A DNA stretch of 55,129 bases, from IMG/VR virus record IMGVR_UViG_3300014911_000007, positions 1 to 55,129 of that record; one strand, given 5' to 3'. This document shows, one piece after another, positions 1 through 55,129 of this stretch. How positions within the stretch are numbered: position 1 is the first letter of the stretch; the number at the start of each line of letters is the position of its first letter. Origin of the DNA: a virus. The notes beneath the pieces are model-generated. The model was given only the letters and a program-made list of their open reading frames with translations. It was not told the DNA's origin and ran no database searches. A program made the translations under genes and the position numbers.

Positions 1-309
1 ACGCCGCCGGGCTATAGATGGTGCGCTCGTTGTGAGCAATTCAAGCTGCTTAGTGAGTTTTCCAAGTCCGACTCTTACTGCCGAGCATGCCGACGGGAAT
101 ATATGAGAGAGTATCGGGCTAGGACTAAGGGCCGGAAGCCAGTAGAAATCGTTGAGACTAGAATGGTTTTTCTCTGCCCCGAGTGCGGGACAGAGCTTGT
201 AGTCGAAGAAACCAGTAACAACGAGCCGCTTTGGTGTCCGTTCGACAATACAGAATTTCGCGTGTCGTTGAAAGCTAACGTTTATACGGTACCTACCCCC
301 GAAAAGTAG
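1..309 (+). CDS. Zinc-finger protein, 5'-truncated by window edge
   Basis: The frame is open from base 1 to the TAG at 307-309, giving 102 visible residues. An N-terminal CxxC pair (visible residues 8 and 11) and a second pair (27 and 30) form a four-Cys zinc site of the type seen at the N-terminus of phage HNH and endonuclease VII proteins. A third CxxC (59, 62) follows, with a lone Cys near 79. No nuclease core follows, so I do not call an endonuclease. An internal ATG at 103 would remove the first zinc site and has no SD site, so I read the gene as continuing from upstream. The last three bases of the window are GTG in this frame, which would be a start codon if the molecule were circular; that is speculation. 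Confidence 0.6.
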   Translation, partial: TPPGYRWCARCEQFKLLSEFSKSDSYCRACRREYMREYRARTKGRKPVEIVETRMVFLCPECGTELVVEETSNNEPLWCPFDNTEFRVSLKANVYTVPTPEK

Positions 310-331
310 ACGACACGCCCCCTGAAATCAC

Positions 332-360
332 TTGACATAATAACTGGAGTGTGGTATACT
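332..360 (+). promoter_or_regulatory. Extended -10 sigma70-type promoter for the packaging operon
   Basis: TTGACA at 332-337, a 17-base spacer and TATACT at 355-360, preceded by TGG (extended -10). It shares the block TTGACATAAT and the TGG-TAT element with sites at 16381 and 46504. Transcription would start near 367, just ahead of the SD site of the gene at 399. Confidence 0.8.
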
Positions 361-364
361 CCAG
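344..364. promoter_or_regulatory. Candidate operator: inverted repeat over the -10 box
   Basis: CTGGAGT (344-350) and ACTCCAG (358-364) form a perfect 7-base inverted repeat around a 7-base centre. It covers the spacer end and the whole -10 of the promoter at 332-360. A bound dimer would block the polymerase. No other copy was noticed. Confidence 0.45.
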
Positions 365-398
365 CAATAGGCCATCCTTGTTGGAGGGTTATTTTCGT

Positions 399-1184
399 AT
401 GCCCGACCCCATCATCGACTACTTACCTCCGTGGTTCGTCAACTCGCTTGCCGAGCGGTCTAGGAGAAAACTTCGACGCATTCCAGCTTTCGTAGGCGAT
501 ATACCGTGGTACTATCGTCTTTTTGGGCAGGATCGAAGCGGGGACCCGCGCCTTGGTGGATATTATCAGCCGTGGCCGCCTAGATATGTCTGGCTTCGTA
601 CCGTTGACGAGAATGCGACAACTCCGATGCACGAGGCTATTCATGCCATAGACCCTCATCTAGACCCGATACCATGGATAACTGAATCTCCTGACATGCC
701 GGATTGGAGGTACGATCTTATTCATTCGCCGAGATTAGATGAAATCCGCTATTACTACACCGGCGGCGGGGCATCAACGACTTATTGGACAATTGATGAG
801 TTTTTGCCGTTATCTCTTCAAACTCGGCAGTTTGCCTTATCTATGGTTCCGGCTTACGAACGCGCTGCGTGGCTGCGATCTGGGCTGTTCAATCCAATTG
901 CAGCGGTACCAAGGGAAGCCGTCGAGGCCGGGTTTCGATCCTGGCAGCATGAGGGACGAAAGCTAGGCATGGAACCTGTGGCCGAACCGTTCCCGAATGT
1001 CTATCCGCCATCGCCCCCACAATTTACTGCTAAGAGGGCAGTTGATAAGCCACAGAGGATCGCTGATTTATTGAAAGAGCAGCTATTTGAGACCTACGAT
1101 GCTAAGCGACGGCGGCAAATTCGCCAATTGTGGGGTAAAGGATGGACGGCCCCTCCGCCCGCTATCGGGATGGAGCATTACTAA
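399..1184 (+). CDS. HExxH protein (putative zinc metallopeptidase) before terminase
   Basis: 261 residues. An in-frame ATG at 351 lies inside the promoter, so I use ATG 399, which has GGAGGG at 383-388. The motif HEAIH (His78, Glu79, His82) with following Ala and Asp matches the zincin HExxH signature; a third metal ligand could not be assigned. The protein is rich in Trp, Tyr and Pro. It sits directly before the large terminase, where a small terminase is often found, but the sequence does not resemble one. Its stop overlaps the terminase ATG (TAATG), so translation is likely coupled. Peptidase activity is inferred from one motif only. Confidence 0.6.
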   Translation: MPDPIIDYLPPWFVNSLAERSRRKLRRIPAFVGDIPWYYRLFGQDRSGDPRLGGYYQPWPPRYVWLRTVDENATTPMHEAIHAIDPHLDPIPWITESPDMPDWRYDLIHSPRLDEIRYYYTGGGASTTYWTIDEFLPLSLQTRQFALSMVPAYERAAWLRSGLFNPIAAVPREAVEAGFRSWQHEGRKLGMEPVAEPFPNVYPPSPPQFTAKRAVDKPQRIADLLKEQLFETYDAKRRRQIRQLWGKGWTAPPPAIGMEHY

Positions 1185-2731
1185 TGATATCATTGGTTGA
1201 TTGGATCGAAGCGCCAGACGGCGGATTCTACGTCAAACAGAATTGGGACTGGGAACACAACAAATGGACCGGCCCCAGTCGGCTTCAAATAATGGACTAC
1301 GAGCGTCGCATCTTCCAGCATTGCTTTACGCTAGACCCAGAGAAAGACGCATTCCCTTATGTGACGGTCGTGTTAAGTGCCCCGAAGAAGTCCGGCAAGT
1401 CGTGCTGGGCGGCGATGATTGGTATGTGGTACGCGCTCAATGCCCCGCCCTGCGAGGTGTATGTTCTAGCGAACGACGAGGATCAGGCTCGATCCCGTGT
1501 CTACGAGGATATGACGTTCCATATGAAGTACCACATGGGCCTGCGACCGAAGAAAAATGAGATTATCTTGCCGAACGATACACTCGTCAAGGTTTTATCT
1601 GGTGATTATACTGGTGCCGCTGGTGCTCGTCATGGTTTGACATTGTGGGATGAGTTATGGGGCTTTAGAAATGAGGCTGCTCGCCGACTTTGGGCAGAGA
1701 TGCTCCCGATCCCGACAGTCCCGTACCCGCTGCGTGTGGTCGTGACGTATGCTGGGATCGAGGGCGAATCCGAGCTACTTTGGAACCTGTATGAGGAGGC
1801 TTTTCTGAACGGGACACCGGTGCCGGAACTTGAGGATATCGTGGACGAGGACGGTGAGCCGGTGTGTCGTACAGACGGGAAGGGCACGTTCATTTATTGG
1901 GACACCGTTCCCCGAAAGCCGTGGCAGACACACGAGTATTACGAGCAACAGCTTGCAGACCCGTCTCTACGACCCATGGACTTCCTCCGCCTGCATCGCA
2001 ACCAATGGGTAACTGGCGAGGAGGAATTCATCGCCATTCAATATTGGGATAAGGCGGCGACCCTGAGTGGCCCGATCATTTATGACACTTCGGACGAGCG
2101 GCGGAATTTGCCCGTCTCGGTAGGTGTAGACGCCAGCACGAAACACGATACGACGGCGGTGGTTGGGTGCTATTACGATGCTAACCACAAGAAAGTGGGC
2201 ATCGCCTTCCATCGAATTTGGAAGCCCGCTGGAGGGATTGTGGATTTATCCGAAGTAGAAGAATATATTCTGACTATTGCCAAGGTATGTCACATCAATA
2301 CCTTGGTTTATGACCCAACACAACTTCACCAGATGATGACAAACTTGGCTAAGCGCGGCTTCAAGACGGTCGAGTTTAGCCAAAACTCTAAACTGATGAG
2401 CGCCGCTACTCAGCATCTCTACGAACTCTTTGTGGGTGGGAATATCGAGGTCTATCCAAATGATGAGCTTCGCAATCACATCAAGTTTGCCAAGGTAGAG
2501 ATTAAGGGCGGCGTACCGAGGCTAACGAAATCAAGCAAGCGTAGCAAGAATAAGATTGATGCGGCGGTAGCCCTGGCTATGGCGGCCTATGATGCCGTAC
2601 AGCGGGGCGGGGTGGATACAACGGAACCCATTATCATTGCGTCTCCGTTCTCAGATGCGACTTCCTTCGACCAAAAGACGCCGCAGCAAATCCTTGAGGA
2701 AAAGTACTTACCGGAGGCTTTAAGGAGCTAA
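1184..2731 (+). CDS. terL: Terminase large subunit
   Basis: 515 residues from ATG 1184 (GGAG at 1172-1175); an upstream ATG at 1142 is inside the previous gene and has no SD site. This is the packaging motor that cuts and translocates DNA into the prohead. The ATPase part shows a Walker A-like SAPKKSGKS (about residues 65-73), Walker B LTLWDE (152-157) and a coupling-motif region TYAGIEGES (188-196). The RNase H-like nuclease part shows GVDASTKHDT with Asp316, VYDP with Asp377 and KIDAAVALAMA with Asp459. Length and order fit the Terminase_1-type family. The portal gene follows after one base. Confidence 0.95.
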   Translation: MISLVDWIEAPDGGFYVKQNWDWEHNKWTGPSRLQIMDYERRIFQHCFTLDPEKDAFPYVTVVLSAPKKSGKSCWAAMIGMWYALNAPPCEVYVLANDEDQARSRVYEDMTFHMKYHMGLRPKKNEIILPNDTLVKVLSGDYTGAAGARHGLTLWDELWGFRNEAARRLWAEMLPIPTVPYPLRVVVTYAGIEGESELLWNLYEEAFLNGTPVPELEDIVDEDGEPVCRTDGKGTFIYWDTVPRKPWQTHEYYEQQLADPSLRPMDFLRLHRNQWVTGEEEFIAIQYWDKAATLSGPIIYDTSDERRNLPVSVGVDASTKHDTTAVVGCYYDANHKKVGIAFHRIWKPAGGIVDLSEVEEYILTIAKVCHINTLVYDPTQLHQMMTNLAKRGFKTVEFSQNSKLMSAATQHLYELFVGGNIEVYPNDELRNHIKFAKVEIKGGVPRLTKSSKRSKNKIDAAVALAMAAYDAVQRGGVDTTEPIIIASPFSDATSFDQKTPQQILEEKYLPEALRS

Positions 2732-2732
2732 G

Positions 2733-4610
2733 ATGGCGCAGAATATTATTGAACCACAGAAAGTCACTGGCGATCTTCAGTTAGCCGAATTGTTGGCAGA
2801 ATATGCCCGCGCTAAGCGAGAGACCGAGGACTTCCATAAGAATATTATTCGCTGGCGGAATTGGTATAACTTCGAACATTACAAGCGGGACCCACTTCCA
2901 GGCGAGGAGCGGTATACCGATCCAACCCCAACGAATGTGGTGGACACGGCAGTTGGAATTATGTTAAGTCGTGGGGTTCGTTGGGTGGCGTCTGGATTTG
3001 AGCCGTATGCCACTGAGACCGAAGTCGCCAGTAAGATTGAGAAGTACATCGCTGGTACGGTAGAGGCGAACAATATCCGCGAAGAGATGGATGTTCTGGC
3101 GATGGTGGCGACATACTTTATTAGAGACGGCATGGGTGTTATCTACTCTCCGTTTGATCCCATCTTAGCTGATGACTTAGCCACGCAGGTCATGGTTCCG
3201 GCTCCCGGCGGGGACGATGTGATGATTATTGAGGGCTTTATGGAGACGCCGCTTCGGGTTCAGGCTATTGACCCGCTGAACATCGCTCTTCTGCCGGGCG
3301 GCCCTCAGCGGTGGGGGTCGATCTTCAGGACAGAGCGCATGACCGTTTATGATGTGGAGAACCTATATGGCGTTCAACTCAACAACTGGAAGCACCTGAC
3401 CGATCAGCAAAAGATGACCCAGTACGGCCAATTGATTGATATTTGGCGATGGGTTCGCAAGCCGAAGATGGAAGCCGGACAGCTTCCTTTGGATGGCTTT
3501 GAAGGGGAAATGCCGGTTTCCCTGCGGGAAGAGTGGGTGGTCCAACACGCCGTTATCTTTGAGAAGGAGTGGATTTACGAACTAGAGGATACGGATTATC
3601 CAGACATTCCTTATACCATTGGCTTCTTCAAGCCTGTAGACCCGGCAAAGACGAAGAATTGGTCTCATAGTATTATAAGTCCGCTGGAGGATTCGACCGC
3701 CTTCGTCGAGAAGTCCATCAACCGGCGGCAGCGGCAGATTACCATGCTTACCGGTCTGCCTCTTATCGCCCGCTTGATGCAGGGTCGAACCATTGCAGTC
3801 GACGCTTCTATAGCGAACGTGGTAACTATCCACCCAGACGAGAACCTGGAGTTCCCACGCTGGCCTGGAAATCCGCCAGACGTTGAGCAGCAGCTACAGT
3901 TCTTCCAGCGTCGTCAATCGCAGGCAGGCTTCTCCGAGCCTGATTTGACGGGCGGGGCGGCTTCTGGTTACGCGCTATCGCAGGTTGCAGATGCTAACAA
4001 GATCAAGTTGCAGCAGCCTATCCGTCAGTTCGAGTTCCTGCTGACTAACTGGGCGCGTAAGCTGCTGCGCCTGACGGCTAGAATGGCGGCGGGTAAAGCC
4101 ATCCATGTCTATGGTAGTCTGCGTGGGCAGAGCTTTACTGACCAGATTATCGCTCAGGACTTCGCCACTTATCTCGTCCGGGCAAAATTGGAGCCGGAGT
4201 ATCCGGGTGAAGAGGTCCGCAAGAGCGCCCTGGCGACACAGGCTACAGGTAAGATGTCGCTCGAAACTATTATGCAGCGCTACTACAATATCCAGCAGCC
4301 GGATGACGAGATAAAGCGCATGATTAGGGAGCAGGCTAAGATGCACCCATTGGTTATCGAATACGGCATCCGAAAGTACCTCATGGAGCTTGCGGATGAA
4401 GGCGACGAGGCAGCCATTATGACGTTGATGGCTATGGAGCAACAGGCTGGCCGTGGCGGGGGCGGAGCGGCTCCTGGTCCTCAGCCGTTGGGAGGCGTGA
4501 TGTCCGCTACTGGCGAGCCGACGCCACAGGAACGCGGGCGGCGGCCTCCTGGACAGAATGAGGAAGAGGTCGTTGGAAGCCTAGCAAACTTGGCCCCAGG
4601 ATTGGAGTAA
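2733..4610 (+). CDS. Portal protein
   Basis: 625 residues, starting one base after the terminase stop, with SD AAGGAG before the ATG. It would form the dodecameric ring at the capsid vertex through which DNA passes. Support is its position, its length and a portal-like middle (segments such as GLPLIARL and a long helical stretch near residues 420-460 rich in Gln, Leu and Arg). The C-terminal 60 residues are low-complexity Gly, Pro and Gln. I identified it mainly from context and overall character rather than a diagnostic motif. Confidence 0.85.
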   Translation: MAQNIIEPQKVTGDLQLAELLAEYARAKRETEDFHKNIIRWRNWYNFEHYKRDPLPGEERYTDPTPTNVVDTAVGIMLSRGVRWVASGFEPYATETEVASKIEKYIAGTVEANNIREEMDVLAMVATYFIRDGMGVIYSPFDPILADDLATQVMVPAPGGDDVMIIEGFMETPLRVQAIDPLNIALLPGGPQRWGSIFRTERMTVYDVENLYGVQLNNWKHLTDQQKMTQYGQLIDIWRWVRKPKMEAGQLPLDGFEGEMPVSLREEWVVQHAVIFEKEWIYELEDTDYPDIPYTIGFFKPVDPAKTKNWSHSIISPLEDSTAFVEKSINRRQRQITMLTGLPLIARLMQGRTIAVDASIANVVTIHPDENLEFPRWPGNPPDVEQQLQFFQRRQSQAGFSEPDLTGGAASGYALSQVADANKIKLQQPIRQFEFLLTNWARKLLRLTARMAAGKAIHVYGSLRGQSFTDQIIAQDFATYLVRAKLEPEYPGEEVRKSALATQATGKMSLETIMQRYYNIQQPDDEIKRMIREQAKMHPLVIEYGIRKYLMELADEGDEAAIMTLMAMEQQAGRGGGGAAPGPQPLGGVMSATGEPTPQERGRRPPGQNEEEVVGSLANLAPGLE

Positions 4611-4618
4611 GGCTTACT
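4606..4618. repeat. Palindrome AGTAA-GGC-TTACT, copy 1
   Basis: Perfect 5-base arms. It covers the portal stop codon and abuts the next ATG at 4619, so its AAGG may also act as an SD site. One of nine perfect copies in the window. Confidence 0.75.
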
Positions 4619-4828
4619 ATGAAAGACATTTTCGACGAAGTAGTTAAAGAAGTTAGCAAGGGAATTATCGAGGGGGTTGAGGTGTTTGGTGCAGATCGGG
4701 ACCCCGATCTCCGCGTCTACAATCGCTTGGATCAGGACGCGTTTGACAAGCTGGCGAAGCGTTATGGATTTGAGAATGTAGCCGAATACATTCGACAGAT
4801 GGAATTAAAGCGCTTAGGAGTGAAGTAA
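4619..4828 (+). CDS. Small hypothetical protein of the head operon
   Basis: 69 residues, ATG immediately after a palindrome copy. An acidic N-terminal helix is followed by a short basic C-terminus. No family was recognised. It lies between the portal and a Gly/Pro-rich protein and ends one base before the next ATG, so it belongs to the same transcript. Confidence 0.75.
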   Translation: MKDIFDEVVKEVSKGIIEGVEVFGADRDPDLRVYNRLDQDAFDKLAKRYGFENVAEYIRQMELKRLGVK

Positions 4829-4829
4829 C

Positions 4830-5993
4830 ATGGCATTAATTGGACCCTCTAAAATCAGCGGCAGGACTGTCAGAGCATCACGACGTGGGCCGAGATATTC
4901 GTATATGTCTATCAATCCGGGCCTATATCGTCAGCGTCCTAAGCCTCGCATACGAACTGCTGGTCAAAAGAGAACTCTTTCGCCGCGGTTTACGGGGCGC
5001 GGAATTACGACATTCCGGGTGAGACCGCCTACACCGCCATTGACGCCCCCGGACTATTCTAAGCAAGTTCAATATCCCGGCCTCACGCCCGAGGAGAGCT
5101 TCGAGGTCGAGGATATGATGCGTCGCTACAACATACGAACAACGTTCGGCGGTGCGCCGCCGGGATATGTTGAGAATCCTTTCGAAAAGGGCGGTGGGTT
5201 CACTATTACACCGGCAGGGGGTGGGGGTGGCGGCGGGATTCTACCTCCGCCTCCGAGTGAGGAATATGGCTACCAGCCCATAGATGTCGAATGGGTGATC
5301 GGTAATTACGCTGTATCGGACAAAGCTCCATCCTGGTGGAGACCATTCGATATCAAGGATAAGAGCCAGTACAATCGCCCCGATGTGGCATTTACCCTAA
5401 TGGCGAATGCGCTTATCGGCAGCGGCGCGCTAAGCGATGAGGATGCTCGTGCCTTGGCAAAGCAGCTTTATGCGATGTGGGGCCGAGCCGGAGAGAATCC
5501 TTGGGATATCTATTCCGATAAGTTTGCTGACGAGAATCGACCGCCGGGTCGTCGTATTGGAGCACAGGGCCAACCGGCTATTTCCCGCCAATTGGCACTG
5601 ATAGGGCAAACGGCTCCTGGTGGTGTGATTGATGAACGAAGCATCTATTCCCGCGAACGGGCCAACCGAATCCTACAGGCATTGAGTCGTATGCGGGAGG
5701 CTACGGTCGGCGGGAACGTTTGGAAGTTTGGCCCCGGTTACCAGTACCTACAAAATATAGCCGGGGCGCTGGGGACGGCTGGCCCAGTGGCACGGACACG
5801 GGCACAAAGGCTGGAGGTACTCGGAGCGTTAGACCCGCTTCTGGCTCAGGCTAAGAGCGGTGAATTGTCAGCGTTTGCTCCACTGGCCCAAATGATTGCG
5901 CAGCCGTTCTACACCTACGCGCCGCCGAGGGTTTCCCGAACCCAGGAGGGTCGCTACCAGTTTGGACGCCGGTCCAAGTATCTAACATTCTAG
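4830..5993 (+). CDS. Hypothetical head-module protein with disordered N-terminus
   Basis: 387 residues. The first 75 residues are rich in Arg, Pro and Gly and probably disordered and basic. A Gly run near residue 130 (about 8 Gly in 10) is followed by Pro-Pro-Pro and then a folded part (about 150-387) with predicted helices rich in Ala, Leu and Arg. No family was recognised. Its position between portal and the giant gene suggests a virion or assembly role. A basic disordered tail could contact DNA; that is inference. Confidence 0.75.
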   Translation: MALIGPSKISGRTVRASRRGPRYSYMSINPGLYRQRPKPRIRTAGQKRTLSPRFTGRGITTFRVRPPTPPLTPPDYSKQVQYPGLTPEESFEVEDMMRRYNIRTTFGGAPPGYVENPFEKGGGFTITPAGGGGGGGILPPPPSEEYGYQPIDVEWVIGNYAVSDKAPSWWRPFDIKDKSQYNRPDVAFTLMANALIGSGALSDEDARALAKQLYAMWGRAGENPWDIYSDKFADENRPPGRRIGAQGQPAISRQLALIGQTAPGGVIDERSIYSRERANRILQALSRMREATVGGNVWKFGPGYQYLQNIAGALGTAGPVARTRAQRLEVLGALDPLLAQAKSGELSAFAPLAQMIAQPFYTYAPPRVSRTQEGRYQFGRRSKYLTF

Positions 5994-6002
5994 GAGGGCA
6001 TA

Positions 6003-6296
6003 ATGAGATACGAATATAAGGTTGAGCGTTTTGATGCTCGCCAACTGAACTATGCGGAGGATAAGCTAAATGTCCTTGGAGATATAGGCTTCAAAGTTGT
6101 TGGTATTCAGCCGACGAATACCTACCATGACTTCATTGTCATTTTGATGAAGGAAGTCGAAGGAGAAGCCAAGAGCAGGGCGAAGGCGAAGGTCATTAAG
6201 CCGATTCGCAAGAAGAACCAAATCAAAACCCCTTCGAAGCCTATGACCAAGGAAGAGCGAGAGGCGCTAGAAAAGCTCCAGGACGAAAAGGAGTAG
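6003..6296 (+). CDS. DUF4177-like small protein
   Basis: 97 residues, with SD GGAGGG just upstream. The first 50 residues follow the DUF4177 pattern: a YEYKV beta strand, a helix with ALN-like residues, LGxxGF and a final IVILMK strand. The C-terminal half is Lys-rich and helical with coiled-coil character. DUF4177 has no settled function. The TAG stop is one base before the giant gene's ATG. Confidence 0.7.
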   Translation: MRYEYKVERFDARQLNYAEDKLNVLGDIGFKVVGIQPTNTYHDFIVILMKEVEGEAKSRAKAKVIKPIRKKNQIKTPSKPMTKEEREALEKLQDEKE

Positions 6297-6297
6297 T

Positions 6298-9200
6298 ATG
6301 GCAAAACGTCGATACGAAGGCGTGAATCCTGAACTGCGGGTGGAGGACGTGCTTAAGACTATCAAGCGCGTCCCGCCACCGGCGGTTGCCCCATCTACAG
6401 AACCGGCAACAGCCCCGTCTACTGCGCCGTTTTGGAAGACGGATGAGTTTCGCGGGGTCGTGCGGAATATGCAGCCTACATCTCCTTCGCCCAATGTTCC
6501 ACACGCCTTTCTGTACTATGACCCAGATAGCCGACAGCTAACGAATGATAAGACGGATTACCGGGTCTACTATAATCCTTGGGATCGAAGCCTGACGTTG
6601 GAACAGACTAAGATTCCAGCAGTCAATGCTACGCTTCAGGTTATCGACCCGCAATTCGATATCTCTCGGCTGGATGAGCAAATCGAGCCTCGAACGACTG
6701 TCACGCCGCTAGAGGTTGAACAGGTCTTTCCCGAAGCGAGAATGCTTGGGGAGCCAATCCCTGGCTTGCCCGGTACCTACCGTATGTCTGAGGAGGCTGA
6801 GCGGGCCATCCGAGCGGCTTACGGTATTGATGAGCAGGCCGTTAGGCGTAAGGCTATCGCCTCGGTAGAGCTTGAAGACGTTCGCGAGGAGCTTGCGAAC
6901 ATTGACAATCAAATCCTATCGGCGTCGTATCCTTCGCCCACTAAAGGGGCTGGTCCGGTCGTAGACCTATCCGATCTTAGCCGACGCCGGGCCGAGTTGA
7001 AGGAGCGTGAGCGAAGGCTGCTCCAGATCATCGAAGAGACGGAAGAAAGCGAACAGCTTGCCGACGAGGCTATCGATCAATTTTCTGAGATTACCGGATT
7101 GAAGCCACGAGAGGTAATGTACGTTCCGGGTCCTGACGGTACGCCGATTGCCGTCAGCGGTCATGACGATTCAGCTATTCAGCGATGGTGGGACGCTACG
7201 TTCGTTCGCCCCCTCAGGAAGTTCACTGAGGAGGCGGCACAAAACCCCGTCTGGCGAGTACTGGGCACGGGCTTTAGGCTTCTGCGTCGTCTTCCGGGTC
7301 ATATTTGGGGCTACATTAATAATCCGCTTCAAGCGATTCCGGCTGGCTGGCAGGCGGCGAGCGCAACGGAATGGTGGAAGACGCGCAACCCGCCGGAGGA
7401 ACTCCGGGTCCGGTATCCTCTCTACTGGCAACAGGAGATGCGGGCCAGGATTGACGAAGAGGCTCTACAAGAGCAGCGGGATGAGGTCAACTTCTTTGCT
7501 GCCCTATCTGCGTTCGGGGCGGGGTGGGCAGAGGCGTTCAAGACGCGCAACTACGAAGAGACCCTATCGTTCTTCGAAGATACGTGGCTTGGCTTCCAGC
7601 GCGCCGCCGAGGACTTGCGCGAGGGACGGTTCCCGGACACCCTTGAGAAGCCGCGATTTGTCACTCCCGAGTTAGCACACATTCTCTCTCCCGACGCAAC
7701 GCCGGAAGAGGTTCGGGCGTGGATTGAGACCGTCGATGACGACGAGCTTTTCGACTTGCTGGGCGTGAGCAATCCGCACGAGTGGCGAACTAAGTTCTAT
7801 ACGAACACCGTTCGCTGGTATGAAGCGGATAAGGGTATCGCTAACGAATTGGCGCGGGTAGCGGCAGCCCAGGAGAAATATCGAACTGATTTCGAGACTG
7901 ATGAGATATGGCTATATGCGGTAGCTAAGGAAGCCGTTGAAAGGGTCAAGCAATATTACAGGGAGAAGTGGGATATCTCTCGTAGTGACTGGCGATACTA
8001 TGACTTCACGGTCACGTATACCGAGTCGTGGGGACCCGAGGACCCTGAAGTCCTCAGGGACCAAATTACGACGGCGCTGGCTTACGCCACGCTTCAAAAG
8101 GGCGATCTCCTGTCTCCACGCGAGATTGAGCTAATTGCTAGTCGCTTTACAGACCCCGGAACCGAATTCTGGGGAGAGCTTCTATTTGACCTATCAAACC
8201 TCATCCCCGGCGCTGTAATGGATAAGGCCATTCTAACCCCGCTCAAATCGCTGTTCAGATTTGCTGGGAAGGGGGTTGGTAAGTTTGTCGAGACGGTAGC
8301 TCCCGATTTTGCAGCGTGGGCAATCAGGACATTCAAAACCTCATCCATAATCTCCCACAGCTATAAGCTCCGCGCTAAGGCGACTGAGACGCTGGGCAAC
8401 ATCGCCTCTGTGGTACGGTCGCCCGGCGATATGAGAGAAGTACTTACTAAGCTGGTTCGAGGGCAATTGACGCCAGACGAAATGGCGGCCTATCGCCTAA
8501 CGGCTCGTCAAGTCCGGCATATCATGGACCCAACTAACGGCGTGGTTATCGAGGCGGCTTTAGATGATCCTGAGGACTTGGTTTCGCTACTTGACCAAGC
8601 CGTCAGCAGAGTCTACGACCAAGTATATAGGCGGCATTTGGGGGATGGCAAGTCTGTAGAGGAGGCGACCAGGCTCGCGGAGGAGTACATCTCCAACGCC
8701 AAGAATATTGTACCGGAGCTAACTCTCCAACTTCAAACGGCATATCTCCGGGCCAGAGAGGTTCTGCCCGGCACCCGCCTTATGCCGGATACGCTTGTAG
8801 GACGGTTGGCCGAGGCGTTGAAGATAGGCTCACCCCCAGCTAAGATTGAAGTCCTTGGGTCTTACAAACTCCCGAAGAGGGTGATAGAGAACGCCATACG
8901 CGGGTTTGTGCAGGGGGTTGGCTTCGCTCGAAATGCGTGGGCCTCGATGGTATTGACCGCACGCCCTGGCTTCACGATCATCAATTATTTTGACACGGCC
9001 TTCCGCGCCGCCGTTCATGGTGCTAACATGCTGGACGAGCTTCGTTACCTGCGAGAGCTTGTCCCCTATTGGCCGGAGGAAATCCCCGGCGGCTTCATGC
9101 GCGCCCTTACCGAGGACCTAGGCGAGGATATCGCCCACCTCATTCTAAGTGGCGAGATCGAGGCGAACTTCTGGACGGTATTCCGCCGAGTGGCTGGTGA

Positions 9201-12200
9201 CCGGTGGTGGCTACACCCGCTGAAGGGGCTTCGAGGCGTCAACACCGCTTTCGAAACCGTCTTCCGCATGCGGACTTATGTCCCCTTATTCGTGAAAGAC
9301 TGGAACGTTGTCCAGCGGCTTATCCATGAGGCACTGCTCGCTGAGAAAATCCTTGATGACCCTATAGTCAAGGCTATCTTTGAATCCCTATCGGCGGTCG
9401 ACACGGCGGATACTGCCACTATTAACGAAATCCTCCGTACACTAGTAAGGCAGGACCTTGTTGATGCTTCGTACACTCGGTCGTTGTTCTTCCGCACCGG
9501 TTGGTATGATGAGGTATACAAGCGGCTTGGAAGCCATGCTGAGACTAAGGTCTACTTGCGGCGGGTTGCCTCGTCATTAATGGAAGAGGTCCAGAAGGGC
9601 GGCTTGACGCCCGAGGGCGTTCAGCGAGCCTTCCAATCTGTACTGGACGAAATTGATGCCCTCGAACGAGAGGCGGTTGCTGTTGCAGATGCTACTCGCG
9701 GGGTAGACGAGGGCCTCAATACGAAGCCGGATATGGACGACATGCTTGGCGGGGCGGATGAGGTCCGCGAGATTGATCCAGAAGTAGCTGGGGTTCAGAG
9801 GAGCGCCAAGCTAAAGGACGGCTACCTCATGTACCCCGAGGCGGATGGTATCCGTGATGATCAGCACTTGTTGAATGCTATTAATAAGTACAGCGAAGGC
9901 GAGTATAAGAGCTTGGATGAAGTTCCCGTCCGCGTCGCCGAGGACGCCTTGAGTGTCCGTCGTGAGCGGAAGGGTATCACTTATGTCCCGCCTACAAAGG
10001 CCCAGCGGGAGGCGGTTGAGGCGCTAGAGCGGGAAGTTGCGGAACGCGAGGCCAAGCTAGTAGAGGAACGCCTGAAGGCGGTAACGGCCCCTGAGCCGCC
10101 GGAGTCGGCGGTAAGGGCGGCCCCAACTCCTGAAATTCCGTCGTCTCGGGTGGTTAGTGAGGTTCCGGTCGGCTACCACTCCGACCCAACGAAACTCATA
10201 GACCCCGATATGGTGGACCCAGGCTATGAGTATGAGGGGTTATACCACGTAACGACCGCCCGCGATAAGGTTTATGACGAAGGCTTGAAGCCGCGCGCTG
10301 AAACCGGTCGATTGGGATTGGGACCGGGCGGCAGCATAACCGATGATGGCACGCGAGTAAGCCTTACTTACAACTATGCCCACGCCGAAGAGCTTGCTAA
10401 TGGTCTACATCTAGCGGCTAGAGTAGCACAGGGTAAGGCGACCGTTAAGGAGGTAGTCGATTGGACCCTTGATCGCCTTGAAATAGGAGGCGCTTTAATG
10501 GAGCCTCCGACCAATGTTCAGCATGTTTTGAACGAAGCCCTTCCCATCCCGCGTGATGATGCTGGGAGTTGGGATTGGGAGATTTTGGACGATGTTATTT
10601 ATGAACTGGACGACATCCTCAACGACAAAGAAAAGTATGAACTACTTCAGGACCTTGATGATGTAATTTCAGTTCTGATCTCGGATATTTCCTCCATCAG
10701 TGGCCTAGAGGCCCCATATCTCCCTGTCGGCCTAACGGCTCCGTATGAGGCGATGGCCGAGCTAGACCCCAATCAAATCGAAATCCTATCTATCGCTGTC
10801 CGAGATGGTGCAGAGGTTGAGCATATCCCAATAGAGTTTGAGTTCCGCGTGAAGCCGGAGGATTTGGTCGTTATTAGACGGCCAGAAGAAGAGTTTGTTT
10901 CCCCTGTCTCAATCGAGTACAAGGCGATGAAAGAGGCCGGAGCGGATACTCTGCCACCGTTCGTCGGCGGGCCGCTCTCTCACGCCAATTATCAGTGGGA
11001 GATCACCGCTGGCGAGAATATGGGCCGGACAGGGAAGCTCTTGGATCGCCGCATCACGCCTGATGGTAAGGTTCAATACTTAGTTGACATAAGTGAATCC
11101 GCTGATATCGTCCCGTTCCTTGATGAGGATATGGAAGGCTTGCGGGTTTGGGTGGACGCTGCCAATATCCGCGGTAAGCTGCCGGAAGATATCCGTGCCG
11201 CCACCTCCCGCATGGGTCACATCATCAATGCCGTAGTGGAGGAGGGGGAGCAGGTTGACGACTTCGACGAAATCCTCCGTCGCTATCTAAGGCTGTCCGC
11301 CGAGGAGCGTCGCCAGCTTGACCCACGACTAGCGAAAGAATTCGAAGGCGTAGCTGATGAAGTCGTCCAGGAGATGAACTACTACACCTATTGGCGGCGG
11401 AAGTTCTTGACTGGCTATGACGCATCTGACTTTGACGAATCGTTCATTCTGAAGCAGAAAGCCGGGTCGAATTATCCTGATTGGTACCGACGCCTAACCG
11501 AGAAACGGTGGAAGGACCTGCGCCGTGCCCAGGCGCACGCCATGGCGGAGAAGGCGTTCCAGATTCTCGGAGCGGGTGAGCAGCCGAAGTACGCCTATCT
11601 TGTGCAGATTAGAAGTCGAACTGGTGAAGAGGCATGGGAGGTTATCACTAGCGACGCGGCAGTCAAAGATATGGACGAACTTGGCGCGCTCGTCAAGTCG
11701 CTTAAGGGAGAAGATGTAGAGGTCGCCGATGTCGTTAGAAGCCGACGGGCCAAGACTAGGGGCGGTATCTACATCGAGAAGCCACGCAATATGTCACGTG
11801 CCCTCAACAAACTAGCGTATGAGGATGGCGTGGAGGTCGTCCTTGATCGTGCGCTAAGCGAACATGTCGTCATTGATACGGCTATGGAAGGCGCAGGCGA
11901 TGTCGGTTATCCTGTCCCGCCTCGGCCTTACGTTTCCTATTTGGTCGGGAGTGACATGGAAGACGTTCGGGAATATGCTACTCGGTTCTTCACTGAGGAA
12001 GAAGCCGAAAGATTCCTTAAGGACCTGCTTCCAAAGGCCGAGGAGCCTCCGAGCCAAGCCGCTGTGCAGTTTGCAGAGGATGTTGAAGAGGCGGTCGAGG
12101 AGGGCCAGGACGTGCCGCCGGTGCCGGAGCCGACCGACGAAGAGATTGGCCCCGTTGAGCATCAAGAGCCGGTGCCAGAGTCTAAACTGGAAGAATACGA

Positions 12201-15200
12201 AGCAGTCTTTATTGAGAAGACTGAAGACCTACCGAATGAAGTTCAAATCCACTTACGGGATGAATTGGAGCGGGCTAAGGCTCGCTACAAGGAGGCAGGC
12301 GAGGCCGAAGCTAAGGCGCGTGCGCGGGTCAACGAGTTTGCTACCCGCCTAACGGAGGCTATGGCCCGCGTTGCAGATGAGGCGACGGCCAAGACTTTGC
12401 GCGAGGCACTCGCTTACATCCTTCAGTTTGATCGTGATTATACGTGGATGGTCACAAACACCCGCTTCCACGAATGGTTGATTGAAGACTATCTGTTCGC
12501 TGGGAAGCGAAGATACGCAGCGGCCAGCCTACACAACTACATCTATTGGTACGAAATCAAGCGGGAATTCTACGAGGCGATGGGGAAACGCTTCGACGAA
12601 ATCTCCGATCTTATCCGTGCGGGTAACTATGACGAATTGGCTCGCCGGTTTAGAGATGTCGAGTTCCCATCCGTAGTGGACATCTTTGAGGACATCGGCT
12701 TCGAGTTCCAGTTTGATAACGCAGGGAACTTGGTGGGTATGCGCTGGAACAAAGACCTACGCTTCCAGCTTACCGATACCTATTATACCCATTCCAATGG
12801 CCTGTACAGGTTCCAGCAAGCAGTCCGGCGGGTAGGCGAGGAAGAACTAACAGCGCCCTACACTCGTATATTGGATGCTAAGCCCGCATCAGGAATGCCG
12901 GAGGAAGTGGCTAAGGCCATGCCGGTCCCAGAGAGCGAAATAGCGCGGGCGGAAGGTGTAGAGGCCGAAGAGCTTTTGAAGCCGACGGAGCCGCCTGAGG
13001 AGGTCGATGAGATTTGGGAGACCATCCGAGCCAAGCCAGGATATGGTGGGGCCTATAACGAAGCGTCGGCACGCGAGTTAGCGGAAATGGACGAGCCGCT
13101 GCGCGGCCCATCACTGAACTTCATCTATGGCCGAGTAACGGACGACGATGGCGCACCAGTGCTTAGGTCATTTGCGGACTTCGAGCGGTTTATGAAGGCA
13201 TCCATAAGTAAGGCTTACGAGGCTGGCGACACCGCTAAGGCTCAGATTTTAGAATGGCGACTACAAACTGTCCGCCAGGAGTACAATGCGCTTCGAGAGG
13301 CGGCGGGGCTTGCCTCCAGTTCGTACAAGCTGCCGGAGCTTGAAACCCTGCCACGAGACTTCCAGCGGCTAATCTTGGAAGGCACCCAGGCTGTAGACCG
13401 AGCGCAGGTTCTTCGAGAGCTTACTAAAGACTGGATGGATGACCTTATCCGCCGGATTGAGGACGGCGAACCCGCCTTGGTCGCCAACTTGACCGCAGAG
13501 CAGCGAGAGACGCTTGAGCGGCTGCGCCAGCGGTGGACAAAGCTCATTAGTGAGGGTCTTGAGACCGTAAACTATGGCGGAGAATTCCTAGGTGTGAAGT
13601 TCCCCGGAGCGGTTCATGAGACGAATCGCTTCCTGCTGAACTACAACGAGTTCACGCCTTTCGACCAGTGGATGAAGAACTGGGTCCCATTCTGGATGTT
13701 CCCGTCGCGCACGATCCCAATGTGGCTAGAGACGATGGTTCTGCACCCAGAGCTTGCCGCCTTTTATCTGAAATATCTCGGTCTCAGTCGCCGCCAAGCG
13801 TGGCGGGCCGGGCTGACGACCAGAAACGGCGATCAACTACCGTCCGCTAGGGGCTATATCCGCATCCCCGGCACTGAATACTGGGTGAACCTGTTCGGGC
13901 CAATTTCGATGCGGTACGCAATCCCAGCGTATATGCCGTACTCATGGGAGTACGAGGAAGATAAGGATTTGACCATCTTCCAGAAAACAACCCGCTACGC
14001 TTGGGACATACTCAATATGTTCGGCATGTCCCCGAACCCGCTTATCCCGTGGATTTTGCAGCAGGCCGGATGGCTGGATGCCAATGAGGACCCACTCTGG
14101 CCGCTTATTCCACAGCCAGGGCTAGTGCCTCCTAACTTCCAGCGGGTGATTATGAGCCAACTGCGGAAGATCGTCACGACCGCCCCGGATAAGTGGGACC
14201 CAGACGTTGGCTGGAAAGACTTCCTAATCGACAGGGAGATCGTGAACATCGGCCTCCAGCGGGCACTGGCTACTCAGGACCCAGAGGAGCAGATGCGCAT
14301 CTACCTGCAAACAGTAGCGGCGCTGAAGAACCGCAATCGCCGTCTCGTGACTGGCGACCGGGCTGGGGAGTACGTCTCCGCAGAGGGGGCAGAACTATAC
14401 CTGGAGGCCCGAGATGCCGTCGAGTCTCGCGAATATAACCGGCGGGTGTTCGGTTACTTCACAGGTATCTACCCGAAGCAGTTCACCGACGCGCAGGTGC
14501 TACTAATTCAGACCAGGACAGAGTTCAACGCCTTGGCTATGGCACTTAATAGCTTGGTTGGGATGAACATGCTCGAACTCGACCCAGAGGCCGAGAATCG
14601 GTGGGATTTCTGGATTCGAGAACGGTACCACTCGGTAGAGGGCTACTTCTCGACTCTCTACAACATCATCAGCTTCGTGACGGGGCCGGATGGTAAGGAG
14701 GTCTACGACGATGAGCGGTGGGAGATCATCGCCCAAGAGCTAACCCGCGAGGTCGAGACCCACGCTTATTGGGATACGTGGGAGGTTGCTACCAACATTC
14801 GGGATAAGAAGCTGCGGGCGCTCCCGGCAGGGGCGACTTCTGAAATGCGCCGAGCAATCTACGATGAGTTCTATCAAACCCTGGCGACTGTAGAGACCAG
14901 CGGCCTAATGGATGCGGCCCAGCGACCGTGGTTCATTGGATATAAGCCGCCGCGCTTAGTCTGGGAAGATATCGAGAGCTTCTTCTGGCATACGGCGCTG
15001 TCGGCCCTCGAACCTTATGATGCGACTAGAGAGACGTATCCTGAGTACCTAGAGAGACGGGAAGAGTTCCTGAACAATGAAGTGCCCGTTATTGTCAAGT
15101 CTTCGGAGGTTTTGTGGGAGCGGCTTGCTAAGATTGAATATCTCGATCCTTCAGTGAACAAGGTCGACGACATTATCAAGCGCCTGATGGATGTCGCCAG

Positions 15201-16377
15201 CGCCGAAGGCTATGAGGAATGGCGACGGTCGAGGATGACGGTCGATGATGCCATTATGGACTGGTGGGACCGCCATCGCATCCAGCCCTTCTGGGACGAA
15301 GCTGGCGATCTAGACGTGAACGCTAGGGAATTGTGGTTCCGAGAGCACCCTGCGCCAACAGAGGAGGAGATTATTGGCGGCGTCAGGGAAGAGTTCCCGC
15401 AATTCTCGGACGAGGAAATCTACGAGGCCATTCATGGCCGCCAGATTTGGGATGTAAAGGACCGACTGGAGCAAGAAACTATCGAGAAGCGGGGTGAGGA
15501 AATGGGTAAGTTGGAAGAGCGTCTATGGGATGCGATCAACTCCATCCCGCCTGGAAAGATGGATGAGGTACGGAAGGAGTTCGGTCTGCGTGGCGGAGAT
15601 GAGGACTTCCTTGACGAAGCGTTCTCGAAGCGGGTTTCGTTTGATGATCCCGACGAACTCCGTCATCAAGTGCTCATTCTTGAGCGGACTTTGGCCTACA
15701 TGGGATTTGGCCCGCTTGAAACGCTCACAGATGAAGAGCTTGAAGAGCGGTCTCAGGCGAAACAGGAGCAAAACGAATTCAAGGAATGGGTTGATAAGCA
15801 GACGTATCCTGGGTTCTATGAGGAGCGCCAGCATTACTACTCGCTTTCGCCCTCAGTACGTGATGACTATCTGAAGGCTCATCCGAAATTCGCCGCCGCT
15901 CTTGAACGCTATGACGATCTACGAGCGGAGTGGGCCAAATCTCACCCAGTATGGGCGGACTATTATCTCAACGAGGGTTCGACCCGCCGCAGCAGTGGTG
16001 GACGCCGCGGCTCCAGAACCGCCGAGCCATCTGTTGCTCCTCGGGATCAATACCTGCCGCTCGGTAAGCGGGCCACACAAGATGTCACCCAACTCCTGCG
16101 CCCCGGCGCGTTAGGCGCGGCTGGGCCTGGAGGTAAGCTGGTATGGCCTCCTCGCCTCCGCAAGGAAGCCGGACCAGAAATTGTTGAGGCGAGCCGAGAA
16201 GTGGCTAGTGGTAAGCGGTCGTTCACAAAGACGGAACTCGATTACCTCGAAAGGCTCAAGAAGCTATGGGGCGGAAAATACACCGCTTTTATCGACGAGG
16301 TTATACGGATGGGAGCTAAAGAGGGTGAAAGTATCGTCGATGTTATCAAACGTCGACGCCTATTGACCGGTCATTAG
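6298..16377 (+). CDS. Giant 3359-residue virion or polyvalent protein, candidate ejected protein
   Basis: One uninterrupted frame of 10,080 bases, with SD AAGGAG at 6288-6293. It takes about 18 percent of the window. Visible parts: a Pro-rich start (residues 20-45); long Glu/Arg helical stretches (180-260); Trp/Tyr-rich helical blocks; a hydrophobic RPGFTIINYF-type segment (near 885-905) like those in phage large polyvalent proteins; Pro/Glu linkers (near 1230-1290 and 1930-1960); an ADP-ribosyltransferase-like block starting at LYHVT (His1317) with a Tyr-containing strand about 50 residues later; and a second WVPFWMFPSRTIP segment (2462-2474). The position between portal and scaffold and the short-tail module suggest a protein packaged in the capsid and ejected into the host, comparable in size to the N4 virion RNA polymerase, but no polymerase motifs were seen. 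Confidence 0.8.
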   Translation: MAKRRYEGVNPELRVEDVLKTIKRVPPPAVAPSTEPATAPSTAPFWKTDEFRGVVRNMQPTSPSPNVPHAFLYYDPDSRQLTNDKTDYRVYYNPWDRSLTLEQTKIPAVNATLQVIDPQFDISRLDEQIEPRTTVTPLEVEQVFPEARMLGEPIPGLPGTYRMSEEAERAIRAAYGIDEQAVRRKAIASVELEDVREELANIDNQILSASYPSPTKGAGPVVDLSDLSRRRAELKERERRLLQIIEETEESEQLADEAIDQFSEITGLKPREVMYVPGPDGTPIAVSGHDDSAIQRWWDATFVRPLRKFTEEAAQNPVWRVLGTGFRLLRRLPGHIWGYINNPLQAIPAGWQAASATEWWKTRNPPEELRVRYPLYWQQEMRARIDEEALQEQRDEVNFFAALSAFGAGWAEAFKTRNYEETLSFFEDTWLGFQRAAEDLREGRFPDTLEKPRFVTPELAHILSPDATPEEVRAWIETVDDDELFDLLGVSNPHEWRTKFYTNTVRWYEADKGIANELARVAAAQEKYRTDFETDEIWLYAVAKEAVERVKQYYREKWDISRSDWRYYDFTVTYTESWGPEDPEVLRDQITTALAYATLQKGDLLSPREIELIASRFTDPGTEFWGELLFDLSNLIPGAVMDKAILTPLKSLFRFAGKGVGKFVETVAPDFAAWAIRTFKTSSIISHSYKLRAKATETLGNIASVVRSPGDMREVLTKLVRGQLTPDEMAAYRLTARQVRHIMDPTNGVVIEAALDDPEDLVSLLDQAVSRVYDQVYRRHLGDGKSVEEATRLAEEYISNAKNIVPELTLQLQTAYLRAREVLPGTRLMPDTLVGRLAEALKIGSPPAKIEVLGSYKLPKRVIENAIRGFVQGVGFARNAWASMVLTARPGFTIINYFDTAFRAAVHGANMLDELRYLRELVPYWPEEIPGGFMRALTEDLGEDIAHLILSGEIEANFWTVFRRVAGDRWWLHPLKGLRGVNTAFETVFRMRTYVPLFVKDWNVVQRLIHEALLAEKILDDPIVKAIFESLSAVDTADTATINEILRTLVRQDLVDASYTRSLFFRTGWYDEVYKRLGSHAETKVYLRRVASSLMEEVQKGGLTPEGVQRAFQSVLDEIDALEREAVAVADATRGVDEGLNTKPDMDDMLGGADEVREIDPEVAGVQRSAKLKDGYLMYPEADGIRDDQHLLNAINKYSEGEYKSLDEVPVRVAEDALSVRRERKGITYVPPTKAQREAVEALEREVAEREAKLVEERLKAVTAPEPPESAVRAAPTPEIPSSRVVSEVPVGYHSDPTKLIDPDMVDPGYEYEGLYHVTTARDKVYDEGLKPRAETGRLGLGPGGSITDDGTRVSLTYNYAHAEELANGLHLAARVAQGKATVKEVVDWTLDRLEIGGALMEPPTNVQHVLNEALPIPRDDAGSWDWEILDDVIYELDDILNDKEKYELLQDLDDVISVLISDISSISGLEAPYLPVGLTAPYEAMAELDPNQIEILSIAVRDGAEVEHIPIEFEFRVKPEDLVVIRRPEEEFVSPVSIEYKAMKEAGADTLPPFVGGPLSHANYQWEITAGENMGRTGKLLDRRITPDGKVQYLVDISESADIVPFLDEDMEGLRVWVDAANIRGKLPEDIRAATSRMGHIINAVVEEGEQVDDFDEILRRYLRLSAEERRQLDPRLAKEFEGVADEVVQEMNYYTYWRRKFLTGYDASDFDESFILKQKAGSNYPDWYRRLTEKRWKDLRRAQAHAMAEKAFQILGAGEQPKYAYLVQIRSRTGEEAWEVITSDAAVKDMDELGALVKSLKGEDVEVADVVRSRRAKTRGGIYIEKPRNMSRALNKLAYEDGVEVVLDRALSEHVVIDTAMEGAGDVGYPVPPRPYVSYLVGSDMEDVREYATRFFTEEEAERFLKDLLPKAEEPPSQAAVQFAEDVEEAVEEGQDVPPVPEPTDEEIGPVEHQEPVPESKLEEYEAVFIEKTEDLPNEVQIHLRDELERAKARYKEAGEAEAKARARVNEFATRLTEAMARVADEATAKTLREALAYILQFDRDYTWMVTNTRFHEWLIEDYLFAGKRRYAAASLHNYIYWYEIKREFYEAMGKRFDEISDLIRAGNYDELARRFRDVEFPSVVDIFEDIGFEFQFDNAGNLVGMRWNKDLRFQLTDTYYTHSNGLYRFQQAVRRVGEEELTAPYTRILDAKPASGMPEEVAKAMPVPESEIARAEGVEAEELLKPTEPPEEVDEIWETIRAKPGYGGAYNEASARELAEMDEPLRGPSLNFIYGRVTDDDGAPVLRSFADFERFMKASISKAYEAGDTAKAQILEWRLQTVRQEYNALREAAGLASSSYKLPELETLPRDFQRLILEGTQAVDRAQVLRELTKDWMDDLIRRIEDGEPALVANLTAEQRETLERLRQRWTKLISEGLETVNYGGEFLGVKFPGAVHETNRFLLNYNEFTPFDQWMKNWVPFWMFPSRTIPMWLETMVLHPELAAFYLKYLGLSRRQAWRAGLTTRNGDQLPSARGYIRIPGTEYWVNLFGPISMRYAIPAYMPYSWEYEEDKDLTIFQKTTRYAWDILNMFGMSPNPLIPWILQQAGWLDANEDPLWPLIPQPGLVPPNFQRVIMSQLRKIVTTAPDKWDPDVGWKDFLIDREIVNIGLQRALATQDPEEQMRIYLQTVAALKNRNRRLVTGDRAGEYVSAEGAELYLEARDAVESREYNRRVFGYFTGIYPKQFTDAQVLLIQTRTEFNALAMALNSLVGMNMLELDPEAENRWDFWIRERYHSVEGYFSTLYNIISFVTGPDGKEVYDDERWEIIAQELTREVETHAYWDTWEVATNIRDKKLRALPAGATSEMRRAIYDEFYQTLATVETSGLMDAAQRPWFIGYKPPRLVWEDIESFFWHTALSALEPYDATRETYPEYLERREEFLNNEVPVIVKSSEVLWERLAKIEYLDPSVNKVDDIIKRLMDVASAEGYEEWRRSRMTVDDAIMDWWDRHRIQPFWDEAGDLDVNARELWFREHPAPTEEEIIGGVREEFPQFSDEEIYEAIHGRQIWDVKDRLEQETIEKRGEEMGKLEERLWDAINSIPPGKMDEVRKEFGLRGGDEDFLDEAFSKRVSFDDPDELRHQVLILERTLAYMGFGPLETLTDEELEERSQAKQEQNEFKEWVDKQTYPGFYEERQHYYSLSPSVRDDYLKAHPKFAAALERYDDLRAEWAKSHPVWADYYLNEGSTRRSSGGRRGSRTAEPSVAPRDQYLPLGKRATQDVTQLLRPGALGAAGPGGKLVWPPRLRKEAGPEIVEASREVASGKRSFTKTELDYLERLKKLWGGKYTAFIDEVIRMGAKEGESIVDVIKRRRLLTGH
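10356..10368. repeat. Palindrome AGTAA-GCC-TTACT, copy 2
   Basis: A perfect copy inside the giant gene, close to the ADP-ribosyltransferase-like block. A near match (AGTAAGGCTTACG) lies at 13207-13219 in the same gene. Confidence 0.6.
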
Positions 16378-16380
16378 GTC

Positions 16381-16414
16381 TTGACATAATATAGAATTTA
16401 TGGTATTATGTCAA
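16381..16414 (+). promoter_or_regulatory. Palindromic capsid-operon promoter
   Basis: TTGACA at 16381-16386, a 17-base spacer and TATTAT at 16404-16409 preceded by TGG. The outer bases form a perfect inverted repeat: TTGACATAAT (16381-16390) and ATTATGTCAA (16405-16414). The minus strand therefore also reads TTGACA, 17 bases, TATTAT, although only the plus strand has the TGG extension. It lies between the giant gene's stop and the scaffold SD site and should give separate, high expression of scaffold and capsid. Confidence 0.8.
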
Positions 16415-16439
16415 TCTAGTAGCGTAAGGAGGCTTAACA

Positions 16440-17291
16440 ATGGGAGTTCTCAATGACCCTGATGAAGGGGTTCTCAATCCTGAGGATGCCCTTCAGAACT
16501 TGGGAGTTTCGTCCGAAGGCGAACAGGGGGAACAGCCAACAGGCGAGATGGCCCAGGCGGGCGCTGAGGATGTCGAAAAGCTGAAGGCAGAGCTTGAGGC
16601 CGAGCGACAGCGAAGCCAAACTCTTGAGCAGGATATTAACAAGCTCCGCTCAAGCCTCGACAGACGGCTACACGAGACGACAGCGGAATATGAGGCTCGT
16701 GTCAGGGAAGCCGAAGAACGGTGGGCGCAAGCAGCCATGGCTAACATGGACGAGCAGGAACGACTTGAGTTCCAGCTACAGTTAGCCCGCGAGCGAGCGG
16801 CCCGCCTTGAAGAGCAAACTCGTCAATACGAGGAAATGCTTCAGGCGACCCAGGCCATGAATCAGTACGCCCAATGGTACATGCAGCAGGGCGTTCCGTA
16901 CACGGACCTCGACTTCTCCAGCCCCGACGCCCTGATTGCGTCCGGCACTAAGGCAATGGAACGGATCAACCAGGAGCGCATGAAGGAATTGGAGGAGTTG
17001 CGAAAGCAGGTTGAAGAGTACAAGAAGCGTGAGATGACATCGACGCAAGCAACGCAAACGCCCGCTCAGGCTCTTCTCCAGCAGCAACCTACGGAACAGC
17101 CAAAGACGACACCAGTCGTCACGCAGCATGGGGCCGCTCAGACCAAGAAGGTCTCCCCGTCGGAGGTCCTCCAGGCATTAGAGGCTCAATATCCCGGTCG
17201 TAAGTTCACCTTGGATGACCTGCTCACCATGGTTGAACAAAGACAAATTGATCCCAAGATATTGGAGAGTATCGACTGGGATAAGCCCTAA
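16440..17291 (+). CDS. Capsid scaffolding protein
   Basis: 283 residues, SD AAGGAGG at 16426-16432. It is acidic, with a long coiled coil from about residue 40 to 140 (Glu/Leu/Arg heptads) and a second at about 175-205, a Gln/Thr-rich linker (about 205-240) and a short C-terminal helical domain. This build and the position directly before the major capsid gene are typical of phage scaffolds, which shape the prohead and leave before packaging. Identification is by character and context. Confidence 0.8.
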   Translation: MGVLNDPDEGVLNPEDALQNLGVSSEGEQGEQPTGEMAQAGAEDVEKLKAELEAERQRSQTLEQDINKLRSSLDRRLHETTAEYEARVREAEERWAQAAMANMDEQERLEFQLQLARERAARLEEQTRQYEEMLQATQAMNQYAQWYMQQGVPYTDLDFSSPDALIASGTKAMERINQERMKELEELRKQVEEYKKREMTSTQATQTPAQALLQQQPTEQPKTTPVVTQHGAAQTKKVSPSEVLQALEAQYPGRKFTLDDLLTMVEQRQIDPKILESIDWDKP

Positions 17292-17292
17292 A

Positions 17293-17305
17293 AGTAAGGC
17301 TTACT
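17293..17305. repeat. Palindrome AGTAA-GGC-TTACT, copy 3
   Basis: A perfect copy one base after the scaffold stop, in the 72-base gap before the major capsid gene. Confidence 0.75.
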
Positions 17306-17339
17306 CCTCACAACCGCATATCTAAATGCCGTCGATGCT

Positions 17340-17354
17340 CTCCGTTAGCCGGAG
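17340..17354 (+). promoter_or_regulatory. Small hairpin covering the capsid SD site
   Basis: CTCCG, loop TTAGC, CGGAG; the second arm contains most of GGAGG (17351-17355), which serves the ATG at 17364. It could slow initiation on the capsid message. Only five base pairs, so weak. Confidence 0.35.
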
Positions 17355-17363
17355 GAAATCGAC

Positions 17364-18362
17364 ATGGCTAATATAACCCGAACTCGAATGAGCGCCTCGG
17401 TCAAGACGGCGTACGACCGCCGGTTGCTGATGCGCGCCTTGCCACGATTGCTTCACGGTCGCTGGGGTCGTCCTGCTACCTTTGATGGGTACAAGAACTG
17501 GGAAATCCGCCGGATGGAAGGCTTCACTGACACCGGCATTACCCCTCTGACGGAGGGGGTGGACCCGGTTGAGCATGCGGCTCCTGCAATCTCGACCTAT
17601 ACTCTCGAACCTCAGTGGTACGGTACGTATGTGCAGTACACCGAGGAAGTGAGTATGCAGACCATTGACCCGGTTATCCTGGAGACTTCTCGTATTCTGG
17701 GTGAACATGCCGGGAAGATGATCGACATTCTCATTCGAGACGAGATCACCGCTAACGCTACGGCTGACTATGCGGGTGGTGCCTCTGCTGACACCGACAT
17801 CGACACGACCAATGACAAGATTAGCTATGCTGATCTGGTCCAGGATGTCGCGCTGTTGCAGGCGAATGGCGCTCTACCCGCGGAGAACGGCTACTATCCC
17901 GTCATCATCCACCCCTACTCTTGGGCGACGCTGATGCAGGATACCACGTTCGTGGCTCTCTTCACTCGTGAGGGCGGCGAGTCCATCCGCAATGGTCTGA
18001 TTGGCCGCGTCCTGAACTGCGAACTCTACACGACCTACAACGCGAAGATCAGCGAAGGCGCTGGTGCCGACACGACCGTGGATGTGTACCACGCGCTGTT
18101 CATCGGCGAAGAGTCCTATGGTCTGGCTGGTATGACCGGCCTGTCCCCGAACTGGAATCCCGATGGTGGTCCGCCTGTGGTGTGGGGCCAAGGGACTGGG
18201 AAGAGCGTGAATGTGGCCGAGATCATCGTGAAGGACCTTGGCGAGACGGGCTTCGACCCGCTGAACCGGCGCGGCACGATTGGCTGGAAGGCGACGCACG
18301 ATCAGATTGTTCTCCAGTCTAACTGGATTGTGTCGCTGCATCACGCGAACGACTTCTCCTAA
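17364..18362 (+). CDS. Major capsid protein, N4-gp56-like family
   Basis: 332 residues, ATG 17364 with GGAGG upstream. It resembles the N4-gp56 family of HK97-fold capsid proteins: an N-terminal helix, a strand region with PLTEGVDPV, a stretch EEVSMQTIDPV followed by a helix with LGEHAGKMIDILIRDE, a central HPYSWATLMQD segment, and a C-terminal domain with GxxGxxP turns. No N-terminal cleavage domain is apparent, fitting a separate scaffold protein. Expected to be the most abundant virion protein. Confidence 0.88.
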   Translation: MANITRTRMSASVKTAYDRRLLMRALPRLLHGRWGRPATFDGYKNWEIRRMEGFTDTGITPLTEGVDPVEHAAPAISTYTLEPQWYGTYVQYTEEVSMQTIDPVILETSRILGEHAGKMIDILIRDEITANATADYAGGASADTDIDTTNDKISYADLVQDVALLQANGALPAENGYYPVIIHPYSWATLMQDTTFVALFTREGGESIRNGLIGRVLNCELYTTYNAKISEGAGADTTVDVYHALFIGEESYGLAGMTGLSPNWNPDGGPPVVWGQGTGKSVNVAEIIVKDLGETGFDPLNRRGTIGWKATHDQIVLQSNWIVSLHHANDFS

Positions 18363-18397
18363 GTCGTAGCCAACTAAACTAACCTAGGAGGAAAACT

Positions 18398-18889
18398 ATG
18401 GCTGGCACGCCTGTTCCCATCCCCCAGCTTGGGGAAGCTAATCTTCCGCATGGGGTGTATGTGGCTCGTTGCCGCTTCGGATACGGGAATTCCGCCTCGG
18501 ACGGCCTGGATGTCTATACCGATACGCAGGGTACTTTTGCCCTGTTCAATATCAACAGTTCAGGCGTTCTCGTCCACAAGGTGGATGCAGCTATCCTGAC
18601 GGCCTTCAACGCCGGTGTGACTCTGACCGTTGGCGATGGCGCGGATGCGGACGGGTTCCTGCGAAGCACGGAGATTGCTGCTACGGTGGTGTCTTCGGGC
18701 CTCGTTCGCAGCCCCGGCACGGATGCGCCCATCTCCTGGTTCACGTCACGGCTGTATATCTCCACGGACTCGATTGATGTTGTAGTTGGCGGGGCTGACC
18801 CGACGGCGGGCATCATGGAAGTCTATGTGATGTACAGCTATGCGCCGCAGGAAGCCTACCCGGACACCGGTGGTAGCGTGAACACATAA
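18398..18889 (+). CDS. Probable head decoration or minor capsid protein
   Basis: 163 residues, SD AGGAGG before ATG 18398. Composition is Gly, Ala, Val, Thr and Asp rich with almost no Lys, indicating an all-beta fold. The position after the major capsid gene is usual for decoration or cement proteins. No family was recognised; the role is inferred from order and composition. A strong hairpin follows the stop. Confidence 0.6.
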   Translation: MAGTPVPIPQLGEANLPHGVYVARCRFGYGNSASDGLDVYTDTQGTFALFNINSSGVLVHKVDAAILTAFNAGVTLTVGDGADADGFLRSTEIAATVVSSGLVRSPGTDAPISWFTSRLYISTDSIDVVVGGADPTAGIMEVYVMYSYAPQEAYPDTGGSVNT

Positions 18890-18917
18890 GCCGCATAGCC
18901 TAACATAAAATCAGTCT

Positions 18918-18955
18918 CGGTGTGACCGGCGAAGCCCTCCTAGCCGGTCACACCG
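18918..18955 (+). other. Perfect 13-bp hairpin between capsid and next gene
   Basis: CGGTGTGACCGGC, a 12-base loop, GCCGGTCACACCG. No T run follows, so a classical intrinsic terminator is unlikely. It may stabilise the capsid message or set read-through. The loop holds CCCTCC, complementary to the SD GGGGAGG just downstream that serves the gene at 18972. Confidence 0.7.
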
Positions 18956-18971
18956 GGGAGGGAGTGAAACG

Positions 18972-20060
18972 ATGGCTTTCTACAGACCTGATTTGGTCAA
19001 AAAGATTGACAAGTTTCCTACTGAGCATCTGAAGTGGCTGGCTAAACAACGCAAGGGAAAAAGGACGGTAGCCATCGTGGGCTTTGCGCCCTCGTCCCGT
19101 CACCTTGCCCCATATGACGACCCCAATGTAGAGATTTGGGGTGTTAACGAAGCCTACGCCCACAACTTCATGGTGGACTCGAATGGAAACTTCCGGGCGG
19201 ACCGGTGGTTCCAGCTTCACAAGCCTTGGTCGTACAAGCGGGATAACAATCGAAACGACCCGGACCACTGGAAATGGCTTCAGCAAGAACACCCGTTTCC
19301 AATCTACATGCAGGAGAAGGACCCTCTTGTTCCTTCTTCGGTCAAGTATCCCCTAGAAGAAATCATAGAGAAATACTTGGCTGGTAAGGTCTGGCGGGGC
19401 GAAGAAGTCTGCCGGTACTTTACCAGTTCGTTCGCCTATATGTGCGCCCTGGCCCTGTACCTGGGCTTTGAGCGCATCGAGGTCTATGGCTTCGAGATGG
19501 CGACGATGACTGAGTATACCTACCAGAAAGGCTCCACCGAGTTCTGGCTCGGATTAGCTGCCGGACTGGGTGTGGAAGTACAACTCGTTGAAAACTGCCA
19601 GTTGCTTAAAGGTGCAATGTATGGTTATGAGGTGACACAGATGATCAACAGACAAGAACTCGAAGCGCGTCTGGCTGGGCTGAATAAAGTCGAAGCCGAG
19701 GCTGTAGGGGTGCTGAACCAAGCCGCCGGACGCCGACAGGCTTTGGAGAAACAAATCAACGATATGACGATGGAGCTTCAAAAGCTCAATCCTAAGAGTA
19801 AGCGTTACAAGCGGCTCCAAAAGGACATCGCCAAGCGAATCCAGGAACGCAATGTGGCGCTTCAGGATGAGCTAAATAAACTCGGTCGGGCGAATGCCAT
19901 CGCCGGTGCACGCCAAGAGATCCAAATGCTCATCGGCTACATCGACGCGCAGTACAACCTGCCCGATGTCGAGATAGACCAATCGGCTATGCCAATTGCG
20001 CAAATTGGTATCCAGCAAGTCAACGAAGAGTTAGAGGAAGGAGGGTTAGACGGTGGCTAG
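18972..20060 (+). CDS. GT42/DUF115-like Rossmann protein with C-terminal coiled coil
   Basis: 362 residues. Residues 33-42 (VAIVGFAPSS), 55-62 (IWGVNEAY) and 77-85 (DRWFQLHKP), together with YFTSSFAYMCALALYLGFE and VYGFEM (about 155-182), follow the pattern of GT42 sialyltransferases and DUF115 proteins, where a TS-MxAL-LG-I-xGxD block lines a nucleotide-sugar pocket. From about residue 215 the protein is a long Lys/Gln/Glu coiled coil. It is placed directly after the capsid genes, so it could act on or join the virion. A NeuB-type synthase at 34261-35133 supports a sugar link. Enzyme activity is inferred; the usual Asp in the xGxD position appears as Glu. Confidence 0.6.
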   Translation: MAFYRPDLVKKIDKFPTEHLKWLAKQRKGKRTVAIVGFAPSSRHLAPYDDPNVEIWGVNEAYAHNFMVDSNGNFRADRWFQLHKPWSYKRDNNRNDPDHWKWLQQEHPFPIYMQEKDPLVPSSVKYPLEEIIEKYLAGKVWRGEEVCRYFTSSFAYMCALALYLGFERIEVYGFEMATMTEYTYQKGSTEFWLGLAAGLGVEVQLVENCQLLKGAMYGYEVTQMINRQELEARLAGLNKVEAEAVGVLNQAAGRRQALEKQINDMTMELQKLNPKSKRYKRLQKDIAKRIQERNVALQDELNKLGRANAIAGARQEIQMLIGYIDAQYNLPDVEIDQSAMPIAQIGIQQVNEELEEGGLDGG

Positions 20061-20862
20061 AGGACGCAAGAAGCGCCGAATGGCGCACCGAACGCATGTG
20101 CTTCTGGAGAAGCGGGATGTTCAGCGAGAACGAGAGTTCCTAGATTCCGAAGTGGATCTGAACCACCTCGGCCACTATGGAGACGACGCCATCGTCCGGG
20201 CGCTCATCTATGAACTCCCGACGGCGAGCGAGGCGAGGGCGCTGGAAATCGCTCTTGCTCTTCAAAAGCGTCTCCGCGGAGAAGCGTCGCTCTTGGAGAA
20301 CCCCGATGCTGGCGAGACTATCAGCCAGCTACGAGAGCAGGCAGAGAAGGCGGACAAAGCAGCCGAGGCTTTCTCCAAGAATAGTGTGAAGTTCGTAGAG
20401 GAAGTCATCGACCGCGCCCCCAAGCTCTCGGAAGCCGAGCGCGAAAAGGCCCGCCAGCGCGGGATCAAGTACTATCAAGACACGCTGAACAAGATGAAGG
20501 CCGGGAGGCACGTCAGTCAGTTGAAGCTGTTTGACTCATTGAAGGACGAGCCGCTCGAAACCATTCACGTTACGGGCCGAACCGTCCGGCGTAATGGTCG
20601 CCTAGAAACGCTGCCCGATGAGATTATGGTTCGCGGCGTGCGGGTAACATTGAGGCCGGGGACCCGCGAGGTTCCACAGACAATCGCCCGCGAATACCAG
20701 AAGCTCCAACAGCAGCGTGCATATCTTGCTGCTAAGAAGGCGGTATGGGCTGGGCAGGATTCTCCAGAGGGTCTATACGATATCCAGACGCTCCATCGCA
20801 AATTGGCGGCCATTAATAAACAATATCGGGTTCGAGAGAACTATGATGTAAACTTGAGATAA
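20053..20862 (+). CDS. Hypothetical helical virion-module protein
   Basis: 269 residues from GTG 20053, with GGAAGGAGGG upstream, overlapping the previous stop by 8 bases. Very basic N-terminus (residues 1-20), then helical and coiled-coil stretches (about 60-150) and a small beta region (about 170-210). No family was recognised. The overlap suggests a product made together with the preceding protein. Confidence 0.7.
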   Translation: MARGRKKRRMAHRTHVLLEKRDVQREREFLDSEVDLNHLGHYGDDAIVRALIYELPTASEARALEIALALQKRLRGEASLLENPDAGETISQLREQAEKADKAAEAFSKNSVKFVEEVIDRAPKLSEAEREKARQRGIKYYQDTLNKMKAGRHVSQLKLFDSLKDEPLETIHVTGRTVRRNGRLETLPDEIMVRGVRVTLRPGTREVPQTIAREYQKLQQQRAYLAAKKAVWAGQDSPEGLYDIQTLHRKLAAINKQYRVRENYDVNLR

Positions 20863-20876
20863 TGAGGCTTTAGTCC

Positions 20877-22016
20877 ATGGCAGAACCTACTTATACACGT
20901 AAAGAACTACGGCGGGCAATCTGCGCTGAGGCGCGGATGGAGTTCTATAAGCGATATCCTGATTACGAACTCACCCCGGATTCTGACTGCTCTACTACCA
21001 CACTCAAATGTAGCAAGCTGGTTCAAGCGGCGAATAGCTGGAAGTCCAGCTACATTTGGGTTATGTCTACGGATAACGCCCGAGACGGCCTCGAACGTTA
21101 CATTACGGCCTCTGGAACGGATGGAAGCCTGACGCTCGAATGGCCCTGTGACACCGATCAAGTTCCAAGTACGGATGATACATTCGAGATTATCTCTATG
21201 TGGCCGCCATCCTTTATCCACGAGAAAATCAACGATGTAGTCCGCGACGAGTTTCGTGTCTATCCAAATGTAGTGACGGATGAGTCTATTGTTATTCAGG
21301 AAGAGAAGCTGGAATATGATCTGACGGGCCTTGTACCGTTGCCGTGGCAAATCCTACAGGTCTATGTCGAGCGCACGACTTCTGGGCTATATGGGACCAT
21401 CACGTCCTGGAGCACAGACGGCTCCCAGTTTGGCGACACGACTATGGACCTGAGCGGCATAGATACTGACTGGAAAGCGTCCTTCTACTACGGGAGCGGG
21501 GCCGGGCAGCTATTCTCAATACAGTCTGTAGATACGGCAACGAGTCTAATCACGCCCGCTGCTCCGGCTACGGACATGCCCGGCACCGACACCAAGCTCA
21601 TGCTTTGGGATCCGACGGACCAGGACTTGGCGTGGTATCCGTACCTGTATTGCCGCTTTGATCAGACGGAGTTCCCGGACAAGCTCTACCTCTATGAGGA
21701 CCCGTCCGCCTCTTACGGCCTGCGGCTCAGGCTGGTCTACCTAGCGCAGAGTACCGAGATGGAGGCGGATAGTGACGTGACTACGGTCCCGAAGTACTTC
21801 GTTGTCCACAAGGTGCTGGCGATGTTACATGACTCGCTGGCGGAAGACAACCGCGCCGACCACCGGCATCACACTACTACGGCTGAAAAGCACGACCAGT
21901 TAGCGCGGGACTTCGCCGCACGGAACCCACGACGCATTCCACAGCGGTTCTTATGGCAGGAGCCTAGGAGCTACGCAACTGGACGGGCGCTACAAATCAA
22001 CCCATTGGATTGGTAG
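20877..22016 (+). CDS. Putative neck or adaptor protein
   Basis: 379 residues, ATG 20877. It begins with a helix rich in Arg and Glu, then mainly beta sequence with Thr, Ser, Asp and Trp. The C-terminal part (about 300-360) is helical and ends with Arg-rich NPRRIPQRF. No family was clearly recognised. The position between head genes and the nozzle-like protein suggests a head-to-tail connector; this is inference from order. Confidence 0.6.
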   Translation: MAEPTYTRKELRRAICAEARMEFYKRYPDYELTPDSDCSTTTLKCSKLVQAANSWKSSYIWVMSTDNARDGLERYITASGTDGSLTLEWPCDTDQVPSTDDTFEIISMWPPSFIHEKINDVVRDEFRVYPNVVTDESIVIQEEKLEYDLTGLVPLPWQILQVYVERTTSGLYGTITSWSTDGSQFGDTTMDLSGIDTDWKASFYYGSGAGQLFSIQSVDTATSLITPAAPATDMPGTDTKLMLWDPTDQDLAWYPYLYCRFDQTEFPDKLYLYEDPSASYGLRLRLVYLAQSTEMEADSDVTTVPKYFVVHKVLAMLHDSLAEDNRADHRHHTTTAEKHDQLARDFAARNPRRIPQRFLWQEPRSYATGRALQINPLDW

Positions 22017-22024
22017 GGTAGATA

Positions 22025-23893
22025 ATGGATTTTGGGCACGTCAAAATCAATGGCTTAGCATATCCGATTGACTTACGGTCTTACCGTGTGAGGGACATCA
22101 CCGACTTCAGTCCGCGTACTGCCGAGGCCGGAAACCCAGTCTACGCCGAACTGGGACTATATCAAACCCTGTCCTTTGATAACTGGCAGGGCGGGTTTGG
22201 TACGCCTTGGCATACCGCTGAGCGGACCAACGTCTATATGCGCACCGATGGGCAGGTGGATACTCGTCATTACGGTATCGCTATGCTTATGACGAAGCCT
22301 ACCAAGTCTTCCTCAGATATCCGGGCGGATGGGTTCTTAGAGTTCGGCGGAGATTTCTACGCCTATAGCTCAGACGGCGTTGCTAAATTCAACGGCACGT
22401 CATGGTCCGTTGTATCTACCGATGATGTTGTAGACCTATGGCACAATGGCTACTATATCTTCGCTGCACGCCGAAACGATACGCTTATCTACGCGTCCTC
22501 TTCATGCGCCGCATCTAGCGACTGGACCGAAACCGGAGGCTCTACAGACCAAAAGGGCTTTAAGTGGATTCAACACCACGATGGCTACGTCTATGCTGGG
22601 CAGTTCTCCGGCCCCGACGGGTCTAGCGGCCATTACGTCTCCTACGACGACAGTATTGACCTAAGCGATATCTACACTGTCTCGTCTGACGACCCGCAGA
22701 TTATTCCAGTCGGCGTGAACGGTATGGAGACGAAGAAAGGCATCAGCTTCAGGGGCGACTTCCTTATCCCTCGACCGGATGGTATTTATCGCGTCGATAA
22801 AGACCGCAGTGCGGCCCGTCGTGTCTTGAACTATGCCGACCAAACCTCGACGGATAACTTCAGGTCCTACGCCGAGTTCAACGGCCAGCTAGTCTATCCA
22901 GTAAGGGACGTACTTCTACAATGGAATGGCTCACGAGAGGTCCCAATCAGCGTCCCATACCTAACAGATACTTGGCCTTACGTGAGCTATGGGCGATACG
23001 ACAATCTTGTTCGAGTTGGGCGGTTCCTGTTCCTAACAGCCCGCACTAACGAGACGCCGTACGAGGAGCATATCCTGTGTTGGGACAACGTTGGTTGGCA
23101 TAAGATGGCGGAGCCTGTCACCGATGGAGCTTCGACCATCATTGCTATGGGTTACGACACAACGAACAATCGGCTGTGGTACTGTGTAGAGGATGGCTCG
23201 GGTGATTGTGAAATCTATTACATTCCCCTCCAAGACAACTCCGAGTTCCCATATCCTGACTTCCCAACGACTGGTACCCACAGTCTCATCTTCCCGCGCA
23301 TTGCCGCAGGATTTCGGCAAATCACCAAGTCGTCTCCGGGCTTTCTAATCCGGGCAAGCAACTGCGACACCGACTCCTATCTGAAAATCTACTACGCGCT
23401 AGACGGCGGGGGCTGGACGGCATGGGGTGGAAATGACGGCGTGTCGAATGTGATGTCCTCAGATGGAGTCAAGGCGTTCACTAATCCATTGGGATCTACC
23501 GGCGGACACTCAACGATTGAGTACAAATATATCCAGTTCCGGATCGACTTCGTTACCAATGTTTCTACCGGCACGCCGGTCCTGGAGGGCTTCTATCCTC
23601 GATTGCTTCTACGACCCGAAACCCTACTCGGTTGGTCCATACAAATCCCCGTAGCCAAGGATAAGCAGTACGGGACCATGAAGCTAGAGCGGTCGCCAAA
23701 GGAGGCTATTGATGCTCTCAAAGCGGCCCGCGATAGCAAGGCCCCGGTTGACTTCGTAGATATCTGGGGCGACACTTACAAAGTCTACGTTACAGCAGTT
23801 GAGGAGCAGGCAGTCGAGGAGCATATCGACAGGGAAGGCCCGTACTCGGATATTGAATTCGTAGCGAGAATCAATCTCGTACAGGTAGGCTAA
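22025..23893 (+). CDS. Probable tail nozzle or hub protein, beta-propeller-like
   Basis: 622 residues. Repeated short strands with Trp, Tyr, Asp-Gly and Gly turns (for example near residues 105-135, 150-170, 180-200, 370-400) look like propeller blades, as in nozzle proteins of short-tailed phages. The last 100 residues include a Lys-rich helix and an EFVARINLV strand. No sheath, tube or long tape measure gene is near, so a short tail is the simplest reading. The call rests on character and place. Confidence 0.6.
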   Translation: MDFGHVKINGLAYPIDLRSYRVRDITDFSPRTAEAGNPVYAELGLYQTLSFDNWQGGFGTPWHTAERTNVYMRTDGQVDTRHYGIAMLMTKPTKSSSDIRADGFLEFGGDFYAYSSDGVAKFNGTSWSVVSTDDVVDLWHNGYYIFAARRNDTLIYASSSCAASSDWTETGGSTDQKGFKWIQHHDGYVYAGQFSGPDGSSGHYVSYDDSIDLSDIYTVSSDDPQIIPVGVNGMETKKGISFRGDFLIPRPDGIYRVDKDRSAARRVLNYADQTSTDNFRSYAEFNGQLVYPVRDVLLQWNGSREVPISVPYLTDTWPYVSYGRYDNLVRVGRFLFLTARTNETPYEEHILCWDNVGWHKMAEPVTDGASTIIAMGYDTTNNRLWYCVEDGSGDCEIYYIPLQDNSEFPYPDFPTTGTHSLIFPRIAAGFRQITKSSPGFLIRASNCDTDSYLKIYYALDGGGWTAWGGNDGVSNVMSSDGVKAFTNPLGSTGGHSTIEYKYIQFRIDFVTNVSTGTPVLEGFYPRLLLRPETLLGWSIQIPVAKDKQYGTMKLERSPKEAIDALKAARDSKAPVDFVDIWGDTYKVYVTAVEEQAVEEHIDREGPYSDIEFVARINLVQVG

Positions 23894-24594
23894 TGGGTGT
23901 TAGACCTGGAACCGGTAAGCGATATCAACGACTGACGCCGAGGGAGGGCATTCGGCCCGACTCTCGTGTCCGGCGCATTCGCATTCCGCAGCCAGAGAAG
24001 CGTCCGATAAGGCTTACTACCAGGGACGTAATCCGCCAGGAACTTCTTGAAGAGGACCCATGGTGGTTCGTAACCCACCGCCGCGGCGTCAGGCGACCGT
24101 GGGTTGGTCTAGACCCACTTGAAGCGCGGGCGGTCAGCGAGAAGTCAGTACGAGGCTACCTGCGAGAACGCATTGTTTACAAGTGGCTATTGGTGGCTGG
24201 GTTCCGAGAGGGGGTGGACTTCGATTTCCAGTCAAGTCAAGAGGGCGGGCGGATGGAACTAGGCGGTCTGGTCGTAGACTTCTTGTTCCCTAACCTGAAA
24301 ATTGCCCTTAGTGTCGAAGGGCCTCAGCACGAGAACCTCCTACGAGCACGGAAGGACGAGGAACAACGATCCATCCTTGCAGACATGGGCTACACCTACT
24401 ATAGCCTACCGACTTATATCGTCGATAACGCGTCAGAGTTTGACATCTGGATGCGGCGGGTGTTCTTCAAGTATTCGCCCACGCCTACCAGGGTCCAAGT
24501 CATGGCATTGTACGACGCGCCGGACTTATCGATCTGGGCCGAAATTCTCGACCGGCTTAATACTATGACTGAAATTGTGAGGTCTATAGGATAG
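23893..24594 (+). CDS. Vsr/DUF559-like PD-(D/E)XK nuclease inside the tail operon
   Basis: 233 residues, ATG overlapping the previous TAA. After a basic N-terminus, residues about 88-175 carry the DUF559/Vsr pattern: a helix with RERIVYKWLL, GGLVVDFLFP (Asp), a strand ending LSVEGPQH (Glu, Gly, His), then a helix with RKDEEQRSIL and LADMGYTYYSLP. This fold cuts DNA in mismatch-repair and restriction enzymes. Its place between nozzle and fibre genes is unusual; it may be a virion component acting on host DNA or a moron. Activity is inferred from motif order. Confidence 0.7.
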   Translation: MGVRPGTGKRYQRLTPREGIRPDSRVRRIRIPQPEKRPIRLTTRDVIRQELLEEDPWWFVTHRRGVRRPWVGLDPLEARAVSEKSVRGYLRERIVYKWLLVAGFREGVDFDFQSSQEGGRMELGGLVVDFLFPNLKIALSVEGPQHENLLRARKDEEQRSILADMGYTYYSLPTYIVDNASEFDIWMRRVFFKYSPTPTRVQVMALYDAPDLSIWAEILDRLNTMTEIVRSIG

Positions 24595-24595
24595 A

Positions 24596-27500
24596 ATGAC
24601 AACTCCAACGCCCGATGAAATCCTCCAAGCAGTAGTCGAACTCCAGCGAGAGGTGGAGGATTTGCCGCGCCGTCTAATTATGGCGGGCGATCAGATCATC
24701 GTTGTAGGTGGCCTCTCTGACATTAGCGAAAATCTCGGCCTGATGTCGGCGGGGGAATTGCGCATCGGAGAAGGCGTACCAGGTAAGGGTGATGGCTTCA
24801 CCGGGTTGCGGATCGCCTATCCCGCCTTATCCTACAACAACGAAGACTGGCATCTAGCTGGATTGAACGCCGATGCTCTTCAAGTTGGTATCCGTGCTAC
24901 GGACGGTAAGTTACTAGCAGGTGGAGGGGCAGTCATCTTAGACGAGACGGGGATTACCGCTACCGCTGGAGTCATTGGCGGCTGGACAATTGGTACCGAT
25001 ACTCTTACTGCCGGGACTACCAACATCGTTCTCGACTCGTCCAATAAGAGCATCAGCATTAATGACGGCACGTTCGGGAATAAGGGCATCCAGCTAGAGT
25101 ACAACTCCGGTACGCCGCGCCTCTACGTAGGCGATGGGGCCAATGCTTATCTACAGTTCGACGGGACTAAGCTCACTTGGAAGGCCGCCAACACCGAGCT
25201 AGATTCGTCTGGTAATCTGACCGCCTCATCTGCCACAATCAGCGGCACAATTACAGCATCCGCGGGCGCAATCGGCGGGTGGGATATCAACGCCACCGCT
25301 ATCGAGAAGCTGTCGTCCGATATCGGCATCATCCTCAACAGCGCCACGCCATCTATTCAGGTGGGCGACACCTCCAGCACACATATCGTTATTGACGGCG
25401 CTAACAAATACATCCAATCATCCAACTTCTCGGCGGGCGCGAGCGGGTTCAGAATTGAGGCCGACACAGGCAACGCAGAGTTCAACTACATTACAGCACG
25501 CGGAGCCGTCCGCACCGCCGTATTCATCAAGGACCATATCTCCGCAGTAAGCGGGAACTTCCTCGTCCTGGACAGCGATGTATTAGCGGTTGATATGACC
25601 GCCGCCGACAACTCTACCCTTACCATCGAAGGTAATACCACCTTTGCTGTAGGTGATATACTCCGTATCAAAGACGACACCGACGATGAGTGGCTAGAGG
25701 TCACGGATGTCACTAACGCCCCAACTTACACAGTCACGCGAGACAAGGCAGGATCCTACGCCGCCAACAGCAATCCGGCCTGGAAGAGGGGCGCTACTGT
25801 AGTCAACTACACTCAATCAGGCGGCGGTGGCGTTCGGCTTATCAGCGGGACCAATCCATCTCTATCTGTGTTCACTCATGCAGGGTCGCCGTGGTCCGAG
25901 ATTACTGAGCACGTGCGGCTAGAAGAAACCATCTCCAAATTCGGGGCCGACGTGTCGTCTGCTGCTACTACGGCCCTCGCTATTATTCACTCCGCTCAAA
26001 CCTACAACTCTGAATCGCTTGGCGCTGGCGACCTGCTTATTGGGGACAACTCCACCAACAAGGCCAACATCTTGTGGGACGCAAGCGAGGGGAAACTCCT
26101 GTTCCGAGGCGCAACAGCCGCCCAATTAGAATTGTCCGCCGGTGGTCGGTTAAAGGGCGGCTTAGATGCCATATATGGTCAGGCCGAAACGTGGATTGAC
26201 AAAACCGGTCTGCGGCTCTTCAAAGGATGGGGAACCGTTCGGGCACAAATTCCATATCATACGTCCGCCCAAACTGCATATAATCGTACTGGATTTCATG
26301 CGGCCAGTGGAACATCGTTCAACATCCTTACTACCTGCCCAACCTATGAGAACATAGTTATCTTCTATGCATTTGTATTGGACGGCGGCGCAGAAATCAC
26401 CAGTATTACCGGTTATAGAGACAACCCGCTTACGCGCGTTCGTCGAGACGCTATCGCTGGTGGCATATGCACAGAAATATGGTATGATGTAGTAGGCGAC
26501 TTTACAACACCTTCTCAATGGAATATTACGGTCACGCTGAATCAAGCCGCAAATGTCGTATACTACTATCAGCCTTATCATTCGGTTGACCAAACAACAC
26601 CCGTGTTGGACCACAGCGGAGGGACGGCAACTTCTGCAACATCAATCTCTTACATTCACACTACGTCCGAGAACGGACACCACGGGTTCTCGGTTGCTGG
26701 GACAGACACTCCAGGAAAAAAGATTCGATACGGTACACTAAACCGCACTGTGGATTCAAACTACCCGGATAACTCTGTCCTATCCACCGGCCTAAATTTG
26801 GATGAAGAGCTATCTAGTAACCCTACAGTTACGTTTTTGACCAGCGATTCAAGTGCCGTTGATTGGGCCAGTTCAACGATTACACCAAACCCGATACCGA
26901 ATCCTCTAAACCTAACGATTCACGCCGGTCGTAGTGCACTGCGAATATCTAACAATCATGCGATTGTATGGGGCCATGCCTGGATGGACGCCGCACGCAT
27001 TTGGGGTAATGTCGGTAACGATGGTAGTGGACATCTAGCCATAGACGTATTTATGGCAGATAACGTTTCCACTAGCGGTGGTGCTGTTAGCCCTGCCAAT
27101 TCAACGTTCACAATTACAACGCACGGCCTTGACGGGAGTCCCACCCTCAAACTGTATGGCTATGACAGCAACTATCCAACACTCCTACAATTTAAAAACT
27201 CCGTTGGACGTACCCATCTGACTATTACCGAGGGCGAGGTAATTGTCAATGAGGACGGACTGAATGGCGGCTTTCGAGTCGCTGGTTCCGCTGACATTGG
27301 CGACCATCTCTTCCAAGTTACTACAAGCAGAGTCAATATTGGCGACAGTACGGCAGGAACCATTGCCGCGTTCTCCATTGCAGGAATTGTATTCAATGAA
27401 AACGGCTTAGACCGGGATTTTCGCGTCGAGGGCGACACCGAGCCAAATCTACTATTCGTGGACGCGGGGAACGACCGGATTGGAATCAAGACGGCGACGC

Positions 27501-29575
27501 CCGGCTCAGACATGGATGTGGACGGGATTATCTTCGCTAACACGCCGATATCCACTTCGGATTTACGATCCGTAGTCAATAGGGAATATGTAGATCTAGC
27601 AGTCACTTCGCTCGGCGCGTCCTTCTATCTGTACGACGAGGACGACGCCACTGGATACAAGATATGCTACCTTGACCCGTCGGGAGACGCCGAGGCGTGC
27701 ATTGAAGTCGCTAACCTTGACGATAACGACTACATTGCGGGCTGGATTTCGGCACCGAGCCAGACGCCGGATAAGCTCCTAAAGGGCATTTTCAGCTTCT
27801 ACGTCACAATGAGTAAGTTAGCCGGCAACAAAACATTGCGGGTCTATTGGAAGCTATTCGAGCGCAAGTTGGACACCTCCGAGGTCGAAATAGCTACATC
27901 TGCGGCTTCTAACGAGATTACATCCCCGGCGGCTTACATTATCCCCCTCCAGCTAGATAGCGACTACCTCCGAGACACCGGCAGCCGGATAGTCGGGAAG
28001 CTCTATGCGGACGTATCGGGTAGCGGCAATGCACCCACCATACGGATTTGCTACCAGGGCAACACACTAAGCAGGTGGGAAATTCCCGCGAACAGCGAGA
28101 TATTCAAGAACATCTTTGTGCCTTACAGCGGGGCTGTGCAGGATGTGGACCTTGGGGCGCATTCACTTACTGCCGCCGGGCTAACGCTAACTGGCAACAT
28201 CACAATGCCCGACGGCGGGACTATCGGGCAGGCCGCGGGGCCATTGCTGACATTCGATGATACCAATGATTACTTGGAGATTACAGGCTGTTCTGTTGGC
28301 ATTGGGACAGCGACGCCCGGAGCGGATTTGGAAGTCAATGGGACTATCGCCGCCCCTGGTGTCCCATTCGGCGTAGCCGCCCACCACTACAAGCTCCTCT
28401 GTCGCTTCGATACCAGCACTACCGACTTCTTCGGAACCACGCCCTCAACTGCCACCGGTGGCATCATCTTCCCCACGCACATCACGCCGCAGGTGGGGGC
28501 GGGCGCGGTACAGTTGGCCGAGGCGACGACGAACTACTGCACGAATCCCTCTGCCGAGACGAATACGAGCGGTTGGTCAGCGACAAGGGTGGCTTTTGAA
28601 CGCTCGTCTGACCGCGCTTATATTGGGTCATATTCGTTCAAGCTAACAGGAGATAACAACGGCAACACTGATGCCTTTATAGCAATGTATCCCTCTGGCT
28701 GGAGCGCCGGCGGATATATCACAGCCCAAGCGAGGATTTGGATCCCGTCAGTTTGGACGCCACCCCACGGCCGCGGCCTGAAAATCGTCATCTTTGATTA
28801 CAACGGCTCAACATACGAAGAGATTGGGTCTCCTCAATGTCAAACTGCTGGCGAATGGGTGTTCTTGACAGTTACGAAGCAAATCCGCGCCGACGCCACA
28901 CAGGTCTTTGTGCGCTTATATCTCGGCGACGACGACCCCACCAAATACTGCTATTGGGATGCCATACAATTTGAGTATAAACAGTATCCCACCCCCTACT
29001 GCGACGGCTCCCTCGGCGACGGCCACTCCTGGAGCGGCACGCCGCACGCCAGCACGAGCAGCCGGACGGCGACGGAACTAGAGTACAATGCGGACACCGC
29101 GGGCATCTCAGAGACGGAGGGTAGCTTCGCGGCGTGGGTGATGCTGCCGTACACGCCGGGCGACCCCGGCGACAACGACATGATATTCGCTTGGTGGGAT
29201 GCTTGGAATACGGAATCGCTCTACCTCAATATCACCACTACCGGCCTTCTGTCTTTCTCATCATTCGCCGGAAGTGTCAGTCAAGGCAGCATCTACCACG
29301 ACATCACCGACTGGCAACCATTTGAGTGGCATCATGTTGTCTGTATCTGGAAGGAAAACGACCGCCGCCTATATGTTGATGGGGTATTAGAAGGAACCGA
29401 TACCGATTGGACTCCGCCGTCCATCGCGGACACACAATTTGTACTTGGAGCAGACACCGATGGTGGCAATCACGCCAATCTATGGATAGACGACGTAGTA
29501 GTGCTAGACCGCGCGCTGACGGATGAGGAAGCGTATGCTCTCTACAAGAGCGGGGTGCCGATGTACGCAGGCTAG
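24596..29575 (+). CDS. Tail fibre / receptor-binding protein with LamG-like C-terminus
   Basis: 1659 residues. A short coiled coil (about 5-30) is followed by repeated GxIGGWxI-type and DGxNxxI-type strands typical of fibre shafts. Later come two NE(D/N)GL-FRVxG modules and two GIxTATPG-D-DVDG modules (near residues 960-980 and 1240-1255). The last 300 residues contain a carbohydrate-binding-like beta sandwich (NPSAETNTSGWS onward) and a LamG/concanavalin-like domain (SFAAWVMLP, EWHHVVCIW, RRLYVDGVL, IDDVVVLDRALTDEE). Such domains bind cell-surface sugars. ATG 24596 is one base after the previous stop. The stretch 26160-27460 looks AT-richer by eye than its flanks, suggesting module exchange. 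Confidence 0.88.
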   Translation: MTTPTPDEILQAVVELQREVEDLPRRLIMAGDQIIVVGGLSDISENLGLMSAGELRIGEGVPGKGDGFTGLRIAYPALSYNNEDWHLAGLNADALQVGIRATDGKLLAGGGAVILDETGITATAGVIGGWTIGTDTLTAGTTNIVLDSSNKSISINDGTFGNKGIQLEYNSGTPRLYVGDGANAYLQFDGTKLTWKAANTELDSSGNLTASSATISGTITASAGAIGGWDINATAIEKLSSDIGIILNSATPSIQVGDTSSTHIVIDGANKYIQSSNFSAGASGFRIEADTGNAEFNYITARGAVRTAVFIKDHISAVSGNFLVLDSDVLAVDMTAADNSTLTIEGNTTFAVGDILRIKDDTDDEWLEVTDVTNAPTYTVTRDKAGSYAANSNPAWKRGATVVNYTQSGGGGVRLISGTNPSLSVFTHAGSPWSEITEHVRLEETISKFGADVSSAATTALAIIHSAQTYNSESLGAGDLLIGDNSTNKANILWDASEGKLLFRGATAAQLELSAGGRLKGGLDAIYGQAETWIDKTGLRLFKGWGTVRAQIPYHTSAQTAYNRTGFHAASGTSFNILTTCPTYENIVIFYAFVLDGGAEITSITGYRDNPLTRVRRDAIAGGICTEIWYDVVGDFTTPSQWNITVTLNQAANVVYYYQPYHSVDQTTPVLDHSGGTATSATSISYIHTTSENGHHGFSVAGTDTPGKKIRYGTLNRTVDSNYPDNSVLSTGLNLDEELSSNPTVTFLTSDSSAVDWASSTITPNPIPNPLNLTIHAGRSALRISNNHAIVWGHAWMDAARIWGNVGNDGSGHLAIDVFMADNVSTSGGAVSPANSTFTITTHGLDGSPTLKLYGYDSNYPTLLQFKNSVGRTHLTITEGEVIVNEDGLNGGFRVAGSADIGDHLFQVTTSRVNIGDSTAGTIAAFSIAGIVFNENGLDRDFRVEGDTEPNLLFVDAGNDRIGIKTATPGSDMDVDGIIFANTPISTSDLRSVVNREYVDLAVTSLGASFYLYDEDDATGYKICYLDPSGDAEACIEVANLDDNDYIAGWISAPSQTPDKLLKGIFSFYVTMSKLAGNKTLRVYWKLFERKLDTSEVEIATSAASNEITSPAAYIIPLQLDSDYLRDTGSRIVGKLYADVSGSGNAPTIRICYQGNTLSRWEIPANSEIFKNIFVPYSGAVQDVDLGAHSLTAAGLTLTGNITMPDGGTIGQAAGPLLTFDDTNDYLEITGCSVGIGTATPGADLEVNGTIAAPGVPFGVAAHHYKLLCRFDTSTTDFFGTTPSTATGGIIFPTHITPQVGAGAVQLAEATTNYCTNPSAETNTSGWSATRVAFERSSDRAYIGSYSFKLTGDNNGNTDAFIAMYPSGWSAGGYITAQARIWIPSVWTPPHGRGLKIVIFDYNGSTYEEIGSPQCQTAGEWVFLTVTKQIRADATQVFVRLYLGDDDPTKYCYWDAIQFEYKQYPTPYCDGSLGDGHSWSGTPHASTSSRTATELEYNADTAGISETEGSFAAWVMLPYTPGDPGDNDMIFAWWDAWNTESLYLNITTTGLLSFSSFAGSVSQGSIYHDITDWQPFEWHHVVCIWKENDRRLYVDGVLEGTDTDWTPPSIADTQFVLGADTDGGNHANLWIDDVVVLDRALTDEEAYALYKSGVPMYAG

Positions 29576-29577
29576 AC

Positions 29578-29606
29578 TTGAAACGTAACATGGCCTATAG
29601 TATAAT
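29578..29606 (+). promoter_or_regulatory. Lysis-cassette promoter
   Basis: TTGAAA (29578-29583), a 17-base spacer and a consensus TATAAT (29601-29606). It begins three bases after the fibre stop. Transcription would start near 29613, giving an untranslated leader to the ATG at 29658. Confidence 0.8.
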
Positions 29607-29657
29607 AGACAAATGGAAAAGCGAAACCGATTTGAAGACTGGAAAAGGAGGGCACGT

Positions 29658-29966
29658 ATGTTCTACAAAGCAGATCGTGTAGTAATTGGATGGCTTCTCA
29701 CTACCGTCCAGGGCGTCAACCGGACCGACGCCCGAATCGTGGCGAAATTGCGAAGCGCCTTTGATATCGAAAACCTCGATACTGTCAAGAATAAAGAGGC
29801 ACGAGATGAATATGAGGCTGAGGTTAGTGACTTGGAGCTTCGCTGGGTCCTGGACATCATTGACAAGCGGTTCGACGAGAGCGCCGTGCCGACAAATCTA
29901 GCCGCTTACGTGCTGGACTTCGAAGAGCGAGCTAAGAAGATGCTGGAGGCTTCAAAGGATAAATAA
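29658..29966 (+). CDS. Small helical protein of the lysis cassette
   Basis: 102 residues. I choose ATG 29658 because AAGGAGGG lies at 29644-29651, while an in-frame ATG at 29613 would coincide with the predicted transcription start and lacks an SD site. The sequence is charged and helical with no clear membrane segment. Function not recognised. Its stop overlaps the lysozyme ATG (TAATG), so the two are translationally coupled. Confidence 0.75.
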   Translation: MFYKADRVVIGWLLTTVQGVNRTDARIVAKLRSAFDIENLDTVKNKEARDEYEAEVSDLELRWVLDIIDKRFDESAVPTNLAAYVLDFEERAKKMLEASKDK

Positions 29967-30700
29967 TGACGGCTTATCTGCTTGGCGGGGATTCATCGCA
30001 TTGGAATATCGACTACATTCGGCATCACCTACGGGACCTGTGGGACCAGGGATATCGCTATCTCTACATCAAAGTGACGGATGGCGATGTCTGGGAAGAC
30101 CCCGAATGGCAAAACATCTACAGGATCGCCAAGCGCATTGGGTTCAAGGTTGGCCCATACCACTACTTCCATCCCACGAAGAATGGCATTCGTCAAGCGG
30201 CGTGGTTCTATAACTGCGCCATGGACCAAACCTGGGACTGTCCGCCCGCACTAGACGTTGAGGAACCAAATGTTATCGAGACGGTTCCAAGCAAGCCAAT
30301 CTACGGCGCGCGGGTGAAGGCATGTTTGCAGGAGATCGAAGAGCTATTTGGGAAGCGGCCTATTGTCTACACCAGCGCCTATAAGTGGAACACCTACGTC
30401 GATGTCTATGTTCCTAATGATCTGTGGGTAGCCCATTACACGACCCGCCCGGAGCCGCTTCTACCGCGGACGTGGCAGTCCGGGCGTGGTTGGACCTTCT
30501 GGCAGTATACCACCACACCTATTGACACGAATAGATTTCGGGGGGACTGGAACGAATTTCTCGGGTATATAGGGGAAGAGGAGGAAGAACCGACTCCCCA
30601 GCCGCCGTCCGATCTAGAGCAGCGGATAGAGAAGCTGGAGGCAGACACCAAAGCTATCAAGGAGTGGATTACCAGCTATGACCAGCGAGGAAGTCAATAG
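29966..30700 (+). CDS. Endolysin, GH25 muramidase
   Basis: 244 residues. The GH25 barrel is clear: GGDSSHWN with Asp9, YLYIKVTDG, VGPYHYFHP, PALDVEEP with Asp97 and Glu99, IVYTSAYKW, LWVAHY and TFWQYTTT, followed by an Asp. GH25 enzymes hydrolyse the beta-1,4 bond between N-acetylmuramic acid and N-acetylglucosamine in peptidoglycan. No signal peptide is seen, so release would need the adjacent holin. The C-terminal 40 residues are an acidic Pro-rich linker and a short coiled coil in place of a normal cell-wall-binding domain. Confidence 0.93.
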   Translation: MTAYLLGGDSSHWNIDYIRHHLRDLWDQGYRYLYIKVTDGDVWEDPEWQNIYRIAKRIGFKVGPYHYFHPTKNGIRQAAWFYNCAMDQTWDCPPALDVEEPNVIETVPSKPIYGARVKACLQEIEELFGKRPIVYTSAYKWNTYVDVYVPNDLWVAHYTTRPEPLLPRTWQSGRGWTFWQYTTTPIDTNRFRGDWNEFLGYIGEEEEEPTPQPPSDLEQRIEKLEADTKAIKEWITSYDQRGSQ

Positions 30701-30905
30701 AGCCATACTTGAAACCAACGTCGAATATCACGAAAACCGGATTTCTCGCATCGAGGAATCCATCATAACCCTGAACCACGAGATGGGCGAAGTGCAACGG
30801 TCCCTCGGTAAGATCGAGGGGCGCGTTGGTATGCTCGTTTGGTTGATGGGCGCAACCGGCTTAGTTATTCTGGCCGAGTTTATTCGCTCTCTTCTGGTTC
30901 GATAA
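30678..30905 (+). CDS. XhlA-like holin
   Basis: 75 residues, overlapping the lysozyme end by 23 bases. A charged coiled coil (about residues 8-48) is followed by one hydrophobic segment (about 50-70, MLVWLMGATGLVILAEFI) and a short basic tail. This layout matches XhlA/haemolysin-type holins, which sit in the cytoplasmic membrane and let the endolysin reach the wall. The last 26 bases overlap the convergent gene on the minus strand. Confidence 0.75.
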   Translation: MTSEEVNRAILETNVEYHENRISRIEESIITLNHEMGEVQRSLGKIEGRVGMLVWLMGATGLVILAEFIRSLLVR

Positions 30906-32166
30906 GCTCGAACACGATGTCCAAATCTTCGGGCTTCGTACTGAGTTCCTCAATTTCCGGCTGCGGCCAGTTCTTATAATCGTCGTCAATCTCCGGGAAC
31001 GGGATGAAGTGGTATCCTACCGGAGCCGGGCGTGCCAACCGGTCAAACCCGAGTTCAAGGATAGTACCGCCGATCTTCGGATATAAGCCCTTACGTTTGA
31101 GATAATTTGTCTGTCCTTCAAAGCATCCTGGCAGACCGCCCATGATGGGATAGTCTGGTACCCACCCGGCGAGATGATAGTGGCCCATCATAATAATACT
31201 TACCTTTGGCTCCTCTTCCCGTTCAATCGCTGACATTAGCGCATTTATCGCCTGCTGTTCGATGGCCTTCTGAACCTTGTAACTGACAGCGTAAGCCGGT
31301 CCGCCTGTCGGGTGGATGAGCTTCAAGTAGGTCTTTTCAGTCAGAGGGATAGAACACGCATCATATCCCAGATACCGGATGTCATCTCGTAGTTTACATA
31401 ACTTACGTACCGGGTCAAGGCCCGTGTTGACAATCATGGAGTAGTCATGGTTCCCACCAAGCGCCCAATAAGTCACGCCGTCTATGCGAGGAATGTACTT
31501 GTCCGCAGTCCAGACTGCCCGATCTACTACCAGATGTGCAAGACTGCGGTTCTGCGGGCGTCCGGCTGGGATAAGGTCCTGTTCTTGTCCCCGATAAACA
31601 TAGACACCAGCAAAGATATCACCAGGGATAAATACATGCTCAACTCCGTGTTGCTCAACGGCATAATATAGGAAGCTATTCAAGGCCGTCGGCTGAGCGC
31701 ATACGCTCATTACATGTAGGTCGCTAACAAACGCAATAGACACGCGATGGAAATCGGTATCCGCTATCACAACATCTTTGAGCGTGACCTTTGGAGCGCC
31801 ATAATGGACGGGGGCTACAAAGGATTCGTCCTGCTCGATTATGTTGTAGCCATCCGCTATCATCTCGTCGATAATACGCCGGACCTCCTTGGGAGGCAGG
31901 TCCAGTTTATCACACAAGACCCGCAAGGTCGTGGGATTATCCCGCAGAATGGTATAGACTTTCTGGGTTTGGTCCCGTCCTGTCAGGTCCTTAATGGCAA
32001 CTGGCGGTCGGCCTTGGCGCAATCGGTCAGCCTTGCTTGGGTAGGCTCGTGCCCCTCGGTCGGGGAAGCCAGCCTCGATCATTCTTGTTCTAATTTCCTC
32101 ATATCCTAAACCCAGGGTAAGTAGTTTCTCAAAGAAGTCCTGCTCTTCCTGCGGCCATTTCTTCAT
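30880..32166 (-). CDS. Metallophosphoesterase with N-terminal helix-turn-helix
   Basis: 428 residues from ATG 32166, placed ten bases after GGGAG; upstream in-frame ATGs lie deeper in the overlapping nuclease gene. Residues 1-55 look like a Myb/SANT-type helical unit and 65-110 like a winged helix. The calcineurin-type metal site is complete: SDLH (Asp149, His151), GDIF (Asp183), GGNHD (Asn239, His240, Asp241) and GHYH (His329, His331). Such enzymes cleave phosphodiesters; with a DNA-binding N-terminus and a replication neighbourhood, a DNA-processing role is plausible but unproven. Last gene of the leftward replication block. Confidence 0.85.
   Translation of the reverse strand: MKKWPQEEQDFFEKLLTLGLGYEEIRTRMIEAGFPDRGARAYPSKADRLRQGRPPVAIKDLTGRDQTQKVYTILRDNPTTLRVLCDKLDLPPKEVRRIIDEMIADGYNIIEQDESFVAPVHYGAPKVTLKDVVIADTDFHRVSIAFVSDLHVMSVCAQPTALNSFLYYAVEQHGVEHVFIPGDIFAGVYVYRGQEQDLIPAGRPQNRSLAHLVVDRAVWTADKYIPRIDGVTYWALGGNHDYSMIVNTGLDPVRKLCKLRDDIRYLGYDACSIPLTEKTYLKLIHPTGGPAYAVSYKVQKAIEQQAINALMSAIEREEEPKVSIIMMGHYHLAGWVPDYPIMGGLPGCFEGQTNYLKRKGLYPKIGGTILELGFDRLARPAPVGYHFIPFPEIDDDYKNWPQPEIEELSTKPEDLDIVFELIEPEESE
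30897..30913. terminator. Weak symmetrical hairpin at the convergent gene ends
   Basis: GTTCGA, loop TAAGC, TCGAAC. The holin stop codon is in the loop. No T run on either side, so it is at best a poor bidirectional terminator. Confidence 0.25.
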
Positions 32167-32497
32167 AGTACTCATACTCCCGTGAAACGTAGTAGACTCC
32201 AGCCCCGCTTTCAACATCGTGGGCCGGGACGCGGTAAACCCGCCATCCGAGGGCGGTGGCTTCGTTATACTTCTCGATATCTCCAAGATACCCACTACCG
32301 CGGGTATGCCTCCCCTGTGCCCATACTGACCCTTCGATCTCCACTGCCACCTTTATCTCCGGCCAAGCAAAATCGAAGCGCCACTTGCGGGTAGGATGGA
32401 AGCGATACTCCCGTTCTGGCTCTGGAAGTCCCGCTTCTCGTACCTGTTCTAGGAATGCTTCCTCCGCATCCTTTTTAGTTCTTGATACCTTCGCCAT
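32129..32497 (-). CDS. Small DUF559-like endonuclease-fold protein
   Basis: 122 residues from ATG 32497 (GGAG about 8 bases upstream). The open frame extends further upstream but there overlaps another gene with low-quality sequence. Motifs: an N-terminal helix with a Glu, WRFDFAWPEIKVAVEIEGS (Asp and Glu of the PD-(D/E)XK core) and a later strand WRVYRVPAHDV. The middle part has RHTRGSGY. The family cuts DNA at branched or mismatched sites, but the substrate here is unknown. It overlaps both neighbours. Confidence 0.75.
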   Translation of the reverse strand: MAKVSRTKKDAEEAFLEQVREAGLPEPEREYRFHPTRKWRFDFAWPEIKVAVEIEGSVWAQGRHTRGSGYLGDIEKYNEATALGWRVYRVPAHDVESGAGVYYVSREYEYYEEMAAGRAGLL

Positions 32498-32918
32498 GAA
32501 ACACTCCAAAGATAGCGGCATACATGCGCATGATAGCGCGCAGCGATTCAAGCTCCTCCGCCAAACTGACAATCTCATCCTCCAGTTCGGCCATGTCTCG
32601 TTCCTTATCGTAGACGGAGGCCCGCGCTTTACCGAATTCCAAATCCTGTTCAAGCGCGTGCTCCAGCAAGAACCTTGACCACTCCCTCGTTGGCTCCCCA
32701 GCGAATGGATCCGCCGCCTGGGAGACTTCCGGCAATTGGGCCAAAGCAATCATCCGCTTACGGCGAACCATCTCAGCGTAGTCCCGCTCGCGTGTAACAA
32801 TCTCGGCGGCTTCTCTATGTTTCTCCCGAAGGCCCGCCAAAGTCTCGACGATTTCAATCGCTCTCTTCTTCAGTCCCTCCGCTTCCTTCATCATCTGCTC
32901 GATTTTCTTCCTGTCCAT
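32475..32918 (-). CDS. Coiled-coil protein
   Basis: 147 residues. Two near ATGs exist (32924 and 32918); GGAGG abuts the first, so the second has better spacing. Two long coiled coils (about residues 1-60 and 95-130) flank a short linker. No enzyme motif. It overlaps the end of the recombinase gene by 65 bases, hinting at coupling; it might be a recombination accessory protein, but this is only context. Confidence 0.75.
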   Translation of the reverse strand: MDRKKIEQMMKEAEGLKKRAIEIVETLAGLREKHREAAEIVTRERDYAEMVRRKRMIALAQLPEVSQAADPFAGEPTREWSRFLLEHALEQDLEFGKARASVYDKERDMAELEDEIVSLAEELESLRAIMRMYAAIFGVFHGEGIKN

Positions 32919-33924
32919 CTTCATCCTCCAATAATTGTTTTTCGTAGTCCTTTAGCAAGATATGAAACGGCTCGAAGATTTCCGTTTCGCCTTCCATCTC
33001 AGCCTCAATCAACTCCGCCATCCGGCCCACCGCCACCCACTCGTCCCCCTCTTTGTAGCGAACCCACCCACCCGTACGGTTAGCCAGCTTCAGGCGGAAA
33101 CAATCCATTACTGCGGTCATATGCGGAGCCACCCCGAAGGCCGGGATGAAGAACACTTGTCCTATCCGCTCCTTATAAGTGCCTCCAACTCGGAGCTTCT
33201 CAACCCGCACTTCAATCTGCCAACATCCATAAGGGAACTGCCGGTCGTTCACGTACATATAGAGCGCCACCCCGCGGGCGAAGTTCTTTGTCTTACCGCC
33301 GGGCGAGTAATGCCCGCCGACGCCAAAGGATTGAAGGCTATGATTCACTAGAATTACGGCTTTCGGGGGAGTGTGATACACTATAAGATGCGAGGCGGCC
33401 CGGCGTACAAGCTGAGCGATGTTCTGTGCGCGGCGGCCCATATTGGCATCGCCAATATCACCAGCAGCTTCCGCCGGGGGAATCCACATACCGATACTAT
33501 CTAGGATGACGGCATTGAATTCGTTCTGGGTGAGATAATCTGCAAGCTCCGTACCCATCTCGCTATGCTGGCGCGGAACTAGATTACCTTTCTTATCCTT
33601 CTTAGCCGAGTCCACCACCTTGACAACTCCGTGGAACCCAGCGCGAGCGAAGTGCTGACGTAAGTAATCCTTACTTAGCGCGCCCTCCGTGTCCATAATA
33701 CCAACCCGCCCGTCTTCCCGAACGCTTGCAGCCATCCAATAAGCCAGCGACGATTTCCCAATATGTTCATTACCGTACAACTCAATAATATTCCGAAGCG
33801 GGAAGCCTAATTCCCCGGCGTGTGAAAGGGCTAGGTCAAGAGAGAATAGACCCGTCCTGCATCGGATTACGTCCGGTATTGTTCCCCCTTCAATTGTCGG
33901 ATAGAGAATGTCATCTATGTCCAT
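32854..33924 (-). CDS. RecA/UvsX-like recombinase
   Basis: 356 residues from ATG 33924 (AGGA six bases upstream); longer starts run into a strong hairpin. Walker A YGNEHIGKSS (50-59), DTEGAL (Asp78, Glu80), Walker B VILDSIG (139-145), the MGRRAQNIAQ helix (162-171) and a loop-2-like HYSPGGKTKNF (205-215) match phage RecA-type strand-exchange proteins. The C-terminus is very acidic, as in RecA. It would drive recombination-dependent replication and repair. Confidence 0.9.
   Translation of the reverse strand: MDIDDILYPTIEGGTIPDVIRCRTGLFSLDLALSHAGELGFPLRNIIELYGNEHIGKSSLAYWMAASVREDGRVGIMDTEGALSKDYLRQHFARAGFHGVVKVVDSAKKDKKGNLVPRQHSEMGTELADYLTQNEFNAVILDSIGMWIPPAEAAGDIGDANMGRRAQNIAQLVRRAASHLIVYHTPPKAVILVNHSLQSFGVGGHYSPGGKTKNFARGVALYMYVNDRQFPYGCWQIEVRVEKLRVGGTYKERIGQVFFIPAFGVAPHMTAVMDCFRLKLANRTGGWVRYKEGDEWVAVGRMAELIEAEMEGETEIFEPFHILLKDYEKQLLEDEDGQEENRADDEGSGGTEEESD
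33662..33676. repeat. Palindrome AAGTAA-TCC-TTACTT, copy 4
   Basis: A perfect 6-base-arm copy inside the recombinase gene, flanked by T and A so that the palindrome extends to 33661-33677. Confidence 0.65.
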
Positions 33925-33946
33925 AGTCATCCTATTAGTTAGCCGC

Positions 33947-33983
33947 GCCCGCGGATGTGGCCCTCCCATTCACATCCGCGGGC
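33947..33983 (-). other. Perfect 13-bp hairpin before the recombinase gene
   Basis: GCCCGCGGATGTG, an 11-base loop and CACATCCGCGGGC, in the 68-base gap upstream of recombinase. No T run. On the minus-strand transcript the loop contains GGGAGGG. It may be a processing or stability element, or a partial terminator setting recombinase levels. Confidence 0.7.
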
Positions 33984-33992
33984 ATCGGCGTG

Positions 33993-34259
33993 TCAGCTTC
34001 TCTGCCTAGCGGCATCGTAGCCGAGAACGTATCCCAATGCCACTATCTTCTTTAGAAGAAGGGGTTTGTCGTCTGTCACGTCACCAAGAACATCGCAGGC
34101 GTAAGCAAGGACCGAGAGAGCGTCGTCATCCTCTTCGCGAACTGCCGCATAGATATCATTGTCGTTGAGGATATTAACGACATCTACTAACGCCATGTTG
34201 TCTTTCTTCACCAGCCGATCACTCAATTCCTTTAGTGTTTCGCTTAGAGTCTTGCTCAT
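33993..34259 (-). CDS. Small acidic hypothetical protein
   Basis: 88 residues, SD AGGAGG before ATG 34259. Helical, acidic, with Asp-rich central part. No family recognised. It begins one base after the NeuB-type synthase stop, so the two are likely coupled. Confidence 0.75.
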   Translation of the reverse strand: MSKTLSETLKELSDRLVKKDNMALVDVVNILNDNDIYAAVREEDDDALSVLAYACDVLGDVTDDKPLLLKKIVALGYVLGYDAARQRS

Positions 34260-34260
34260 T

Positions 34261-35133
34261 TTAGCCTCCTCTCAGTTTCTTCCGAACGGCTTCCTCGCTC
34301 GGATACAGGCGCTTTCGACCATCTCCGCGAGCCTCCTCGAAGTCTCTAATATACTTTACCAGCCGCCGGAAGCCGTGCGGCTCCACGCTCGCGGCTTGGT
34401 CGGTTCCCCACATGGCCCGGTCCAGGGTGATATGTCGCTCCACAACTTGTGCTCCTAACGCCACGGCACAAACAGTCGTGACAAGACCTGTCTCGTGGCC
34501 GCTATAGCCAATCACCAAGTCGGGGTAATTGCGCTTGTAGAAATCCCGAATTGCGTATAGGTTTAGCTCCTTCAGCGGACACGGATAGGTGCTTGTACAG
34601 TGCATCACCACCAACCTTTCCGGGTCAATCATAGATAGATAGAAATCTATAGCCTCCTCCACCTCCTTCTCTGTAGACATCCCTGTCGAAATGATGATAG
34701 GAACACAGGGATATAGATCGGCCACTGCACGCGCTAAATCGCGGTCCGTCAATTTAGCCGACGGAATCTTAATCCACGGCGGTTTATATTGTACCATAAA
34801 TTCTGCTGAAGGTCTATCCCAAACCGACGCTGACCAATCCATGCCAAGGGCCTTGCAAGTAAGGCTTACAACGTTATAGGCCCCCTGCCCAAGCTCGATG
34901 CGCTCTTTATACTCGATATAGGGCATAATACCCCACGGCGTTTCCTTGGGCCGATCCCATTCGTCGCGGGGAACTGCGATACGTGGAACCCGCTTCTGAA
35001 ACTTGACAGCATCCGCACCGGCTTCGTGCGCGGCCTTAATTAGCTCCAAGGCAACATCAATGCTTCCGCAGTGGTTGATACCAATCTCCGCGATGATGTA
35101 AGTTTGATTCTTCTCCAACCTAGTCTGTAGCAC
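34261..35133 (-). CDS. NeuB-type nonulosonic (sialic) acid synthase lacking the SAF domain
   Basis: 290 residues. NeuB enzymes condense phosphoenolpyruvate with N-acetylmannosamine or a related six-carbon sugar to give sialic, legionaminic or pseudaminic acid. Diagnostic blocks: IIAEIGINHCGS (13-24), AGADAVKFQ (38-46), IKIPSAKLTD, IIISTGMS, VVMHCTSTYP, IGYSGHETG, VERHITLDR and the Asp/Glu-rich GTDQAASVEP. The TIM barrel ends at the usual linker (SEEAVRKKLRGG), but the C-terminal SAF (antifreeze-like) domain, which completes the active site of the neighbouring subunit in bacterial NeuB, is missing. Usual length is near 340-350. A near copy of the window's palindrome lies at 34858-34870. Confidence 0.92.
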   Translation of the reverse strand: MLQTRLEKNQTYIIAEIGINHCGSIDVALELIKAAHEAGADAVKFQKRVPRIAVPRDEWDRPKETPWGIMPYIEYKERIELGQGAYNVVSLTCKALGMDWSASVWDRPSAEFMVQYKPPWIKIPSAKLTDRDLARAVADLYPCVPIIISTGMSTEKEVEEAIDFYLSMIDPERLVVMHCTSTYPCPLKELNLYAIRDFYKRNYPDLVIGYSGHETGLVTTVCAVALGAQVVERHITLDRAMWGTDQAASVEPHGFRRLVKYIRDFEEARGDGRKRLYPSEEAVRKKLRGG

Positions 35134-35134
35134 A

Positions 35135-35815
35135 TCACACCTCCTCGATGACTACACCCATCCGTTCCAGCCTGCTAAGGATGCGCTTACAAAGCTCGCT
35201 ATCATCTCGCTTGATGAAGCCGCGTTCTTCGTAGCTGTCATCGCCAATCCGTGCCCACAAGACGCCGCCCTTATCAAGGCGCATGAAAAGGCGGTTGGCC
35301 GTTGAGGTCTGGAACCCACGTAGGCGGTCACGGATGACGCGTAGTGCAGCGACGTTTGGGGCCTTAGCCGCCTCCTCCCAGTCATCCGGTGTCATCAGTC
35401 CCTCGCGGGCAGGAACCCGCAGGTACATCAACCCCTGGATGGGTTTGCATAGCAGGGCCTCATAAAGCTCCGGGTGTTCCTGAACATACGGATGAAGAAG
35501 CACGCTCTCCCAAGTATCTACATACTTGTGATATGTCTGCCCGGAAATTCCCATCTCGTACTCAACGAACGTCTGACAATCATCCGCTATGTCAAATTGA
35601 TCCCAAGCTGCCCGCAGGCCGTAAAGCAGTTTAGCCAACCCGACACCCGCTACGTGCTGGGCCATCCGTAGTTTAATGCCCAAATGCAGCGCCGCCATTG
35701 GATTACGGTTTCGTATAGACTGCTCTAGGGCCTCATCAACCGCGCGTAAGACCGACAATTCAGCCTCACTCAACGGATATGCTGAATCTAAAGATGTTGT
35801 AATTTCCTCTGCCAT
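35135..35815 (-). CDS. Hypothetical protein of the replication block
   Basis: 226 residues from ATG 35815, with GGAGAG nine bases upstream. Mostly helical; residues about 45-110 have a pattern (AKLLYGL, then W, F, and GISGQTYHKYVDTW) like helix-turn-helix or sporulation-type adaptor proteins. Function not recognised. It lies three bases from the uracil-DNA glycosylase stop. Confidence 0.75.
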   Translation of the reverse strand: MAEEITTSLDSAYPLSEAELSVLRAVDEALEQSIRNRNPMAALHLGIKLRMAQHVAGVGLAKLLYGLRAAWDQFDIADDCQTFVEYEMGISGQTYHKYVDTWESVLLHPYVQEHPELYEALLCKPIQGLMYLRVPAREGLMTPDDWEEAAKAPNVAALRVIRDRLRGFQTSTANRLFMRLDKGGVLWARIGDDSYEERGFIKRDDSELCKRILSRLERMGVVIEEV

Positions 35816-35817
35816 AC

Positions 35818-36381
35818 TTACACTCTCCAATAAGGCCGACTCTTTTCGGCAAATACTTTGAACGCCTCCCGCACTGGACCCACAACTGCATCTTCATCCA
35901 GCAACGACGCTGGGTTTCGAGATGGCACGCACACTTGGATATGCTTTGGAATAAGCGGCGATGTCATCAGCAATCCCTCAACATCTGATACCGCTTCGTC
36001 CAGAAGCAAGGCAGATGGAAGGCTGCCCATCAATAGTACAGCACGCCGATTAGGATTGTTCAGTTCTTTAATAGCTTGGTTGAAGTGCCAATCCAATTCC
36101 TCCTTATAGCGTGGGTCTTTCTCTTCCAACGGACTGTGAAGCCATATGTTTGTAACCCGGCAGGTAGAGTAATTGATACCTACCAAGCGAAGCTCCGTAT
36201 GCAGAACCTCGCCAGCCCTCCCAACCCACGGGATTCCGCTACGCACCTCCTCCATACCAGGATATGCCCCGATGAGAAGGAGCGGCGAATCCTTTGGCCC
36301 GACCACCCTGACGAGGGCGGCTCCACAGATAGGACATCTAGGTCTGGTTATTGTCAGCATACCACTCAATGGTTGATTCAT
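35818..36381 (-). CDS. Uracil-DNA glycosylase, family 4-like
   Basis: 187 residues from ATG 36381 (GGAGG upstream). Motif 1 GAYPGMEE (38-45) with GIPWVGRAGEVL (49-60) follows the family 4/5 pattern GEAPGxxED and GxPFVGxxGxxL, followed by VTNIWLHSP (76-84) and a C-terminal PSRNPASL in the place of the usual HPS motif. Two Cys near residues 16-19 could be part of a metal site. The enzyme removes uracil from DNA. The Glu of GEAPG is Ala and the Asp is Glu, so activity may be altered. Confidence 0.72.
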   Translation of the reverse strand: MNQPLSGMLTITRPRCPICGAALVRVVGPKDSPLLLIGAYPGMEEVRSGIPWVGRAGEVLHTELRLVGINYSTCRVTNIWLHSPLEEKDPRYKEELDWHFNQAIKELNNPNRRAVLLMGSLPSALLLDEAVSDVEGLLMTSPLIPKHIQVCVPSRNPASLLDEDAVVGPVREAFKVFAEKSRPYWRV

Positions 36382-36592
36382 TGACACGCCTCCACCATTC
36401 TTCTTCGTTGATAAGCTCCTGATGCCAGGACCAATAGAAATTGTTCCGGTCCCATCCATCAGGATCGACGACTATTAGCTTGTCTATAAACTCCTGCTGC
36501 CATTCCTCGCTTGTTTTGAGCATGTTACCCTCCTTGTCGAACGTCGGCCATCCTTTCTTTGGTGGGCCAAAGAAGTAATTGTGGATGCTCAT
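36338..36592 (-). CDS. Small Trp-rich hypothetical protein
   Basis: 84 residues, AAGGAGG before ATG 36592. Contains about eight Trp residues and acidic helices. It overlaps the polymerase stop by four bases and the glycosylase start by 44 bases, so it lies within the same transcript. Function unknown. Confidence 0.72.
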   Translation of the reverse strand: MSIHNYFFGPPKKGWPTFDKEGNMLKTSEEWQQEFIDKLIVVDPDGWDRNNFYWSWHQELINEEEWWRRVNESTIEWYADNNQT

Positions 36593-38304
36593 TCGTCCTC
36601 CTTCTTAGCGGCCCAGGTACGGCCAGTATGGACATCTACCTCAATTGGTATGCCCGGTATGATACGCTCTCCAGCGTCTACCCATGCCGCCCGAGTGATC
36701 TCCTCGTACTGCGGAACAAGCGCCGGTTCTCCGATATCAGCCACGATCTCGTCGTGAATCATCATCGTCACTGGAAACAGAAGACCCTCACTCTTGCAAT
36801 ACTCGCGGATTTTCACACATGCCAACTTCATATGATCGCCACCACTACCCTGAATTGGACCGTTGACAGCATTATTGCGCCACTTGTAATTGTAAGGATT
36901 GAGCCAGATAGGGCGGCCAGTCGTAGTCGTGACGTACCCATCTCGCTTTGCTCTTTGTCTCATCCTCTTGATATAGGCATGAACCCCACGGAACTTCTTG
37001 AAGTAGTCATCAAGCCGCTTCTTCGCTTCTTCGTTAGAAATCTGAAGCCTTGCCGCCAATCCATAGGGTGACATCCCGTAGCTCATTCCGTAGTTCAATG
37101 TCTTAGCGGTATCTCGGTCCGTACCCTGTTCCTTTGCGGTCCACTCGTGGACATCCTCGCCCGACCGGAAAGCCTCTAACAGGAGTGGGTCCTTTGAGAG
37201 ATAAGCGTTGATGCGAAGCTCCTGCTGGGCCACATCCGAGACGAGGATAACGCCATTCGGATACTGAGAAATAAAGGCCCGCCGGTAGCGAATGTCCCTA
37301 CGTACCGGCACATTCTGGAGGCTCGGTTTACGACAAGCGGTGCGTCCGGTCTCGGCCCCAGTTACAATCCAATCAGGAATGATAAGTCCACCCTTGCGAA
37401 CGTACTTCTCAATCCAATTCGCCCCATAAGACGAAGCCTGCTTGCGCCACTTCCGAGCCTCCAAAATCTCCTCGACAAGTTCCGCATCCTCCTCGCGTCC
37501 GCGGTGTCGAAGGTCCTCTGCAACACCTTTCAGGATTGATGCTCCAGCTTTATCAAGCTCTCTCCCAACCAGCTTACCAACAAACTCTCTAACTTGGGGG
37601 TGGCTGTAGACATTCAGTCCAAGTTTCTTTTCCAAGTCCCGTCCCCTTTTGCTGCTCTCGTCTCGAAGCATCATCCAAAGGTCGACATCCAGCTTGACTG
37701 GTAAGAAGTCCAACACTGCCCAAATACATGGGGCATCAATCTCCCAATACCAAACGGGATTGATATCGTTCTCCGTTACATACTCCAACTGCCTTATAGC
37801 AACACGAAGCGTAGCCCACGCATCCCTAGCGGCATATTCCTCCATCTCCGGCGTAAAGTCGGTAGCAGTCCTGAATTTGTCTCGGATGTCCTTTCGAAGC
37901 CTAACTCCTAACCACCTGCGAGCCAAAGCATCCAGGCCAAACTTGTCGTAATATCCGCCGAACAGATCACGTTCAAATATCTGTGTATCAAGGATTAGGT
38001 GGTCATCCACTTCGCAAATCATCTTCAGCCTACGCAGGTCGTAGGTGGCATTGTGAAAGACCCACACCCCTTTATCCATACGGCGCAAAAGCTCCGGCAC
38101 TTGCCTCCAGTCCCGTATAAAGTACACCACGTCCGGGTTTCCCATCATGCACACGGTAATACATGCAAACTCCCCACTGTCTACAAGATTAGTATCGAAC
38201 CCAAAGACCTCAATATCCATCGCTACTAGCTCGTCTTCGAGTGCGTCACGTGGTGGCAAACCACGAACAATCTTAAGCTGAGTAGAGCCTAATTGGTTGA
38301 TCAT
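36589..38304 (-). CDS. DNA polymerase, family A, with 3'-5' exonuclease
   Basis: 571 residues from ATG 38304 (GGGGAG upstream). Exonuclease motifs: Asp30/Glu32, Asn85 to Asp89 and Tyr157 to Asp161. Polymerase motifs: TGRT with LQNVP (319-333), motif A with Asp357, motif B Arg397, Lys401, Tyr405 and Tyr409, and motif C HDE (517-519). The residue equivalent to E. coli Pol I Phe762 is Tyr405, as in T7 DNA polymerase; Tyr or Phe here is usual in virulent phages. No 5' nuclease domain. It is the replicative polymerase of the phage, next to helicase and primase. Confidence 0.95.
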   Translation of the reverse strand: MINQLGSTQLKIVRGLPPRDALEDELVAMDIEVFGFDTNLVDSGEFACITVCMMGNPDVVYFIRDWRQVPELLRRMDKGVWVFHNATYDLRRLKMICEVDDHLILDTQIFERDLFGGYYDKFGLDALARRWLGVRLRKDIRDKFRTATDFTPEMEEYAARDAWATLRVAIRQLEYVTENDINPVWYWEIDAPCIWAVLDFLPVKLDVDLWMMLRDESSKRGRDLEKKLGLNVYSHPQVREFVGKLVGRELDKAGASILKGVAEDLRHRGREEDAELVEEILEARKWRKQASSYGANWIEKYVRKGGLIIPDWIVTGAETGRTACRKPSLQNVPVRRDIRYRRAFISQYPNGVILVSDVAQQELRINAYLSKDPLLLEAFRSGEDVHEWTAKEQGTDRDTAKTLNYGMSYGMSPYGLAARLQISNEEAKKRLDDYFKKFRGVHAYIKRMRQRAKRDGYVTTTTGRPIWLNPYNYKWRNNAVNGPIQGSGGDHMKLACVKIREYCKSEGLLFPVTMMIHDEIVADIGEPALVPQYEEITRAAWVDAGERIIPGIPIEVDVHTGRTWAAKKEDE

Positions 38305-39448
38305 ACTTTTCTCCCCATCCCTTTTCTCCATCCCACTCAATTGGGATGGCGATAGGCCCGCCATACTTATACCCATAGCGCGCCTTACCGTGAATGAGCG
38401 CCGCTCGATTCTCGCCCAGGAACCCTAGCTCATCGTCTGACTGGTCCACGTCCAATTGGTTCGGGTTGTAGATGAGAAACACCGACGCACCCAGCGCCTC
38501 GATTAGCCGTGACCCACGCAAGTGGTTCACCCTCGGACGCCCGCCAACATACTGATAATTCAACTGTGATAAGACGACGACGGGGATACCAGTCAACTTA
38601 GCCAGCGCCGCCAATTGTTTGTAGGTTTCATCAATGACATCGACACCATTATCGCCTCGCGTCCTCCAACTTGGAAGAATCATATCGGCGAAGTCAACGC
38701 CTATCATATACAGATCAGGGTAGGTGTTCGCCATCCGCATACCCTCGGAGTAGATTTCCGAAAGCGTTAGGGCACGCTCAGCTACCAGCACTCGTTCGCG
38801 CTTCGTCATATGGCTCATCGTCTCATCAAGCTGGATGAAGCGGTAAAGAATCTGCGACGCCGACATCTCCAGTGAGGCCAGCCATACTCGCTTCCCTCGG
38901 CGAACGGCAGAAATCATCAGCCGCCCCAGGAAGATAGTCTTACCAGTTCCAGGCGGGCCGCCGATAACAGTCAGCGACGACGCCGGTAGGCCCCTGCAAT
39001 TATCATCCAGCGGTGGGTAGAATGTAGGCACAAATACCGCCTCCTCTGGTTCGACATCGGCCAGCGAACGAGTGATAACGATGTCGGTCTGGACTTCATT
39101 CAGCGCCTCCAACGCCCTCTCATAGTCGCCGTCTTGTGATTCACCTGCTGACCACCGCTTGACTATTGGTGCCAGCTTCGTACCAGCCCGAACACGCCGC
39201 GCCGACTCTCGACACGCAGCAACATAGGTATTGACATCAGCGGTAACATTCTCGGCTGCGGCCCTCGCTCCGCTAAGAGCCACAATCCCCACAACATCTA
39301 GCAAGTCCGCTTCGCTGCCGCCATCCCGCAACTTTCGTAGACCCGCATCGAATGGCGGATGAAGGATTTCTGGCTCGATGGCGTGAGGGCTAATCTCCCC
39401 AGCGAGAACCTTACCGAACAGGGTTTCGCTTCGATTTAGCCACTCCAT
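38273..39448 (-). CDS. DnaB-like replicative helicase
   Basis: 391 residues. Walker A GGPPGTGKT (163-171), LASLEMSA (190-197), a Walker B region LYMIGVDFADM, VVVLSQLNY (motif H3) and a conserved RLIEALGASVFLIYNP near the C-terminus match DnaB/gp4-type RecA-fold helicases. The N-terminal 120 residues are helical, as in DnaB. It would unwind the fork in front of the polymerase. The gene overlaps the polymerase start by 32 bases. Confidence 0.9.
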   Translation of the reverse strand: MEWLNRSETLFGKVLAGEISPHAIEPEILHPPFDAGLRKLRDGGSEADLLDVVGIVALSGARAAAENVTADVNTYVAACRESARRVRAGTKLAPIVKRWSAGESQDGDYERALEALNEVQTDIVITRSLADVEPEEAVFVPTFYPPLDDNCRGLPASSLTVIGGPPGTGKTIFLGRLMISAVRRGKRVWLASLEMSASQILYRFIQLDETMSHMTKRERVLVAERALTLSEIYSEGMRMANTYPDLYMIGVDFADMILPSWRTRGDNGVDVIDETYKQLAALAKLTGIPVVVLSQLNYQYVGGRPRVNHLRGSRLIEALGASVFLIYNPNQLDVDQSDDELGFLGENRAALIHGKARYGYKYGGPIAIPIEWDGEKGWGEKYDQPIRLYSA

Positions 39449-39463
39449 AGTTCGCCTCGCCCG

Positions 39464-39661
39464 CTAACGAAGATAATCAAGTTCGGCTGCTTCTCTGTCT
39501 TGTTCGATTTCCCAAACTTCTAGCCAGCGGACAAGGCTTTCCAAGCAATGCTCTGCCGTCGCCTGGACGATTATTGCAATAGCATATTCCAGGTGTTTGA
39601 TATCTTCCTCACTTAGTTCGAAGTTATACGTTGCTGTCTCTAATACATTACTCACACCCAT
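39464..39661 (-). CDS. Small acidic hypothetical protein between helicase and primase
   Basis: 65 residues, GGGAG before ATG 39661. Helical and acidic with a Trp-rich end. It overlaps the primase stop by ten bases. Such a small protein between primase and helicase could be a loader or adaptor, but nothing in the sequence proves it. Confidence 0.7.
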   Translation of the reverse strand: MGVSNVLETATYNFELSEEDIKHLEYAIAIIVQATAEHCLESLVRWLEVWEIEQDREAAELDYLR

Positions 39662-40515
39662 TTTGCTAACTCCCGCAGAAGTAAGTCTTTCTTACCACTT
39701 GATAGATAGTCGGCGGGATCAGCCAACTCGCCCGGATAACTCAGGGTTACTAGTCGTCCTCGCCCGCCGATAGCATTTGCATGCTTCAATGCCGTCTCTT
39801 CCTCCCCTTGATCTGGAACGAAGCAGACGCGTGCTGGTAGGCCGGATAGCCACTCCGGTTTGAACGAGTCCTTACCGGATGTAGGCGTAGCAACCGGCAA
39901 GCGTAGAACCGCTAAAGCCAAAGCATCAATCATCCCATATACGACAAAAACTGACCGCGCCCGAAGGAACAACGGCCAGTCCGGTACGAACAGCGTAGGC
40001 GTTCCAGGACTGAGGTAGCGCAGGCCGGTCTCTTCCTGGATATGACGACCCGCTCGAAGGACAAGCGTATCAAAGTCGCCATATCGGTTATAGACCGGAA
40101 TCGTAGCCCAACCATCCCAGTAACCCAGGAGGTTGGACTCGATGCGCTCCTCTACGCCGCGCAGTTCCCAATACCACCGCATCGCCCGATTTTTCATAAC
40201 CGCTTCGTGGGCGTTTAGGGCAAGATGCTCCCGGCCCTCTTTGGTCTTAGGAACAATAGGCAGGCTATACGAGCTTGCCCCTGTACCAACAGTCTGTGGA
40301 GCCATACCATTCAAGGCGTCGTATAGCCTGCTCCATGTTCCTTGTTCCCCACACGCCAGACATCGGAACCATCCCTCACGCGCCGTTGGGTCCTTCTCGT
40401 ACACCAACAACGACGGACGGTTATCATCGTGGAACGGGCATAGGCCCGCGATGTATCCATCGTAGCGCGTTGCCTGAGGTAGTCGTTCCGCAATACTATC
40501 CAGCGTTAGTAACAT
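39652..40515 (-). CDS. DnaG-like primase with CHC2 zinc finger and degenerate TOPRIM
   Basis: 287 residues, ATG 40515 (GGAG upstream). The CHC2-type zinc site is present: CPFH (Cys26, His29) and CLAC (Cys52, Cys55). The TOPRIM part is seen from about residue 180: VFVVYGMIDALAL, then VCFVPDQGEEETAL and LADPADYL. In active primases the first block carries Glu (EGxxD) and the second DxD; here the Glu position is Tyr and the second Asp is Gly. The protein may still act as a primase with changed metal binding or mainly recognise DNA. Confidence 0.82.
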   Translation of the reverse strand: MLLTLDSIAERLPQATRYDGYIAGLCPFHDDNRPSLLVYEKDPTAREGWFRCLACGEQGTWSRLYDALNGMAPQTVGTGASSYSLPIVPKTKEGREHLALNAHEAVMKNRAMRWYWELRGVEERIESNLLGYWDGWATIPVYNRYGDFDTLVLRAGRHIQEETGLRYLSPGTPTLFVPDWPLFLRARSVFVVYGMIDALALAVLRLPVATPTSGKDSFKPEWLSGLPARVCFVPDQGEEETALKHANAIGGRGRLVTLSYPGELADPADYLSSGKKDLLLRELAKWV

Positions 40516-41245
40516 CGGTCACTCCTGGGATGATTACGCCATCGGCCAACTTCTCAAAGCCCTTGACGTAGCCCCTCTCATTCACAACCACCTCAAACGG
40601 CGGACGAGTTTCCAAGAGCTTCTGGTCAAGAGCCTCTAAGATAACGTATGGGTCGTCCGACCAGGGGATATTCTCGTTCTGGAAGTCGAGACCGGCACAC
40701 CGCAATAGGGCCTCCATCTGACGCGCCCAGCCGCTCCACCACCTGCCGTGGCCTACAATCTTGGTCGTTCCGTCGCCCTTAGGCCGGAACACCCACACCG
40801 CACGATGGCGCAGATAGCCACCCTTCCATTCGGTATTGAGAATCTCAAACTGCATTGGGATAATTTGATGTTCTGGGAGCCACCCTTGATGCCCATTCTT
40901 AAACCTGATGGCACGACCACCATCATCATACATTCTGGGTTCTCCCGTTTCTTGGTCCCTTTCGATACCGCTGTACCGAACGATGAATTTCGTTCGTGTT
41001 TCGGTACCCATCGGGCTGACTTGGTACAACGAATCCCCTTCGCCAGACAACCGGAAATAGGCCGGTTCGTACACAGTATTCGGAGCCAAGTTCTCAGGAA
41101 GCGGCCAGAATACCTTATCAAAGGGGATGACGAAGGTGCGTCCCATGTCCTCGCCGTCCATTTTGATAATCTGAACAGCACCCTCCAGGATAATCATCTT
41201 ACCACGACCACTCGGTCCACTCTCGCCACGGATATCAACGTCCAT
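40496..41245 (-). CDS. Possible single-stranded DNA-binding protein
   Basis: 249 residues, overlapping the primase start by 20 bases. A beta-rich protein with many Trp, Phe and Tyr residues (for example AVWVFRPKG and WWSGWARQ) and an acidic, Asn-Gly C-terminus. Aromatic-rich beta proteins next to primase and recombination genes are often SSBs, but no OB-fold signature is clear. I call this from place and composition only. Confidence 0.45.
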   Translation of the reverse strand: MDVDIRGESGPSGRGKMIILEGAVQIIKMDGEDMGRTFVIPFDKVFWPLPENLAPNTVYEPAYFRLSGEGDSLYQVSPMGTETRTKFIVRYSGIERDQETGEPRMYDDGGRAIRFKNGHQGWLPEHQIIPMQFEILNTEWKGGYLRHRAVWVFRPKGDGTTKIVGHGRWWSGWARQMEALLRCAGLDFQNENIPWSDDPYVILEALDQKLLETRPPFEVVVNERGYVKGFEKLADGVIIPGVTDVTNAG

Positions 41246-41411
41246 CTTGCATTTCCTCCTTGTGATCTTCCAGTCTCATTACACCATAGTAGACATTCAT
41301 CGCCCGTCTAGCCAACCAATACCTCTCAACCGCGTTGGCTACAGAATCAACAACAAGAGACAGTCTTGCCACTTGCTTGATTAGCTCGTTCAGCCTCTCG
41401 ACATCATCCAT
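41235..41411 (-). CDS. Small helical protein (58 aa)
   Basis: 58 residues from ATG 41411, found by direct translation. The SD site GGAGGGG lies immediately upstream and the stop overlaps the next gene's start by 11 bases, both typical of this operon. The sequence is helical (MDDVERLNELIKQ onward), with a central YWLARRAMNVYY. No family recognised. Confidence 0.72.
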   Translation of the reverse strand: MDDVERLNELIKQVARLSLVVDSVANAVERYWLARRAMNVYYGVMRLEDHKEEMQDGR

Positions 41412-41850
41412 TCCCCTCCTCCTGCTTTTGTTTTAGCAAAGCCTTCTGCTTGGCAAACAAGTCGGCGGCAATATTCGAGACACGCTCCCGCTCTGCCTCT
41501 ATTGCCTCTGGCGTAGGTAGGTCCAGTAGCTCTTGTTTCGCCGTGTGAACGTCCTTCTCCACTACCGGCGTTGCCGTAACAATCGGCGGTGTCTCAACTT
41601 CCGACAAACTAGGAGCGTATGGCGGCTTTACATTAGCCCGTCCACCCTGATGGACAAACGGCCCAACCACCTGATTGTAGACCTCAACCAGCGCGCCGGG
41701 CTGAAGCACAACCATGCCGCCTTCCTCCCGAATTAGATGGTCAGGGATTTCAATTTCGACATAGGTTTGCTGAGGCCGCAAAATGGGCCTAAACGGCTTA
41801 TAGCGTTTCGCGTCCGGTTCAACTGATTCGATCTGCCACAATAGTTTCAT
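41404..41850 (-). CDS. Hypothetical protein with C-terminal coiled coil
   Basis: 148 residues from ATG 41850 (GGAGG upstream); a longer in-frame start exists at 41865 but lacks spacing. A beta-rich N-terminal half (about 1-75) is joined by a Pro-rich linker to a Lys/Gln/Glu coiled coil (about 105-145). No family recognised. It overlaps the small gene at 41235-41411 by eight bases. Confidence 0.72.
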   Translation of the reverse strand: MKLLWQIESVEPDAKRYKPFRPILRPQQTYVEIEIPDHLIREEGGMVVLQPGALVEVYNQVVGPFVHQGGRANVKPPYAPSLSEVETPPIVTATPVVEKDVHTAKQELLDLPTPEAIEAERERVSNIAADLFAKQKALLKQKQEEGNG

Positions 41851-42569
41851 CCTACACCTCCGCACTTCACTCGATATAGGTCAATCTCGTATTGGAATTT
41901 CAGTCGGTACGGTTCGGGGACCTCCTTCCCTTCAAGGAATCGCTGGAGCCAATACGCTTCCAGCCCTCGCAGGAACATAAGCCACTCTGTATCCAACCTG
42001 TTAGGGTACTGATAAGTATGCACGCATCCCGCCTCTTTGTCAAGATGTAGCAGATAGAGTTTCGGGTACACGCCCTTGTGGATACGAAGAAGCTCGGCGT
42101 ACGAAGCAAGCTGAATGCGGTGCTCCATCCAGATGGATGATGATGTCTTGAAGTCGATGAGGGAGTACATGCCATCCACAACCGCCTCGAAGTCAATGGT
42201 CCCGCCATAGTATAGGTCCTTGTGGGTTAGCTGTACCTCGCTGCCAACCGCCTCCACGTTGTTCTTCTCCACCCATTCCTCAAAGCCTCCCAAGCATCCC
42301 TCCGCAGTCTCGACATACGCTGGCGGGTACTCGCCGCGCGGGAACTCCCGTCCCGTTAGAAGCTCCTCAATAAGGCCGTGCGCTATCGTCCCGATATCTG
42401 CCGCTTCGTCTCGTACCTTGAACGGGTCTTCGCCTGCCAATGCCGTCTTCCGTGCCCAACCAATTAACGCTCTCTTATTGTAGCCCAGCACATCAACAAC
42501 TGTCGTAGCTCCGGGCACCCGCAAGCCATCAACATAGTAACGCTGGTGCGCCTTAGTTCTTCCGCCCAT
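41847..42569 (-). CDS. RecB-family PD-(D/E)XK exonuclease
   Basis: 240 residues. Motifs in order: DIGTIAHGLIEELL (Gly60, His64), Glu111, GTIDF with Asp126, LIDFKTSSS with Asp139 and Lys141, and QLASYAELL (Gln153, Tyr157). This is the pattern of RecB/Cas4-type nucleases used by phages with RecA-like recombinases to resect ends. Close to SSB-like, primase and recombinase genes, so a recombination role is likely. No Cys cluster for a 4Fe-4S centre is seen. Confidence 0.87.
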   Translation of the reverse strand: MGGRTKAHQRYYVDGLRVPGATTVVDVLGYNKRALIGWARKTALAGEDPFKVRDEAADIGTIAHGLIEELLTGREFPRGEYPPAYVETAEGCLGGFEEWVEKNNVEAVGSEVQLTHKDLYYGGTIDFEAVVDGMYSLIDFKTSSSIWMEHRIQLASYAELLRIHKGVYPKLYLLHLDKEAGCVHTYQYPNRLDTEWLMFLRGLEAYWLQRFLEGKEVPEPYRLKFQYEIDLYRVKCGGVG

Positions 42570-42880
42570 TACACCCTACTCCTTTCCGGCTTAACAAACC
42601 GTGACCACATGGCATCCCAGAACCACCTGCGTGTATCCCGATCAAACCAAGAGATAGCCCGTGCATGGGCAATCTTCCGTCCAAGTGCAAGATCGTACTT
42701 GTAATGCGGCGGGTGAACGGCGACGCCCTGCGTCACGTGGTGCCACACCCCCTGGTCGCGGCGATAAATATCACAGACCAGCACACAACGTCCGTTCCCG
42801 TTGATTCTATGCTCGTCGAACGTCACTTTGTAGGTGTGCCCATCCACTTCCAATTGGTAGAGTCCAGCACTAGTTAACAT
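42569..42880 (-). CDS. Hypothetical basic protein
   Basis: 103 residues from ATG 42880, with GGAGG upstream; a longer frame to 42922 overlaps the neighbouring gene. A beta-rich first part (YQLEVDGHTYKVTF) is followed by a Trp/Arg-rich helix (DRDTRRWFWDAMW). Function unknown. The stop overlaps the nuclease ATG by one base. Confidence 0.72.
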   Translation of the reverse strand: MLTSAGLYQLEVDGHTYKVTFDEHRINGNGRCVLVCDIYRRDQGVWHHVTQGVAVHPPHYKYDLALGRKIAHARAISWFDRDTRRWFWDAMWSRFVKPERSRV

Positions 42881-43085
42881 CTTTCCCTTCCTCCTCTTGT
42901 CTCCACGTCTCGCTGTATACACCGAGAGAGAAATCTTCCAGCGAGTACGGTACGTCCGCCAATCTATCCCTTAGAAAGTCTATAAGGGTGGCAACTACTC
43001 GCCGAAGCTGCTGAACCTGTTCGTCCAATTTATCAACGCGCTCTCTCAGTGTGACATCCTGAAAGATATCAGGCTCCGTCTTCAT
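42870..43085 (-). CDS. Small coiled-coil protein
   Basis: 71 residues, GGAGGAAG before ATG 43085. Residues 10-45 form an acidic coiled coil with Leu and Val heptads; the C-terminus is acidic. Function unknown. Confidence 0.7.
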   Translation of the reverse strand: MKTEPDIFQDVTLRERVDKLDEQVQQLRRVVATLIDFLRDRLADVPYSLEDFSLGVYSETWRQEEEGKDVN

Positions 43086-43096
43086 CTTCCTCCTCC

Positions 43097-43303
43097 TTAC
43101 TCGCCTCCCTCGTCGTTAAAACAGATCGCGTCAAGCATGCTCATCACCCTCACCTGCTCAGCATCTATCGCCTTCACGCGCTCCTCTCTCTCCGCCATAT
43201 AGATACACACGGCGCATGGCTCGACAAGAATTCGGCCATCATCCTCCTCATAGCGTAAAGGGATGCCACACTTCAAGCATCGAACCCTCAACTTATCGCC
43301 CAT
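43097..43303 (-). CDS. Zinc-ribbon protein
   Basis: 68 residues from ATG 43303 (AAGGAGG upstream). CLKC near residues 9-12 and CAVC near 30-33 form a four-Cys zinc ribbon; the rest is a charged helix. It overlaps the SNF2 helicase stop by 11 bases. Likely a regulatory or DNA-binding accessory. Confidence 0.72.
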   Translation of the reverse strand: MGDKLRVRCLKCGIPLRYEEDDGRILVEPCAVCIYMAEREERVKAIDAEQVRVMSMLDAICFNDEGGE

Positions 43304-44921
43304 CACGCACCTCCTTGAGAATATCCCACACAATGCTTTGGGGCTCGTCAATGCCAATAATATCGCCTAGTATTTTGCGCTTCCTCTCGATAAGCGCAGC
43401 CATGTGCTCGTCGATTGTATTCTCCGCAACCAAATACCACGCTGTCACCGCGTTCTTCTGACCCATTCGATGTAGACGGCTCTCCATCTGCTCCTCTTTC
43501 GCGGGCGTCCACTCCCGCTCTACAAAGAGGATATCAGCGATAGTAATACCGTCCACTCCAAATAGGTCAATTCCTTCTCCTCCAGCAGATGTTGTAATGA
43601 GGATTCTAGGCGTTTCTTGGCTCTGAAACCTAGTGACCCTTTCATCTCGTGTCTTAGCATCGACACTACCTGTGATAGTTGTGACCTCATAGTCAAGCCT
43701 CCTTTCCAACTCCTCCACTGTCTCGTGGTGGTGGCAGTATACCACAAGTTTCTCGCCACCGCTCGCAAGGAAATCGTGAATCCATTCGACTGCTATTGGC
43801 ACCTTATTCTTACCAACCGCCCGACGTAGCAGGTTCAAGCGGTCCAATGCGTTGACGTAGAACCCCTTGTGGTTTGGGTCCATGTTCTTGATAGCTTCTC
43901 GGACCGACGCCGACAGCCTCCGATACTCTGTCATCTCAGGAATTCGAATCGGTATGTTAATCCTCGTAAGCTCTGGTAGCTGATCAAGCACTTGCTGCTT
44001 CAAGCGCCTAATCATATACGGCACTAGCCGCTCCGTAAGTTCCTCCCGGTTTGTCGCCCCGCGCCACTCATCCCGCTGACCACCACAATAGCGAATTCCA
44101 AACGGATAGAAATAAACCCACTCATTCGCATTTAGAAAGTGGAGCATATTCCATAGCTCCGCTGGTCGGCTTAGAAACGGCGTGCCACTCAGACCAAGAA
44201 GGTAAGGCGACTTGAAGGCTAACATCTGCGCAGCCTGTACGCGGAGCGTTTTGTTCTTTCGCCCCTTCAAGTAGTGGCACTCGTCAAAGATAGTGAGGTC
44301 GTAGCCCCACTCCATAAGTTCCAGCACGCGCCGCCGCATGATATCATAAGACATGATGTGTAAGCGACCATGCTCTAGCGGCGTCTTACTAGTCGAGATG
44401 ACCTGCGGCTCGAAGCGTGACCACCTCCGCACCTCTCGCTCCCACTTATAGATAACAGATGCCGGGGCGACTACCAGCACGGTGGTAATGTCGTTGTGCA
44501 GATCAGCCCATGTTAGCGAGACGACCGTTTTGCCGAGGCCCATAGCATCCCCAACTAGACACCGACCACCAGCCTCTTCGATATAACAGACCGCGGCTGT
44601 CTGGTAGGGCCTCAGCCGCGGAATAGAGATTTGGTCGGTTGGATCAAGGATTTCGCGCATAGCTTTCAAGCGATGGTATTTGTCTACAAGGTCATGTACC
44701 TCCTTCGTAGCGATCTCACACTTCGGCACAACCTTCATCGCGTACCAGGGAGTAGCAGGGACAGTCCAGTACCCTCCCTTCATATGAGCGTCGCGACAGA
44801 ACGCACACCTACAACGCTTTCTATGCCACTTGGATTCAGGAAGCGATTTGACCCAGGCAATTTTGGACCTGTCGAACTGAAATGTCAAGATGATACGATG
44901 TTTGTAGACACGAGCAATCAC
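43293..44921 (-). CDS. SNF2-type superfamily 2 helicase
   Basis: 542 residues, GTG start at 44921 with GGGAGG upstream. An N-terminal unit with a Cys/His cluster (RCRCAFCRDAH, 36-46) is followed by LRPYQ (103-107), Walker A GDAMGLGKT (124-132), DECH (213-216), LGLSGTPF and RLHRMGQKN. These are SNF2-family ATPase motifs. The N-terminal unit recalls HARP-type annealing helicases; a fork-remodelling role is possible. It is the first gene downstream of the consensus promoter at 44957-44985. Confidence 0.9.
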   Translation of the reverse strand: MIARVYKHRIILTFQFDRSKIAWVKSLPESKWHRKRCRCAFCRDAHMKGGYWTVPATPWYAMKVVPKCEIATKEVHDLVDKYHRLKAMREILDPTDQISIPRLRPYQTAAVCYIEEAGGRCLVGDAMGLGKTVVSLTWADLHNDITTVLVVAPASVIYKWEREVRRWSRFEPQVISTSKTPLEHGRLHIMSYDIMRRRVLELMEWGYDLTIFDECHYLKGRKNKTLRVQAAQMLAFKSPYLLGLSGTPFLSRPAELWNMLHFLNANEWVYFYPFGIRYCGGQRDEWRGATNREELTERLVPYMIRRLKQQVLDQLPELTRINIPIRIPEMTEYRRLSASVREAIKNMDPNHKGFYVNALDRLNLLRRAVGKNKVPIAVEWIHDFLASGGEKLVVYCHHHETVEELERRLDYEVTTITGSVDAKTRDERVTRFQSQETPRILITTSAGGEGIDLFGVDGITIADILFVEREWTPAKEEQMESRLHRMGQKNAVTAWYLVAENTIDEHMAALIERKRKILGDIIGIDEPQSIVWDILKEVRDGR

Positions 44922-44956
44922 AAGACCTCCCTTCGTGCAGAGGAGATTCCGATGCT

Positions 44957-44985
44957 ATTATACCCAAGGCAAATTGGCCTGTCAA
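44957..44985 (-). promoter_or_regulatory. Consensus leftward promoter of the replication block
   Basis: Read on the minus strand: TTGACA (44985-44980), a 17-base spacer and TATAAT (44962-44957). Both boxes are perfect. Transcription would start near 44950, about 29 bases before the helicase GTG. Confidence 0.88.
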
Positions 44986-45007
44986 GCGGAATCTCCAGGC
45001 AGTTGAT

Positions 45008-45023
45008 TGTGAATTTCTTCACA
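45008..45023. promoter_or_regulatory. CRP-like box 1
   Basis: TGTGA-ATTTCT-TCACA: a perfect match to the CRP/GlxR-type half-sites with a six-base centre. It lies about 23 bases upstream of the leftward -35 box. Confidence 0.6.
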
Positions 45024-45034
45024 GCCCGTATTGT

Positions 45035-45086
45035 TTAAGGATTTAAGTATTTAATTAATTAACCCTTAAGATTCATTAAATAGATA
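45035..45086. other. AT-rich core of the control region, possible replication origin
   Basis: TTAAGG (45035-45040) and CCTTAA (45064-45069) flank a run made almost only of A and T (TTTAATTAATTAA). It lies between the divergent gene blocks, next to inverted repeats. This is the pattern of a DNA-unwinding element, but no iterons or DnaA boxes were established. Confidence 0.35.
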
Positions 45087-45091
45087 CAGGT

Positions 45092-45107
45092 TGTGACTAA
45101 TTTCACA
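45092..45107. promoter_or_regulatory. CRP-like box 2
   Basis: TGTGA-CTAATT-TCACA, extended by T and A to TTGTGA...TCACAA. It is 84 bases from box 1, about eight helical turns, so both face the same side of the DNA. Confidence 0.6.
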
Positions 45108-45117
45108 AACTCCTAAG

Positions 45118-45130
45118 AGTAAGGCTTACT
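45118..45130. repeat. Palindrome AGTAA-GGC-TTACT, copy 5
   Basis: A perfect copy whose last base is the first base of the -35 box of the rightward promoter at 45130. This position is the best evidence that the repeat is an operator. Confidence 0.75.
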
Positions 45131-45158
45131 TGCCTTGCCTGCTAATCCGTGCTATAAT
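45130..45158 (+). promoter_or_regulatory. Rightward promoter of the HNH gene
   Basis: TTGCCT (45130-45135), a 17-base spacer and a perfect TATAAT (45153-45158) preceded by TGC (extended -10). The start would be near 45165, two bases before the ATG at 45167, giving a nearly leaderless message. Confidence 0.68.
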
Positions 45159-45166
45159 TCGATTTG

Positions 45167-45379
45167 ATGGTAACGAACTCGGCCTACTACCCACTTGGCA
45201 TGTGTCAACGATGCAGGTGTAAGCCTGCTGTAGTTCGTCATCATATTGTCCCTCGTGGAATGGGCGGCTCCGATGATCCGGACAACCTCATCCCGCTCTG
45301 CCTTGAGTGTCATGAATGGGTACACGCCCACGGCCCTCAAAGGCTTGTAGATTACCTTCGTTCCCTCCTTGACAGCTAG
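45167..45379 (+). CDS. HNH endonuclease, small
   Basis: 70 residues from ATG 45167 (a TTG precedes it in frame). Motifs: two Cys near residues 12-15, then HHIVPRGMGG (the HH and metal-binding loop), DNLIPLCLECHEWVH (Asn, CxxC, His). This is a full HNH core with a zinc site. It may cut DNA for packaging, recombination or homing. It is the only plus-strand gene in the right half and has its own promoter; a structured RNA region follows it. Confidence 0.85.
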   Translation: MVTNSAYYPLGMCQRCRCKPAVVRHHIVPRGMGGSDDPDNLIPLCLECHEWVHAHGPQRLVDYLRSLLDS

Positions 45380-45397
45380 ACACCAGTATAGTAAACT
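45369..45397 (+). promoter_or_regulatory. Possible promoter of the structured RNA
   Basis: TTGACA (45369-45374), a 17-base spacer and TAAACT (45392-45397). The -35 is perfect and the -10 matches at four of six. It overlaps the HNH stop codon. Transcription would start near 45404. Confidence 0.45.
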
Positions 45398-45403
45398 CTG
45401 AGT

Positions 45404-45605
45404 GCGTCTATCCGCGGGCACCCCGTGCTTCCTAGCTCGTCTCGCCAGCGGGCTTCACTGCGATAGAAAGCGGGTCGCTCCCGCTTTCGAGGGTGGCACC
45501 CGGTGCAGTGACGAGATAGAACGAGGTCAGGAGGGGTGTCCCCTGGTGGACCGAGGCGTCAGCGTGCAAGTTATTTAGTTTGGCCCGCGCGCCTCGGTCC
45601 ATCTT
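45404..45605 (+). ncRNA. Candidate structured non-coding RNA
   Basis: No convincing reading frame occupies this stretch, but pairing is extensive: hairpin GAAAGCGGG/CCCGCTTTC (45466-45488, 5-base loop); a small hairpin GGGT/ACCC (45491-45501); both enclosed by TCACTGC (45455-45461) with GCAGTGA (45505-45511), continued by CTCG with CGAG; a hairpin AGGGG/CCCCT near 45532-45544; and a long terminal stem TGGACCGAGGCG (45547-45558) with CGCCTCGGTCCA (45590-45601). The strand is inferred from the promoter at 45369 and the neighbouring HNH gene; pairing alone is symmetrical. The last stem lacks a clear T run. I recognise no known RNA family. Confidence 0.55.
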
Positions 45606-45611
45606 GGTTTA

Positions 45612-45899
45612 CTAGTCTACGACGGTGAAGCCTGCGTTGTTTAGTGCCTTCTCGTGGTCCATCCCGCCCCGAAATGAGCCTTCCAGTTCGAGCCAATCAA
45701 GGACGTTTCCATCCTTGTCGCACGGGAAGATATAGGTTTCGGGCAGGCCGGTGTCGGGGGCGAACGAAATAGCGGACACGGCGACAAACTTTGTCTCGCC
45801 CTTCTCCGTCCATCCGTACTCAACTGGCTCTGACAACTCGTAGAGTTTGGCGCGGCCCCTCCATCCTTCCAGCTTCTTAATAAAGCGTGCAGTCTTCAT
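45612..45899 (-). CDS. Hypothetical protein, last gene of the right-arm block
   Basis: 95 residues, AAGGAGG before ATG 45899. A mixed beta protein with several Trp and Gly residues; no motif recognised. It ends just before the structured RNA region, facing it. Confidence 0.75.
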   Translation of the reverse strand: MKTARFIKKLEGWRGRAKLYELSEPVEYGWTEKGETKFVAVSAISFAPDTGLPETYIFPCDKDGNVLDWLELEGSFRGGMDHEKALNNAGFTVVD

Positions 45900-45927
45900 G
45901 TTACACCTCCTTTGTTTATATGCGCCC

Positions 45928-46269
45928 TTACCACCAGCCTATGAGCGAAGCTCCCACGTCTGCATAGCCCTTGAACATACGGACTAGATCGTCCCATTCC
46001 TTCATGCTCAGGATGTTATGCCTCTCTAGCCACTCCTCCGTGGGTTCGTAGGCTGCCAAGGCGTCAGCGATCCGCTTTACGTCTTCCGGCTTCATCTGCT
46101 CCTGGTACAGCGACACCCCAGACACCTCCTCAATGGCACAATTGTAGACCTTCCCTCTGAAGCTGCCTTCTCCGTGGCCTGAGAACATACCACCGCATAG
46201 CTGCAATGGCGGGTCAAATGTTGGCTTCTTTGTGTCCTCAGGTACTTCCCAAAAGCTATCTAATCCCAT
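45928..46269 (-). CDS. Hypothetical protein (MGLDSFWE type)
   Basis: 113 residues, AAGGAGG before ATG 46269. It starts MGLDSFWE, which I associate with small phage proteins of unknown function, has a CGGMFSGHG segment and a helical C-terminus. Role unknown. Confidence 0.75.
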   Translation of the reverse strand: MGLDSFWEVPEDTKKPTFDPPLQLCGGMFSGHGEGSFRGKVYNCAIEEVSGVSLYQEQMKPEDVKRIADALAAYEPTEEWLERHNILSMKEWDDLVRMFKGYADVGASLIGWW

Positions 46270-46271
46270 CG

Positions 46272-46481
46272 TTAGCCTCCTTTCGTGGTTAGGTTATCAT
46301 AGCCGACGAGTTCCCACACATCTACCCACTCAGCTTTGCAGTCGTGGCACACTACGTCGGCGTATCCCGTAGCACCATCGGCCTCAATGTAGCCCGAGGC
46401 AATGTTGTCGCTGCCGCAGGCCGGACAGCGGTATCCTCCCTCAGCAACGTATTGTTTGCTAAGAAGTTTCGGTGTACTCAT
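46272..46481 (-). CDS. Zinc-ribbon protein
   Basis: 69 residues, AAGGAGG before ATG 46481. CPAC (near residues 19-22) and CHDC (near 45-48) form a standard zinc ribbon between short strands. May bind nucleic acid or a host protein. Confidence 0.75.
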   Translation of the reverse strand: MSTPKLLSKQYVAEGGYRCPACGSDNIASGYIEADGATGYADVVCHDCKAEWVDVWELVGYDNLTTKGG

Positions 46482-46503
46482 CTTTGCCTCCTTTTTGATG
46501 CTC

Positions 46504-46532
46504 TTGACATAATTTAGGTTTTGTGGTATATA
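46504..46532 (+). promoter_or_regulatory. Plus-strand promoter opposing the right-arm genes
   Basis: TTGACA (46504-46509), a 17-base spacer and TATATA (46527-46532) preceded by TGG. It shares TTGACATAAT and TGG-TAT with the promoters at 332 and 16381. It points against all surrounding genes. Confidence 0.62.
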
Positions 46533-46729
46533 GTAAGTGTCTCCTCTCCTCCCTTCGTTCGCTCCGTGGCGGTATCCCCACCCTCACGGAGCGTCTTCTT
46601 AAGGGCATTGTATCGTCGCGCCCACTTGCACCGGTTGCATTCGCAGCCGCTCCATGAGTGGTCGATGATGAACGAGTACGCCTCGTCCAGTAGCTCGACG
46701 GCGATCTTTAGCAGGTAACGTTCGACCAT
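46514..46729 (-). CDS. Small Cys-containing hypothetical protein
   Basis: 71 residues, AAGGAG before ATG 46729. A helical N-terminus is followed by CECNRC (near residues 29-34), a possible half zinc site with His24. The C-terminus overlaps the candidate antisense RNA. Function unknown. Confidence 0.72.
   Translation of the reverse strand: MVERYLLKIAVELLDEAYSFIIDHSWSGCECNRCKWARRYNALKKTLREGGDTATERTKGGEETLTIYHKT
46539..46600 (+). ncRNA. Possible short antisense RNA
   Basis: From the predicted start of the promoter at 46504, a strong hairpin follows: CGCTCCGTG (46560-46568), a 16-base loop and CACGGAGCG (46585-46593), then TCTTCTT. This reads as a terminator, defining an RNA of about 60 bases complementary to the end of the gene at 46514-46729. 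The hairpin also lies in coding sequence, so chance is possible. Confidence 0.4.
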
Positions 46730-46748
46730 TCTACGCTCCTTTTCCGGC

Positions 46749-46934
46749 TCACTTGTTTAGCCACGCTGCGAACAGGTGGTAGGCAGCACGAAAGTTCAGT
46801 AATGCTAGGGCAATCTCCAAAATCCCCATAGTAATGGGGAGGATGCCGTCGGGCGTTTTGAGCCAGCATATGCCGACGGCTGCGAGTGCGCCTCCTACAA
46901 CTAGGAAGAGTATGGCAAACAGTAAGTTAATCAT
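46749..46934 (-). CDS. Small two-helix membrane protein
   Basis: 61 residues, AAGGAGG before ATG 46934. Hydrophobic segments at about 3-25 and 33-50 with a short polar turn between them predict two membrane spans. Could alter the host membrane, for example in superinfection exclusion; this is only a guess. Confidence 0.72.
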   Translation of the reverse strand: MINLLFAILFLVVGGALAAVGICWLKTPDGILPITMGILEIALALLNFRAAYHLFAAWLNK

Positions 46935-47233
46935 TGTTTTCCTCCTTCCTCGACAGTCCTGTCAATGATAGCTTCTTCGATGTTGTCATATTTGTCTAGG
47001 TCGATTAGCCCTTTACCCAGTGCCCAGGCAAGGGCGACGCTAGTTTTGGCGACTTCCCGAGCGAGGAACAAGTCACTAGAAGCGCCTAGTAGAGCGACGA
47101 TGCGATTCAGCACCACACGCTCTGCAAGTGGGATGGAGGTGTTGGATGCCTTCATCTCCTTGACCATCTTGTTGCACTCTTCCACAACCGCGTCGATGTT
47201 TTCTATTCCAATAGCCTCGTCGTATGTAATCAT
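46931..47233 (-). CDS. Paralogue A of a three-member family
   Basis: 100 residues from ATG 47233 (AAGGAGG upstream). Starts MITYDEAI and ends with ALGKGLIDLDKYDNIEE. Both ends align with the proteins at 47933-48271 and 48668-49006, with a helical middle that differs. Function unknown; the family seems local to this phage. Confidence 0.75.
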   Translation of the reverse strand: MITYDEAIGIENIDAVVEECNKMVKEMKASNTSIPLAERVVLNRIVALLGASSDLFLAREVAKTSVALAWALGKGLIDLDKYDNIEEAIIDRTVEEGGKQ

Positions 47234-47619
47234 GATTCTTTCCTCCTTTCCAAGAGTAGTCTCAATAGCCACTTTTCGATCTCCGCCTGCATTTCGACCA
47301 CCGTCTTTCCGCGGATTAGAAGATATGGGATGCCATGCTTCTCGCAGTACTCGCGCTTGCGACGGATGGTGCGCTTGTATTTGCTGCCGGGGTGCATGTT
47401 AGGCAGGTCGATAAATACAAGCTCGCCATCTACGTCTGCGGCTATGTTAATCCAGCCGTACCAGTCCCCATCGCTGATTTCGTACTCCAGGCCGACGATT
47501 TTCAGGCGGCTTTTCATGACCGCTTGGATTAGCCGCCACTCCATCTGCGATGGGTGCTCGCGCTTGTAATCGTGAATCATGCGCGCCCGTTTGTAACCTG
47601 CTTCACGAAATTTATTCAT
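47230..47619 (-). CDS. Vsr/DUF559-like protein with altered core
   Basis: 129 residues. A helix with MEWRLIQAVM (Glu), ADVDGELVFIDLPN (strand with Asp) and RRKREYCEKHGIPYLLI reproduce the order of DUF559/Vsr nucleases. The place normally taken by the catalytic Glu in VxxExDG is Asp in FIDLPN. The SD GGAGGG is unusually far (about 14 bases) from the ATG. It may be an inactive or redesigned nuclease. Confidence 0.62.
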   Translation of the reverse strand: MNKFREAGYKRARMIHDYKREHPSQMEWRLIQAVMKSRLKIVGLEYEISDGDWYGWINIAADVDGELVFIDLPNMHPGSKYKRTIRRKREYCEKHGIPYLLIRGKTVVEMQAEIEKWLLRLLLERRKES

Positions 47620-47623
47620 TGCT

Positions 47624-47920
47624 TTATTGTTCCCTCCTTTTTGCGGAAAAGAACCCCGGTCTTAGCTCGTCAATAGCTAAGATTAGAAGTTCGGCAAGGC
47701 GGCTCAGGCTGAGTACGGCGTCGACGTATCCTGTGCCATCGCACTTTTTGCACTTTCGGCGGTTGTCTGTCAATTTGTCCGGCGGGTGGGCGCAGCCGTG
47801 TGTTGGCGTAGGGTCGTTCAAGCAATAGCCGCAGGCGTCGCAGTACCATCCACCGATGAAACCGGTACCGCGACAGTTAGAACACGGGACCCTGGCTTTA
47901 ATTTGGTATTCTCTGTCCAT
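47624..47920 (-). CDS. DnaJ-type zinc-finger protein
   Basis: 98 residues, AAGGAG before ATG 47920. CSNCRGTG (near 13-20) and CKKCDGTG (near 57-64) are two CxxCxGxG repeats as in the DnaJ zinc domain, with CDACGYC and CAH between. No J domain. The C-terminal part is a hydrophobic helix. Confidence 0.75.
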   Translation of the reverse strand: MDREYQIKARVPCSNCRGTGFIGGWYCDACGYCLNDPTPTHGCAHPPDKLTDNRRKCKKCDGTGYVDAVLSLSRLAELLILAIDELRPGFFSAKRREQ

Positions 47921-47932
47921 TTGACTCTCCTT

Positions 47933-48271
47933 TCAGTCTTCGGCGACCCATTCGGGTACGTTGTCAAACTCATCTAGCGGCAGAAGTCCGCGACCAAGCG
48001 CCACGAGAAGGTGCGTAAGCTGCTCGATGGTCGAGTCGGTCTGATATACTAGCAAGCTGCGAGTAAGCGGGTCCTTCTCGTTAGCGATTAACATCATCAT
48101 AGATATTATCGCTACGTGGCATCGGTTGATGACGACCGCCTCCGGTGTCGTGTTGGTTAGGTCCTCCATTGGCATATCTTTTATATGGTCGGCTGCGGCG
48201 GTCGCCATGTCCGCTAGTACTTTCCAAAGCTGCGGGTCGAGTGGGTTGATGGCCTCGTGTTTGGTAATCAT
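47933..48271 (-). CDS. Paralogue B of a three-member family
   Basis: 112 residues, AAGGAGG before ATG 48271. Starts MITKHEAINPLDPQLWKVL and ends LGRGLLPLDEFDNVPEW. Clearly related to the protein at 48668-49006 and more distantly to 46931-47233. Helical, function unknown. Confidence 0.77.
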   Translation of the reverse strand: MITKHEAINPLDPQLWKVLADMATAAADHIKDMPMEDLTNTTPEAVVINRCHVAIISMMMLIANEKDPLTRSLLVYQTDSTIEQLTHLLVALGRGLLPLDEFDNVPEWVAED

Positions 48272-48621
48272 TGTGCGCCTCCTTTCTTGGGTCTACCCCA
48301 TATATTGAAGATGACCTCTAGAACGAGTCGACCATCCTTATTAAAGGCGATATCTTTGACAACCCAACCTGGGTTCCAAATGGCGATGTCCTTCATAGGA
48401 TCGCCCGTTGGCTTACGGGCACGGATGTATTGCTGTCGCTCGTCTACTAGGTGGCCGTCCTTCCACATGCGCTTTTTGATGAGGTCGTAGCCTTGCGCGT
48501 TCAGCGTCTTTTTGATGTGGTAAAGGATGCGGCTCTCACCGTAGATGCGAGGCTCACCGTCCTCTAATTCTACAATACAACGCCCAATGTCTTCGTATAC
48601 ACGCTCAATGGTTACGTTCAT
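48268..48621 (-). CDS. Hypothetical protein
   Basis: 117 residues, GGGAGG before ATG 48621. A mixed alpha/beta protein; the middle has YIRARKPTGDPMKD and the end is beta-rich with a basic tail. It overlaps paralogue B by four bases. Function unknown. Confidence 0.74.
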   Translation of the reverse strand: MNVTIERVYEDIGRCIVELEDGEPRIYGESRILYHIKKTLNAQGYDLIKKRMWKDGHLVDERQQYIRARKPTGDPMKDIAIWNPGWVVKDIAFNKDGRLVLEVIFNIWGRPKKGGAQ

Positions 48622-48667
48622 GTTAGCCTCCCTTCAAATACCACGTGACCAGCGGCCAGAGTACGTG

Positions 48668-49006
48668 CTAATCCTCCTTGTCGATCCACTCTGGAACGTT
48701 ATCGAAGTCCTCTAACGGCAGAAGTCCTCGGCCTAGCATAAATGCCATGTCGACTATGACTTCTGTAACGAACCGAAGCTCGTTTAGTAGTCTAAGCTGA
48801 ATGAACCCTTGGGCGGCGGCTGTTGCAAGGGCGTAAGACCCCATAGCTGCTGAAAGTCGGGTCATTATGACGCGCTCGGCCAAGGTCATTTCCCTCTCTT
48901 CCTGCGGAAGATTCTTCGCTGCTTCCTGGGCTATATCTCTCATTTCTACAAGAGTGGTCCAGACCTTCGGGTCTCTTGGGTCGATAGTCTCATCGTAGGT
49001 AATCAT
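48668..49006 (-). CDS. Paralogue C of a three-member family
   Basis: 112 residues, AAGGAG before ATG 49006. Starts MITYDETIDPRDPKVWTTL and ends LGRGLLPLEDFDNVPEW. The conserved ends and variable middle match the other two members. Tandem duplication of an unknown phage protein. Confidence 0.77.
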   Translation of the reverse strand: MITYDETIDPRDPKVWTTLVEMRDIAQEAAKNLPQEEREMTLAERVIMTRLSAAMGSYALATAAAQGFIQLRLLNELRFVTEVIVDMAFMLGRGLLPLEDFDNVPEWIDKED

Positions 49007-49197
49007 CGTCCTTCTCCTTTCTTGTTTGCGGGCTTTGGCGTGAATAATAGGCAGCTATTCGCTTCGTTATTCTCGACAATACGAGAAATGTCCTCCGAGA
49101 TGAGCCACGCCCACGGCGGGAGTGGAACATTACAAATGCCCCACGTCTTGCCACCTTCTACGAAGTACTTACAATTGCTACATGATTTCTTGCCCAC
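49003..49197 (-). CDS. Small Cys-rich protein
   Basis: 64 residues from GTG 49197 (AGGAGG upstream). SCSNCKYF near the start, then WGICNVPLPPWAWL and a late SCLLF give four Cys able to bind a metal. Function unknown. Confidence 0.74.
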   Translation of the reverse strand: MGKKSCSNCKYFVEGGKTWGICNVPLPPWAWLISEDISRIVENNEANSCLLFTPKPANKKGEGR

Positions 49198-49220
49198 TGT
49201 TCGCCTCCTCTCTATACTTT

Positions 49221-49231
49221 GCGGGGGCTTA
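49221..49231 (-). repeat. Intergenic motif TAAGCCCCCGC, copy 1
   Basis: Lies 14 bases after the TAA stop of the gene at 49246-49839 and before the SD site of the next gene. Confidence 0.55.
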
Positions 49232-49245
49232 CGCTTTGTCTCCCC

Positions 49246-49839
49246 TTAAGCTAGGCCGCGCTCGACTATGGTGTTGAATGCGGCTTTGGCTTCTTCTTCC
49301 ATACGGTCAATATCGAAGTATCCCCAGCGGCTTTCAATTACCTCGTCGTGGGTGTAGCCTAGGTTGCAGGTTTTTCGTTGCAGGATTGCCCAGCCGTACA
49401 CCTCACCGCGCAGGTATTTGTCGTACTCTTTCACCTCTGCGATGATGCTTTTGCGGATGTCCTGCGGGTCTCTATTTTCAATACCGAGTAGGTCTAGCTG
49501 TTCTTGGGTGGTGAATACGAAACCGACCTGGCCCCAGTCCCAGCCTTGGGGGTCTACACTGGAAAACCCGCGGTCTGCGCGGAGCCAAAGCTGTGAATGG
49601 TCAAGCAGGTAGAGGGGCATGATTTCAATACCTCCAAGCTCGTCCTTGATGTACTCGTAGACTTCATCCCAGGATGAGAATCTTTCGGTGTCGATCTGTT
49701 CGTCTCCCAGGGCATAGCGTTTGTGGGCACAAAGCATGATGCTCAGATTGTCCCACAGTCGCGGGTTGGGTGGTTGCTGGTCGTAGTGGTATTCAAGGAT
49801 GTATTCCCCGTGTTCTATTCGCTCGAAGCAGGTGCCCAT
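49246..49839 (-). CDS. Hypothetical protein (WDNL-type)
   Basis: 197 residues, AAGGAGG before ATG 49839. NPRLWDNLSIMLCAHKRYALGD near residues 25-46 and a DWGQVGFVFTT block near 102-112, then a YGWAI strand, form a pattern I recall from a widespread phage family without known role. Mixed alpha/beta. Confidence 0.75.
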   Translation of the reverse strand: MGTCFERIEHGEYILEYHYDQQPPNPRLWDNLSIMLCAHKRYALGDEQIDTERFSSWDEVYEYIKDELGGIEIMPLYLLDHSQLWLRADRGFSSVDPQGWDWGQVGFVFTTQEQLDLLGIENRDPQDIRKSIIAEVKEYDKYLRGEVYGWAILQRKTCNLGYTHDEVIESRWGYFDIDRMEEEAKAAFNTIVERGLA

Positions 49840-49852
49840 CGGATGCCTCCTT

Positions 49853-50281
49853 TCATTCGTCTGCTTTTTCGCGTAGGAAGTCTAGCACGATGTCGAACAC
49901 TTCATCTTTTTCGAGTTGCTGTGCTAAAGTGAGGAGTGCGTTGAAGTTTTGGATCAAACTTCCGTACTCTTGGATTATTTCATCAGCATATGCTTGACGG
50001 TTGAGGTTACTTGCAATCCATGTCAATAGGTCTGATGTATAGATGTCGGCCTCTGGCGGCTCGGCGTCCTTCCCATCGCCTACAATATTCCAAAGGGCCT
50101 CAATTGTAAAGCGGTAGCGGTGATCATCTGGGAGTAGCTCCCCATTGTCGTGCGCAGCATAAACTAGGCTGCGCACCCACTCCGGCGCGTCGTTCTGCAC
50201 CCTCCAGTATTCGGAGCCATCCTCTCGTGTGGCTTTTTCAAAGTAGCTGGCGGCTTCGTTTGCTAGGTCTTGAACGTCCAT
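49853..50281 (-). CDS. Hypothetical protein (DxYxxDLLxW-type)
   Basis: 142 residues from ATG 50281 (AGGAGG upstream); the in-frame extension to 50326 overlaps the neighbour. The central DIYTSDLLTWIASNLNR and YADEIIQEYG are helical and recur in small phage proteins of unknown role. Confidence 0.75.
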   Translation of the reverse strand: MDVQDLANEAASYFEKATREDGSEYWRVQNDAPEWVRSLVYAAHDNGELLPDDHRYRFTIEALWNIVGDGKDAEPPEADIYTSDLLTWIASNLNRQAYADEIIQEYGSLIQNFNALLTLAQQLEKDEVFDIVLDFLREKADE

Positions 50282-50292
50282 CGTTTCACCTC

Positions 50293-50574
50293 CTAGATTT
50301 CGCCCTTTCGCACTCGTTCGTACCACGCGCCAATGGCTGCGCGGTAGTTAGAGTATAGGCCGACTTCTTCGATCTCCTTGAGGTTGGTGGGCTGTGGTTT
50401 ACAGTTGATCCAATCGCAGCACTTCCACAATGCCCATCCGCCGTACTCATCATGTGGGGGCCAGTAGAAGCTAATCCAGAAGCAGTGTCTAATCTCGTCT
50501 GAGCAAGCAGAGGTCCATCCGATAAGCTCGCGATGCTCACCTTGCTCTCGTGGGATACGGGTTAGTGGGTCCAT
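50293..50574 (-). CDS. Hypothetical Trp-rich protein
   Basis: 93 residues from ATG 50574, which has GGGAGGG upstream; a longer start at 50649 would include a palindrome copy in the coding part. Contains WISFYWPP and WALWKCCDWINC. Function unknown. Confidence 0.72.
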   Translation of the reverse strand: MDPLTRIPREQGEHRELIGWTSACSDEIRHCFWISFYWPPHDEYGGWALWKCCDWINCKPQPTNLKEIEEVGLYSNYRAAIGAWYERVRKGEI

Positions 50575-50626
50575 ACTATTCCCTCCCTTCGTCTTCCCTG
50601 GCGGCTTAGACCTCCTCGGCTTGCCG

Positions 50627-50641
50627 AAGTAAGGTTTACTT
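50627..50641. repeat. Palindrome AAGTAA-GGT-TTACTT, copy 6
   Basis: A perfect 6-base-arm copy in the gap upstream of the gene at 50293-50574. Confidence 0.75.
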
Positions 50642-50658
50642 ACTGGCATCGGCCTCCG

Positions 50659-50856
50659 TTAGTCTGCGAAGTAAATACGGTTGGGGTATTTATGTCCCAG
50701 CTTGACGGTTTGGCGGATGCCGTGTTGAGTGTATTCGACGACTAGGAATCCACCCCAAAAGCCCTCAATTTCCACCTCGCTTTCGTCCGACACCTCTATT
50801 CTGATGCGCTTTTTGAAGCCGAGCGGCCTATCATATTCGCAAATTAATGTTCTCAT
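50659..50856 (-). CDS. Small beta-rich hypothetical protein
   Basis: 65 residues, AAGGAGG before ATG 50856. Almost all beta: short strands with Arg, Glu and aromatic residues. Function unknown. A long palindrome copy lies just upstream of its SD site. Confidence 0.74.
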   Translation of the reverse strand: MRTLICEYDRPLGFKKRIRIEVSDESEVEIEGFWGGFLVVEYTQHGIRQTVKLGHKYPNRIYFAD

Positions 50857-50877
50857 ATCAGCCTCCTTTTTCTTCTT

Positions 50878-50896
50878 CCAAGTAAGGATTACTTGG
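50878..50896. repeat. Palindrome CCAAGTAA-GGA-TTACTTGG, copy 7
   Basis: The longest copy: 8-base perfect arms around three bases. It is in the leader of the gene at 50659-50856. A TATAAT on the minus strand (50925-50920) lies upstream, without a good -35. Confidence 0.8.
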
Positions 50897-50934
50897 TGTC
50901 CTTGGTGGTCTCCCCTCCCATTATATACGGTGGC

Positions 50935-51096
50935 TTAGGCTCGCCAGATAATGGGATATGGGGTGTTAGGTGGAAGTCCTTTAGCTGTAGCCTCTCGCGC
51001 TCTTCGGCGTATTTTCATCGCGTATTTGCTGCGCTTGGGCTTGACTCCTCCGGCTGCTTTCTTGGCGGCTAGGGTCTTCTTGTGTTTCTTTGTCAT
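50935..51096 (-). CDS. Small, very basic protein (53 aa)
   Basis: 53 residues from ATG 51096 to TAA 50935, found by direct translation. GGAGAGGAG lies upstream. The first 35 residues hold about 14 Lys or Arg (MTKKHKKTLAAKKAAGG...), as in small nucleic-acid-binding proteins. A palindrome copy directly precedes the SD site. Confidence 0.68.
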   Translation of the reverse strand: MTKKHKKTLAAKKAAGGVKPKRSKYAMKIRRRAREATAKGLPPNTPYPIIWRA

Positions 51097-51112
51097 GGTT
51101 TGATCTCCTCTC

Positions 51113-51253
51113 CTAAGTAAGGATTACTTGGTATCCGTGCCGGCGGGCATCCGTCATAATTCGAGCGGCACAATCCTTACATAGTCTCAGCGTATCCCGT
51201 TCAACGTCGTTGTATAGATAATCGTAAGGGTGACAGTGGCGGGCGTGCCGCAT
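51113..51253 (-). pseudogene. CxxC-containing frame, possible second part of a frameshifted gene
   Basis: 46 codons from an internal ATG without a good SD site. It encodes YLYNDVERDTLRLCKDCAAR, a CxxC-containing end like the C-terminal half of the protein at 51947-52207 (EYLCSRHFDELRRE). It overlaps, in another frame, the gene at 51187-51306, which carries the matching N-terminal half. Either a frameshift (natural or sequencing) split one gene, or two coupled small genes overlap. Confidence 0.4.
51115..51129. repeat. Palindrome AAGTAA-GGA-TTACTT, copy 8
   Basis: A perfect 6-base-arm copy directly upstream of the SD site of the gene at 50935-51096; it overlaps the stop of the frame at 51113-51253. 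Confidence 0.78.
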
Positions 51254-51306
51254 AGGTGCCCGCTGATTATGCGGTTATCGTGATTATCACAGATGGCGTG
51301 ATTCAT
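51187..51306 (-). CDS. Short Cys/His protein, possibly the N-terminal half of a broken gene
   Basis: 39 residues from ATG 51306, with strong SD GGAGG. It begins MNHAICDNHDNRIISGHLC, followed by a beta stretch PATVTLTIIY, which resembles the N-terminal half of the protein at 51947-52207 (RTCRTQTTRGHFC ... YAVTMRIIDI). The paralogue continues with a Cys/His pair; here the frame stops, while the neighbouring frame carries it. Confidence 0.55.
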   Translation of the reverse strand: MNHAICDNHDNRIISGHLCGTPATVTLTIIYTTTLNGIR

Positions 51307-51338
51307 TTCGTGCCTCCTATCTTGAAAGTTTGGCTTTC

Positions 51339-51347
51339 GGGGGTTTA
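51339..51347 (-). repeat. Intergenic motif TAAACCCCC, copy 2
   Basis: Begins with the TAA stop codon of the gene at 51345-51602 and continues ACCCCCG. Confidence 0.5.
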
Positions 51348-51602
51348 TACTCCCTCGCCATCGTCCAATAGGGCATCCCGCAGTGCGTCGAAGTCTATCC
51401 GGTCCACTGCGTCTTGGAGCAAATCCCAAGCAAGGTCCGCGGGTGGGCGTGCGTGTAGGTCTAGCACGTCCTCACGAATGAAATCATAAAGGGCTTCCTT
51501 TCCCTCTTGGGCTGCTTGGCGGGCTAGACTCCACGTCACGGAGTCATTGCCAATCCATGTAAAGGTCGTCCACGTTTCCTTATTTGCCCATCCGTTGTAC
51601 AT
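51345..51602 (-). CDS. DUF7249-like small phage protein
   Basis: 85 residues, GGAGG before ATG 51602. MYNGWANKETWTTFTWIGND matches the NGWxNxETWxxxxWIGND start of a widespread small phage family (I recall DUF7249); the rest is acidic and helical. Function not known. Confidence 0.75.
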   Translation of the reverse strand: MYNGWANKETWTTFTWIGNDSVTWSLARQAAQEGKEALYDFIREDVLDLHARPPADLAWDLLQDAVDRIDFDALRDALLDDGEGV

Positions 51603-51633
51603 GCTTCACCTCCGGCAGATATCGGGATAGGGT

Positions 51634-51903
51634 CTACTCTCTAAAGTAGAGATATCGGCGCGTTTCATCTCCGAGATAGTGGTCTTTACATTCCGGCTCC
51701 CCGTCCATGCGCCATGCTTCGAATCCCCATTCGTCCCAATCACAATATTGGAATCCTCTATAGGCTCCTGCGTCCATTAGGATTCCCTGGACGAGATAAA
51801 AAACGGCATTGCGCGCCTCAGGCGTAATGTTCGGGTTCGATGTGATTCTGTTCGCACGTTCTACTAGCTTTCGCAGTGGATAAGTTTTCCTTGTCCTTGG
51901 CAT
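51634..51903 (-). CDS. Hypothetical protein (YRGFxY type)
   Basis: 89 residues, AAGGAG before ATG 51903. The helical first half (LVERANRITSNPNITPEARN) and the second half (GAYRGFQY, DHYLGDETRRYLYF) follow a pattern I recall from small phage proteins of unknown role. Confidence 0.75.
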   Translation of the reverse strand: MPRTRKTYPLRKLVERANRITSNPNITPEARNAVFYLVQGILMDAGAYRGFQYCDWDEWGFEAWRMDGEPECKDHYLGDETRRYLYFRE

Positions 51904-51939
51904 GACTTTCTCCTTTCTGCAAATGCCTTCCTTAAGTTA

Positions 51940-51949
51940 CGGGGGCTTA
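51940..51949 (-). repeat. Intergenic motif TAAGCCCCCG, copy 3
   Basis: Begins with the TAA stop codon of the gene at 51947-52207. Confidence 0.55.
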
Positions 51950-52207
51950 TGCAAATTGCCAAGTTGCGGCAACCTGTATCACTTGGGCGACGTTGCCCCA
52001 TTCTCGGCGGATGATCCCCGCTCTCCCGACAAGCTTCATTTCGCGGCGTAGCTCGTCAAAGTGGCGGCTGCATAGGTACTCTGTTTTCCATTCGCCGCGC
52101 CTCCGATAGCCTGGGCCGATGTCGATGATTCGCATTGTAACCGCATAGCGCGGCTTCATCTTGCAGAAGTGCCCGCGCGTGGTCTGGGTTCGGCAGGTTC
52201 GCTCCAT
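51947..52207 (-). CDS. Small Cys/His zinc-binding protein
   Basis: 86 residues, GGAGG before ATG 52207. Cys5, Cys15 and a later CSRH (near 46-49) could hold one zinc. A beta stretch YAVTMRIIDI lies between. The C-terminal part is basic. A broken or split relative seems to lie at 51113-51306. Confidence 0.74.
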   Translation of the reverse strand: MERTCRTQTTRGHFCKMKPRYAVTMRIIDIGPGYRRRGEWKTEYLCSRHFDELRREMKLVGRAGIIRREWGNVAQVIQVAATWQFA

Positions 52208-52211
52208 TGCT

Positions 52212-52391
52212 TTACCTCCGGTCCTCTAGTTCGGTTAGAATCTCGCCAAGGCCGAGGGCCAAGGTGAGGATGGCATACAATAGCAGTTCATCTTTCACCT
52301 TTGAAAAGTAGCCGCAGTCTGCGGCTCGTTCCACTTTCGAGATGAGGTCCTCGACGCTGTCGGCGTATTTCTTCGCTCGGTTTTTCATCAT
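52212..52391 (-). CDS. Small protein (59 aa) with C-terminal hydrophobic helix
   Basis: 59 residues from ATG 52391 (a second ATG follows directly), stop TAA 52212; found by direct translation. GGAGGG lies upstream. A charged helix (KYADSVEDLISKVERAA) is followed by a hydrophobic stretch (LLLYAILTLALGLGEIL) that could enter a membrane or pack in a dimer. It fills the otherwise empty gap between its neighbours. Confidence 0.68.
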   Translation of the reverse strand: MMKNRAKKYADSVEDLISKVERAADCGYFSKVKDELLLYAILTLALGLGEILTELEDRR

Positions 52392-52579
52392 TCTTCCCTC
52401 CGTCTTCCGTTCTTCCGGTCCTTGCGACGGCGGCGCTCCGCGTCATTCTGGCAGGCGCGGGAGCAATATACGTAGCCGTCGGGTGCCATGTAGGCGCGGT
52501 CTCCGATATAAAGCGGATATCCGCACTCATCGCACTCCGTTTCCTCGGTGCGGCGGCTGATCTTGTACCACGTGCCCAT
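52388..52579 (-). CDS. Zinc-ribbon protein with basic tail
   Basis: 63 residues, GGAGGG before ATG 52579. CDEC (near 17-20) and CSRAC (near 39-43) form a zinc site like those in small phage DNA-binding proteins; the last 20 residues are mostly Arg and Lys. Confidence 0.75.
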   Translation of the reverse strand: MGTWYKISRRTEETECDECGYPLYIGDRAYMAPDGYVYCSRACQNDAERRRRKDRKNGRRREE

Positions 52580-52619
52580 GTTTCCCTCCGTTCTCTGAGT
52601 GTTCGGCTTTCTACGAATT

Positions 52620-52630
52620 GCGGGGGCTTA
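52620..52630 (-). repeat. Intergenic motif TAAGCCCCCGC, copy 4
   Basis: Begins with the TAA stop codon of the gene at 52628-53212. Confidence 0.55.
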
Positions 52631-53212
52631 CAGTATTCGGCAAGCGGTCCAGAATGGCTTGCCCTTGTCTGCCCACATGCTATCTTTTCCCTCGATGTCT
52701 ACTCCGATACAGTATTCCCGTTCCTGAGGTTGGCCTAGGATTGTGAGCTTGATTCCGAATGCCTGCGACTTCCATTTGAATGGTGGCGCTTTTTTCAGTG
52801 GGAGGGTGAAGCGGAGTCGCTCATCCCATGAGGCCCACGCGCGGCTGACCTCTGGGCATCCGCACGCGTGCCCGTGGTCTTCCGGCGTTGGGCATGTCGG
52901 ATAGAACATATAATAGTCTAGTAATAGTGTTATGCCTTTGTACCGTCTAATGCGGGCCTTTCCGATACTCTTCCAGACGGGTTCCAAGCTCGGCGCTCGT
53001 GGTATGTAGTAAGTCGATTTGCCTTGGGGGAGCTTTCTTTCTGTCAGTCTGTAAGCGTCCCTACGTAATAATCGATCCGGTTCTATTCTTATCGTCTGTC
53101 CACTGCCCATGAGGTAGTGGCCTAGGAAGTAAAGATGCTGAAAGCGTTTCCACTTCCAGAGGCCAATTGCTTTCAGCATTGCTCCAAATAGATAGCAGAG
53201 GATTCGCTTCAT
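52628..53212 (-). CDS. Hypothetical protein with hydrophobic N-terminus
   Basis: 194 residues, GAGAGG before ATG 53212. The first 20 residues (MKRILCYLFGAMLKAIG) could be a signal or membrane anchor. A CPTPEDHGHACGCPE block (Cys and His) near 107-121 may bind metal. The rest is basic and beta-rich. Function unknown. Confidence 0.72.
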   Translation of the reverse strand: MKRILCYLFGAMLKAIGLWKWKRFQHLYFLGHYLMGSGQTIRIEPDRLLRRDAYRLTERKLPQGKSTYYIPRAPSLEPVWKSIGKARIRRYKGITLLLDYYMFYPTCPTPEDHGHACGCPEVSRAWASWDERLRFTLPLKKAPPFKWKSQAFGIKLTILGQPQEREYCIGVDIEGKDSMWADKGKPFWTACRIL

Positions 53213-53233
53213 GGTGCATCCTCTCTTCGTTTT

Positions 53234-53243
53234 CGGGGGCCTA
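53234..53243 (-). repeat. Intergenic motif TAGGCCCCCG, copy 5
   Basis: Begins with the TAG stop codon of the gene at 53241-53471. Confidence 0.5.
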
Positions 53244-53471
53244 TTTAGCAGCTAGGGCGACGTGGCGGCAATTCCAAGCGATGCCTAGCAAGTAGCTAAA
53301 CGGGCCTCCGCCTGTGAAGTGCGCTCCGGCCTCAGTGAGGGGCGGCTTGTCTGTGCCATGCCTCTTGGCGTGCATGATATCGGCTATCGCTTCACTCTCT
53401 GATAGGATAGCCGTCCATTGCAGGGCGCGGATCAGTCGCGGGTATCGGCGGCGGATTTCTTCACGGTTCAT
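53241..53471 (-). CDS. Small hypothetical protein
   Basis: 76 residues, GGGAGGG before ATG 53471. A basic helical start, then a Gly-rich turn and WNCRHVALAAK. Function unknown. Confidence 0.72.
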   Translation of the reverse strand: MNREEIRRRYPRLIRALQWTAILSESEAIADIMHAKRHGTDKPPLTEAGAHFTGGGPFSYLLGIAWNCRHVALAAK

Positions 53472-53492
53472 GGGTCCCTCCCTTCTCAGTTT

Positions 53493-53502
53493 CAGGGGCC
53501 TA
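53493..53502 (-). repeat. Intergenic motif TAGGCCCCTG, copy 6
   Basis: A variant copy; begins with the TAG stop codon of the gene at 53500-53718. Confidence 0.45.
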
Positions 53503-53718
53503 CATCTCGCCTCTGTATCCGTGGCGGGCGAGGTCTAGGGCTTCCTGGATAGCCTGAGCCTCCGTCCAGTGCGGTTTGGGCTTCACTGTCATTTCGTGGT
53601 ATTCAACCTCGAATACTTCCAGTGGGAGCGGTGAGGTCTTGGCGAAGTTGTCGGCCTCGTCGCGGCTGTCAAATATCCCTGCTGGCGTGCTCTCGGTCAC
53701 GGCTATAAAGTAGCGCAT
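53500..53718 (-). CDS. Small hypothetical protein
   Basis: 72 residues, GGAGG before ATG 53718. An alpha/beta protein beginning MRYFIAVTES and ending with an amphipathic helix. Function unknown. Its start overlaps the end of the gene at 53669-53887. Confidence 0.72.
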   Translation of the reverse strand: MRYFIAVTESTPAGIFDSRDEADNFAKTSPLPLEVFEVEYHEMTVKPKPHWTEAQAIQEALDLARHGYRGEM

Positions 53719-53887
53719 CTTCGCCTCCGTCCACTAGTTGCGGGGGCTTATATCCTCCGCTCAATTCTAATAAGCATCGACTCCATTGTAGGCGCTCCGC
53801 CTCATCTTTTGGCGGCTGGTATGCTATCAGTGCTGCGGCGGCAATAGCAAGGATTCGATCAGGGGTCTTTCGGCTGGGATATTGCAT
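53669..53887 (-). CDS. Small hypothetical protein, probably extended by a lost stop
   Basis: 72 residues, GGAGG before ATG 53887. A helical N-terminus (ILAIAAAALIAYQPP) resembles small phage proteins. The frame reads through the TAAGCCCCCG motif at 53740-53750, which in other genes begins with the stop codon, and runs 50 bases into the next gene. The last 26 residues are therefore probably not ancestral. Confidence 0.6.
   Translation of the reverse strand: MQYPSRKTPDRILAIAAAALIAYQPPKDEAERLQWSRCLLELSGGYKPPQLVDGGEDALLYSRDREHASRDI
53740..53750 (-). repeat. Intergenic motif TAAGCCCCCGC, copy 7 (out of frame)
   Basis: Same motif, but here TAA is out of frame with the overlapping gene at 53669-53887. 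Confidence 0.5.
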
Positions 53888-53899
53888 GAATGTGCCTCC

Positions 53900-53914
53900 A
53901 AGTAAGGCTTACTT
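53900..53914. repeat. Palindrome AAGTAA-GGC-TTACTT, copy 9
   Basis: A perfect 6-base-arm copy that directly abuts the SD site (53895-53899) of the gene at 53669-53887. Confidence 0.78.
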
Positions 53915-53918
53915 TAGG

Positions 53919-53957
53919 GGCCGGGCCGCGCGGCCTATGGGTCCGCGCTGCCCGGCC
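53919..53957. terminator. GC-rich hairpin between right-arm genes
   Basis: GGCCGGGC and GCGCGG pair with CCGCGC and GCCCGGCC, with one mismatch and a 9-base loop. On the plus strand TTTATT follows; on the minus strand the flank is CCTAAAG. It lies between the stop of the gene at 53968 and palindrome copy 9. A terminator or processing site. Confidence 0.5.
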
Positions 53958-53967
53958 TTTATTCCGC

Positions 53968-54354
53968 TTAGGCGTGAGGGTGCCAGTCCTCTAGGCGGGC
54001 GAGGGCTGCATCCTCTGTCGGTCGGCTTATGGGGCCGTGATAGTGGCGGTTATCGGCGTATGGCTCCCAGACGAGAAGGGCGCGGTTCCAATCCCGCGTA
54101 CCGCGTGCGGGGGCCGGAGGGTTGAACATCCCTTCGACTGTCCGCGGGGCCTTCCTGCGTGGGGCTGTAGTGTCGCCTCGCCATGTCACGGTTACGGCTT
54201 TGCGGTGGTACGTCTTGCGGGCCCTGCGCATCCGCTGGCCTACAATGAGGCGGGCGAATCCTGGTAGCAATCCTTGCGCATCCGCGGGCAGTTCCGGCGG
54301 TGGTTCTATCGACCTGGGAGCGGGGCCGAATTCAAGGTGCAATTGCTCGGTCAT
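53968..54354 (-). CDS. Hypothetical basic, Pro-rich protein
   Basis: 128 residues, GGAGG just before ATG 54354. Starts MTEQLHLEFGP, a pattern often seen in phage proteins with partner-binding tails, and contains a basic RRARKTYHRKAVTV segment shared in type with the protein at 54595-54930 (RAKAVTVNWR). Function unknown. Confidence 0.65.
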   Translation of the reverse strand: MTEQLHLEFGPAPRSIEPPPELPADAQGLLPGFARLIVGQRMRRARKTYHRKAVTVTWRGDTTAPRRKAPRTVEGMFNPPAPARGTRDWNRALLVWEPYADNRHYHGPISRPTEDAALARLEDWHPHA

Positions 54355-54535
54355 CCTTCCTCCAGTATGTCACGGGCTTGATGGTGGCGATGGGCGCTCG
54401 GCCTAGGGCTTTCAGCGGGCGGCTGATCTCGTCTGCCCATGCCATCGCGTCGCGCATGTTGTCATGGGCGCTGGCGTCGAAGAGGCGGCCATTCTCCAAG
54501 ACAATCACGGCTTGATAACGGATGTATGGCTGCAT
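54332..54535 (-). CDS. Small alpha/beta hypothetical protein
   Basis: 67 residues from ATG 54535 (GGAGG upstream). An alpha/beta pattern with YQAVIVLENG and a helix NMRDAMAWADEI. It overlaps the next gene by 23 bases. Function unknown. Confidence 0.7.
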   Translation of the reverse strand: MQPYIRYQAVIVLENGRLFDASAHDNMRDAMAWADEISRPLKALGRAPIATIKPVTYWRKDDRAIAP

Positions 54536-54555
54536 AGGTGCCTCCTTCACAATAT

Positions 54556-54566
54556 GCGGGGGATTA
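54556..54566 (-). repeat. Intergenic motif TAATCCCCCGC, copy 8
   Basis: A variant of the recurring motif, next to a hairpin and not at a stop codon. Confidence 0.45.
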
Positions 54567-54567
54567 G

Positions 54568-54592
54568 GGGAGGCCGCGCGTGGCGGCCTCCC
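54568..54592 (-). terminator. GC-rich hairpin after the gene at 54595
   Basis: GGGAGGCCGC and GCGGCCTCCC with a 5-base loop, two bases after the stop codon. No T run, so a weak terminator or an RNA-processing or stability element. Confidence 0.45.
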
Positions 54593-54594
54593 GG

Positions 54595-54930
54595 CTAGTT
54601 GGCCTCCTCCTGGCTGACCTGCTGGTAGGCATTCCAGATTTCCGGCGCGGCCTCTATGATGTCATTCAGGCTCTCGGTGATGTTGTCGTAGGTGATGTGG
54701 GCCTGGGTGTACTGCTCCGGCTCTAGGCGGCGGAGGTCATCAAGTGCCCAGTGGAGTCGGCGGGCGATGTATTCAGCGACCCTCCTTTCGACTGTGGTGC
54801 CTTCGTGCCAGAGATATCGGCAGAGGCGGTCACGGCTGGATCGGGTGAGATGGTAGGTTCTGGGGTTGCTGAGCCTGGTGAAGGTGGCGACGTTCTCGCG
54901 CCAATTGACGGTTACGGCTTTCGCTCGCAT
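54595..54930 (-). CDS. Hypothetical protein
   Basis: 111 residues, GGAGG before ATG 54930. A beta-rich basic start (MRAKAVTVNWRENVATFTR) is followed by a helical acidic part. Its N-terminus resembles an internal segment of the protein at 53968-54354. Function unknown. Confidence 0.72.
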   Translation of the reverse strand: MRAKAVTVNWRENVATFTRLSNPRTYHLTRSSRDRLCRYLWHEGTTVERRVAEYIARRLHWALDDLRRLEPEQYTQAHITYDNITESLNDIIEAAPEIWNAYQQVSQEEAN

Positions 54931-55021
54931 GACATCCTCCGTTTAGGTTGTGAAGGTGCGGATTAGGTGCATGGGCGCACCGCGGGCGCGTCCTGGCGGG
55001 CAGGGCGCGCCTCCGTTGAGC

Positions 55022-55129
55022 CTATGCGTCGGGGTCAGTCCAGCGTGGGCGGTGAGGCTCTCGCAGTGCCATCGGCACGCGCAGGCGGGCGAAGTCCTGC
55101 GCCATGCGGTCATATCGTCGGCGGTAGTG
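55022..55129 (-). CDS. C-terminal end of a gene cut by the window edge
   Basis: 35 codons before TAG 55022-55024, open to the window end. Very Arg-rich (HYRRRYDRMAQDFARLR onward). Too short to classify. The 90 bases to the next gene (54931-55021) contain only GC-rich sequence and an SD site. Confidence 0.5.
   Translation of the reverse strand, partial: HYRRRYDRMAQDFARLRVPMALREPHRPRWTDPDA

Follow-up and report, generated by a model that had tools for sequence, protein, structure and literature searches.

The gap at positions 45404-45605 of the window, by which we mean the whole stretch of 55,129 nucleotides analysed here (a single IMG/VR virus record from an uncultured phage), lacks a plausible gene and folds with an excess stability that is real and beyond chance. 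It sits between the stop codon of a plus-strand HNH ORF and the stop codon of a minus-strand DUF7572-like gene and is, as far as sequence comparison tells, an orphan, with no relative in any collection searched. We tentatively read the gap as a folded element that forms the end of a transcript and the boundary separating the convergent HNH unit from the minus-strand operon, an explanation to which we give somewhat less than an even chance.

The upstream gene is a small HNH endonuclease ORF of 71 aa (45164-45379, plus strand; PF01844, E = 2e-10), and the plus-strand HNH unit converges on a minus-strand operon ending at 45612. The last gene of this operon (45612-45899, minus strand, 95 aa) was recognised as DUF7572-like by protein matches, with relatives in actinophages. 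Two ORFs run across the gap itself (45402-45578 and 45432-45602); neither found a match in the family search and both have low codon scores, and a protein-coding reading was dropped on these grounds. Together with the fold statistics, these low coding scores bear out the description of a strongly structured non-coding region given in the first-pass annotation.

Folded as plus-strand RNA, 45404-45605 reaches -105.2 kcal/mol, whereas its shuffles average -81.5 (z = -5.41), and none of 200 dinucleotide shuffles was as stable; a separate run gave z = -5.19, with none of 400. The first-pass annotation had called the nested pairing unlike that of the other short gaps, which holds for the amount of pairing and fails for its statistical kind. 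The control gap upstream of the HNH gene (44922-45151) gave z = -5.6 on the plus strand, the best among 15 gaps, followed by 53888-53967 and 18890-18971, and perfect 13-bp GC-rich stems without U-tracts occur in the hairpins at 18918-18955, in a short gap, and 33947-33983, at the start of a RecA/UvsX-like gene. The 15 gaps compared, all of at least 60 nt, came from an automatic gene choice that treated 45404-45605 as coding and thus left it out. When 200-nt tiles were scanned blind to register, with 30 shuffles for every tile, 45401-45600 came 8th-9th of 550, a low position due in part to the register, which cuts the terminal stem of P3, and to the use of only 30 shuffles. The other convergent junction of the window (30701-30879) shows no fold of this strength (z -2.1 and -0.1); such folds are therefore not a general mark of convergent junctions in this phage.

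The fold consists mainly of two arms. The first, P2 (45416-45541), is a long imperfect arm of 126 nt with a z of -3.8 when folded alone, capped by a 9-bp hairpin, GAAAGCGGG/CCCGCTTTC, at 45466-45474/45480-45488 (5-nt loop, pair probability 0.97). Four plus-strand helices enclose this hairpin between 45416 and 45541: TCACT/GGTGG (45455-45459/45492-45496), CGGG/CCCG (45449-45452/45499-45502), CTCGTC/GACGAG (45436-45441/45510-45515) and GGGCACCCC/GGGGTGTCC (45416-45424/45533-45541). The second arm, P3 (45545-45603), is a GC-rich, terminator-like hairpin with an AT-rich loop of 15-19 nt, followed by TTGGTTTACT, a weak U-tract. Its terminal stem (45547-45558/45590-45601) comprises 12 perfect bp, or 15 bp counting G-U, with a GCG/CGC extension within the loop; alone it folds at -34.5 kcal/mol (z -6.2), and P3 recurs in all the folds computed, including those of longer transcripts from the HNH promoter. 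The 9-bp hairpin, a helix enclosing it and a terminal stem of 11 to 12 bp had all been proposed at first reading and were recovered; of the two small hairpins proposed with them, one was found, the 3-bp GCG-TCTATC-CGC at 45404-45415, where transcription from the 45369 promoter would be expected to begin, while the second is absent from the minimum-energy fold. Folding of 45375-45630 adds a possible 9-bp closing helix, P1, whose left arm TAGTAAACT (45389-45397) and right arm GGTTTACTA (45606-45614, overlapping the convergent gene's stop codon) reach past 45404-45605 and could enclose the small hairpin, P2 and P3 as a single domain. P1 is absent from the best fold of longer transcripts beginning at the HNH promoter, and it is not relied on here, because a helix as long as this arises by chance in ~4-5% of cases in flanks of matching size.

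Strand and molecule are not separable by the strength of the fold, since the minus strand of the gap folds nearly as strongly (z -4.7 to -5.0) and single-stranded DNA of 45375-45630 reaches z -5.9 with DNA parameters. The count of G-U pairs, 7 in the plus-strand fold versus 3 in the minus-strand fold, would lean weakly to plus-strand RNA. In addition, the U-tract that follows P3 on the plus strand, although interrupted, has no counterpart in the minus-strand sequence AGGGGACACC.

Several promoter-like sequences surround the gap. The TTGACA-17-TAAACT reported just upstream is indeed present on the plus strand (45369-45397, 10/12; TTGACA at 45369-45374, TAAACT at 45392-45397), and it counts as weak evidence because matches of this grade number 19 in the 55-kb window and because its -35 falls in the last HNH codons. 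A second plus-strand match, TTGCCT-17-TATAAT with a TG before the -10, lies upstream of the HNH gene at 45130-45158 and is a possible alternative origin for a transcript through the structured region. The helicase operon carries, on the minus strand at 44985-44957, the only perfect (12/12) TTGACA-17-TATAAT of the window, framed by a 10-bp inverted repeat, GGAGATTCCG/CGGAATCTCC, at 44942-44996. Elsewhere, in the gap before the gene at 16440, a palindromic TTGACATAATA-N12-TATTATGTCAA at 16381-16414 can be read as an 11/12 promoter on either strand.

The gap upstream of the HNH gene also holds two exact TGTGA-N6-TCACA (CRP/GlxR-like) palindromes, at 45008-45023 and 45092-45107, which are the only exact ones in 55 kb, lie 84 bp apart and flank an AT-rich imperfect palindrome. 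Each is centred near -65 of the start expected from one of the divergent promoters, 44985-44957 (minus) and 45130-45158 (plus), and together they resemble a paired control switch. Copies of a 15-bp near-palindrome, AAGTAAG-G-CTTACTT, are scattered through the window, where 13 matches with no more than 3 mismatches compare with 0.74 expected; they lie at 4605, 10355, 13206, 17292, 33662, 34857, 39679, 45117, 50627, 50880, 51115 and 53900. The copy at 45117 abuts the -35 of the HNH promoter, that at 4605 is conserved in the fragment of a relative described below (L012:2431), and another copy is found at L011:7701. This repeat resembles an operator/stoperator or a parS site, and it may be, with the CRP-like pair, worth more than the structured gap itself.

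Searches for homologues were carried out at the level of RNA families, DNA and proteins. Rfam returned no match at the gathering threshold in the whole window, and with E up to 10 the sole sub-threshold match in 45100-45750 was to a microRNA model (E 0.6), in agreement with the first impression that no known class could be recognised; ARAGORN found no tRNA or tmRNA. Blastn searches of phage and plasmid sequences with the region gave chance pieces only. Six proteins were used to query the IMG/VR viral contigs, namely HNH, the DUF7572 protein, the SNF2 helicase (as a single sequence and as an alignment), terminase, portal and DnaB, and one true relative emerged, the 20.7-kb fragment IMGVR_UViG_3300021468_000008 (terminase 82-83% and portal 88% identical). 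This fragment aligns to positions 1-12582 of the window only and then extends the other way, leaving the gap locus outside, and neither it nor the other fetched loci hold a DNA match to the region beyond chance pieces. Within the structural region, a 3359-aa ORF (6298-16377) is 82% conserved in the fragment over the part covered. Another gene of the window, at 34261-35133, is N-acetylneuraminate (sialic acid) synthase-like, with ~50% identity to plasmid-borne NeuB-family proteins. A scan of GTDB genome contigs with the terminase gave one match, at 33%, and the phylum of this match supplied 99 genomes, which may not include the host. A covariance model, R1, matched the window alone among 627 kb of loci, 16 records and these 99 genomes, a result that says little for a model built from one sequence; it also gave a mirror match on the window's own minus strand. 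A 17-mer scan of IMG/VR produced two matches, both attributed to chance because they lie inside coding genes reading DEIERG.

The suggestion that the gap is the remnant of a mobile element linked with the HNH gene found no support in these comparisons. Annotated relatives of the HNH protein, in the Gordonia phages Catfish and Banquo and the Halobacterium phage ChaoS9, belong to tightly packed operons in which the next gene follows within 15-16 nt at most or overlaps slightly, so that the element is no HNH-linked cassette; relatives of the DUF7572 protein in Microbacterium phages, Brevibacterium phages and EBPR siphovirus 1 are likewise packed, and therefore neither neighbour carries the element elsewhere. 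Neither direct nor inverted repeats of a convincing kind were seen on the two sides of the module (there is a single mismatched 10-mer), the inverted repeat TAGTAAAC/GTTTACTA was dropped as a terminal repeat with a chance level of ~4-5%, and no terminal repeats with target-site duplication and no second copy of the structured region were found in the window or the collections searched. The HNH ORF scores -0.11 bits per codon versus 0.05-0.31 for what are likely the small minus-strand genes scored beside it. Such atypical codon usage is suggestive of a late arrival of the HNH gene, and only suggestive because the ORF is short.

In the boundary reading that we tentatively favour, the plus-strand HNH unit would be transcribed from the 45130 promoter, and possibly also from that at 45369. 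P3 and its weak U-tract would then probably form the 3' end of the plus-strand RNA, where they would slow or end transcription and protect this end, while P2 may make the structure more stable and hinder antisense transcription coming from the opposing operon; the RNA of that operon could itself adopt the mirror fold. The position of the gap exactly between convergent genes counts for this reading, as does P3, with its z of -6.2 and its perfect 12-bp stem leading into TTGGTTTACT on the plus strand only. That both strands fold well fits the two-way requirement of a boundary, and since transcription would start anew at 44985, just beyond the HNH unit, from the 12/12 promoter on the minus strand, insulating the operon upstream makes sense. 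The G-U lean towards plus-strand RNA and the gap ORFs without family matches may also be counted in favour. Against a plain terminator speak the poor U-tract, the missing U-tract on the minus side, the absence of P3 from the strict terminator scan, the size of P2 (126 nt), larger than a terminator requires, and the lack of a similar fold at the junction 30701-30879. Should the gap be a boundary element, it would add a case, orphan in sequence, of phages insulating converging transcription units around a small HNH gene.

It is possible, though unlikely, that the gap instead yields a dedicated small non-coding RNA of ~200 nt, one that begins near 45404 from TTGACA-17-TAAACT, ends after P3 and acts in trans or by binding a protein. 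The expected start of this promoter coincides with the first paired base, 45404, the 202-nt segment folds alone (z about -5.3) with mostly high pair probabilities, P2 exceeds the needs of a terminator and P3 exposes its AT-rich loop. These points are countered by the lack of a homologue in the collections searched, by the frequency of the promoter grade and the place of its -35 within coding sequence, and by the nearly as good folding of the minus strand and of DNA. With up to 3 mismatches allowed, moreover, the loop sequence of P3 recurs on neither strand of the window, and thus has no obvious phage target. More ambitiously, the gap could be the first member of a new kind of structured phage RNA, two-armed or possibly a three-way junction, with its own promoter and a role in infection; we think this decidedly improbable, and by present sequence comparisons such an RNA would so far be confined to one uncultured phage lineage. 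A discrete RNA would constitute a new phage ncRNA, for the testing of which at least one homologous genome is needed.

Excess folding on both strands and under DNA parameters is also what a DNA-level element would show, that is, an imperfect palindrome acting as a cruciform or single strand, for example in recombination, in replication initiation or as the end of a mobile element; the atypical codon usage of the HNH gene and the strongly palindromic control gap on its other side point the same way. We nevertheless consider it unlikely, as an unsystematic look at the nearby ORFs revealed no integrase or transposase, the flanking direct repeats are limited to the mismatched 10-mer, the closing repeat is near chance level, no second copy exists in the window or the searched collections, and the GC skew turns near 25-31 kb and 53 kb, away from the gap. 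Quite improbable is that the fold serves only as the 3' untranslated region of the minus-strand operon, the plus strand being untranscribed past the HNH gene: the minus-strand z of -4.7 to -5.5 and a fold starting ~10 nt past the stop codon of the 45612-45899 gene would suit it, but G-U pairs are fewer on this strand, its side lacks a U-tract and the plus-strand energy is lower in absolute terms. A guide RNA associated with the HNH gene, of the HEARO/IscB (omega RNA) type, which would likewise be a structured RNA adjoining an HNH ORF, is extremely improbable. HEARO RNAs are located in the 5' UTR (PMC9755519), whereas the structured region lies 3' of its gene. The RF02033 (HEARO) model has no match in Rfam, and the ORF, far smaller at 71 aa, matches HNH families only, with no RuvC domain found; this reading was excluded on these three features of family match, position and ORF.

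Among known systems, 6S RNA is ~200 nt long and forms a long imperfect hairpin. The gap element has a similar length and also a long imperfect hairpin, but a 6S-like architecture was set aside, as the fold of the gap lacks the large central bubble and the region has no Rfam match. Control by RNA structure has been described for the free-standing homing endonucleases of T4-like phages (mobE, segB, I-Tev), in which 5' hairpins hide the ribosome-binding site or weak terminators lie inside the gene (PMC2988022). The present locus shares with them a small, intergenic HNH-family gene with strong RNA structure adjoining it, but here the structure lies downstream of the gene and is neither 5' nor internal. 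Intrinsic (Rho-independent) terminators differ from P3 in its 15- to 19-nt loop, its interrupted U-tract and the 126-nt folded arm that precedes it, and the loop limit of 8 in the strict terminator scan excludes P3 in any case. The stable GC-rich stem of a terminator is nonetheless present in P3, and the gap shares with intrinsic terminators and 3'-end stabilising hairpins a GC-rich stem past the end of a gene, a U-containing plus-strand tail and, as with those found at convergent junctions, a position between convergent units.
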